Source: Solirubrobacteraceae bacterium (GTDB taxonomy: Bacteria > Actinomycetota > Thermoleophilia > Solirubrobacterales > Solirubrobacteraceae). Taken from it: a stretch of 36,117 bases of DNA. Every line of letters starts with the position of its first letter. Positions within the stretch are counted from its first letter, which is position 1. The notes below the pieces were generated by a model. That model was not told the DNA's origin and searched no databases. It worked only from the letters and a program-made list of their open reading frames with translations. The stretch spans positions 1 through 36,117 of the forward strand of contig JANWLE010000061.1 in assembly GCA_025451035.1 (NCBI GenBank), in the 5' to 3' direction. This document shows, in pieces, positions 1-36,117 of the stretch. The translations under genes and the position numbers were made by a program.

Positions 1-2
1 CC

Positions 3-425
3 GTCGTCCAATGCCTCGACTGCATGCACGACCAACCCCACCTCGGCTTCAAAGACGGCCGCGTCGAACCAGTCGAAGACCGCTGGGAACGCATGGTCGC
101 AGGCACCCCCTGGGTCGCCTCCTGCACCGTCTCGGTGGACGGCGATGACGTCGAGAACTGCTCTGGGCCGGAGGCCAGCGAGGCCCTCTCCTACGCCGCT
201 TTCGGCGAGCACGGCGTACGCGAGTTCTTCACCCACGTGCGTTTCCACAAACACGAGGAGGACTCGCGTATCGTGGTGCACCTGCTGGTGGAGTTGTATG
301 CGCGCTCGCTGGAGGAGGCAACCGAGGTACTCGAGTCGGCTGCCCGTGGCCAGCTGACGATCACCTCGCTGGCGGAGGAGTCACGGCCACCGGCCGCCGG
401 CGGGGACAGCCACGCCCACGATTAG
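3..425 (+). CDS. Uncharacterised protein, probably cut by the left window edge
   Basis: The frame is open to the left edge, so the true start may lie outside; the first internal ATG is at 24. The residues just before that ATG include a Cys-x-x-Cys pair (CLDC), which could be half of a zinc or metal site. The visible part is acidic, with a WERM motif, an FFTHVRFHKH stretch rich in His, a predicted amphipathic helix (YARSLEEATEVLES) and a Gly/His-rich tail ending HAHD. No transmembrane segment or signal peptide is visible. It converges on the next gene. I do not recognise the family. The regular codon composition and the length of the open frame support a real gene. Confidence 0.55.
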   Translation, partial: VVQCLDCMHDQPHLGFKDGRVEPVEDRWERMVAGTPWVASCTVSVDGDDVENCSGPEASEALSYAAFGEHGVREFFTHVRFHKHEEDSRIVVHLLVELYARSLEEATEVLESAARGQLTITSLAEESRPPAAGGDSHAHD

Positions 426-453
426 GCGCTCCCGCGCGGCCAGCCGCGGGCGC
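426..453. terminator. Candidate bidirectional terminator between convergent genes
   Basis: A GC-rich inverted repeat (left arm 426-436, right arm 445-453, one two-base bulge) fills the gap between the stop of the rightward gene and the stop codon of the leftward gene. There is no clear T-run, so termination is inferred from position and structure only. Confidence 0.35.
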
Positions 454-968
454 TAACTGAGCGGTTTCAGGCGGAGAACGGGGATTCTGCGCGTCCCGCT
501 GGCGCGCTGCTGGTAGACCTCGTATCCGCTGTATAGGTTCGTCGCCAACCCATACAATCGCTCGCGCTCGGGCCCAGTGACCTCCTGCGCCACGTAGCGC
601 CCGCGTCGCCCCATCGCCTCCAGTTCGACCTGCGGGTGAGCTTTGATGTTGTGATACCAGGCGGGGTAGAGTGGGCGGCCGAAGCTCGAGGCGATCAGGA
701 TCACGTCCTCACCGTCGGTGAAGTACAGCAGAGCGACCGTCCTGGTCTGTCCACTGCGCGCGCCGCGTGTGCTGAGCAGGACGATCGGCACCATCCCGAG
801 CGCCGACGTCACGCGGCCACGCGTCAGACGGACCAACCACGGGTCAAAGCGAGCGGCGACCTTCGAATAGAACCACGTGCCTGCACCCGAAAGCGCGACG
901 TTCGTCAACGCCCGCTTCAGCCGGGTGGTTGCGCGACGAGGGTCAACCTCGGGGATACTCGCAGCCAC
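453..968 (-). CDS. Deazaflavin (F420)-dependent nitroreductase family protein, Ddn/DUF385-like
   Basis: Members of this split-barrel family bind coenzyme F420 (or related flavins) and reduce or oxidise small molecules. The core signature is present: VLLSTRGARSGQTRTVAL, then a beta strand with 'DGEDVILIASSFGRP', and the family-typical PAWYHNIKAHPQVELE block. The C-terminal 'SGYEVYQQR' and 'RIPVLRLKP' stretches also fit. I chose the GTG at 968, giving 171 residues, close to the usual family size. The open frame could extend to 1088, but that would overlap the end of the PEP carboxykinase gene by about 100 bases. It lies 14 bases downstream of that gene on the same strand and may be co-transcribed. 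The substrate is unknown. The gene suggests that the host makes F420. Confidence 0.85.
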   Translation of the reverse strand: MAASIPEVDPRRATTRLKRALTNVALSGAGTWFYSKVAARFDPWLVRLTRGRVTSALGMVPIVLLSTRGARSGQTRTVALLYFTDGEDVILIASSFGRPLYPAWYHNIKAHPQVELEAMGRRGRYVAQEVTGPERERLYGLATNLYSGYEVYQQRASGTRRIPVLRLKPLS

Positions 969-982
969 CGAAACCGTCCGTG

Positions 983-2785
983 TCAGCCCAGGCGCTGCTC
1001 GAGCGCCTTCAGCTGGGCGTGCAGCTCCTGCGGCAGGCGCGCGAACTTGCCGAGGTGCTCGTGAAAGTGCGGTAGCTGGGACTTCCATTGCTCGAGGTCC
1101 ACCCGCAGGAGCTCGGCCATGGCGTCTTCGGAGACATCCAGTCCGCTGACGTCGATGCCTTCCATGCCCACCGGGGGGATCAACCCGACCGGTGTTTGCT
1201 TAGCCGCGCCGTGGCCCGCACAGCGGGCGAACACCCACGCCAGCACACGCGAGTTCTCGCCATATCCGGGCCACAAAAAGCGCCCGTCGGAGTCCTTGCG
1301 GAACCAGTTGACGTAGAAGATCTTCGGGAGTTTCGCCCCCTCGCGTCTACCGATCTTGAGCCAGTGGGCGAAATAGTCAGCCATGTTGTAGCCACAGAAC
1401 GGCAGCATCGCGAACGGGTCGAATCGCAGCTCACCGACGGTTCCGGCGGCCGCAGCGGTCTTCTCCGAGCCCATCACCGAGCCCATGAAGACACCGTGAT
1501 CCCAGTCCAGTGCCTCTGTCACGAGTGGCACGACCGTCGAGCGCCGTCCACCGAACAGGATCGCGTCGATCGGCACGCCTTGGGGGTCCTCCCACTCCGG
1601 CGCGATCGCCGGGTCCTGCGCGGCTGAGACCGTGAAACGCGCGTTCGGGTGGGCCGCGGGCGTTTCGCTCTGGGGGGTCCAGTCGTTACCGCGCCAGTCG
1701 ATGAGGTGCGCGGGCGTCTCGCCGGTGAGACCCTCCCACCAAATGTCACCGTCATCGGTAAGCGCGCAGTTGGTGAAGATCGTGTCGCGCTCGATCGTCT
1801 TCACCGCATTGAGGTTCGTCTCTTCGCCGGTGCCAGGCGCCACGCCGAAGAAGCCAGCCTCGGGGTTGACCGCATACAGCCGGCCATCCTCACCGAACTT
1901 CATCCAGGCGATGTCGTCGCCGATAGTCTCGACCTTCCAGCCGCTTAGCGTGGGGATGAGCATCGCCAGGTTCGTCTTGCCACACGCCGAGGGGAAGGCG
2001 GCGGCGATGTACTTCACATCCCCCTCTGGCGAGGTCAGCTTGAGGATCAGCATGTGCTCGGCCATCCAGCCCTCGTCGCGGGCCATCACCGAGGCGATGC
2101 GCAGCGCAAAGCACTTCTTGCCGAGCAGCGCGTTTCCACCATAGCCCGAGCCATAGGAGGCAATCTCGCGGGTCTCGGGGAAGTGCACGATGTACTTGTT
2201 CTCCGAGTTGCACGGCCACGGGACATCCTCGACGCCGTCGGTCAGCGGCATCCCGACCGAGTGCAGGCAGGGTACGAAATCGCCGTCGCCCAGCGAATCC
2301 AGCGCCGCCCGGCCCATGCGCGTCATGATGCGCATACTCACGACCACGTAGGGAGAGTCGGTCAGCTGCACACCGACATAGCTGTGGTCAGAGCCGAGCG
2401 GGCCCATCGAGAACGGCACCACATACATGGTGCGACCCTTCATGGAGCCTTCGAACAGCTCGTCTAGAGCCTGGCGCATCTCCTCGGGGTCGCGCCAGTT
2501 GTTCGTCGGCCCGGCGTCCTCCTCGCTGACAGAGCAGATGAACGTTCGGTCCTCGACGCGCGCCACGTCCTCCGGATCGGATAGCGCCAGGTAGGATCCG
2601 GGCCGCTTCTCCTCCGAGAGCCGCCTGAAGGTGCCCGCCTCGACAAGCAGCCCACAGAGTCGCTCATACTCCTCCTGGGAGCCATCGCACCAGTGAATTG
2701 CGTCCGGTTCTGTCTGGGCGGCGACCTCGTCAACCCAGGCCAGCAGGCGCTTGTTCGTTGTGGGAGCGGGGACAGTGGTGTTCAT
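983..2785 (-). CDS. pckG: Phosphoenolpyruvate carboxykinase (GTP-dependent)
   Basis: Catalyses oxaloacetate + GTP to PEP + CO2 + GDP in the cytosol, the first dedicated step of gluconeogenesis. The 600-residue length is typical for the GTP class. The GTP-class P-loop FPSACGKTN is at about residues 264-272, with the characteristic reactive Cys at 268. The kinase-2/metal motif GDDIAWM is at about 289-295. Also present are the substrate-binding '[13 protein letters not shown]' region (about 212-225), '[15 protein letters not shown]' and the C-terminal '[15 protein letters not shown]' block. The ATG at 2785 is preceded by AAGGAG at a good distance. It sits next to MaoC hydratase and malyl-CoA lyase genes, consistent with a role in drawing C4 acids into PEP. 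All key residues look intact. Confidence 0.97.
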
Positions 2786-2835
2786 GATTTGCGGGCAGCT
2801 CCTTGACTTGAGAACACAAGGAGCCTAGCGGAGAC

Positions 2836-3381
2836 CTACTCCACGTTGCTCTCGGCGGCGGCGTCGTCCTGGCCGAGACGCTTGCGCGGGACGAGCACCA
2901 GCCGCTTGAACTCGGCCACCAGCACCCCGTCTTGGTTGTAGACGCGGGTGTGCACCTTCACCGTGCCGCGGTCGGGCTTTGACTGCGACTCGCGCTTCTC
3001 GAGCACCTCCGACTCGCAGAACAGCGTGTCGCCGTGGAAGACCGGCGCCGGATGCTTGAGCTCCTCGGTGGCGAGGTTGGCGATCGCCTTGCCGCTGACG
3101 TCGCTGACAGACATTCCGAGCGCGAGCGAGTAGACGAGCGGACCCACTACGACGTTGCGTTTCTGCTGCGAGGCGGCGGCGTACACATCGTTGATGTGCA
3201 GCGGGTGGTGGTTCATCGTGATCAGGCAGAAGAGATGGTCGTCGGCCTCGGTGACGGTCTTCGCTGGCCAGTGCTTGTAGACAGCGCCGACCTCGAACTC
3301 CTCCAGGTAGCGGCCGTACGGATGGGAGCCTGACGCCTCGCGGGCTGCTTGGTCGGTCTCGACGGTGGGTGTGTCGCTCAT
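2836..3381 (-). CDS. MaoC-like (hot-dog fold) acyl-CoA hydratase/dehydratase
   Basis: A single hot-dog domain protein of 181 residues, predicted to add water to or remove it from an enoyl-CoA or hydroxyacyl-CoA. The family motif is seen as 'LITMNHHPLHINDVYAA' (about residues 53-69), preceded by TEADDHLF. The canonical hydratase-2 motif has Asp and Asn where this has Asn and His. This MNxHPLH form belongs, as far as I know, to a MaoC subgroup often found with CitE/malyl-CoA lyase genes. I chose ATG 3381, preceded by AGGAGA, rather than the longer open frame to 3510, whose extra 43 residues look non-coding. It is divergent from the lyase gene. Full-length mesaconyl-CoA hydratases are about twice this size, so I do not assign that name. 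Confidence 0.85.
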   Translation of the reverse strand: MSDTPTVETDQAAREASGSHPYGRYLEEFEVGAVYKHWPAKTVTEADDHLFCLITMNHHPLHINDVYAAASQQKRNVVVGPLVYSLALGMSVSDVSGKAIANLATEELKHPAPVFHGDTLFCESEVLEKRESQSKPDRGTVKVHTRVYNQDGVLVAEFKRLVLVPRKRLGQDDAAAESNVE

Positions 3382-3583
3382 GAGTGGGGTGGGTCTCCTG
3401 TGGTGCGGGGTGGGTGTTTGAACCGCCGGGAACTCTATTGAGCAGCGTAGGCAGGCAGCGCGAAGAGACCCATAGAGCAGCCACAGCGTCGCCAAGACGG
3501 TAGCGTTCACTTATCCAAAGCGACCAAATGTGGACGGCGTGTGCGAGCCCACGCCAAGCGACATCGACACCAGGAGAACAGCC

Positions 3584-4648
3584 TTGCGCAACCCCAGAGC
3601 CTTCGACAAGCCCCTAGCGATCGGCGCGCCTGAGCCGGCACGCGAGATCCCGTTCAAGCCGTCCAGGATGATCCATTTCCTCGACCTCTCGAACGAGAAA
3701 ATGGTGGCGAAGGTGTCGGATATCGCGCCCACCGTCGACATCCTGCTCGGGAACCTCGAGGATGCCGTGTCGGTGGATCGCAAGGAGGCGGCCCGCGCCG
3801 GCTTGATCAAGGTCGGGCGCGAGATGGACATGGGAGAGACGGCCCTGTGGACACGCGTGAACTCGCTGGAGTCGCCGTGGGTGCTGGACGACCTGACCGA
3901 GATCGTCACCGAGATCGGGGACAAGATCGAGGTGATCATGGTGCCGAAGGTGGAGGGTCCGTGGGACATCCACTACGTCGACCGCCTCTTGGCGCAACTG
4001 GAGGCGAAGGCAGGTGTCGAGAAGCCGATCTTGGTGCACGCGATCCTCGAGACCGCGCTAGGGGTGGCGAACTTGGAGGAGATAGCGGCCGCGAGCCCGC
4101 GCATCCAGGGGATGAGCTTTGGTCCAGCCGACCTGGCGGCATCCAGGCGCATGAAGACCACACGCGTGGGCGGAGGACATCCGGGATACCGCACGATCGC
4201 CGACCCCGACGCCGAAAACCCAGAGCTGCCCCGTCCCAGCTACCAGCAAGATCCGTGGCACTACTCGATCGCCCGCATGGTGGACGCATGCACGGCGGTC
4301 GGAGCCCTGCCCTTCTACGGCCCCTACGGCGACATCAAGGACGAGCTGGGCTGTGAGACGCAGTTCCGCGCTGCGTTCCTGCTCGGATGCGTCGGAGCGT
4401 GGTCGCTGCACCCCGTGCAGATCGGTATCGCCAAGAAGGTCTTCTCCCCCGACCCAGAGGAGGTCATCTTCGCCAAGAAGGTGATCGAGGCGATCCCCGA
4501 CGGCCGTGGCGTCCACATGATCGACGGCAAGATGCAGGACGACGCCACCTGGAAGCAGTGCCAGGTGATGGTCAAACTGGCCGAGATGCTCGCCCGCAAG
4601 GACCCGGAGCTGGCCGAGGCCTACGGCTTCGTGCCTGCCGGCGCATAG
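3584..4648 (+). CDS. mcl: Malyl-CoA / beta-methylmalyl-CoA lyase (HpcH/HpaI-CitE superfamily)
   Basis: Cleaves malyl-CoA to glyoxylate and acetyl-CoA, or beta-methylmalyl-CoA to glyoxylate and propionyl-CoA. These reactions belong to the 3-hydroxypropionate bicycle and the ethylmalonyl-CoA pathway. The N-terminal '[15 protein letters not shown]', the '[11 protein letters not shown]' block, the '[14 protein letters not shown]' loop and the C-terminal lid '[11 protein letters not shown]' match the Chloroflexus enzyme as I remember it. The two magnesium ligands are visible as the Glu of HAILETALG and the Asp of [10 protein letters not shown], 27 residues apart as in the family. I chose TTG 3584: AGGAG at 3572-3576 lies 7 bases upstream and the protein then starts like its relatives (354 residues). 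A GTG at 3530 would add 18 unlikely residues. Citramalyl-CoA is another possible substrate. Confidence 0.92.
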
Positions 4649-4682
4649 CGCCTCGTCAGGAAAAGCAGCACTTAAACGACGC

Positions 4683-4701
4683 GGCCCGCCGAGGGCGGGC
4701 C
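4683..4701 (+). terminator. GC hairpin after the malyl-CoA lyase gene
   Basis: An 8-bp perfect GC stem (4683-4690 with 4694-4701) and a 3-base loop lies 35 bases past the lyase stop and before the ArsR promoter. No T-run follows, so it is a candidate rather than a certain terminator. Confidence 0.4.
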
Positions 4702-4752
4702 TGGCGCAGCCGATTGATAACCCTGCCCAGATCGTAGCCGCTCGAACAGCGG

Positions 4753-4781
4753 TTGCGGTTGGCTGACCGCAATGCTATTGT
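4753..4781 (+). promoter_or_regulatory. Predicted promoter of the ArsR-SRPBCC-YCII operon
   Basis: A -35 like TTGCGG (4753-4758) and a -10 like TATTGT (4776-4781) are separated by exactly 17 bases. The expected transcription start is near 4788, next to the ATG at 4789, so the mRNA would be leaderless or nearly so. This agrees with the absence of a Shine-Dalgarno sequence before that ATG. The stretch is much more AT-rich than its surroundings. Confidence 0.5.
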
Positions 4782-4800
4782 TAACCATATGGCTAACAAT
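4777..4800. promoter_or_regulatory. Near-perfect palindromic operator across the -10 box and start codon
   Basis: A 24-bp palindrome centred between 4788 and 4789. Eleven of 12 base pairs match (only 4784/4793 differ), with outer arms ATTGTTA and TAACAAT. It covers most of the -10 box, the predicted transcription start and the ATG of the ArsR gene. Size and position are those expected for a dimeric winged-helix ArsR-family autorepressor, so binding would block RNA polymerase directly. Binding by this particular protein is inference. Confidence 0.7.
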
Positions 4801-5184
4801 GCAGTCCTCGATCCTGTCCTCGACCGCTCGTTCGCTGCCTGCTCGCACCCGATAAGGCGAGGCATCCTCGAGCGGCTGGGCGAAGGCGAGATGACCGTCG
4901 GCGAGGCGACCGGCGGGTTCGGCGTCTCCAAGCCCGCGATCTCAAAGCATCTGAAGGTGCTCGAGGAGGCGGGGACGATCGTGCGGGTCATCGACGGGCG
5001 CACCCACCGCCTGCGGCTGCGCACCGACCCGCTGGACGATGCCTACGCCTGGATCGGCAAGCAACGCGAGCTGTGGGAGCGCAAGTTCGACACCGTCGAG
5101 GAGTACCTGCGCGAACAACGAGACAGGCGGGGACAACAACAGAAGACAGACACGACGGCAGACAGACCAGACAAGGAGGCCTAG
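4789..5184 (+). CDS. ArsR-family winged-helix transcriptional regulator
   Basis: A 131-residue dimeric repressor. The N-terminal 'DRSFAACSHPIRRGILERL' is the typical first helix. The helix-turn-helix is 'VSKPAISKHLKVLEEAG', followed by the wing 'IVRVIDGRTHRLRLRTD'. There is no metal-binding Cys pair, so it belongs to the metal-independent branch commonly paired with SRPBCC proteins. The ATG at 4789 lies inside the palindromic operator. An upstream in-frame start at 4753 falls on the -35 element and is rejected. The charged tail (QQQKTDTTADRPDKEA) carries the ribosome binding site of the next gene, whose ATG directly follows the TAG. The effector is unknown. Confidence 0.93.
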   Translation: MANNAVLDPVLDRSFAACSHPIRRGILERLGEGEMTVGEATGGFGVSKPAISKHLKVLEEAGTIVRVIDGRTHRLRLRTDPLDDAYAWIGKQRELWERKFDTVEEYLREQRDRRGQQQKTDTTADRPDKEA

Positions 5185-5679
5185 ATGACAGACACGATCC
5201 AGACCGGCTCCCCGAGCGGCGTCGCAATGACGAGCGAGACGAGCCTGCGCATCGAGCGCGCCTACGACGCCTCCCCCGAGGAGGTGTTCGACGCCTGGAC
5301 CAACCCGGAGGTCTTGAAGCGCTGGTGGGCCGTTCATCCCGAGGGCACCACCCCGATCGCCGAAGTGGACCTGCGCATAGGCGGAAGCTACCGCCTGTCG
5401 ATGGAGGGCCCCGACGGCGAGCGCCACACGGTGCAAGGCCAGTACAGCGAGGTCGACCGCCCCCATCGCCTGGTCTACAGCTGGCAGTGGGAGCTCGACG
5501 CGGGCGGGCTCGGCCCAGCCAGCACCGTGAGCGTCGAGTTTCGCCCCGACGGGGAGCGCACGAACGTCGTGCTCGAGCACTCCGGCCTGCCCGACGCCGC
5601 CTCGCGCGACCGCCACGCCCAAGGCTGGGCGGCCTGCATGGACATCTTCGGAGAGCGCGCCTTCGCACGCGCCGCGTGA
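5185..5679 (+). CDS. SRPBCC / AHSA1-like ligand-binding domain protein
   Basis: A 164-residue protein with a single START-like helix-grip fold of the AHSA1 (Aha1 C-terminal) type. Family features are 'RIERAYDASPEEVFDAWTNP' at the start of the domain, KRWWAVHPEG, 'VDLRIGGSYRLSMEGPDGE', 'YSEVDRPHRLVYSWQW' and the C-terminal 'HAQGWAACMDIFGERA' helix. The cavity would bind a small hydrophobic ligand. No enzyme activity can be assigned. The ATG follows the ArsR stop without a gap and has AAGGAGG 6-12 bases upstream, so the two are translationally linked. ArsR plus AHSA1 pairs are common in actinobacteria, and the regulator is likely to control this gene. Confidence 0.9.
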   Translation: MTDTIQTGSPSGVAMTSETSLRIERAYDASPEEVFDAWTNPEVLKRWWAVHPEGTTPIAEVDLRIGGSYRLSMEGPDGERHTVQGQYSEVDRPHRLVYSWQWELDAGGLGPASTVSVEFRPDGERTNVVLEHSGLPDAASRDRHAQGWAACMDIFGERAFARAA

Positions 5680-5767
5680 CGCGCACGAGCGACCAACTGT
5701 CGCTCAGCACGCCAGCCAGGCGGCCGCGAGGCCGCCCCATCCCCAAAAAAGACCCACCTCGAACACA

Positions 5768-5780
5768 ACCAGACAAGGAG
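5768..5780 (+). repeat. 13-bp repeat of the ribosome-binding leader (second copy; first at 5166-5178)
   Basis: ACCAGACAAGGAG occurs twice, at 5166-5178 and 5768-5780. Each copy is followed by six bases ending in TAG and then the ATG of a gene (SRPBCC at 5185, YCII at 5787). It contains the AAGGAG ribosome binding site. This suggests a duplicated translation-initiation segment. Confidence 0.6.
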
Positions 5781-5786
5781 AAATAG

Positions 5787-6104
5787 ATGGCGAATTACCT
5801 GTTGGCATATACCGGCGGCGGCATGGCACAGACCGACGCGGAGCGCGAGGCGGCGATGGCTGCGTGGGGACAGTGGTTCGGCACGCTCGGCCCCGCGATC
5901 GTGGACGCCGGCAATCCGTTCGGACCGTCCGCGGCCGTCAGCTCGAACGGCGGGGCGAACGGCGCCGCCGAGACTGGCCTGACCGGCTACTCGATCCTGA
6001 CGGCCGACAGCCTCGACGCGGCGGCGGAGCTGGTGAAAGGCTGCCCTGTGTTCGCAAGCGGCGGGAAAGTGGACGTATACGAGGCAATCCCGATCGAGAT
6101 GTGA
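5787..6104 (+). CDS. YCII-related (DGPF-type) small protein
   Basis: A 105-residue dimeric alpha-beta barrel protein of the YCII superfamily. Visible features are the first strand 'NYLLAYTGGG', the helix 'EREAAMAAWGQWFGTLGPAI', 'NPFGPSAAVSS', the strand 'TGYSILTADSLDAAAELVKG' and the closing 'GGKVDVYEAIPIEM', as in the PhnB/YCII 'gg.veV.pi..' ending. The function is not established; many relatives sit with sigma factors or ArsR/SRPBCC operons. A strong AAGGAG lies 6 bases beyond a spacer before the ATG. It is most likely the third gene of the ArsR operon, 107 bases after the SRPBCC gene. Confidence 0.88.
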   Translation: MANYLLAYTGGGMAQTDAEREAAMAAWGQWFGTLGPAIVDAGNPFGPSAAVSSNGGANGAAETGLTGYSILTADSLDAAAELVKGCPVFASGGKVDVYEAIPIEM

Positions 6105-6180
6105 GACCGCGCTCCTGACGGCTGGAAGGTCGTCCTCTGAGAGCCGATCGAGGATCATGCAAGGCCAGCGTCCACCGGCA

Positions 6181-6217
6181 CGGGACGGCCGCCACAGGCA
6201 CATCGGCGGCCGTCCCG
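6181..6217 (+). terminator. Long perfect hairpin upstream of sucC
   Basis: A perfect 13-bp stem (6181-6193 with 6205-6217) and an 11-base loop lies 76 bases after the YCII stop and 44 bases before the sucC ATG. It may terminate the ArsR operon or form part of the sucC leader. There is no T-run, so both readings stay open. Confidence 0.5.
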
Positions 6218-6260
6218 GTAGGGTTTCCGGCGCTCCAACCCCAACGACCCCCAGGACGCG

Positions 6261-7472
6261 ATGAGATTCTTCGAGTATGAGGCGCGCGAGGTAGTCAAGC
6301 GCGCCGGCATCCCTGTTACCGACTACGGCTTCACGACCGAAGCCTCCGAGGCGAAGCAGATCGCCGAGCGCATCGGCGGCCCGACCGTGATCAAGTCACA
6401 AGTGCTCACCGGCGGGCGCATGAAGGCGGGCGGCGTCAAGTTCGCCGACACCCCCGAGGAAGCCGAAGCCCACGCGCGCGACATCCTCGCACTGGAGATC
6501 AACGGCCATATGCCACGCGGCGTGCTCGTGGACCCAAAGGCAGAGGTCGCCCAGGAGTACTACGCGGGCGTCGTTTGGGACGGGACGCGCAAGCAGCCTG
6601 TGATGATCTTCTCCCCCGTCGGCGGCATCGACATCGAGCAGGTCGCCGAGGAACAACCCGAGAAGGTCGGCCGCAGGCACTTCTCGAACATCCTGCCCCT
6701 CAGCGACTTCGAGGCCAAGGAGGTGATCGCCTCCACCGGCGTCACCGGCTCGGCCTTGAACAAGCTCGTGCCGATCGTGACGCGCCTGGCGAAGCTGTTC
6801 GTCGAGAACGACATGACGCTCGCCGAGATCAACCCCCTGGGGCAGCTGAAGGACGGCTCGTTCGTGGCGCTCGACGCGCACATGGACATCGAGAACGAGG
6901 CTCGCGGACGCCACAAGAAGCTCCTGGCAGACCTCGGCGTCGGCGACGAGGAGACACGCCAAGCGCGCGAGGCCACCCCCTTCGAGCTTGCCGGGGAGGA
7001 AGTGGACGCGACCGACCACCGCGGCGTGGCGGGGAACGTCACCGAGTTCGACGGCAACCTCGGCCTCGTGATCGGCGCGGGCGGTGGCTCGCTCACCCTC
7101 TTCGACGCCGTCAGGGCTCACGGCGGCGAGCCCGCCAACTACTGCGAGATCGGTGGCAACCCGTCGGTCGCGAAGGCCTGCGGCCTGGCCAAGCTGGTGC
7201 TGCAGAAGCCCGGCGTCGACAAGATCGCGGTGATGATGTCAATCGTCTCCAACACGCGCGTGGACATCGTCGCCCGTGGCGTGATCAAGGCGTGCCTCGA
7301 GCTGGGGTATGACCCCGCCGAGAAGATCGCCATCTTCCGCATCCCGGGCGCGTGGGAGGAGGAGGGCTTCAAGATTCTCGAGAAGTACGGTGTCGAGTAC
7401 GCCGACCGTTCTGTCTCGCTCAACGAAGCCGCTCGGCGAGCGGTCGAGAAGATCCAGGGGGTTGCGCCATGA
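6261..7472 (+). CDS. sucC: Succinyl-CoA synthetase-like beta subunit (ATP-grasp), divergent subtype
   Basis: A 403-residue ATP-grasp ligase subunit that, with the next gene, would join CoA to a dicarboxylate using ATP or GTP. N-terminal 'RFFEYEAREVVKRAGIPV' and the lysine block 'VIKSQVLTGGRMKAGGVKF' are standard, as are LAEINPL and 'FDGNLGLVIGAGGGSL'. The C-terminal CoA-ligase half differs from classical SucC: where the usual form reads 'PANFLDVGGGA', this has 'PANYCEIGGNPS', followed by 'AVMMSIVSNTRVDIVARGV'. The substrate may therefore be succinate, malate (malate thiokinase) or another acid. The nearby malyl-CoA lyase makes malate attractive, but this is inference. AGGA precedes the ATG closely. 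Its stop overlaps the start of the next gene. Confidence 0.88.
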   Translation: MRFFEYEAREVVKRAGIPVTDYGFTTEASEAKQIAERIGGPTVIKSQVLTGGRMKAGGVKFADTPEEAEAHARDILALEINGHMPRGVLVDPKAEVAQEYYAGVVWDGTRKQPVMIFSPVGGIDIEQVAEEQPEKVGRRHFSNILPLSDFEAKEVIASTGVTGSALNKLVPIVTRLAKLFVENDMTLAEINPLGQLKDGSFVALDAHMDIENEARGRHKKLLADLGVGDEETRQAREATPFELAGEEVDATDHRGVAGNVTEFDGNLGLVIGAGGGSLTLFDAVRAHGGEPANYCEIGGNPSVAKACGLAKLVLQKPGVDKIAVMMSIVSNTRVDIVARGVIKACLELGYDPAEKIAIFRIPGAWEEEGFKILEKYGVEYADRSVSLNEAARRAVEKIQGVAP

Positions 7473-8392
7473 GCATCCTGATCGACGCTGAGACCACCTT
7501 CATCGTGCAGGGAATAACAGGCCGCGAGGCCGTCAATCTCACGCGCGAGTGCCTGGACTACGGCGCCGGCGCGAAGATCGTTGGCGGCGTCACCCCGGGG
7601 CGCCTCGGCCGCGAGGTGCACGGCGTGCCCGTGTTCGACACGGTCGCGCAGGCCGTCGAGCATCACGGTGCACCGATCGACGGGTCGGTCGTGACGGTGC
7701 CCCCCGCCTTCACCAAGGACGCCGTGTTCGAGGCGATCGAGAACGGCATCAAGCTGATCGTGATCGTCACCGAGCGCATCCCCCGCCGCGACGTGGCCCA
7801 GATGGTCGAGCTGGCCACGCTGCGCGGCGCGCGCATCATCGGCCCCAACTGCCTCGGCATCATCGTGCCCGACGTGATCAAGATGGGTGGCATCGGCGGC
7901 CCCGCCCGTAACGCCGCCCAGGCCTACACGCCCGGTCCGATCGGCGTGATCTCGCGCTCGGGCGGCATGACGACCGAGATGTCCTCCACACTGTCAGCCT
8001 CAGGGCTCGGACAGTCAACGGCCGTGTCGATCGGTGGCGACGCCATCATCGGCTCCTCATACGCCGAGCTGATGCCACAGTTCGAGGCTGACGAGCAGAC
8101 GCAGGGGATCGTCATCTACACCGAGCCGGGTGGCCGAATGGAGGCCGAGCTGGCGCATTGGGTGACAGAGGACAACTCACGGCTGCCGATCGTGGCGTTC
8201 ATGGCCGGGCGCTTCATGGACGAGATGCCAGGGATGAGCTTTGGCCACGCTGGCACGATCGTGGAAGGCAAGGAGGACACCGCCACCGAGAAGATCGCCC
8301 GCCTCGCCCAAGCTGGCATAACGGTGGCTGAGCGAATCGAGGACATCCCCGATTTGATTGGCGCCAAGATCGCAGAGAGGAGCGCGGTATGA
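7469..8392 (+). CDS. sucD: Succinyl-CoA synthetase-like alpha subunit
   Basis: A 307-residue alpha subunit holding the CoA-binding Rossmann domain and the phosphohistidine. The ATG at 7469 overlaps the sucC stop (ATGA), showing translational coupling; a longer open frame from 7352 lies inside sucC and is rejected. Motifs: 'FIVQGITGREAVNLTRE' (CoA binding), 'GGVTPGRLGREVHGVPVF', 'IIGPNCLGIIVPD', 'VISRSGGMTTEMSS', 'GQSTAVSIGGDAIIGSS', the TEPGG equivalent of GEIGG, and the active-site GHAGTI with the phospho-acceptor His at residue 260. Classical SucD ends near 290 residues; this has an extra 'GRFMDEMPGMSF' before the His loop. It is a complete, probably active pair with sucC. Confidence 0.9.
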   Translation: MSILIDAETTFIVQGITGREAVNLTRECLDYGAGAKIVGGVTPGRLGREVHGVPVFDTVAQAVEHHGAPIDGSVVTVPPAFTKDAVFEAIENGIKLIVIVTERIPRRDVAQMVELATLRGARIIGPNCLGIIVPDVIKMGGIGGPARNAAQAYTPGPIGVISRSGGMTTEMSSTLSASGLGQSTAVSIGGDAIIGSSYAELMPQFEADEQTQGIVIYTEPGGRMEAELAHWVTEDNSRLPIVAFMAGRFMDEMPGMSFGHAGTIVEGKEDTATEKIARLAQAGITVAERIEDIPDLIGAKIAERSAV

Positions 8393-8640
8393 GAGCGGAC
8401 GGCACGTTCATCGCGGTCGAGGTCTCCGACGAGGCGGCCGCCGACGCGGCGCTCGCCGCCAAGCTCACGGAAGCCTGTCCGGTGGACATCTACGCCCAGG
8501 CGACTGACGGGGCGCTGGAGCTGGTTGAGCGCAACCTCGACGAGTGCGTGCTTTGCGGTCTATGCCTGGTCGCCGCGCCGCAAGACACCGTCAGGGTGAT
8601 CAAGCTCTATGACGGTGAAGCCTGCCTTGCGGCCGTCTGA
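8389..8640 (+). CDS. Small single-cluster ferredoxin, FixX-like
   Basis: An 83-residue protein whose ATG overlaps the sucD stop (ATGA), so it is made together with the synthetase subunits. It carries ACP near residue 30 and CVLCGLC at 53-59. In two-half bacterial ferredoxins, the 'CP' cysteine of the first half and the CxxCxxC of the second bind the same cluster. Cys30, 53, 56 and 59 thus form a full set for one [4Fe-4S] cluster. The last Cys of the second half is replaced by Ala (VAAP), so the other cluster is lost. This layout is like FixX. It probably transfers electrons for a partner oxidoreductase, perhaps a 2-oxoacid:ferredoxin oxidoreductase or an ETF system not in this window. Confidence 0.8.
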   Translation: MRADGTFIAVEVSDEAAADAALAAKLTEACPVDIYAQATDGALELVERNLDECVLCGLCLVAAPQDTVRVIKLYDGEACLAAV

Positions 8641-8717
8641 GTAGCTGCCGCTTGCCAGGATCTGCCGCGCAACGTCGGCCTGTGCTTGGCGCTGGCCCAG
8701 TAACTGCGCCGAGGCCC

Positions 8718-9842
8718 TCACCACCGCAGCAGCAGCAGCCCGACCGTCACCCCGGGGCCAACCGTGACCATCAATCCGAGCTCTCCCGCACGCGGCTGAC
8801 AGCGGTCGAGCGTGCGCCTCATCACGTAGAAGATCGAGGGGGTGCCGACATTGCCGTGTTCGGCCAGCACGTCGTAGCTGACCGCCACCTCCTCGTTGGA
8901 GAGCGCCAGCGCCTCCTGGATGCTCTCGATGATGCGCCTACCGCCCGGATGGATCAGCCAGTGGTCCACCGCTCCGCGCCCCAAGCCCTCCGCGCCGAGG
9001 AAGTCGTCTACCAGCCCTCCCAGGCCGTCGCCGGCCATCTCGGGAAGCTCACGGACCAAATGAAGGTAGCTGTCCTCGGAGGTCAGATGCATGCGCACCG
9101 CGTCGAGCGTGCCCGGGATCTGGTGGACCTTGGAGGCGATGATCGAGGGGCTCCGCTGGGCTGGCGCTCCGTCCACGGACGAGTCCGACGCGCCGTCGGG
9201 GAATTCGATCAACACGGCGGCGCAGCCGTCGCCGAAGATCGCGGAGCCGACGGTCTTGCTGCGCGTGTCGTCTGGTCGCGCGCCCATGAGGATGCCCGCC
9301 ATGCTCTCGGCGGCTACGACGAGGGCCTTCTTGCCGGGGCACTCCCGCAGCGCCTGCGACGCTAGCCGCATGAGTGGCACGGCGCTCGCACAGCCGACCC
9401 CCAGCACGTGGTACTTATCGGTGGAGGGATCCATCTCGTAGTAGTCCACGAGCCGGTGAGCGATGGTGGGACCTCCGAGCGAGTACAGGCTCGCGCTGAC
9501 CACCACGCCGAGCTCGGAGGGATCGACCTCAAGCGCATCGACCGCCCGTACGGAGTCCCCGAAAAGCTGGTCCTCGATCGCGAGCGTCCGTCCCTGAACG
9601 GTCGTGGCCAGAAACTCATCAGTCAGCCTCAGCTGGCGACGCTGGATCCCGCAGCGGCCGAAGATGCGCTGAGCGAACTCGTCGTCCGCCAAGCCGAGAA
9701 GCTCGAGCACATCCTCCTGGGTGAAGGACGTCTCGGGTTCGGCCAGCTGAAGCCCGCTGATGAGCGGAAGGCCAGCGTTCAGGTCGTTTTGCGCGAGTTG
9801 CCCTGTCTGCAGGGTAGGCAGGTCGGCTCCTATAGCCTTCAA
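8718..9842 (-). CDS. Type III polyketide synthase (chalcone/stilbene synthase family)
   Basis: A 374-residue homodimeric condensing enzyme that extends an acyl-CoA starter with malonyl-CoA units and cyclises the product, usually to a phenol, resorcinol or pyrone. The Cys-His-Asn triad is visible: Cys151 in GVGCASAVPLM, His298 in 'HWLIHPGGRRII' and Asn331 in 'EHGNVGTPSIFYV'. HPGG is typical of type III PKS rather than KAS III. Its C-terminus 'LGLMVTVGPGVTVGLLLLRW' carries the family's GPG loop. The TTG at 9842, with GGGGGAT upstream, is the likely start, although the N-terminus is uncertain. It is divergent from the sulfotransferase gene and convergent with the ferredoxin. The starter and product cannot be read from sequence. 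Confidence 0.9.
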   Translation of the reverse strand: MKAIGADLPTLQTGQLAQNDLNAGLPLISGLQLAEPETSFTQEDVLELLGLADDEFAQRIFGRCGIQRRQLRLTDEFLATTVQGRTLAIEDQLFGDSVRAVDALEVDPSELGVVVSASLYSLGGPTIAHRLVDYYEMDPSTDKYHVLGVGCASAVPLMRLASQALRECPGKKALVVAAESMAGILMGARPDDTRSKTVGSAIFGDGCAAVLIEFPDGASDSSVDGAPAQRSPSIIASKVHQIPGTLDAVRMHLTSEDSYLHLVRELPEMAGDGLGGLVDDFLGAEGLGRGAVDHWLIHPGGRRIIESIQEALALSNEEVAVSYDVLAEHGNVGTPSIFYVMRRTLDRCQPRAGELGLMVTVGPGVTVGLLLLRW

Positions 9843-10124
9843 GAGAGATCCCCCGGGGTTATTCGGGTCGTGTCAAGGACATGGGGACGGGTCGGACAGC
9901 GAGGATACGAAAACAACCCGTCGACAGCCGCAAAAGAGCTGCTTCTCTACGAGATTTCTTCATAGACTCTTCATCCTATCCACATGCTTCTTCACATACT
10001 TCTCGGCGGGCGCTCTTGAAGAGATGCCCTCTTTCGAAGGAAGAGCGCACCGATCAGACCGTCAGCTTCGCCAATATTCACCAGCCGAAGGGATGACAAC
10101 TGCCATGAGCACGGAGGTACGAGG
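9843..10124. promoter_or_regulatory. Divergent intergenic region between PKS and sulfotransferase
   Basis: A 282-base gap between two diverging genes. It contains a stretch (about 9940-10030) that is clearly richer in A/T than the rest of the window. A shared regulatory region is likely by position, but I see no promoter boxes that I trust. A seven-codon reading frame (10104-10127) overlaps the sulfotransferase ATG and may be a leader or chance. Confidence 0.4.
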
Positions 10125-10883
10125 ATGAGACTCATTGGAGCTGGCCTGCCACGCACCGGCACGCTTACGCAGAAGGTCGCGCTGGAGATGCTGGGCTTCG
10201 AGCCGTGCTACCACTGGGTCAACGTCCTCGCTGACCTCAACCAGGTTGACGTCTGGAACCGCGCGCTCGACGGAGAGCCGGTGTGGGACGAGGTCTTCGA
10301 CGGCTGCCACGCCACCGTCGACTGGCCCGGAGGCTACTTCTGGCGCGAGCTGATGGACTACTACCCCGACGCCAAGGTCCTGCTCAGCGTGCGCGATCCC
10401 GAGAAGTGGGAGCCGAGCTTCAGAGAGACGATCTGGAACATGGGCCACGGCGAGAATCTGATCAACTTGGTTTCCAGCGCCCGCGCCCTCATCGACCCGC
10501 AATGGAGCCGCTACGTGCAGCTCGTCGATCGCATGTTCTGGAGCGGCAAGGGCACGTTCGCCGCAAGCGGGCACGAACTGCCCGAGCAGCTGATCGCCGA
10601 GTTCAAGCGCCACAACGAAGAGGTCGAAGCGACCGTGCCGCCGGAGCGGCTGCTCGTGTGGAACGTCAGTGAAGGCTGGGAGCCGCTGTGCGAGTTCCTC
10701 GAGGTCCCCGTGCCGGACGAGCCGCTGCCGCACGCCAACGACCGCGAGACCTTCCTCGGACGAGTCGTCGACGGTGCCCTCGCATCGCTACAGACATGGC
10801 GCGCCAGCGAGACGCAGGCCGGCGAGACGCACGGCGCCGCAGTAGGTGACGCCGACGCGCGCGATGCCGCCGCGCCGGCCTAG
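10125..10883 (+). CDS. Sulfotransferase family protein (PAPS-dependent)
   Basis: A 252-residue cytosolic protein expected to move a sulfuryl group from PAPS to an alcohol, phenol or amine. The 5'-phosphosulfate loop is 'GAGLPRTGTLTQKVALEML' (about residues 5-23), with RTGT in the P-loop-like turn. The 3'-phosphate motif follows in 'KVLLSVRDPEKWEPS'. 'LGFEPCYHW' and the 'HNEEVEATVPPERLLVWNV' block with 'GWEPLCEFLEVPVPDEPLP' are typical of the Sulfotransfer_4 type. GGAGG lies 7-11 bases before the ATG. The last 40 residues are low-complexity (Ala, Asp, Gly). It lies 23 bases before the arylsulfotransferase gene, probably in one transcript. The acceptor is unknown; a PKS-derived phenol is an attractive guess. 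Confidence 0.88.
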   Translation: MRLIGAGLPRTGTLTQKVALEMLGFEPCYHWVNVLADLNQVDVWNRALDGEPVWDEVFDGCHATVDWPGGYFWRELMDYYPDAKVLLSVRDPEKWEPSFRETIWNMGHGENLINLVSSARALIDPQWSRYVQLVDRMFWSGKGTFAASGHELPEQLIAEFKRHNEEVEATVPPERLLVWNVSEGWEPLCEFLEVPVPDEPLPHANDRETFLGRVVDGALASLQTWRASETQAGETHGAAVGDADARDAAAPA

Positions 10884-10906
10884 CAAGCCAAGCCGCTGCC
10901 CCTGAC

Positions 10907-12793
10907 ATGAGCAGAGCGCGCCTTCTCCTGACCCTGCTCACAGTCATCGCCGCGATCGCAGCGGCGGTCGTGTTCGGCAGCGGAGTTCTGCACAAACCGC
11001 AGCCGGCCCGGACGCGCTCGCCGGCATGCCTGCCGGACGCGCAGGATCACACCGCCAAGCTGGAAGGACTGCCCCTCTTCGTATCGCCGGCCCCAGCGAG
11101 CGCCACCGCGAGCCCGTACACACAGATCAGCTTCCTGGGGTTGCCACCCCGGCAGATCCGCGAGGTGTCCGTCGTCGGTCAGCGCAGCGGCACACACACG
11201 GGACATCTCCGCGGCTACCACCAGGGAGACGGGGTGAGCTTCCTGCCCGACCACCACTTCCTCGACGGCGAGCGCGTAGACGTGCGCGCGGTGATCGGCG
11301 CGAGCGCCCAAGGCAAGAAGGTCGCGTTCTCCTTCCGCGTGGATACGCCTTATCCGACGCTGGGGGTGGCGGAATTCCCCAACCCGACAGCCGCCGCGGC
11401 CGACTACGAGAGCTTCCACACGCTCCCAGGAGTCCAGGCGCCGATCCTGACCGTCACGAGACCCGACCGAGATCCCACGGCGGGCGACATCTTCACCACC
11501 AACGGACCGGGCCCCGGGAAGTACGGGCCGCTGATCTACACGCCGCAAGGCCGACTCGTCTGGTTTGAGCAACTCCCGCACGGCGCCAGCGCCGTGAACC
11601 TCAACGTACAGAGCTACGAGGGCCACCCTGATCTGACTTTCTGGCAAGGCAAGGTCCTCTCGCTCGGCTTCGGGCAGGGAGAAGACATCGTCATGAACTC
11701 CCACTACCAGACGGTCGCCCGTGTCACCGGCGGCAACGGTCTGCAGGCGGACCTGCACGACTTCCGGCTCGCTCCCGGCGGGATCGCGTACATCACGGCA
11801 TACAACCCGATCCTCTGCGACCTATCCGCAGCCGGGGGAGCCAGCGACGGGTCGATCGTGGACACGGCGATCCAGGAGATCGACATCGCGACCGGTCTGG
11901 TGCGCTGGGAATGGCACAGCCTCGACCACATCGGTGTCAGCGAATCGCAGACCGCGGCTAGCACGAACACGGCCCCATGGGATTACTTGCATCTGAACTC
12001 GATCGACCTCGAGCCGGACGGGGATCTCCTTCTTTCCGCCCGCAGCACCTGGGCCGCCTATCAGCTCGAGCGCGGCACGGGCAGGATCCTCTGGCGCCTC
12101 GGCGGCAGCAAAAGCTCGTTCAAGCTGGGCCCAGGCACCGCCACCGCCTGGCAGCACGACGGGCGCATGCTGCCCAACGGGGAAATCACTTTCTTCGACA
12201 ACGGTTCCAACCCGCCGGTGCACAGCCAGTCACGGGCCCTGCGGATCGCGCTCGACCCCGCGACCCGCAAGGCCTCTCTGCGCTCCGTCTATACGCACCC
12301 CGGCCCGCTGCTCTCGGTCAGCCAAGGCAACGCGCAGACGCTCTCCGACGGCAACACGGTCGTTGGCTATGGCTCGGTGCCGCAGATCAGCGAGTACGAC
12401 AGGCATGGCTCGCTGCTGTTCGACGCCCACCTGGCCCTCGGCATGGACTCCTATCGCGACCTCCGCTTTCCCTGGAAAGGGCGGCCGCTGAGCCCGCCGA
12501 CAGTACACGCCAACCTGAACAGCACAGACGAAGAGACGATCCTCTACATGAGCTGGAACGGCTCGACCGAAGTCGCGTCATGGCGCGTGCTGGCCGGACG
12601 CCGCCGCCAGTCGCTCACACCGCAGATCACGACTCCCACCAGCGGCTTCGAGAGCACGGCGATACTGCCAGCGCGCTGGACGTTCGTGGCGGTGCAGGCG
12701 CTGGACTCGACAGGACGTGTCCTGTCGACTTCGCAGCCGACCCCCGTAGCGAGCTACGTCTCGTCCTTTCCGGGCGCTGGAAGCTCCGGTTGA
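10907..12793 (+). CDS. Secreted/anchored arylsulfotransferase (ASST_2-type beta-propeller)
   Basis: A 628-residue protein with an N-terminal hydrophobic helix (about 5-24), an Ig-like region (about 70-148) and a propeller domain (about 160-620). ASSTs move sulfate directly from one phenol to another without PAPS, outside the cytoplasm. Candidate active-site residues conserved with the fused copy at 13860 are His284 (DLHDF), His362-x-Asn364 (LHLNS), Arg379 (SARSTWA) and His417 (WQHDG). The H-x-N to Arg spacing (17) resembles E. coli AssT His356/Asn358/Arg374 as I recall it. Also typical are RILWRLGG and 'NGEITFFDNG'. It follows the sulfotransferase by 23 bases. Enzyme activity of this branch is inferred from family membership. 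Confidence 0.85.
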   Translation: MSRARLLLTLLTVIAAIAAAVVFGSGVLHKPQPARTRSPACLPDAQDHTAKLEGLPLFVSPAPASATASPYTQISFLGLPPRQIREVSVVGQRSGTHTGHLRGYHQGDGVSFLPDHHFLDGERVDVRAVIGASAQGKKVAFSFRVDTPYPTLGVAEFPNPTAAAADYESFHTLPGVQAPILTVTRPDRDPTAGDIFTTNGPGPGKYGPLIYTPQGRLVWFEQLPHGASAVNLNVQSYEGHPDLTFWQGKVLSLGFGQGEDIVMNSHYQTVARVTGGNGLQADLHDFRLAPGGIAYITAYNPILCDLSAAGGASDGSIVDTAIQEIDIATGLVRWEWHSLDHIGVSESQTAASTNTAPWDYLHLNSIDLEPDGDLLLSARSTWAAYQLERGTGRILWRLGGSKSSFKLGPGTATAWQHDGRMLPNGEITFFDNGSNPPVHSQSRALRIALDPATRKASLRSVYTHPGPLLSVSQGNAQTLSDGNTVVGYGSVPQISEYDRHGSLLFDAHLALGMDSYRDLRFPWKGRPLSPPTVHANLNSTDEETILYMSWNGSTEVASWRVLAGRRRQSLTPQITTPTSGFESTAILPARWTFVAVQALDSTGRVLSTSQPTPVASYVSSFPGAGSSG

Positions 12794-12823
12794 GGCGATT
12801 GTTGGGGTGACTGCAGGAAGCGA

Positions 12824-12982
12824 CTAGTAGGACGGCGGGCGGGATGGCAACTTGTGCGTGGAGGTGCTGCTGCCGCTTTTCGTCGTGGGGCCCGCAGATT
12901 TCCCGCCACACCCCGCGATCGCCACGGTGGCCGCCACGATGGCCAGCAGCGTCAGCGCGGTAATTAGCGGCGTTCGTCTCAT
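12824..12982 (-). CDS. Small putative lipoprotein, 52 residues
   Basis: An ATG at 12982 is preceded by AGGAG at a proper distance. It opens a frame with positively charged residues (MRRTP), a hydrophobic stretch (LITALTLLAIVAATVAI) and the lipobox AIAGC followed by GG. The mature part is short and Ser/Thr-rich and ends RPPSY. Design and ending resemble the next lipoprotein (13126-13539). The signal peptide plus ribosome binding site make it credible. Its function is unknown. It lies head-on to the arylsulfotransferase gene at 10907. Confidence 0.6.
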   Translation of the reverse strand: MRRTPLITALTLLAIVAATVAIAGCGGKSAGPTTKSGSSTSTHKLPSRPPSY

Positions 12983-13125
12983 CGGCCTGACTCCTGTTGG
13001 TCGTTTGGGGGCTTCTGCCTCACCCTACCAGGGGCTCGCGGGGGCCAATCGTCTCGGGCCGAGGCCTCCACCCATCCAGCTAGCCCGCTGCGGAAAAGCC
13101 GCCTTCGGGCGCTCGGCGTCGTTTC

Positions 13126-13539
13126 CTAATAGGCGCTCGAAGGCGTGGAGGTGGTGTTGGCGGGCGTCGTCGTCGTGGACGTTTTCGTGGGAGCGCCGGT
13201 GGTCGCGGGCGGCGTAGCGGTTTTTTCGCTTACCTTCGGTTCGCTGCTTGCAGGCCTCGGCGCGGGCGCGGCGGTCGTCCTCACCGGTTCAGTAGACCTG
13301 GCGACGGGCGCCGCCGCCGTGGTCGAGGATTCCACTGGCACAGCACTAGCCGCCGTGGTTTTGTGGGACACCGTCGTTTTGCGGTGCCTGGGCCTCGGAG
13401 CCACCTTCTTGGCGTGGCGGCTCTGAAGCGCGCTCTTTGCGGGCTGCGGCAGGTGCGTGGAGCTCACGTGCGAGCCGCTACCGCCGCAGCCTGTCAGCGC
13501 GACCGCGGCGACGGTCATTGTCAGCAACGCTCGTTTCAT
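13126..13539 (-). CDS. Thr/Pro/Ala-rich putative lipoprotein
   Basis: A 137-residue protein with signal 'MKRALLTMTVAAVALTGC' carrying the lipobox ALTGC, then GGSGS. The rest is low-complexity: a basic part (about 37-60, RHAKKVAPRPRHRKTT) and a Thr/Pro/Ala/Ser-rich tail ending PSSAY. AGGAG precedes the ATG. No fold is recognisable; it looks like an extended surface or cell-wall-spanning linker protein. With the 52-residue lipoprotein downstream on the same strand it forms a pair between the two ASST genes, so both may assist in that system. That link is inference. Confidence 0.75.
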   Translation of the reverse strand: MKRALLTMTVAAVALTGCGGSGSHVSSTHLPQPAKSALQSRHAKKVAPRPRHRKTTVSHKTTAASAVPVESSTTAAAPVARSTEPVRTTAAPAPRPASSEPKVSEKTATPPATTGAPTKTSTTTTPANTTSTPSSAY

Positions 13540-13859
13540 GGTCCGGGCTCCTAGTTGTCGCTCAAGAACTTCCTTCTCGAGTCAGATTACAGGAGGCCAG
13601 CCACTGATCCGCCACATCAGCCGAGCCGCGCACGGCACACGCCGTCAGATACCCAAACCGGCGTCCTAGCGCCACTTGTAAGGCAACAACGGCCGGCGCG
13701 TTCTGTACGATCAGAGCGCTGCCCATGCCGGAGCGGGGCGATTTTCCGCGCCAGGCATCGTCGCCGCTCGAGACCCCTACTAGTCTGGGCTTTGCTCAGT
13801 TCCGGGACATCCGGTACGGCCGACGAAGGGATCCAAGCTCTTGAACGGGATCGAGGCTG
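13540..13859. other. 320-base divergent gap, no gene seen
   Basis: It lies between the leftward lipoprotein gene and the rightward fusion gene and probably carries both promoters. Short open frames here lack ribosome binding sites and recognisable content. I find no convincing promoter boxes, repeats or hairpins. Confidence 0.4.
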
Positions 13860-16800
13860 ATGCACAAGCACGACGGGACGGTAAAAGCAGGGGACGAGAC
13901 GGGCGAGACTACGGTGGGCGGCCTCGCCGTCGCTGACCACGGTCACATCCAGACAGTACCCGCGGAGTCAGCCCCAGCAGCTAAGCGGCTGGGCCCGCTC
14001 AGGCTGGGGTCACGCTCCAGTTGGCTGCTAGCCGTCTGCTGCGCGGCTCAGTTCATGGTCATCCTCGACCTGAGCATCGTCAACGTGGCGCTGCCCTCGA
14101 TCAAGTTCAGTCTGGGGTTCACCGCGCCGGAACTGCAATGGATCGTCGACGCGTATGCGATCACGTTTGCCGGCTTTTTGATGCTCGGGGGTCGAGCAGC
14201 CGATCATTTCGGGCAGCGGCGCACGTTCGTCCTGGCGCTGTTCTTGTTCGCCCTCGCTTCGCTGGCGGGCGGCATAGCGTCAGACCGCAGCATGCTCATC
14301 GCCGCGCGCGCCTTCCAAGGCTTCGGCGGCGCGCTGATGGCGGCCTGCTCCCTGGCGATCATCACGGCGTCGTTTCCACCGGGCCCCAAGCTCAACCGCG
14401 CTATCGGCCTGTGGGCTGCCATGAATGGCGCGGGCGGCGCGGCCGGCATGCTTTTCGGCGGGCTGCTCACGGAAGTCAGCTGGCGCTGGGTGCTATTGAT
14501 CAACCCCCCGATCGCGATCGCCGCCGCGCTGGTCGCCTACGTCGTTGTGCAGGAGCGCCGCCGGGCCGGACACGGCAACTTTGACCTCGCTGGCGCACTT
14601 ACACTGACGATCGGCCAGATGGTCCTGGTGTACGGGGTCGTGGAAGCCGGCCTGGCAGGCTGGGACACGCTGGCGGCGCTCGGCCCGATCCTCGGAGGCG
14701 CCGCGCTGCTTGTCGTATTCGGCGTGATCGAGACGCGCCTGGCGTCCGCCCCGCTGATTCCCTTCAAGGAGCTCACCAAGCCGTTGCGGACCGCCAACAA
14801 CATCGTGCTGCTGTTCAGCGCGTCGCTGTTTCCCATGTGGTTTGTGAGCTCTCTCTACCTGCAGCAGGTGCTAGGTCTCTCGCCTCTGGACACAGGCCTC
14901 ATCTTCCTGCCGATGACACTGATGATCATGCTGGTCGCCTCTCGCGCCGGCAAGCTCGTCAACAGCTTCGGCGTGCGGCCCGTGCTGGGCGGCGGCTTGA
15001 TCATGCTGACAGCGGGGATGCTGCTGCTCGCGAGGATCGGCGCCGCCGGCAGCTCGATCGTGTACGTGATGATCCCCGGCTTGCTCACCGCCGCGGGGAT
15101 CGCGATGTCGATCGTCCCCTCCACGATCGCCGCGACCCAGGGATCCAAGGAGGGGCAGGCGGGTCTAGCGTCCGGCCTGGTGAACACCTCGCGCCAGATC
15201 GGAGGTGGCCTCGGGCTCGCGGTCCTTGTCACGCTCGCCACCCAGCGCACCACCCACCTGATTGGCGCGGGACAGCAGGTGCCGCAAGCGTTGACCAACG
15301 GCTTCCGCCTCGCCTACCTGATTGGCGCTGGGCTGGCCGGGGCGGCCGCGCTCGTCACCTTCACGTCGCTGCCCAAGCCCGCGGCGGCGAGCGCCGCACG
15401 GCGCCTCATGGCCACGATTGGGGTGATCGTCGCGGCATTCGTCGGGGTCTGCCTGTCGATCAGCACTCACGGCTCCCCCGTCGGCGCATACATCACCAAT
15501 GGCGCCTACAGCTTCCTCTCCGCGCCCTCGCTTCACCCGCCGAAGCTGCACGCTATCGCCTCGACGGCTACCGGCAGGCTCGCGCCGGGTTACATCTTCA
15601 CCGCCGACTTCTACGACCTCAACTACCCGCCGATGGTCGGCCAGAGTGGACCGCTGATCCTGGACAACCAGCTGCAGCCAGTCTGGTTTGAGCCGGTGCC
15701 CGAAAAGTACGTCGCCGCGAACCTCGGCCTGCAGACCTATCAGGGCAAGCCCGTCCTGGCGTGGTGGCAGGGTGACATCACAAGCACCGGGCAAACCGAG
15801 AGCGGCGAAGACGTCATCGTCAACCGGCACTACCAGAAGGTCGCGACGCTGAGGGCCACGGGCGGCTGGGTTCTCACCCTGCACGAGATCGCGATCGACG
15901 GGGAAGACGCATGGGTCACCGCGAACAAGAACGTGCCGATGGACCTCTCCAAGTACGGCGGCGCATACAACGGCGCGTTGATCGACTCAGCTGTGCAGGA
16001 GTACAACCTGAAGACCGGCAAGCTGCTATTCAACTGGGACGCGCTGCAGCACATCCCGCTGAACGACTCCTACGCGACCCTGCCGACGAACGGGTTTCCC
16101 TGGGATGCCTACCACGTCAACGCCATCGACGTCACCGGCAACGGCACCGTCGTCGTCTCGATGCGCAACACCTGGGCGGCCTATGCAGTGAACACCTCCA
16201 CCAGCAAGATCGAATGGACGCTCGGCGGCAAGCACTCGAGCTTCAAGTTCGGCTCAGGCGCCGAGTTTGAGTGGCAGCACAACGTGGTGGTGTATCCCGG
16301 CACCCCGCTGGTCACGCTGTTTGACGACCACTGCTGCCAGATCACCAGTGGCGGCAAGTATGTCGAACCGAACGGTCCGTCTCGCGGGCTCGTGCTCAGG
16401 CTGGATCAGCGTGCGCACACCGCTACGCTCGCCGGCCAATACACCCGTGCCGGGGACTTCGACACCGACTACATGGGCAGCATGGAGCCACTGCCAAACG
16501 GCAACGAGTTCGTCGGCTGGGGAGCTGAACCGTACTTCTCCGAGTACGACACCTCAGGCCACCCGCTCCTGGACGCTGCTTTCCCCAGGCCAGATCTCAC
16601 CTACAGAGCGGTCCGGGAGCCATGGGTGGGGCTGCCTCTGTACCCGCCGGCTGGAGCTGCCCGTCACAGCGCTGACAAGACCACTGTGTACGCGAGCTGG
16701 AACGGCGCCACCCAGGTCGCCTCGTGGCGTGTGCTGGCGAGGTCCGCCGCACGCCGACAGGTCATCGTGGCGAGCAAGCCGAAGTCAGGGTTTGAGACGG

Positions 16801-16892
16801 CAATCCCGGTGCCAGGGGGATATCAGCGCTTCATGGTCCAGGCACTCGACTCACACGGCCGGACGATCGGAACCTCCCGGCCGTTCGCCTAG
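13860..16892 (+). CDS. Fusion of a DHA2-type MFS exporter with an extracytoplasmic arylsulfotransferase domain
   Basis: One unbroken 1010-codon frame. Residues 1-50 are a hydrophilic leader. Residues 55-505 form a 14-helix DHA2 (EmrB/QacA) exporter with the D1-like motif 'LDLSIVNVALPSI' (69-81), motif A 'GGRAADHFGQRR' (110-121) and a degenerate motif C at about 196-203. A 15th helix follows (about 516-535). Residues 560-1010 are an ASST_2-like propeller closely resembling the 10907 protein. Shared candidate catalytic residues are His675 (TLHEI), His752-x-Asn754 (YHVNA), Arg769 (SMRNTWA) and His807 (WQHN). Fourteen-helix exporters keep both ends in the cytosol; the extra helix would place the propeller outside, where ASSTs work. 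This supports a real fusion that couples efflux of a phenol to sulfate transfer. The substrate is unknown. Confidence 0.88.
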   Translation: MHKHDGTVKAGDETGETTVGGLAVADHGHIQTVPAESAPAAKRLGPLRLGSRSSWLLAVCCAAQFMVILDLSIVNVALPSIKFSLGFTAPELQWIVDAYAITFAGFLMLGGRAADHFGQRRTFVLALFLFALASLAGGIASDRSMLIAARAFQGFGGALMAACSLAIITASFPPGPKLNRAIGLWAAMNGAGGAAGMLFGGLLTEVSWRWVLLINPPIAIAAALVAYVVVQERRRAGHGNFDLAGALTLTIGQMVLVYGVVEAGLAGWDTLAALGPILGGAALLVVFGVIETRLASAPLIPFKELTKPLRTANNIVLLFSASLFPMWFVSSLYLQQVLGLSPLDTGLIFLPMTLMIMLVASRAGKLVNSFGVRPVLGGGLIMLTAGMLLLARIGAAGSSIVYVMIPGLLTAAGIAMSIVPSTIAATQGSKEGQAGLASGLVNTSRQIGGGLGLAVLVTLATQRTTHLIGAGQQVPQALTNGFRLAYLIGAGLAGAAALVTFTSLPKPAAASAARRLMATIGVIVAAFVGVCLSISTHGSPVGAYITNGAYSFLSAPSLHPPKLHAIASTATGRLAPGYIFTADFYDLNYPPMVGQSGPLILDNQLQPVWFEPVPEKYVAANLGLQTYQGKPVLAWWQGDITSTGQTESGEDVIVNRHYQKVATLRATGGWVLTLHEIAIDGEDAWVTANKNVPMDLSKYGGAYNGALIDSAVQEYNLKTGKLLFNWDALQHIPLNDSYATLPTNGFPWDAYHVNAIDVTGNGTVVVSMRNTWAAYAVNTSTSKIEWTLGGKHSSFKFGSGAEFEWQHNVVVYPGTPLVTLFDDHCCQITSGGKYVEPNGPSRGLVLRLDQRAHTATLAGQYTRAGDFDTDYMGSMEPLPNGNEFVGWGAEPYFSEYDTSGHPLLDAAFPRPDLTYRAVREPWVGLPLYPPAGAARHSADKTTVYASWNGATQVASWRVLARSAARRQVIVASKPKSGFETAIPVPGGYQRFMVQALDSHGRTIGTSRPFA

Positions 16893-16952
16893 CGCGCCGA
16901 GCCAGTAGTCAAGCGCAGAGAGTCAAGCCCACACGAACGGTATGTTTTAGGC

Positions 16953-17042
16953 GTGAGAGAAAACTTCTCCCTGATCGTGATGTGCGTGTTCTTGCTGCTC
17001 TCGCTGGCGTTCCTGGCGCAGCAGATCACCGCCTATCACTAG
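16953..17042 (+). CDS. Possible 29-residue single-helix membrane peptide
   Basis: A GTG-started frame encodes a hydrophobic helix (SLIVMCVFLLLSLAFLAQQ) with a basic N-terminus. TATGTTTTAG just upstream resembles a -10 box, so it might be leaderless. There is no homology I recognise. It could be chance. Confidence 0.3.
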   Translation: MRENFSLIVMCVFLLLSLAFLAQQITAYH

Positions 17043-17059
17043 CCCGCCCGGCGAGCGTC

Positions 17060-17431
17060 TCACGGACGACGGCGCATCGAGCGGGTCCGTTCCCGTTCCT
17101 GCTGCTTCTCGACGACGGTCGCGATCAGCTTCAAGAACTGGCTGGGCCCCGATGCCTTGGCCTGCCCATAGGTGAAAGCCTCAACCCAATCCGCGACCTT
17201 CCCCTCGGCCGCCATCACGTTGAAGAACTCACGCCGCATGTCAACGTTGATCTTCGCGTCGGTCGCGGGACCCTTAGTCACCGTGATATCGGGCATCTGC
17301 AGGCGGAAGTGCTGAACATCACCTCGTCCGCGTAGCTGGAGGCCGACGACTATCTGGATCTGGGCGAGCGCGGGGACTTCGCCGACGAACCGGCTCGTCG
17401 CGCTTTCAATCAGGATCTTTGCGTCCGACAT
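17060..17431 (-). CDS. SCP2 sterol-carrier-like lipid-binding protein
   Basis: A 123-residue single SCP2 fold. The beta-sheet core reads 'IQIVVGLQLRGRGDVQHFRL', then 'ITVTKGPATDAKINVDMRRE' and the helix 'FFNVMAAEGKVADWVEAFTYGQAK', with 'ASGPSQFLKLIATVV' matching the family's G.l......l..l ending. SCP2 proteins hold fatty-acyl or sterol ligands in a hydrophobic tunnel. Its ATG lies 22 bases past the acyl-CoA dehydrogenase stop on the same strand, so it is probably the second gene of that operon and may carry acyl substrates for it. There is no catalytic signature. The Arg-rich C-terminus is unusual but short. Confidence 0.82.
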   Translation of the reverse strand: MSDAKILIESATSRFVGEVPALAQIQIVVGLQLRGRGDVQHFRLQMPDITVTKGPATDAKINVDMRREFFNVMAAEGKVADWVEAFTYGQAKASGPSQFLKLIATVVEKQQERERTRSMRRRP

Positions 17432-17453
17432 CTCTGCTCGATCGCCGCTCGCA

Positions 17454-18668
17454 TCAGATCTTGTGCCGCTGCAGGAGCTTGCGGCCGATCACCATACGCT
17501 GGATCTCGGAGGTGCCCTCGCCGATCAGGAGCAACGGCGCATCCCGGTAAAGCCGCTCGATCTCGTACTCCTTGGAGTATCCGTAGCCGCCGTGGATGCG
17601 GAAGGACTCCTCCACACAGAAGCGGCCCGCCTCCGAGGCGAACAGCTTGGCCATGCCGGCCTCTAGGTCTGAGCGCTCGCCCGCGTCCTTGAGCCGTGCC
17701 GCGCGCATCGTCAACAGCCGCGCGGCGTCCACCTGAGTGGCCATGTCCGCGAGCTTGAATTGGATCGCCTGATGTTCGGCGATCGCCTTGCCGAACGTCT
17801 TGCGCTCCTGGGAGTAGCGCAGCGCGAGCTCGAGTGCTCGCTGCGCGATGCCGACACCGCGGGCAGCGACGTTCACCCTGCCAACCTCGAGCGCGTCCAT
17901 CATCTGCGCGAACCCTTTGTTCAGACCTGCCGCCTCGCCTCCAAGCACGTTCTCTGACGGACAGCGGTAACCGTCGAATATGAGCTCGGTCGACTCCACG
18001 CCCTTGTAGCCGAGCTTTTTGATCTTCGGCGGGACGGTCAGGCCGGCATAGGCGCCGGTGTTCTCGCTGGCGCCTCCCTCCTTCTCCGCGATGAAGCACG
18101 TGAAGCCGACGTGGCGTGGCTGAGCGTCCGGGTCTGTCTTGACGAGCACGAACACCAGCGATGACATCAACCCATTGGTCACCCACATCTTCTGGCCGTT
18201 GATCTCGTACGTGCCGTCGTCCATCTTCTTGGCCGAAGTCTTGATCGCCTGCACGTCTGAGCCGAGCTCGGGCTCAGATAGCGAGAACGCGGCGCGGATC
18301 TCGCCGGTCGCCATGCGCGGCAGGTACTTCTGCTTCTGCTCCTCGTTGCCGAACTTCATCAACAGGTACGAGCCGATGAAATGGGTGTTGATCACCCCCG
18401 AGATCGAGATCCACCCTCGCGAGAGCTCCTCGACGATCATCGCGTAGGTGGTCAGGTCGAGCCCCATGCCGCCGTACTCCTCGGGGATCGTCACCCCGAA
18501 CAGGCCGAGCTCCTTCATCTGGTCGACGATCGGCGCCGGAAAGATGTCCTCGTGGTCGTAGTGCTCGGCGTTGGGGAGGATCTGCTCGTCGGCGAACTGG
18601 CGCACCATCTCGGTGATCGCCTTCTGCTCGTCGTTCATTTCTGATGGTGAAGAGGCGGCTACAGCCAT
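17454..18668 (-). CDS. Acyl-CoA dehydrogenase
   Basis: An FAD enzyme that desaturates acyl-CoA at alpha-beta and passes electrons to ETF. It has the standard three-part fold in 404 residues. N-terminal helices include 'LGLFGVTIPEEYGGMGLD'. The FAD-binding signature is 'AAFSLSEPELGSDVQAIKT', followed by KMWVTNG. The C-terminal helical part has 'GRVNVAARGVGIAQRALELA', 'ERKTFGKAIAEHQAIQFKLADM' split across the dimer interface, and 'RIHGGYGYSKEYEIERLYRD'. The catalytic Glu is in 'LIGEGTSEIQRMVIGR'. I chose ATG 18668, with GGAG about 14 bases upstream; the open frame to 18716 adds 16 basic residues unlike the family. Substrate chain length cannot be read. It is divergent from the acyl-CoA synthetase and followed by SCP2. 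Confidence 0.94.
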   Translation of the reverse strand: MAVAASSPSEMNDEQKAITEMVRQFADEQILPNAEHYDHEDIFPAPIVDQMKELGLFGVTIPEEYGGMGLDLTTYAMIVEELSRGWISISGVINTHFIGSYLLMKFGNEEQKQKYLPRMATGEIRAAFSLSEPELGSDVQAIKTSAKKMDDGTYEINGQKMWVTNGLMSSLVFVLVKTDPDAQPRHVGFTCFIAEKEGGASENTGAYAGLTVPPKIKKLGYKGVESTELIFDGYRCPSENVLGGEAAGLNKGFAQMMDALEVGRVNVAARGVGIAQRALELALRYSQERKTFGKAIAEHQAIQFKLADMATQVDAARLLTMRAARLKDAGERSDLEAGMAKLFASEAGRFCVEESFRIHGGYGYSKEYEIERLYRDAPLLLIGEGTSEIQRMVIGRKLLQRHKI

Positions 18669-18831
18669 TGGTGAAACACTCCGCGGTCGGGGTCTGCGAT
18701 CGGCTCGAGAGGGCATGGGAACGGCTCTGTCACGTGCACGTCCGATGACGCCCTGCCCTCACGGTGAGCTAGATTCGGACCGCACACAGCCGAGGTTCAG
18801 ATGAACCTGAGAACCATCGGAGGATATCGAG

Positions 18832-18996
18832 ATGAGCCGTACCGAGACACCGTGGTCAGCGCCGCTTCGCCCAGCTGGCGGTTGGCTGGGTGCGCACAGA
18901 TCGGGCCAGCGATCGCTGCCGAGCCGCGCGGCGCCTGCCCGAGGCCAGCTCGACGCGACGCTTTTGCGTATGCAAGCCGACCAAATGTTGAGATGA
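18832..18996 (+). CDS. 54-residue small ORF coupled to acyl-CoA synthetase
   Basis: A short frame starting at ATG 18832 has GGAGGA at 18819-18824, the strongest ribosome binding site in this gap. It runs without stops and ends in a TGA that overlaps the synthetase ATG (ATGA at 18993-18996). The product is basic and Arg/Ala/Pro-rich (MSRTETPWSAPLRPAGGWLG at its start) with no signal peptide or helix I recognise. It may be a real small protein or a leader ORF that feeds ribosomes to the next start. The evidence is positional only. Confidence 0.45.
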   Translation: MSRTETPWSAPLRPAGGWLGAHRSGQRSLPSRAAPARGQLDATLLRMQADQMLR

Positions 18997-20486
18997 ACTT
19001 CAGCCGGGACATCCTCGAAGCGAGGAGCCCGAGCGTGCGCGCGCTCGTCGAGCTGCCCCGTGAAAATGACCGGCGAGAGTGGAGCTTCGGCGAAATAAGC
19101 GAGGGCACGTCCGTGTTCGCCGCGCTGCTCGCCGCGCGGGGCGTGGAACGCGGGGACGTGGTGATGACGCTGATCGGCAACCGGCCAGAGTGGGTATTCA
19201 CGATGATGGCGTGCTTTCGGATTGGCGCAGTCGCCCTCCCCTGCACTGAGCAGCTGCGCGCCAAGGACCTCTCGCTGAGGATCGCCGTGGCCCGACCGCG
19301 GCTGATCGTCGCCGACGTGCGCAACCGCGGGGAGCTCGAGGCATCAGGTCCCGTATGCGAGGTTATGTGGGTCGGCGCTGAGCCGCTGCTCGGGCAATCC
19401 GTGGGCGGGCTCGATATGCCGCCATTTGCCGAACTGGAGCCGGAGGACCCATGTCTGATCACCTTCACCAGCGGGACGGTGGGAGAGCCCAAGGCTGTCG
19501 TGCATGGCATGCGCTACCTCTACGGTCAGCGCACCCAGGCACACGGATGGCTGGAGGCCCGCGCCGAGGATCTTGTGTGGTGCACAGCCGCCTCCGGGTG
19601 GAGCAAGTCGGCGCGGAACGTCTTCATTGCGCCGTGGCTGAACGGCGCGAGCGCACTGCTGCACGACGCGCGCTTTGACCCCCACGAGCGTCTGGAGCTG
19701 ATCGAGCGCGAGCAGGTCACGGTGCTTTGTATGGCACCCACCGAGTACCGGGTGATCGCCAAGCGCGCCTCACTGCGAGCGCTGCCGAGCCTGCGCGGCA
19801 TGGTCGCAGCCGGCGAGGCGCTCAACCCGGAGGTGCTGCACGCTTGGAAAGCAGCGACCGGCCTCGACATACGCGACGGCTACGGTCAGACGGAGACCGG
19901 CCAGATGACCGGAATGGCCGTCGGCGCGGGCGTGCGTGCCGGCTCGATGGGACGACCTTTGGAAGGTGTGCGCCTGTGGATCGAAGACGGTGAGCTGGTC
20001 GCGGATCCCGAGACGGTGCCGACCTTCTTCCTCGGATATCTCGGCGAGGGGGTCAACCGCGACGAGCGGGGTGCGTGGGAGATCACGGATCGCCGCGCAC
20101 AGGGGCCTTGGCACACCGGCGACCGTGTCCGCGAAGACGAGGATGGCTACCTGTTCTTCGAGGGTCGCGCCGACGACGTCATCATCTCCGCCGGCTACCG
20201 CATCGGGCCGTTCGAGGTCGAGTCGGCGCTAGTGGCGCACCCCGCCGTGGCCGAGGCAGCTGCCGTGGCCTCACCGGACGAGGAGCGGGGGTCTGTCGTG
20301 CGGGCGGTCGTGGTACTCCGCGACGGGCAGGCACCCTCGCCGCAGCTTGCCAAGGAGCTACAGGAGCACGTCAAGCACCAGACCGCCCCGTACAAGTACC
20401 CACGTATCGTGGAGTTCGTGCCGGAGCTGCCGAAGACCTCGAGCGGCAAGATCAGGCGAGCCGAGCTGCGCGACGCACGCGGCTGA
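18993..20486 (+). CDS. Acyl-CoA synthetase (AMP-forming, medium-chain/MACS-like)
   Basis: A 497-residue adenylate-forming ligase making acyl-CoA from acid, ATP and CoA. The P-loop is TFTSGTVGEPKAVVHG (about 157-172). Also present are the MACS-like 'SGWSKSARNVFIAPWLNGAS', the A5 motif DGYGQTETGQMTG, 'WHTGDRVREDEDGYLFFEGR' (A7) with ADDVIISAGYRIGPFEVES (A8), and the A10 PKTSSGKIRR with catalytic Lys at about 486. The start at ATG 18993 overlaps the small upstream ORF and leaves an N-terminus (MNFSRDILEARS) matching the family's 'FNFARDVLD'. An in-frame ATG at 18801 would add 64 residues without family likeness. It is divergent from the acyl-CoA dehydrogenase, so the locus may activate and then oxidise one acid. 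Confidence 0.92.
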   Translation: MNFSRDILEARSPSVRALVELPRENDRREWSFGEISEGTSVFAALLAARGVERGDVVMTLIGNRPEWVFTMMACFRIGAVALPCTEQLRAKDLSLRIAVARPRLIVADVRNRGELEASGPVCEVMWVGAEPLLGQSVGGLDMPPFAELEPEDPCLITFTSGTVGEPKAVVHGMRYLYGQRTQAHGWLEARAEDLVWCTAASGWSKSARNVFIAPWLNGASALLHDARFDPHERLELIEREQVTVLCMAPTEYRVIAKRASLRALPSLRGMVAAGEALNPEVLHAWKAATGLDIRDGYGQTETGQMTGMAVGAGVRAGSMGRPLEGVRLWIEDGELVADPETVPTFFLGYLGEGVNRDERGAWEITDRRAQGPWHTGDRVREDEDGYLFFEGRADDVIISAGYRIGPFEVESALVAHPAVAEAAAVASPDEERGSVVRAVVVLRDGQAPSPQLAKELQEHVKHQTAPYKYPRIVEFVPELPKTSSGKIRRAELRDARG

Positions 20487-20545
20487 GGCTGCTGCCTGGA
20501 TACGGCCTGCAGGTGGTGGCTATCTCAGCGATCGCGCTCCAGCGG

Positions 20546-20932
20546 TCAGAGCGCGACGATCGCGTCTATCTCGACGAGCGCGCCCTTCGGCAGCGCCGCG
20601 ACACCGACCGTGACCCGCGCCGGCGGGTCCGTCTCGAAAAACGAGGCGTAGACCTCCCCCAGCTCGGCGAAACGCGAAAGATCGGTCATGTACACGGTGA
20701 GGCGAACGGCGCGGGCCAGCGACGTCCCGGCCGCGGAGCAGACCACCGCCAGGTTCTCGAGGCAGCGCCGTGTCTGCTCAGCGACAGTCGCGCCGCTCAC
20801 CTCGCCCGTATCGGGGTCAAGCGGTATCTGCCCCGAGCAGAACAGCAGCTCACCGGCACGCACGGCGTGGCTGTACGGGCCGATCGCGGCGGGAGCCGCG
20901 TCGGCTGTGATCCTCTGGCGCTCCACGCTCAC
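20546..20932 (-). CDS. ridA: RidA family enamine/imine deaminase (YjgF/YER057c/UK114)
   Basis: A trimeric protein that hydrolyses reactive enamines or imines from PLP enzymes. In 128 residues it shows 'AAIGPYSHAVRAGELLFCSG' split by the usual GPYS motif, 'QIPLDPDTGEV', 'EQTRRCLENLAVVCSAAG', 'RLTVYMTDLSRFAELGEVY' and the C-terminal 'PPARVTVGVAALPKGALVEI'. The Arg of PARVTV is the position of the substrate-binding Arg of E. coli RidA. I chose GTG 20932 (or GTG 20926), which gives the usual size; the open frame to 20977 is longer than needed. It is convergent with the acyl-CoA synthetase gene and divergent from the peptidase gene 74 bases away. Confidence 0.9.
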   Translation of the reverse strand: MSVERQRITADAAPAAIGPYSHAVRAGELLFCSGQIPLDPDTGEVSGATVAEQTRRCLENLAVVCSAAGTSLARAVRLTVYMTDLSRFAELGEVYASFFETDPPARVTVGVAALPKGALVEIDAIVAL

Positions 20933-21006
20933 CGCAGCGAGCCTACACCCACGGCCCTGGGAGGGACAGCGCGACACGAGCGCAACTATCGAATAGATTC
21001 CGACTA

Positions 21007-22920
21007 GTGCTACGGATGGTCACAGGGCTAGCGAGCCTGAGCCTCGCCACGGTCGCGCTCACCTGGACGGTCACAGCCGTCGCCGCCGGCCAGATCCAGT
21101 TCGAGCAGTGCCCCGATACCAACAACTTCGCGTGCGGGCATCTGAATGTGCCGCTGGACCCGTTCGCCGCCGGCAGTGAACCCATCACGTTGGCGATGCG
21201 CCGGCACCTCGCGCCGGTCGGCACCGCGAAAGACGCGGTGATCGCGCTCGCGGGTGGACCCGGGCAGGCAGCGATTCCATTCGCCGAACAGTTCGATCGG
21301 CTGCTCGGGCCGATCCTCGCCACACGCGACCTGATCGTGTTCGACCAGCGCGGCATCGGGCTCTCGCATCCGTTGTCCTGCGCTGCCTTCGAACATATCG
21401 GCGGGCGGGAACCCTCACCTCTGGCGATAGGCATATGCGCGCGGCAGATCGGGCCCTCGCGGCGCTTCTACACGAGCGCCGACACGGTGGCCGACATCGA
21501 GGCGATCCGTCAGGCAGGCGGCTACGAAAAGCTCGTTCTCTACGGCACCTCCTACGGCACGAAGGTCGCCGAGCTCTACGCGCAGACCTACCCGCAGAAC
21601 GTCCAAGCGCTGGTGCTCGACTCGGTGGTTCCCGTAGACGGGCCGGACCCGCTGCGCCGCGACTCGTTCGTCGCGATCCGGCGGGTCTTGCGTGAGCTGT
21701 GCGCAGCGCACGCCTGCAGGCACGTCACACCCAGCCCAGTAGGAGACCTGGCGCGCGTGCTGAGAATGATGCGCCGCAGACCGCTTCACGTCCGCGCGGT
21801 GGGCGATCACGGCCACCGCAGAAGCTTCAGGGTCTCCGCCGAAGACCTGCTGCAGCTCCTCTACGAGGGCGACTTCAATCCTCTTCTGCGCGCGGCGATG
21901 CCCACCGTGCTGCACTCGGCCGCCCAGGGCGATACCGCGCCGCTCGCCAGGCTTCTCCTTAGCGGAGGAGGCGCCGAAGAAAGCGAAGAAGACGAACGGG
22001 AACGGCTCAGCGAGGGCTTTGACTCTCCGCTCTATCTAGCGACGACATGCGAGGAGCAGCAATTCCCGTGGAGCCGAGCAGCAAGCCCAGCCGTGCGCAT
22101 ACGCGAAGCACGCACGCAGCTCAGCAAGCTGCCAGCCGGCACTTTCTCTCCCTTCACCGCGGCGGACGCGCTGGCCGACAGCGACGTCCCGATCTGCTCG
22201 CAATGGCCCTTTACGACGGCCGCCCCGGAAACAAAAAGCACCGCGATGCCGGCGGTCCCGACGTTGATCTTCAGCGGCGAAGAAGACATCCGCACACCCA
22301 CGGCAGGCGCGCAGCAGCTCGCGCGCTCGATCCCCGGGGCTCATCTGCTGGTCGTTCCATACGCCGGCCACGCGGTGCTGGCCAGCGACCCCCGTCCCTG
22401 TCCGGTCGATGCCCTGCGCGCCTTCTTTGCCGGCAAGCAGATCGCTGCCTGCCGCGATCACAGGCCATCCAGCCATCGTCTGGTTCCATTGGCGCCTGGC
22501 GCGTTGGCGGACATATCGCCAGCACGCCACTACGTCGGCAAGCGCGGACGCACGTTGCAGGCGGTGGCGCTCACCCTCGAAGACCTCTCACGACAGCTCA
22601 CCATGCGCGGCGAGGCGCTGCTCGGCCTGCTGGGGGTCACGGTGAACGTCGGCGGGCTACGCTCCGGCTGGGTGGGCTGCTCGGCCCATTCGCTGCGTTT
22701 TCACGGCTACTCCTATGTTCCGGGCGTGCAGATCTCTGGCACGGTCACGATTGGTAGCGCGACGTTGCTCATCGGCGGCAGCTCCGCAGCCCGCGGCCGG
22801 TTGAGGCTGGGTCCAAAAGGTCAGCTCAACGGTACGCTCGAAGGCATCGCGGTGCACCTGTCGAGATCCCGCGCGCCGCTCGTGGGTGTCGCTGGCGCGC
22901 GGGATGCGAGCGGTGCCTAG
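21007..22920 (+). CDS. Secreted alpha/beta-hydrolase, TAP-like (tripeptidyl aminopeptidase) family, copy 1
   Basis: A 637-residue exported serine peptidase-like enzyme. The signal peptide is about residues 4-27 (ending AVAAG). The oxyanion region is 'AVIALAGGPGQAAIPF' (78-92), then 'RDLIVFDQRGIGLSHPL'. The nucleophile Ser182 is in LYGTSYGTKVAELYAQ, Asp427 in SGEEDIRTPT and His455 in PYAGHAVL, as in the TAP-like C-terminal domain. Cysteines after the signal suggest disulfides. The last about 120 residues form an added beta-rich domain shared with copy 2. The start is GTG 21007 or ATG 21016; no clear ribosome binding site. It is followed by copy 2 after a short gap, in the same direction. It probably releases short peptides from protein N-termini. 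Confidence 0.88.
   Translation: MLRMVTGLASLSLATVALTWTVTAVAAGQIQFEQCPDTNNFACGHLNVPLDPFAAGSEPITLAMRRHLAPVGTAKDAVIALAGGPGQAAIPFAEQFDRLLGPILATRDLIVFDQRGIGLSHPLSCAAFEHIGGREPSPLAIGICARQIGPSRRFYTSADTVADIEAIRQAGGYEKLVLYGTSYGTKVAELYAQTYPQNVQALVLDSVVPVDGPDPLRRDSFVAIRRVLRELCAAHACRHVTPSPVGDLARVLRMMRRRPLHVRAVGDHGHRRSFRVSAEDLLQLLYEGDFNPLLRAAMPTVLHSAAQGDTAPLARLLLSGGGAEESEEDERERLSEGFDSPLYLATTCEEQQFPWSRAASPAVRIREARTQLSKLPAGTFSPFTAADALADSDVPICSQWPFTTAAPETKSTAMPAVPTLIFSGEEDIRTPTAGAQQLARSIPGAHLLVVPYAGHAVLASDPRPCPVDALRAFFAGKQIAACRDHRPSSHRLVPLAPGALADISPARHYVGKRGRTLQAVALTLEDLSRQLTMRGEALLGLLGVTVNVGGLRSGWVGCSAHSLRFHGYSYVPGVQISGTVTIGSATLLIGGSSAARGRLRLGPKGQLNGTLEGIAVHLSRSRAPLVGVAGARDASGA
21519..21623 (+). repeat. 105-bp tract identical to 23526-23630
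   Basis: These 105 bases are the same at every position in the two tandem peptidase genes, including third codon positions. They cover the nucleophile motif GTSYGTKVA. Immediately outside, the genes diverge at both DNA and protein level. This is the pattern of a recent gene-conversion tract. Confidence 0.9.
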
Positions 22921-23013
22921 ACACCAGCGCATCATCCGTTTAGCGCAGACGCGTCGAGAGGCTCGCCCTGCGCCGCAACCGCCGGAGTGACGCTATTGTC
23001 GGTGTCGAGGCAC

Positions 23014-24987
23014 ATGCACAAGCCGGCGATCGCGCTGATACTCACAGTTGCGCTGACCGCGTTCGGCGGTGCGAGCGCACAGGCGTTGACTTTCAGTCCG
23101 TGCGCGCGCGACGCCGCTATCACGTGCACCACGCTCACCGTGCCACTACAGCGTGGTGGCCCTGCCACGAACACCGTCTCGCTGGACATCGAGCGCCAGC
23201 AGGCGGGCAGCACGCCAACCCACGACGCCGTGCTCGCCCTGGCCGGCGGCCCGGGCCAGGCGGCGACGCCGCTGGCCGGCTTCATCGCCAAGGCGATCGC
23301 CCCCGCCCTGACGACCCGTGATCTGATCGTCTTCGATCAACGCGGCACTGGCCGCTCGGCGCCCTTGCGATGTAAAGCCCTCCAGGAATCCTCCTCACTG
23401 GAAAGCTCAGATCAGCGCGTGGTCGCGAAGCTCGTCGAACGCTGCGCCCGGGAACTCGGCCCGGGCCGGGCGGCGTTCACCAGCAGCGAAACGGTCGAAG
23501 ACATCGAGGCCATCCGGCGGGTCCTCGGCTACGAAAAGCTCGTTCTCTACGGCACCTCCTACGGCACGAAGGTCGCCGAGCTCTACGCGCAGACCTACCC
23601 GCAGAACGTCCAAGCGCTGGTGCTCGACTCCGTCGTGCTACCCGAAGGCCCTGAAGTCTTCGCGCTCTCGACACTCAGAGCGATCACTCCGGCGATGACA
23701 GAACTGTGCTCGAGGAATGCTTGCCGTGGCATCACCTCAAGCCCGGTATCGGATATCGCGCAGCTGGCCGCGCAGCTCCGTCACCGGCGCTTGCGCGGAT
23801 CGGTGTATGACGGGTCGGGCAAACGCCACACCGTGTCGATCGCGGAGCCCGATCTGTTGCGGATCCTCCTCGCCGGCGATCTAAACCCGGCCTTGCGCGC
23901 ACTGCTCCCCGCCGCCGTGCGCTCAGCCCTCCGTCATGATCCCGATCCCCTGCTGCGGCTCAGCGCGCTGGCGCGAGGACTGATACCTAATCTCCCCACC
24001 CCACCCAGGGTCCCCGGTCCCGAAGCGCACGCGGCGGAAGAAAGCGACGCCCTGTTTCTGGCGACTTCGTGCGAGGAGCTCACCTTCCCGTGGCAGCTGG
24101 CTTCGCCCCCTCAGGCGCGCCAGAGCGAAGCGCTCGCCGCGCTGCGGCTGCTGCACACCTCCGCGCTGTATCCCTTCGACGCGAACACCGCCTGGCAAGA
24201 CAGCCTGATTCCGCTCTGCCTCGGCTGGCCGAACACAACCGCCGCGCCCAAGCCGCAAAACACTCTTCCCGATGTGCCCACGCTCATCCTCTCGGGCGCC
24301 CAGGACCTCCGGACGCCAACCGCCAACGCCCGCGCTCTCGCGCAGCTCATACCGGATGCCCAGGTCGAGGTTGTCCCATACACCGGTCATTCGGTGCTCG
24401 GCAGCGACTTCGGGGGATGCGCCTCCGAAGCGGTTCAGGCGTTCTTCGCCGGGCTCGCGATCCAGCCGTGCGAGACGACAAACAACGTCTTCGACCCGAC
24501 CCCTGTAACGCCGAGCAAGTTGAACTTCATCAAGCCGCTACCGGGCTTGCAGGGCAAGACTGGCCGCACGGTCAGCGCGATCCTCGACACGATGGTGGAC
24601 CTATCACGACAGGTCATCGGCGCCACGTTGCAGCTCGAGCAGGAACTTCCCAGCGGCTCGAGCTTCGGCGGCCTGCACGGCGGGTATGCGCGCATAACTT
24701 CCACCGCCCTGCGCCTGAGTCACTTCTCCTTCGTGGAAGGCGTTCAGGTGACCGGCACCTTCACGCTGCGAACCGGCGAAATCCAACCAGCCACAGTCCA
24801 GATCTCGGGCAGCGCCGCCGCGCACGGCACGGTTCGTCTCGGCTCCTCCAAGAGCGTGAGCGGCATCCTTGATGGCCATCGCTTCCACGTCAGTCTCGCC
24901 ACCGTGAAGCTCGCACAGCGCATGCCACGTGACTGGCCGACGGACCCTTTGCGCTCGCGCCTGGCCGGCTTGGCCCGCATCCACTGA
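23014..24987 (+). CDS. Secreted alpha/beta-hydrolase, TAP-like family, copy 2
   Basis: A 657-residue paralogue of the preceding gene. The start at ATG 23014 gives a clean signal peptide (MHKPAIALILTVALTAFGG, ending SAQA); a GTG at 22987 would add 9 residues. It keeps 'AVLALAGGPGQAATPLAGF' and 'RDLIVFDQRGTGRSAPL'. The triad is Ser182 in GTSYGTKVA, Asp431 in SGAQDLRTPT and His459 in PYTGHSVLGSD. The C-terminal about 130 residues repeat the beta-rich domain of copy 1 ('FVEGVQVTGTFTLRTGE', 'ISGSAAAHGTVRLGSS'). Apart from the 105-bp identical tract, the two proteins have clearly diverged, so they likely differ in substrate. The 90-odd bases between them carry no obvious terminator, so one transcript is plausible. 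Confidence 0.9.
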   Translation: MHKPAIALILTVALTAFGGASAQALTFSPCARDAAITCTTLTVPLQRGGPATNTVSLDIERQQAGSTPTHDAVLALAGGPGQAATPLAGFIAKAIAPALTTRDLIVFDQRGTGRSAPLRCKALQESSSLESSDQRVVAKLVERCARELGPGRAAFTSSETVEDIEAIRRVLGYEKLVLYGTSYGTKVAELYAQTYPQNVQALVLDSVVLPEGPEVFALSTLRAITPAMTELCSRNACRGITSSPVSDIAQLAAQLRHRRLRGSVYDGSGKRHTVSIAEPDLLRILLAGDLNPALRALLPAAVRSALRHDPDPLLRLSALARGLIPNLPTPPRVPGPEAHAAEESDALFLATSCEELTFPWQLASPPQARQSEALAALRLLHTSALYPFDANTAWQDSLIPLCLGWPNTTAAPKPQNTLPDVPTLILSGAQDLRTPTANARALAQLIPDAQVEVVPYTGHSVLGSDFGGCASEAVQAFFAGLAIQPCETTNNVFDPTPVTPSKLNFIKPLPGLQGKTGRTVSAILDTMVDLSRQVIGATLQLEQELPSGSSFGGLHGGYARITSTALRLSHFSFVEGVQVTGTFTLRTGEIQPATVQISGSAAAHGTVRLGSSKSVSGILDGHRFHVSLATVKLAQRMPRDWPTDPLRSRLAGLARIH

Positions 24988-25012
24988 GCGCCGCGCACGC
25001 TAACCTCAAAAG

Positions 25013-26812
25013 GTGCCAAACGCACTCGCCCAAGAGAGCTCTCCGTACCTTCGCCAGCATCAGGAGAACCCCGTTGAATGGCTACCGTGGGGGCCTCAAG
25101 CACTGGCACTCGCGCGCGAACGGGACTGTCCGTTGCTCATTTCGATCGGCTACTCCGCGTGCCATTGGTGTCACGTGATGGAGCGAGAGTCCTTCGAGGA
25201 TCCGGTTGTCGCATCGATCATGAACGAGAATTTCGTGTGCGTGAAGGTCGACCGGGAGGAGCGTCCCGATATCGACGCGATCTACATGCAGGCGGTCCAG
25301 GGGATGACCGGCGGGGGCGGTTGGCCGCTCAACGTGTTCCTCACGCCAGCGGGGCTGCCCTTCTATGGCGGCACCTACTTCCCGCCCGAGGAACGCCCGG
25401 GCATGCCGGCGTTCACGCAGATCCTGCAGGCGGTCGCCGAGGCGTGGGAGCAGCGCGGCGAGGAGATCTCGGCGGCAGGCGAGCAGCTTCGCCATCAGCT
25501 GTCAGGCGCAGCCCGCCTGACGCCCTCGGAGAAGCCGATCGACCCGGGCTCGCTCGAGCAAGCGGTCCAGGAGATCGCCCGCTCGTTCGATCCGGTTCAC
25601 GGCGGCTTCGCCGGTGCGCCCAAGTTCCCCCAGGCTTCCGTAATCGAGTTTCTGCTCCTCCGCGGCGAGCAAGCGGCGCAGATGGCGCTCTACACGCTGC
25701 GCTCGATGGCCTCGGGCGGCATCCACGATCAGGTTGGCGGCGGCTTTCACCGCTACTCAGTGGATGCCAACTGGACGGTGCCGCACTTCGAGAAGATGCT
25801 CTACGACAACGCCCTATTGGCGCGCGCCTACCTGCATGGCTTCCAGCGCTCCGGCGATGAGCGTCTGCTGCAGGTCAGCCGCGACACGTTGGAGTGGGCT
25901 TTGCGCGAGATGCGCGGGCCGGAGGGCGGCTTCTACAGCGCGCTTGACGCTGACTCCGAAGGCGTAGAGGGACGCTACTACGTCTGGACGGCTGCCGAGC
26001 TGCGCGAGGCTCTGGATGAGGACGCCGAGCAGGCGATCCGCTGGCTGGGCGCAAGCGCTGAGGGTAACTTCGATGATCCACACCACCCTCAGCCAGGCCT
26101 CAACGTGCTCGAGGACCGCGGGCCCCGCCCGCCGGATCCGCTGCGCAGGCGGATCGTCGAGCGGCTGCTGCAGGTGCGCGAGCAGCGCACCAGACCAGGC
26201 CTTGACGATAAGCGCCTTGCGAGCTGGAATGCTTTGCTGATCGCGGCGCTCGCCGAAGCCGGTGAGGCGCTCGGCGAGACGCGCTATCTGGACGCCGCGA
26301 CGCATTGCGCCGACTTTCTACTCACCGAGATGGTGGACGAGCAGGGCCGCCTACTGCGCACCTACAACGGCGGCCGCGCCAAGATCCTCGCTTACCTGGA
26401 GGACCACGCCTTCTTGCTCGAGGCGCTCATCATCTTGTTCGAAGCCACCTGCGAGGAGCGCTGGCTCGCCCGCGCCCAGGCACTCGCCGACCGCACGATC
26501 GAGCGCTTCGCCGACCCGGAGCGCGGGGGCTTCTTCACGACCGCCTCCGACTCAGAGCAGCTGATCGTCAGACGCAAGGACATCGAGGACTCCCCCATCC
26601 CAGCCGGCGGCTCGAGCGTCACGATGGGCCTGGCGCGCCTGGCTGAGCTGACCGGTGAGGAACGTTACGAACGTGAGGCTGTGCGCGCGCTTTCGCTCCT
26701 GCACGAGATCGCCCCGCGTCACCCTCTGGCTTTCGGGCACCTGCTCCAGGCCATCCACTGGCACCTCGCGCCAACGCGCAGGATCGCCTGCGAGCTTCCC
26801 AAGAACCGCTAG
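25013..26812 (+). CDS. Thioredoxin-domain DUF255 protein (YyaL / SPATA20-like)
   Basis: A 599-residue protein with an N-terminal thioredoxin-like domain (about 1-165) and an alpha/alpha-barrel C-terminal part. The opening 'NALAQESSPYLRQHQENPVE' with WLPWG is the family hallmark. It is followed by ISIGYSACHWCHVMERESFE with the Cys50-x-x-Cys53 redox pair, 'VDREERPDIDAIYMQAVQ' and 'GGWPLNVFLTPAGLPFYGG'. The second part has 'FPQASVIEFLL', 'DQVGGGFHRYSVDANWTVPH', 'FEKMLYDNALLARAYLH', 'DADSEGVEGRYYVWT' and 'DDKRLASWNALLIAALAEAG'. The GTG at 25013 fits the family N-terminus. It is somewhat shorter than the roughly 650-690 residues common in this family. The biochemical role is not established; a cytosolic redox or sugar-related role is suggested by the folds. 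Confidence 0.93.
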   Translation: MPNALAQESSPYLRQHQENPVEWLPWGPQALALARERDCPLLISIGYSACHWCHVMERESFEDPVVASIMNENFVCVKVDREERPDIDAIYMQAVQGMTGGGGWPLNVFLTPAGLPFYGGTYFPPEERPGMPAFTQILQAVAEAWEQRGEEISAAGEQLRHQLSGAARLTPSEKPIDPGSLEQAVQEIARSFDPVHGGFAGAPKFPQASVIEFLLLRGEQAAQMALYTLRSMASGGIHDQVGGGFHRYSVDANWTVPHFEKMLYDNALLARAYLHGFQRSGDERLLQVSRDTLEWALREMRGPEGGFYSALDADSEGVEGRYYVWTAAELREALDEDAEQAIRWLGASAEGNFDDPHHPQPGLNVLEDRGPRPPDPLRRRIVERLLQVREQRTRPGLDDKRLASWNALLIAALAEAGEALGETRYLDAATHCADFLLTEMVDEQGRLLRTYNGGRAKILAYLEDHAFLLEALIILFEATCEERWLARAQALADRTIERFADPERGGFFTTASDSEQLIVRRKDIEDSPIPAGGSSVTMGLARLAELTGEERYEREAVRALSLLHEIAPRHPLAFGHLLQAIHWHLAPTRRIACELPKNR

Positions 26813-26832
26813 CTAGCTCGCCGGCGGCTTCG

Positions 26833-27552
26833 TCAGTGCTTGGCGGCCGCTTCCAATTCGGAGATGTCGATCGAGTGGGCGGGCGCCGTCAGTTCGACAG
26901 GCTCGTCCCAGCGGTCGAACGTGACCTTGCCCCCTTCGGCGCCGCTCTTGGACAACTGCAGGGGATAGGGCTTGCCGGTCGTCGCGACGTACAAATAGCC
27001 GCCTTCGGTGACGTCCTGCACGGTGATCGCCGCCTGGCCATCCACGGTCGTCGCAGAGCCCTTCTTGAGCGTACCGTGCGATTTGAGCGCGCTGTCGAGC
27101 AAATTGCCCATGTTCGCCAGCGAGCTGAGCGAGGCGATGTCTTCGTTGCTGGCAGGCGCCTTCAGCCACTTGCCCTCGAACAGCTGCACACCGGCAGTGC
27201 CGCCGAAGTGACGGTAGAAGCTCGCGTCGCCGTTGATGTACACGGTCTTGCCGATCAGGATGATCTTGGCGTGCATGCCGTTCTCCGAGATATCACCCCG
27301 GCCGCCCTGGCCAGCGGCGAGGTCGAGGTCGAGCGTGATGTGTGAGCCTTCGCTGTCGACCGCCCCGGAGACGTGCACCGACTTGGCACTTTTCGCCGCC
27401 GTGCTGCTCTGTTCGACGATCTGCTGAGGGCTCTTCGAGGCGACGCCGTTGCCGTTGCTCGAGGAGGAGCCGCCACACCCAGCCACGCCGGCCAACGACA
27501 GTAGAAGCAGGAGGGCGCTGCTGTTGAGGATCCGCACATGCATCAGGCGCAT
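26833..27552 (-). CDS. LppX/LprG-like lipoprotein
   Basis: A 239-residue lipoprotein with the signal 'ILNSSALLLLLSLAGVAGC' and lipobox VAGC, followed by a Ser/Gly-rich linker. The body has the LppX_LprAFG pattern: 'SPQQIVEQSSTAAKSAKSVH' then 'VSGAVDSEGSHITLDLDLAA', 'AKIILIGKTVYINGDASFY', 'SLANMGNLLDSALKSHG', 'VDGQAAITVQDVTEGGYLYV' split by strands, 'TTGKPYPLQLSKSGAEGGK' and FDRWDEPVELTAP. Such proteins form a half-barrel that carries lipids or glycolipids. The start may be ATG 27552 or 27543. It converges on the DUF255 gene and lies downstream of glnA in the same direction. The ligand is unknown. Confidence 0.85.
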   Translation of the reverse strand: MRLMHVRILNSSALLLLLSLAGVAGCGGSSSSNGNGVASKSPQQIVEQSSTAAKSAKSVHVSGAVDSEGSHITLDLDLAAGQGGRGDISENGMHAKIILIGKTVYINGDASFYRHFGGTAGVQLFEGKWLKAPASNEDIASLSSLANMGNLLDSALKSHGTLKKGSATTVDGQAAITVQDVTEGGYLYVATTGKPYPLQLSKSGAEGGKVTFDRWDEPVELTAPAHSIDISELEAAAKH

Positions 27553-27598
27553 CAGCCTATTAGATGCTGCGGACCGGATGCTTTCCGGCCTGAGACCG

Positions 27599-28936
27599 CT
27601 AGAGGATCGCCAGGTAGCGGTCTAGCTCCCACTGGGTGACCTGCACCCGGTAGTCATCCCACTCTTGGCGCTTTATCTCGACATAGCGGTTGAACATGTG
27701 CTCACCGAGGGTGCGCAGCACGAGCTCAGACTCGGCCGTCAACTCGATCGCCTCCCCCAGCGTCTCTGGTAGCTGCTCGATGCCCAGGCGCCTGCGCTCC
27801 TCGGCTGAGAGGTGGTAGAGGTTCTTCTCCATCGGCTCGGGAAGCTCATAGCCCTTCTCGATCCCTTCGAGTCCGGCCTGCAGCAGCACCGCGAAGGTGA
27901 GGTACGGGTTGCACGCGGGGTCCGGGCAGCGCAGCTCCATGCGCGTCGTCTGTTCCTTGCCGGGGTGATACAGCGGTACGCGCACCAGCGCCGAGCGGTT
28001 GCGTCGCGACCAGGCCACATAGACGGGCGCCTCGAACCCCGGCACCAAACGCTTATACGAGTTCACCCACTGCGCGAAGATCGAGCAGATCTCACGGGCG
28101 TGCTTGAGCTGCCCGGCGATGAAGGCCTTCCCGATATCCGACAAAAAGTAAGGATCGTCAGCGTCGAAGAAGACGTTTGAGCCGTTTGCGAACAGCGACT
28201 GGTGAGTGTGCATACCCGAGCCGTTCTCACCGAACAGCGGCTTGGGCATGAAGGTCGCATGCCACCCGTTCTTCATCGCGTACTCCTTGACCGTGATGCG
28301 GTAGGTCATGCAGTCATCGGCCATCTTCAGGGCATCCGCGTAGCGCATGTCGATCTCGTGTTGGGAGGGACCGACCTCGTGGTGGGTGTACTCGACGTGG
28401 ATGCCGAGCTGCTCGAGCGCGAGCACGGTTTCGCGCCGGACATCAGAGCCCGCGTCGAGGGTCGTCAGATCGAAGTAGCCGCCTGTGTCAAGCACTTCGG
28501 TGCTTTTGCTGTCGCGGAACAGGAAGTACTCAAGCTCCGGACCAACGTTGAACGTGTCAAAGCCCATCGATGCTGCCCGCTGCAGCGCCCGGCGGAGCAC
28601 GTGCCGGGGATCGCCCTCATAGGGCGTTCGTTCGGGCGTCACGATGTCGCAGAACATCCGTCCGACGCCCTGCTCCTCCGGACGCCAAGGCAACACCGCG
28701 AAGGTACTGGGATCCGGCATCGCGATCATGTCCGACTCCTCGATCGCATTGAAACCCGTGATCGAGGAGCCGTCAAAACCCATGCCGGCCTCGAACGCGT
28801 CATCTAGCTCATCGGCATTGATCGAGAAAGACTTCAGCTGGCCAAGGATGTCGGTGAACCAGAAGCGGATGAAGCGAATGTCGCCCTCGGCAACAAGCGC
28901 CTTGACATCATCTGCTGTGCGTGGCTGGTCGCTCAT
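27599..28936 (-). CDS. glnA: Type I glutamine synthetase (GSI-alpha-like)
   Basis: Makes glutamine from glutamate, ammonia and ATP as a dodecamer in the cytosol. ATG 28936 (MSDQPRTADDV) gives 445 residues, like Bacillus-type GSI-alpha, and there is no long insertion. Motifs: 'FRFWFTDILGQLKSFSI'-type N-terminus, GFDGSSITGF, 'HHEVGPSQHEIDMRYADAL' (metal ligands), 'KPLFGENGSGMHTHQSLF', 'NSYKRLVPGFEAPVYVAWS', RMELRCPDPACNPYL and MEKNLYHLSAEERRRLGIE. The last is unlike the adenylylation loop of the GSI-beta type. In B. subtilis, Arg62 of the FVRIEESD loop takes part in feedback inhibition by glutamine; here the loop reads FNAIEESD, with Ala64 in that place. Regulation is therefore probably different. 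It is next to cytochrome c. Confidence 0.96.
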   Translation of the reverse strand: MSDQPRTADDVKALVAEGDIRFIRFWFTDILGQLKSFSINADELDDAFEAGMGFDGSSITGFNAIEESDMIAMPDPSTFAVLPWRPEEQGVGRMFCDIVTPERTPYEGDPRHVLRRALQRAASMGFDTFNVGPELEYFLFRDSKSTEVLDTGGYFDLTTLDAGSDVRRETVLALEQLGIHVEYTHHEVGPSQHEIDMRYADALKMADDCMTYRITVKEYAMKNGWHATFMPKPLFGENGSGMHTHQSLFANGSNVFFDADDPYFLSDIGKAFIAGQLKHAREICSIFAQWVNSYKRLVPGFEAPVYVAWSRRNRSALVRVPLYHPGKEQTTRMELRCPDPACNPYLTFAVLLQAGLEGIEKGYELPEPMEKNLYHLSAEERRRLGIEQLPETLGEAIELTAESELVLRTLGEHMFNRYVEIKRQEWDDYRVQVTQWELDRYLAIL

Positions 28937-28959
28937 GCCGGCGGACCTTAGACGATAGA

Positions 28960-28980
28960 CCACGAGAGCACTGCTCGTGG
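28960..28980. promoter_or_regulatory. Inverted repeat in the glnA leader
   Basis: CCACGAG (28960-28966) and CTCGTGG (28974-28980) form a perfect 7-bp inverted repeat around a 7-base spacer. It starts 24 bases upstream of the glnA ATG. It could be a regulator site or an mRNA hairpin controlling glnA. No known operator consensus is matched with confidence. Confidence 0.35.
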
Positions 28981-29017
28981 GTGATGGTCAGAGACGGAGC
29001 CCGTGAGTATGACTGTG

Positions 29018-29530
29018 TCAGTGGCCGGCCACGGCGGCCACGAAGTCAGCTATCGCTTCGGCTTCCTTGCCGCGATAGAGCTGTGCCGGCATCTGCCCGA
29101 GGCCACGTGCGCGGCCTTCGGCGATCGCGTTCAGCACCAGTTCTCTGCGTCCCGCTTCGGCCGGAATGTCGTTCCCCAAGCGCACATCGAGGTTCGGGCC
29201 TATGCGCCCGACGGACTTCGTCGCGGCCAGCTTGTGGCACACACCGCACGAGCGCGAAAACAATTCGCGTCCCTTCTGTTGCTCGGCGTTCAGATGCAGG
29301 CCACCGACCGCTACCGAGGCCTTGTGCTCACCGTTGAAGGCGAGCACCAAGGCCGGGATGACCAAGCCGAACGCAAAGACGACTACAACCAGCAGGCTCA
29401 CCGCCCGCTGACTCCCGGTCGATTCGATATGCAGCGCCTGACGCGCGCCCCGCGGGCCGCCCCACATCGCGAGAAAGAAGATGGCGAAGCCGAGAACGAC
29501 CCAAAAAGCGACGAATATGCCGGTAGCCAT
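29018..29530 (-). CDS. Membrane-anchored cytochrome c (monohaem)
   Basis: A 170-residue protein with two N-terminal membrane helices (about 4-23 and 43-64) and an extracytoplasmic cytochrome c domain. Haem attachment is CGVCH at 95-99 (ELFSRSCGVCHKLAATKS). 'VGRIGPNLDVRLGNDIPAEA' is the GPxL loop and Met147 in GLGQMPAQLY is the probable sixth haem ligand. The C-terminal helix 'EAEAIADFVAAVAG' completes the fold. The two-helix hairpin before the haem domain puts the N-terminus and the haem domain on the same outer face. It probably passes electrons between respiratory complexes. It lies upstream of glnA with an 81-base gap and is divergent from the LolA-like gene. Confidence 0.92.
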   Translation of the reverse strand: MATGIFVAFWVVLGFAIFFLAMWGGPRGARQALHIESTGSQRAVSLLVVVVFAFGLVIPALVLAFNGEHKASVAVGGLHLNAEQQKGRELFSRSCGVCHKLAATKSVGRIGPNLDVRLGNDIPAEAGRRELVLNAIAEGRARGLGQMPAQLYRGKEAEAIADFVAAVAGH

Positions 29531-29737
29531 GGGCGGACCATATAACAGCCGGCAGCGGAGGCCTTCTCAGAGCACGTCTTCACCAGCCGGCGAGCGCAGC
29601 TGATTCGGCTCATCGCCAGGCGACAGGCAGGGTTCGCGGCGCAGGATGGGGCTTTGGGGATTCTGAAAGGCTCCTTACCTGCCGTTGACCCACGATTGAT
29701 CTATGGCGCTACCCTGAATGGTGACGGGATCTCGCTC

Positions 29738-30841
29738 ATGAACGTCCTACGCCGCCTTCCCCTGCCTCGCCTGCTGTTCTTGTGCGGCCTGCTCGTTGCC
29801 GTCGGTGTCTCGGTGACCGCGCTGGCGTCGGCGCTCAGCACTGGCCCCACGCCGTCCCAGAAGCCCCTGGCGCAGGCGCTGCACGACGCCCTGACCGCTC
29901 CCGCCGTTGAAGGGGTCAGCGCCGAGGTCACGCTCACCGACCACCTGTTCGAAGGGGCAAACCTGGCCAGCAGCAGCGGTGGTCAGGGAGGCGGTCTCAC
30001 CTCGAGTCCGCTCGTGACCGGCGGTTCTGGCCGCCTGTGGGCCTCCAAGAGCGGCAAGGTCAGGCTCGAACTCCAGGACGAAAAGGGCGACATCAACATC
30101 GTCTACGACGGTCACATGGTGACGATGTATGACGCCGCCAACAACACCATCTACCGCTACACGCCGACCGAAGAAGGCGGCGCCGCGCCCCGGCACGACG
30201 GCTCGCAGAGCACGCACGAAGCTCCCTCGGTGGCCAAGTTTCAGGAAGCCATCGACCGCGTCCGTAAGCACGCGAACCTCTCCGAACCGACGCCCACCGA
30301 CATCGCCGGTCAGCCCGCTTACACCGTGCGCATCTCCCCCAGCGAAGGTGGCAGCCTGATCGGCGGCGCGGAGCTGTCATTCGACTCGGTGCACGGCACG
30401 CCGCTGCGCGCCGCGATCTACTCGTCGCAGACCTCGGCGCCGGTGATCGAACTGGCTACCACGGAAATCACATACGGGCCGGTCGAAAGCTCCGTTTTCG
30501 CGATCGAACCGCCCGCCAACGCGAAGGTCGAAGACCTCAGCCAGCCCACGGGCACCCATGCCGGCACTGGCAAGGGCGCCACTCACGGCAGCGAAGCCTC
30601 GGTGACGAGGCACGGCAGCGGCATCACCTCGGTCGTGGTGGCCCAATCAAAGGCCGGCAGCAAAGGCGCATCCGCTGGCAGCCTGGAAAGCTTGCCGACG
30701 GTCGACATCAACGGCGCGAAGGCGAGCGAGCTGCGGACCGAGCTCGGCACAGTTCTGACCTTCGAGCGCGCCGGCGTTCGCTACCTCCTCGCCGGGGCGG
30801 TCGGGCCGGCAGCGGTCGAGGCGCTGGCACGGAGCCTGTAG
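29738..30841 (+). CDS. LolA-like (outer-membrane-lipoprotein-sorting fold) exported protein
   Basis: A 367-residue protein with signal or anchor 'PRLLFLCGLLVAVGVSVTAL' and a LolA/RseB-type half-barrel. Typical strands are 'VEGVSAEVTLTDHLFEG', 'SGRLWASKSGKVRLELQDEK' then 'DINIVYDGHMVTMYDAANN' and TIYRYTP, 'PAYTVRISPSEGG', 'GAELSFDSVHGTPLRAAIYS' and 'ITYGPVESSVFAIEPPANAK'. The C-terminal part is Gly/Ser/Thr-rich and ends with a small domain ('DINGAKASELRTELGTVLTF'). I chose ATG 29738; an upstream in-frame start at 29654 adds 28 residues before the signal. Its stop overlaps the ABC ATPase start by one base (TAGTG), so all three genes form one operon. It may bind lipid or sense envelope state for the ABC transporter. 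Confidence 0.85.
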   Translation: MNVLRRLPLPRLLFLCGLLVAVGVSVTALASALSTGPTPSQKPLAQALHDALTAPAVEGVSAEVTLTDHLFEGANLASSSGGQGGGLTSSPLVTGGSGRLWASKSGKVRLELQDEKGDINIVYDGHMVTMYDAANNTIYRYTPTEEGGAAPRHDGSQSTHEAPSVAKFQEAIDRVRKHANLSEPTPTDIAGQPAYTVRISPSEGGSLIGGAELSFDSVHGTPLRAAIYSSQTSAPVIELATTEITYGPVESSVFAIEPPANAKVEDLSQPTGTHAGTGKGATHGSEASVTRHGSGITSVVVAQSKAGSKGASAGSLESLPTVDINGAKASELRTELGTVLTFERAGVRYLLAGAVGPAAVEALARSL

Positions 30842-31815
30842 TGGTGGACGACGAGGCGCCGCCCGTCAGGGCGCGCGGGCTGGTCAAGCGCTACAAAGAG
30901 GTACTCGCGGTCGACCACGTCGACCTGAACGTCAACACCGGCGACGTCTACGGATTCCTGGGCCCGAACGGCGCCGGTAAGACCACGACGCTGCGCATGG
31001 CGCTCGGTTTGATTCTGCCGACCGACGGCACCATCGAGCTCTTCGGCCGCGACCCGATGCGGGAGGGGGCGCGAGCGCTCGACGGCGTTGCCGGCTTCGT
31101 CGAGGCGCCCCGCTTTTATCCCTACTTGAGCGCGCGCACGAACCTCGAGTTGCTCGCCGCGCTAGACGGCGACGGCGCCGCCTCACGCATCGATGAGGTA
31201 CTCGATGTCGTCGAGCTCTCGCCGCGCGCCAAGCACAAGGTGGGCGGCTATTCGCACGGCATGCGCCAGCGGCTGGGGATCGCTGCCGCGCTGCTTCGAA
31301 ACCCGCGCCTGATGATCCTCGACGAGCCCGCCACCGGGCTGGACCCAGCCGGGATGCGCGACATGCGCACACTCATCCGTCGCCTCGCCAACGACGGCAT
31401 AACAGTGCTGCTGTCGAGCCATCAGCTGCCGGAGGTCCAGGATCTGTGCGACCGTGTTGCGATCGTGGATCGCGGTCGCGTTGTCTATGAGGGCGCGCTC
31501 GCCGACCTGCGCCGCCAGGGCGGCGCAGGCTACCGGCTGCGCACGACCGACGACGCCCGAGCGCTCGAGATCGCACGGGCGCAGTCAGGCGTTGAGGGCG
31601 TGAGCGCAACAGAGCACGGCGTGGGCTTCCAGGCCGACGAGCAGCACGTGGCCGCGCTGTCGCTGGCGCTTGCAGCGGCCGGCATCGGAATCCTCACGTT
31701 GGCGCCCGAGCTAGCGACCCTCGAGGATCTCTTCTTCCGCCTGACCGACGAAGCTCACGGGGCCGACGGCGCGGCGCACGACAAGGGCGCACAGCGACTC
31801 GTGGAGGCCACATGA
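30841..31815 (+). CDS. ABC transporter ATP-binding protein (ABC-2 / drug- or lipid-export type)
   Basis: A 324-residue ATPase. Walker A is GPNGAGKTT (41-49), the signature YSHGMRQRL begins at 137 (SHG in place of SGG), Walker B is LMILDE (157-162), the D-loop region is PATGLDPAG, and LLSSHQLPEVQDLCDRV carries the switch His. The C-terminal about 100 residues are the accessory domain common in exporters of the DrrA/CcmA type. The GTG at 30841 overlaps the previous stop; its own stop overlaps the permease ATG (ATGA). With the permease it would form a dimeric exporter. The substrate is unknown; the LolA-like partner hints at lipid or envelope material. Confidence 0.95.
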   Translation: MVDDEAPPVRARGLVKRYKEVLAVDHVDLNVNTGDVYGFLGPNGAGKTTTLRMALGLILPTDGTIELFGRDPMREGARALDGVAGFVEAPRFYPYLSARTNLELLAALDGDGAASRIDEVLDVVELSPRAKHKVGGYSHGMRQRLGIAAALLRNPRLMILDEPATGLDPAGMRDMRTLIRRLANDGITVLLSSHQLPEVQDLCDRVAIVDRGRVVYEGALADLRRQGGAGYRLRTTDDARALEIARAQSGVEGVSATEHGVGFQADEQHVAALSLALAAAGIGILTLAPELATLEDLFFRLTDEAHGADGAAHDKGAQRLVEAT

Positions 31816-32693
31816 GCAGTGTTTCGGCGACCCCCGGCGCGGTGGCACCCACAGCAGAAAGGACTGGCCGACGGCCGCCGACGGCGCGCATTTACGGCTG
31901 GGAGCTGCGCAAGCTCGTCTCGCAGAAGCGCACATATCTGGGCCTCGGCCTGGGGATGCTGCTGCCGCTTATCTTCGTCGTCAGCCAGATCATCCGGGGC
32001 CATCCCCCGCGCCACGCTGACAGCATCTTCGCGAGCGAGATCTTCCAGTCCGGCCTCGCCACGCCTGTGCTCATGCTCACGTTCTTGGCAGCCGTGTTCC
32101 TGCCGCTAATCGCTGCCCTCGTGGCCGGCGACATCGTTGCCAACGAGGACGGCAACGGGACGCTCAAGACGATCCTCACCCGCTCGGTGGATCGCGGACA
32201 GGTGTTCGCGGCCAAGACGCTCGCCGCGATCACCTACGCCACCGTTGCGATCTTCCTGTCCGCGGCCACGGCTACGGCCGCAGGCGTGGCCGCCTGGGGC
32301 TTTCACAGCGTGCGGACGCTCTCGGACACAGTGGTCTCCGCACCGAAGGCGCTGCTCCTCGTCTTTGCCGCCAACGCCGTTTTTCTCATCCCGTTGATAG
32401 CCGTCGTCTGCATCGGTGTTCTGCTCTCCACGGTCACACGCAACAGCGCCGCCTCCATCGTCGGCACGATGGGAGTCACGCTCATCCTCGCGATCGTCTC
32501 TCAGATTCCCGGGCTGGAAGGACTTCACCCCTACCTTTTGACCCAGCAGTACTTCGCCTGGCAGGGCCTGCTGCGCACACCGACGGACTGGTCTCCGATC
32601 CTGCACTCGCTTTGGGTGTGTGCGCTGTACACGGTTCCAGCGCTCATAGCTGGATACCTCTTCTTTCTGCGCCGCGATGTAGCAGGCGGGTAA
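31812..32693 (+). CDS. ABC-2 type permease
   Basis: A 293-residue membrane protein with about six helices. They lie around residues 40-58 (YLGLGLGMLLPLIFVVSQI), 80-105 (TPVLMLTFLAAVFLPLIAAL), 138-165, 185-210, 218-238 (AASIVGTMGVTLILAIVSQI) and 265-285. The cytosolic N-terminus and 'GDIVANEDGNGTLKTILTRS' are typical of ABC-2 permeases, where this stretch forms the coupling region ahead of 'RGQVFAAKTLAAITYA'. The ATG overlaps the ATPase stop, so the two are made in fixed ratio. Transport direction is likely outward by family. The substrate is unknown. Confidence 0.93.
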   Translation: MSSVSATPGAVAPTAERTGRRPPTARIYGWELRKLVSQKRTYLGLGLGMLLPLIFVVSQIIRGHPPRHADSIFASEIFQSGLATPVLMLTFLAAVFLPLIAALVAGDIVANEDGNGTLKTILTRSVDRGQVFAAKTLAAITYATVAIFLSAATATAAGVAAWGFHSVRTLSDTVVSAPKALLLVFAANAVFLIPLIAVVCIGVLLSTVTRNSAASIVGTMGVTLILAIVSQIPGLEGLHPYLLTQQYFAWQGLLRTPTDWSPILHSLWVCALYTVPALIAGYLFFLRRDVAGG

Positions 32694-32827
32694 GCCGCAG
32701 CGGAGCGCGTGCTGCTGTAGGGCAACGAAGCGAATCTATGCGCGAAAGGACGCAGCGCGGTGGCCCCTCGTCTACCCTGAGTTCGCGTAGGCACAGCGCC
32801 GGCGTACTGTGCCAAGCTTACGGCGCT

Positions 32828-33606
32828 GTGAAACTGGTTCGCCGTGTTTCCGTGATAGTGACCGCCGTACTGGCGCTACCAGTAGCCTCGGCTGTCGCCC
32901 GCGTCGCGCCGCGCGATGCTGCCATCACTCACGCTTATCTACAACTCGAGATCGCTGAGCAACACGCTATCCGGGGCGCTTACTCGGCGACTCTCAAGGC
33001 TTTGGGAAAGCTCGCTGCTGAAGCGAGGGCTGGATGCCCAGGCATCCTTGCTGGTGCGCCGCTGCGTAAAGAAGACGCGCAGGCCAACCAGTCCGCACGA
33101 GACATCAGCGAGGAGCTGTTCAGCGTTGTCTTGGGCACCGGTGAACGCGTCGAGCACCCCTTGCTCGCACGCTTCGCTCGCAAAGTGAAGCGCCTGCGGT
33201 GGAGTAGCCCAAGGCTGACCCGGCTAGTGCATTCCTATGCAATCGAACAAGCCGAGCATCTGGTGTCGCCCCTGCAAACCTATGCGCCGATCTGAAGGCG
33301 TGGGTAGCGAGCGGCTACACAACGGTATCCAAAGGCACCGAGCGCTTTCTACATCGACTCGACGTCATATCGTCGATAACGCTGATCGAATCCGAACCAG
33401 GCGATCCATCCACATTCAACGTGGACGAGATCATCGCCCACAGACTCAAGCCATACGAGGGCCACGCCGACAGGATGCTCGCCCGGAGACTACGTCAGCC
33501 CAAAACAAAGATCACCAACCACGCATTCAAGACCTTCCTCGAGGCCGCCGGCAAGGTATACGCAGCCCTCCAAACACCAGCACCCACCTCGGCGTACAGC
33601 GGATGA
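32828..33606 (+). pseudogene. Secreted all-helical protein gene with a one-base frameshift
   Basis: A GTG at 32828 opens a protein with a signal peptide ('LVRRVSVIVTAVLALPVAS', then AVARVAP) and a helical body ('HAYLQLEIAEQHAIRGAYSA' and onwards). The frame stops at 33295. From about 33273 another frame continues the same pattern as 'CADLKAWVASGYTTVSKGTE', then VDEIIAHRLKPYEGHADRML, and stops at 33606. Adding one C to the CCCC run at 33269-33272 would join both into one frame of about 259 codons reading LVSPPANLCADLKAW. Either the gene is broken or there is a sequencing error in the C run. I do not know the family, though CADLKAWVASGY looks like a conserved core. Confidence 0.7.
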
Positions 33607-33674
33607 ACAGATACCTCACGGTACACGCCAGATGCGTTATCTATCGGCTTGGAAGTGCAGGGATCTGAGCCAAG

Positions 33675-33860
33675 ATGAGCCATCTACCGGGATATACGTG
33701 GCGTGCTATGACTGGCCTTGGCCTGCTCGGCCTTTTCGGCTCGGTTGTAGTTATCTACGGCGATAACTGGGATCGAATGCCGCTTTGGCTCGTAATCGCG
33801 ACGCTACTCATAGCCTGGGTGGGCCTTGTGGGTCAGTTCCTCACCGGACGCCGTCGCTGA
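33675..33860 (+). CDS. Small two-helix membrane protein
   Basis: A 61-residue protein with two hydrophobic helices (TGLGLLGLFGSVVVIYG and PLWLVIATLLIAWVGLVGQF) joined by a polar loop (DNWDRM), ending in the basic tail TGRRR. By the positive-inside rule the tail is cytosolic. There is no clear ribosome binding site and no recognised family. The amphipathic order of segments supports a real gene. Confidence 0.55.
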   Translation: MSHLPGYTWRAMTGLGLLGLFGSVVVIYGDNWDRMPLWLVIATLLIAWVGLVGQFLTGRRR

Positions 33861-34041
33861 TATTAAGAGCCAGCGCGCACCAGTTGCGCAGCGCGGTCAA
33901 ACGATCGCCATGGGTGAGCGAAAGTCACATACTCGCCTAGTCAGGTTCCCTATAGCACGGGTCGTCGACCATGAGTTTAGGTTCGAGTCGATAGTCCAGC
34001 CCAGTAGTACGCCAAGTGCCGATTGTGCTTACAAAGTCAGT

Positions 34042-34665
34042 ATGGTCCGGATGGTGCGCCGGGTGGGCTCAATTGTGGCAGTGCTCGCCGCCGGTCTCGT
34101 CGCCGGCTGCGGCGGCAATAACGTGACTGTCGCTGGCAAGCCCGCGGATGCGCCTCACGAGCCCTCGGCTGGGAGTGTGTATCGGGTCCCATCAGGCTCG
34201 ATGGAACCAACACTCCGTGTGGGTGCTCGTGTGGTGATCTCCTCGGGTACGCCGCAGCTGGGCGACATCGTCGTCTTCAATCCACCTGAAGGTGCCGAAC
34301 TGGAGATATGCGGACCAAGGGGGCACATGGTCACACCCGGCGGCCCCGCATGTGCGCATCCTGGGCCTACTCGGTCAACGGTCAAGTTCATCAAGCGCAT
34401 CGTCGCCGGCCCAGGCGACACGCTCTACATCTCCGAAGGCCACATCTACCGCAACGACAAGCGGGAGAGCGACCCCTACATCCGTCCCTGCGGCTCGCAG
34501 CAGCCGACCTGCAACTTCCGGGTCCCGATCAAGATCCCGTCAGGGCACTGGTTCTTGATAGGCGACAACCGCGGCGAATCAGACGACAGCCGATTCTGGG
34601 GACCAGTACCCACCGACTGGATCACAGGGATCGTGCGATTGAACACGCCAGCAGGCTCGCGTTGA
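34042..34665 (+). CDS. Signal peptidase I-like (S26) protein with a lipoprotein signal
   Basis: A 207-residue protein from ATG 34042. The S26 boxes are present: Ser53 in YRVPSGSMEPTLRVGARV, 'QLGDIVVFNPPEG', Lys118 in KFIKRIVAGPGDTLYISEG and the final box GDNRGESDDSRFWGPVP. Both members of the Ser-Lys dyad are therefore in place. Instead of the usual membrane anchor it starts with 'VGSIVAVLAAGLVAGC', a signal with the lipobox VAGC at Cys23. This predicts a lipid-anchored enzyme. The insert with 'CGPRGHMVTPGGPACAHPGP' and 'PCGSQQPTC' has four Cys, probably two disulfides outside the cell. The longer open frame to 33826 has no coding look. It may be a specialised leader peptidase. Confidence 0.85.
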   Translation: MVRMVRRVGSIVAVLAAGLVAGCGGNNVTVAGKPADAPHEPSAGSVYRVPSGSMEPTLRVGARVVISSGTPQLGDIVVFNPPEGAELEICGPRGHMVTPGGPACAHPGPTRSTVKFIKRIVAGPGDTLYISEGHIYRNDKRESDPYIRPCGSQQPTCNFRVPIKIPSGHWFLIGDNRGESDDSRFWGPVPTDWITGIVRLNTPAGSR

Positions 34666-34675
34666 AGAAGCGCGA

Positions 34676-35110
34676 GACCTGTCGACTGGTCTCTGGCGAT
34701 TGCCGCTCGAAGGGACTGCTCCTCGGCGCCTCGACCGCGAACGCTCCGCTTCGGTGGTCTCCGCTTCCGTGGTAGCGGTCTCGCCCGACCGACGCCAGAT
34801 CGTCATCGAAGCGAGCCCGTCGGGTGCCCGTGCGGGCAACCCGTGCTGCCTGCTCTTCGTCCTGCCGGCAGCCGGGGGACGCACTCGACGGCTCACTCCA
34901 AACGCTGCCCAGCAACCCGCATGGTCGCCGGACGGACAGCTCATCGCGTTCGTGGGCGGCACGGGCGACACGATCGAAACCATTCCGCGCGACGGCGGCG
35001 CTGCCACCAGGCTCGCGCGGTTCCCGGGCACGCAAATCTGCTCCCTCTCCTGGTCGCCCATAGGAAAGCAGGTGGCCTTCACCGCCAGCACCAAGCCACC
35101 CGAAGACTGA
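34676..35110 (+). pseudogene. 5'-truncated TolB/PD40-type beta-propeller remnant
   Basis: The reading frame carries three propeller blades: 'DLSTGLWRLPLEGTAPRRL', then VVAVSPDRRQIVIEAS with 'LFVLPAAGGRTRRLTP', 'AAQQPAWSPDGQLIAFVGG' with 'IETIPRDGGAATRLARF', and 'CSLSWSPIGKQVAFTA', ending KPPED. This is the PD40 pattern of TolB-like or WD40-like periplasmic proteins. The first blade starts 10 bases after the signal peptidase stop. No start codon, signal peptide or earlier blades can precede it, so the 5' part of the gene is missing. A TTG at 34700 could still start a short product. I think it is a decayed remnant left by a deletion or rearrangement. Confidence 0.6.
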
Positions 35111-35253
35111 CTCCGTCATCTGCCTGTGCGCGCTCGGTTCTGCTGAACCTGCTCGCTGCCGCAGCTTTGCGCAACACCCACCCTCCAAACCAGGCGTCAC
35201 CCCCTGGCCGGCCGGGCTGGTCGTGGGTCATAGCGAGGTCAAACCCTCGTTCG

Positions 35254-35274
35254 GCGCGGAGTCGTGATCCGCGC
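35254..35274. terminator. Hairpin between convergent genes
   Basis: GCGCGGA (35254-35260) and TCCGCGC (35268-35274) form a 7-bp stem with a 7-base loop. It sits in the 221-base gap between the rightward TolB remnant and the leftward PH-like gene. No T-run. The rest of this gap shows nothing else. Confidence 0.3.
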
Positions 35275-35331
35275 GAGGAAGAGCTCCGCGCACGACCCGA
35301 GCCTTGCAGAGTCGTAGCGCTGATGCGCTCG

Positions 35332-35844
35332 CTAGGCGCAGAAGACGCGGGTGGTCGACTGACCCAGGCGCTGGCCTCGCGAGGCGACGAGATGACTGTC
35401 GAGCAATGTCAGGATGTCGCGTGTGTGACCGCCGTCCCACGACATCTTTCGGCCCTGCATCATCGGGGTGCGGATCAGCTTCCCTGACCGCAGCTCCACT
35501 TGGATCGACGCATAAGGGCCCCACGGTTGGGCACGGAAGGCGACTACGTCCGTCCACGGGATCGTCCTCCGCACGGATGAGCCGCTGACCTCGACCCCGA
35601 ACTCTGAGATACCGACACCGAAGCGACGCACCAGCCGCCCAGTGACGACAATCACGGCTACCGCCAGAACCCCGCAGAGGAATCGCGCCATGGTTGGGAT
35701 CGGTGACGCAATCGCCTTGATCAGCACTAGGACCAGAGGCGACATGCCGACGGCGATGACTCCACTCCCGAGGCGATCTCGGTAGAAGACGTGCGGCATG
35801 TCGTGCTGGGTCTCGTCAGCGGCTGCGGCGGGTTGGGCGATCAT
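35332..35844 (-). CDS. Membrane protein with PH-like domain
   Basis: A 170-residue protein from ATG 35844, with two membrane helices (about 28-45, GVIAVGMSPLVLVLIKAI, and 52-68, RFLCGVLAVAVIVVTG). They are followed by a cytosolic beta domain: 'RRFGVGISEFGVEVSGSSV', 'RRTIPWTDVVAFRAQPWG', 'YASIQVELRSGKLIRTPMM' and 'THRDILTLLDSHL'-like end with HTRDILTLL. The 'I.W.dV..f' and '..l.sG..i.tp' pattern matches small bacterial PH domains. An open frame to 35874 adds 10 residues. The role is unknown. It is transcribed in the same direction as rnpB, downstream of the RNase P RNA terminator. Confidence 0.78.
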   Translation of the reverse strand: MIAQPAAAADETQHDMPHVFYRDRLGSGVIAVGMSPLVLVLIKAIASPIPTMARFLCGVLAVAVIVVTGRLVRRFGVGISEFGVEVSGSSVRRTIPWTDVVAFRAQPWGPYASIQVELRSGKLIRTPMMQGRKMSWDGGHTRDILTLLDSHLVASRGQRLGQSTTRVFCA

Positions 35845-36007
35845 GCGGTCACATCGGCCCGCACACGACCACACTTGATCGATAACAGTGCCCGTGGTCG
35901 GCTCTACGACAACCGGTCAGCACACAGTTGCCTTCGACTTGTGGTTAGCGTCATCTCCGCCACAGTGGACTCCCACCCCCGAGCGACGTTGCATGCCCCG
36001 CGTACTA

Positions 36008-36035
36008 GGAAAGCCCCGCCGGAGCGGGGCTTTCC
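36008..36035 (-). terminator. Intrinsic terminator of rnpB
   Basis: A 12-bp perfect stem (36008-36019 with 36024-36035) with the tetraloop positions 36020-36023. It begins just past the mature 3' end of RNase P RNA on the minus strand. The stem carries AAAGCCCCGC and its complement. It is the strongest hairpin in the window and is placed as expected. Confidence 0.85.
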
Positions 36036-36040
36036 CTTAG

Positions 36041-36117
36041 CAGATCGATAAGCGGGATTCTGTCGTGGACAGCCATCCATCTGAGCGGCCTACCTGGACC
36101 TCGGCGGGCAGCCTACA
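36041..36117 (-). ncRNA. rnpB: RNase P RNA (3' portion; gene continues beyond the right edge)
   Basis: Read on the minus strand, this stretch matches the conserved 3' end of bacterial RNase P RNA. It shows GTAGGCTGCC, then CTCAGATGGATGGCTGTCC, ACGACAGAATCC and GCTTATCG, corresponding in order to the E. coli 3' region (GGTAGGCTGC, CTAGATGAATGACTGTCC, ACGACAGAACCC, GGCTTATCG). RNase P RNA is the catalytic RNA that trims tRNA 5' ends. Only the last about 77 bases are inside the window. The exact 3' end is estimated. A strong terminator follows directly. Confidence 0.92.

What the first reader, a model, noticed from the sequence alone, without database searches (positions are those of the whole stretch)
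13860..16892. A DHA2 exporter fused to an arylsulfotransferase through a 15th membrane helix
A single 1010-codon frame joins a 14-helix drug-type exporter to a full ASST-like propeller. The extra helix (about 516-535) is just what is needed to put the propeller outside, where ASSTs work. The propeller keeps the candidate His, His-x-Asn, Arg and His residues seen in the stand-alone protein at 10907. This suggests a machine that exports a phenol and transfers sulfate to or from it at the exit. I know of no described transporter-sulfotransferase of this kind, but I cannot search for one.
Basis: partly seen in the sequence, partly recalled or inferred. Interest (0 to 1): 0.85.

Follow-up and report, generated by a model that had tools for sequence, protein, structure and literature searches.

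The report
Exporter fused to sulfate-transfer enzyme
A soil bacterium carries one protein that joins a membrane exporter to a sulfate-transferring enzyme predicted to face outside, next to genes that could make and charge a small sulfate carrier, suggesting that activated sulfate is handed across the membrane on a small molecule.

Summary
ORF 13860-16892 is one 1010-aa protein: a 14-helix DHA2-type MFS exporter, a 15th helix, then an arylsulfotransferase propeller and beta-sandwich. It is no frameshift: 28 of 146 family genomes, own included, hold it full length, and named MAGs gave 30 fusion ORFs in a capped list. Residues paired with E. coli ASST His356, Asn358, Arg374 and His436 are present in 31 of 31 aligned fusions. 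New here is the context. The propeller's nearest solved relative is Cpz4; that of the sulfotransferase at 10125-10883 is Cpz8; a type III polyketide synthase lies beside it. Those are the parts of caprazamycin two-step sulfation. In 12 of the 30 ORFs a relative of that sulfotransferase lies directly upstream, a fusion start codon overlapping its stop in 9. Best explanation: the cytosolic sulfotransferase charges a small polyketide from PAPS, the MFS half exports it, and the tethered propeller takes the sulfate outside and passes it on. Architecture and synteny are shown; location, chemistry, cargo, direction and acceptor are inferred. New variant of a known kind.

The parts
13860..16892 (+). 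MFS-arylsulfotransferase fusion protein, 1010 aa
14004..15368 (+). DHA2-type MFS half, residues 49-503, 14 helices; nearest solved relatives EfpA, then QacA and EmrB
15387..15458 (+). 15th membrane helix, residues 510-533; positive residues on its N-terminal side
15459..15590 (+). linker, residues 534-577, mostly low confidence in the model
15591..16619 (+). arylsulfotransferase propeller, residues 578-920, Cpz4-like
16650..16874 (+). C-terminal beta-sandwich, residues 931-1005; the Cpz4 alignment runs through it
16278..16280 (+). His807 codon, paired with the sulfated His436 of E. coli ASST
16113..16121 (+). His752-x-Asn754 codons, paired with His356 and Asn358
16164..16166 (+). Arg769 codon, paired with Arg374
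15882..15884 (+). His675 codon, aligned with a His of Cpz4; probable equivalent of His252 (that pairing inferred)
16332..16337 (+). vicinal Cys825-Cys826, in each fusion sequence examined
10907..12793 (+). stand-alone arylsulfotransferase, 628 aa, hydrophobic N-terminal anchor, Cpz4-like
10125..10883 (+). PAPS-type sulfotransferase (Sulfotransfer_4), Cpz8-like, 23 nt before the stand-alone ASST
8718..9842 (-). type III polyketide synthase, Cys, His and Asn motifs present, divergent from the sulfotransferase

Best explanation
The fusion is the membrane station of a two-step sulfation relay of the caprazamycin kind. A type III polyketide synthase (8718-9842) makes a small phenolic or enolic compound; the cytosolic Cpz8-like sulfotransferase (10125-10883) loads it with sulfate from PAPS; the MFS half of the fusion exports the sulfated compound, most likely driven by protons; outside, the tethered Cpz4-like propeller takes the sulfate onto His807 and passes it to an acceptor at the cell surface or in the medium. 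The stand-alone ASST next door would be a second, anchored transferase with another acceptor. So activated sulfate would cross the membrane on a small carrier while PAPS stays inside. Shown by computation: fusion, conservation, predicted fold, active-site residues, gene linkage. Inferred: outside location, transport, cargo, direction, chemistry, acceptor.
For: Propeller nearest to Cpz4 in sequence (E 5.7e-84) and fold (Foldseek E 2.9e-28); active-site residues in 31 of 31. Sulfotransferase nearest to Cpz8, which was also solved with PAP. Type III PKS beside it with triad motifs. PKS and sulfotransferase lie within 1 kb of each other in 25 of 25 family genomes where that PKS was found. Of 30 fusion ORFs in named MAGs, 12, each titled outside Solirubrobacterales, have a relative of this sulfotransferase directly upstream, with an ATGA/GTGA start-stop overlap in 9 of the 12; broken L076 has it too. 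25 of 28 fusion genomes have the sulfotransferase against 22 of 118 others. 0 of 47 MFS-only control loci have a match to ASST, sulfotransferase or PKS in the DNA held. Three genomes have an unfused MFS of the same clade beside an ASST, sister to the fused clade. The own genome has an APS kinase. Passages in two papers state the Cpz8-to-Cpz4 relay and a passage in a third names Cpz6, Cpz8 and Cpz4.
Against: The PKS is not universal: 17 of 28 fusion genomes have it, and none was found in the DNA held around the 13 loci with a sulfotransferase upstream, so the carrier there must come from elsewhere or differ. L077, titled Actinobacteria and cut by its contig end, has an ASST and not a sulfotransferase upstream. 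In the window 1.07 kb separates the stand-alone ASST from the fusion. In 13 of the 30 named ORFs, each from Solirubrobacterales or Solirubrobacteraceae, the nearest upstream gene of the sought families is an ASST, and in several genomes the PKS-sulfotransferase pair lies on another contig. Three fusion genomes lack a sulfotransferase match (G061, G090, G094; all 75% complete or less). Gene counts share ancestry and are not independent. DHA2 exporters are promiscuous, so cargo cannot be read from sequence. I know of no activity measured on this fused clade.
Confidence: 0.55

Rival explanations
1. Export and trap: the MFS half exports a free phenol (own product or toxic soil phenolic) and the propeller sulfates it at the exit from some other aryl sulfate, making it polar and unable to return.
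For: DHA2 relatives are drug exporters; E. coli-type ASSTs sulfate many phenols (section text); isolate names such as palsa, bog, fen and Chersky point, as I read them, to peat and permafrost, habitats rich in phenolics (recalled).
Against: The tight coupling to a PAPS-type sulfotransferase (9 of 12 start-stop overlaps) suggests a cargo already sulfated inside.
Confidence: 0.2
2. The MFS half exports the acceptor (a lipid or natural product), and the sulfated donor reaches the propeller by another route; the tether only keeps enzyme and product together.
For: EfpA, the nearest solved MFS, has an entry solved with lipids (8x6x, title); caprazamycins, the Cpz4 acceptors, are lipid-like nucleosides (recalled).
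Against: No biosynthetic genes for a larger acceptor were recognised between the PKS and the fusion in the ORFs tested; the gene coupled to the fusion elsewhere is the donor-making sulfotransferase.
Confidence: 0.15
3. The propeller is catalytically dead or works in reverse: it strips sulfate from the exported compound or only binds it.
For: The ping-pong reaction has two separate steps, so net direction depends on what is present (inference); a vicinal Cys pair is special to this clade.
Against: Five residues of the presumed active site are present in 31 of 31 fusions, which speaks against a dead enzyme.
Confidence: 0.08

Closest known systems
Caprazamycin two-step sulfation (Cpz6 type III PKS, Cpz8 PAPS-dependent sulfotransferase, Cpz4 ASST)
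   Same: The three kinds of gene lie in the window within about 8.2 kb (8718-16892); the nearest solved relatives of two of them are Cpz8 (9kf1, 9kf2) and Cpz4 (9kf4, 9kf6).
   Different: The Cpz4 chain in the PDB is a 472-aa propeller protein without a transporter; here one Cpz4-like domain is fused to an exporter. No nucleoside antibiotic genes were recognised in the ORFs tested. The Cpz6 sequence was not at hand to compare.
E. coli arylsulfate sulfotransferase (AssT, 3elq), PF05935
   Same: Propeller enzyme; His356, Asn358, Arg374, His436 paired with H752, N754, R769, H807.
   Different: Distant: profile E 0.0014 for the whole chain, and the short stretch with His356 to Arg374 is not significant by itself. 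A homodimer with an N-terminal beta-sandwich and no transporter. Thr501 equivalence not settled.
EfpA and other DHA2 exporters (QacA, EmrB)
   Same: 14-helix MFS fold; D70, R112, D115, R150 in 30 of 30 fusions that cover them.
   Different: The PDB matches end with the MFS fold; no enzyme domain.
Transporter-enzyme fusions in general
   Same: A transporter and an enzyme acting on one flow are tied in one chain (recalled analogy, no call).
   Different: No paper describing an MFS-sulfotransferase fusion turned up (open-licence library only).

Membership tests
Arylsulfotransferase (PF14269/PF05935, Cpz4-like) | propeller domain over the family's cut-off | tested here: met
   PF14269 136.3 bits against cut-off 27; Foldseek to Cpz4, TM 0.83 of target
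Arylsulfotransferase (PF14269/PF05935, Cpz4-like) | catalytic His equivalent to His436 with His, Asn, Arg partners | tested here: met
   H807, H752, N754, R769 in 31 of 31 fusions; paired with 3elq (weak local matches, i-Evalues 0.054 and 370) and with the same residues of Cpz4 in a strong match
Arylsulfotransferase (PF14269/PF05935, Cpz4-like) | Thr501 and His252 equivalents | tested here: inconclusive
   H675 aligns with a Cpz4 His but the 3elq alignment did not cover His252; Thr501 column not settled
Arylsulfotransferase (PF14269/PF05935, Cpz4-like) | extracytoplasmic location | tested here: inconclusive
   predicted only: helix 15 and K+R 100 before, 26 after it; no dedicated predictor or experiment
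Arylsulfotransferase (PF14269/PF05935, Cpz4-like) | PAPS-independent sulfotransfer | not testable with these tools
   needs an assay
DHA2 MFS exporter | 14 transmembrane helices and MFS fold | tested here: met
DHA2 MFS exporter | score over the cut-off of the DHA2 EmrB subfamily model | tested here: not met
   TIGR00711 199.8 bits against 230.2, though it is the best-scoring model
DHA2 MFS exporter | antiporter motif C with proline (motif recalled) | tested here: not met
   no Pro in the stretch printed for 44 fusion ORFs (redundant set), nor in the 40 commonest patterns printed for MFS-only relatives
Caprazamycin-type two-step sulfation | type III PKS with Cys, His, Asn triad | tested here: met
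   motifs found; families; not compared with Cpz6
Caprazamycin-type two-step sulfation | Cpz8-like PAPS sulfotransferase | tested here: met
   closest solved structure Cpz8, 43% identity; activity not tested
Caprazamycin-type two-step sulfation | Cpz4-like ASST using the sulfated polyketide as donor | not testable with these tools
   genes present; donor use needs an assay

The most novel reading that the evidence does not exclude
Activated sulfate is carried across a bacterial membrane on a dedicated small polyketide: charged inside from PAPS, exported by the MFS half, discharged outside by the propeller of the same protein. This would be a sulfate counterpart of the lipid carriers used for sugars, and would explain why the caprazamycin pathway uses two sulfotransferases and a polyketide instead of one enzyme.
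Probability: 0.4. Interest if true: 0.88.

Novelty: new variant of a known kind. Interest (0 to 1): 0.76.

Why it matters
PAPS is cytosolic, so sulfating things outside the cell needs a way to move activated sulfate through the membrane. Why the caprazamycin pathway passes sulfate through a polyketide is, as far as I know, not explained. A transporter fused to the second enzyme, and in other genomes apparently translationally coupled to a relative of the first, points to membrane crossing as the answer and makes it testable with three or four genes. It also offers a handle on unknown surface or secreted sulfates in soil actinobacteria.

Tried and rejected
Frameshift or assembly artefact: rejected by the orthologs. 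One-off oddity: rejected, but the fusion is rare overall; in a draw of 396 genomes of the phylum only the window's own genome had it at E <= 1e-180. PKS as a universal partner: rejected (17 of 28). A fusion-only change in MFS motif C: rejected, the MFS-only patterns printed also lack the proline. Carrier-making genes beside the fusion in other lineages: ten ORFs from L061, L062, L066 and L073 gave regulators, housekeeping and other genes, plus TauE and an inositol-monophosphatase-family gene in L062, and no PKS. Literature: no paper on an MFS-sulfotransferase fusion; search for 9kf4/9kf6 empty; searches added nothing on a transporter link. Rows dropped: for the ASST tree contig-cut fusions L065, L067, L070, ORFs of L049, L052, L076, ORFs under 430 residues, rows aligned over 380 residues or fewer, and loci fetched twice; for the MFS tree rows under 350 residues and loci fetched twice. 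By oversight L132 (both trees) and L128 (MFS tree), which are not repeats, were dropped too. Structure aligner VIA was not available.
Full report
The thing itself. The window holds an uninterrupted ORF at 13860-16892 (+), 1010 aa. Residues 61-452 match MFS_1 (E 1.4e-47) and 625-907 match Arylsulfotran_2, PF14269 (E 1.9e-39). Among NCBIfam models the DHA2 EmrB subfamily is best but stays below its cut-off. The AlphaFold2 model (mean pLDDT 77.2, pTM 0.70) shows 14 MFS helices, a 15th helix at 510-533, a loose linker, a propeller from 578, and a C-terminal beta-sandwich. Foldseek gives Cpz4 first (9kf4, E 2.9e-28, TM 0.83 of target; 9kf6, titled a reaction intermediate) and then EfpA (8ufd, E 3.0e-18, TM 0.85 of target).

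Topology. An MFS with 14 helices has both ends in the cytosol (established knowledge), so one more helix puts the propeller outside. Over 31 sequences, K and R number 100 in the 16 residues before helix 15 and 26 in the 16 after it (one search gave 106 and 26 with longer N-side stretches). A crude regular-expression and hydropathy scan found a Tat-like motif (12), a lipobox (14) or a hydrophobic anchor or signal (22) in 48 of 52 stand-alone ASST ORFs; three of the four misses are cut by a contig end. The class labels of single rows are rough. All this is prediction.

Active site. A profile of 28 ASST domains aligned to E. coli ASST (3elq) pairs H752, N754, R769 and H807 with His356, Asn358, Arg374 and His436. 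The match is weak: E 0.0014 for the chain, i-Evalue 0.054 for the stretch with His436 and 370 for the short stretch with the other three; that it lands exactly on the named residues is the argument. The review PMC13426309 (section text) names these residues and says that His436 is the one sulfated. In the strong match to Cpz4 the same motifs align, and H675 aligns with a His. All five are in 31 of 31 fusions. In the mixed set of 28, H675, H752, N754 and H807 are in 28 of 28 and R769 in 26. A Cys-Cys pair (825-826) is in 34 of 34 fused sequences and 1 of 52 stand-alones, the one being the sister of the fused clade.

Conservation and origin. In 146 genomes of the window's family, 28 including the window hold a full-length fusion, in three genera (18 of 24 in g1, 6 of 28 in g17, 4 of 4 in g18, counted from the rows). 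One more genome (G084) has it cut by a contig boundary with an exact 197-base end overlap, and G111 and G112 hold contig-cut remains. In the window's genus G093, G101, G103 and G105 lack it. A scan of named genomes kept the best 80 loci, of which 30 hold a fusion ORF; L076 and L077 are broken or cut. Record titles name Solirubrobacterales, Acidimicrobiales, Nocardiopsaceae and unplaced actinobacterial MAGs. The two sets overlap. Only the window's genome had it in a draw of 396 genomes of the phylum. In the ASST tree the 34 fused domains fall on one side of a branch (support 90/47, so not firm), with one stand-alone protein, L142:6021-7625, as sister (100/100); that protein has an N-terminal hydrophobic stretch just before the domain, so helix 15 looks like this old anchor. 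In the MFS tree 35 fused halves and the contig-cut G084 copy form a 100/100 clade, and its sister is three MFS proteins that are unfused, stand beside ASST genes and have no 15th helix by hydropathy. A single fusion event fits both trees.

Neighbours. Upstream of the fusion lie a stand-alone ASST (10907-12793), 23 nt before that a Sulfotransfer_4 gene (10125-10883), and divergently a type III PKS (8718-9842). The nearest solved structures of the sulfotransferase are Cpz8 (9kf1) and Cpz8 with PAP (9kf2); those of both ASSTs are Cpz4. The PKS has the Cys, HPGG and GN motifs and aligns best with the alpha-pyrone synthase Pks11. Passages in PMC4257720 and PMC6731281 say that Cpz8 sulfates a triketide pyrone with PAPS and Cpz4 passes that sulfate on to the caprazamycin pathway; a passage in PMC12142624 names Cpz6, Cpz8 and Cpz4. 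I did not see the primary paper (Tang 2013).

Linkage tests. That PKS was found in 25 of 146 family genomes, each time within 1 kb of a Sulfotransfer_4 gene (25 of 25). The sulfotransferase is in 25 of 28 fusion genomes and 22 of 118 others; the PKS in 17 of 28 and 8 of 118 (G084, G111 and G112, the cut fusions, are counted among the others; shared ancestry makes the p-values too small). Of the 30 fusion ORFs in named MAGs, the nearest upstream gene of the sought families on the same strand is an ASST in 13, a sulfotransferase in 12, and none was seen in 5, four of which have under 600 nt upstream. The 12 are all titled outside Solirubrobacterales; the other two so titled, L060 and L071, have no usable upstream DNA. 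In those 12 the sulfotransferase ends 56-174 nt before the start of the MFS match, and in 9 of 12 an in-frame start codon of the fusion overlaps its stop as ATGA or GTGA. L076, a broken copy, has it too; L077, a cut copy titled Actinobacteria, has an ASST instead. Exceptions: L129 has the sulfotransferase 2.1 kb upstream and no ASST match between; L142 has nothing of the kind on the same strand upstream. Of 47 MFS-only loci kept as controls (median 15 kb), 0 have an ASST, sulfotransferase or PKS match in the DNA held.

Mechanism. The simplest reading is a relay: PKS product sulfated inside from PAPS, exported, and used outside as donor by the tethered propeller through a sulfo-histidine. The own genome has an APS kinase to make PAPS. 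Rivals are export-and-trap of free phenols, export of the acceptor, and a reversed or dead propeller. The PKS was not found near the fusion in the 13 loci with a sulfotransferase upstream, so the carrier there is open.

Novelty. The enzyme types and the two-step chemistry are known. The exporter-ASST fusion, its conservation, its sister split state and its coupling to a sulfotransferase I did not find described in the library searched, which lacks most subscription papers.

Noticed in passing
16332-16337 (C825-C826): Vicinal cysteine pair after the propeller's FDD turn, in 34 of 34 fusions and their sister stand-alone, absent in 51 of 52 stand-alone ASSTs.
   Followed up: partly
L058:14662-21977, L057, L069, L101: Two or three further ASST genes near the fusion in several Solirubrobacterales; an unexplained family expansion, with 7 PF14269 matches in the window's own 2.87-Mb genome.
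   Followed up: partly
L139:9649-13256: In the split state the unfused MFS gene's stop overlaps the start of the next ASST gene, which is a lipobox-type ASST of another branch than the fused ones.
   Followed up: partly
L062:7413-8525 and 13028-13897: A TauE/SafE-type gene and an inositol-monophosphatase-family gene (a family that includes PAP phosphatases, recalled) flank the sulfotransferase-fusion pair.
   Followed up: no
17454-24987: Acyl-CoA dehydrogenase, AMP-ligase and two TAP-like hydrolases follow the fusion; parts of this block recur in L054, L056, L133, L148.
   Followed up: no
2836-8392: MaoC hydratase, HpcH/HpaI-type lyase and succinyl-CoA-ligase-like pair, a possible CoA-thioester pathway.
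   Followed up: no
G086:C27:30766-33311, G111:C23:9857-12492, G088:C42:26671-29210, G099:C26:64707-67524: Two Sulfotransfer_4 genes beside one type III PKS in these genomes.
   Followed up: no
12794-13859: About 1 kb between the stand-alone ASST and the fusion; the two small ORFs tested there (12852-13217 and 13555-13860) have no Pfam match.
   Followed up: no
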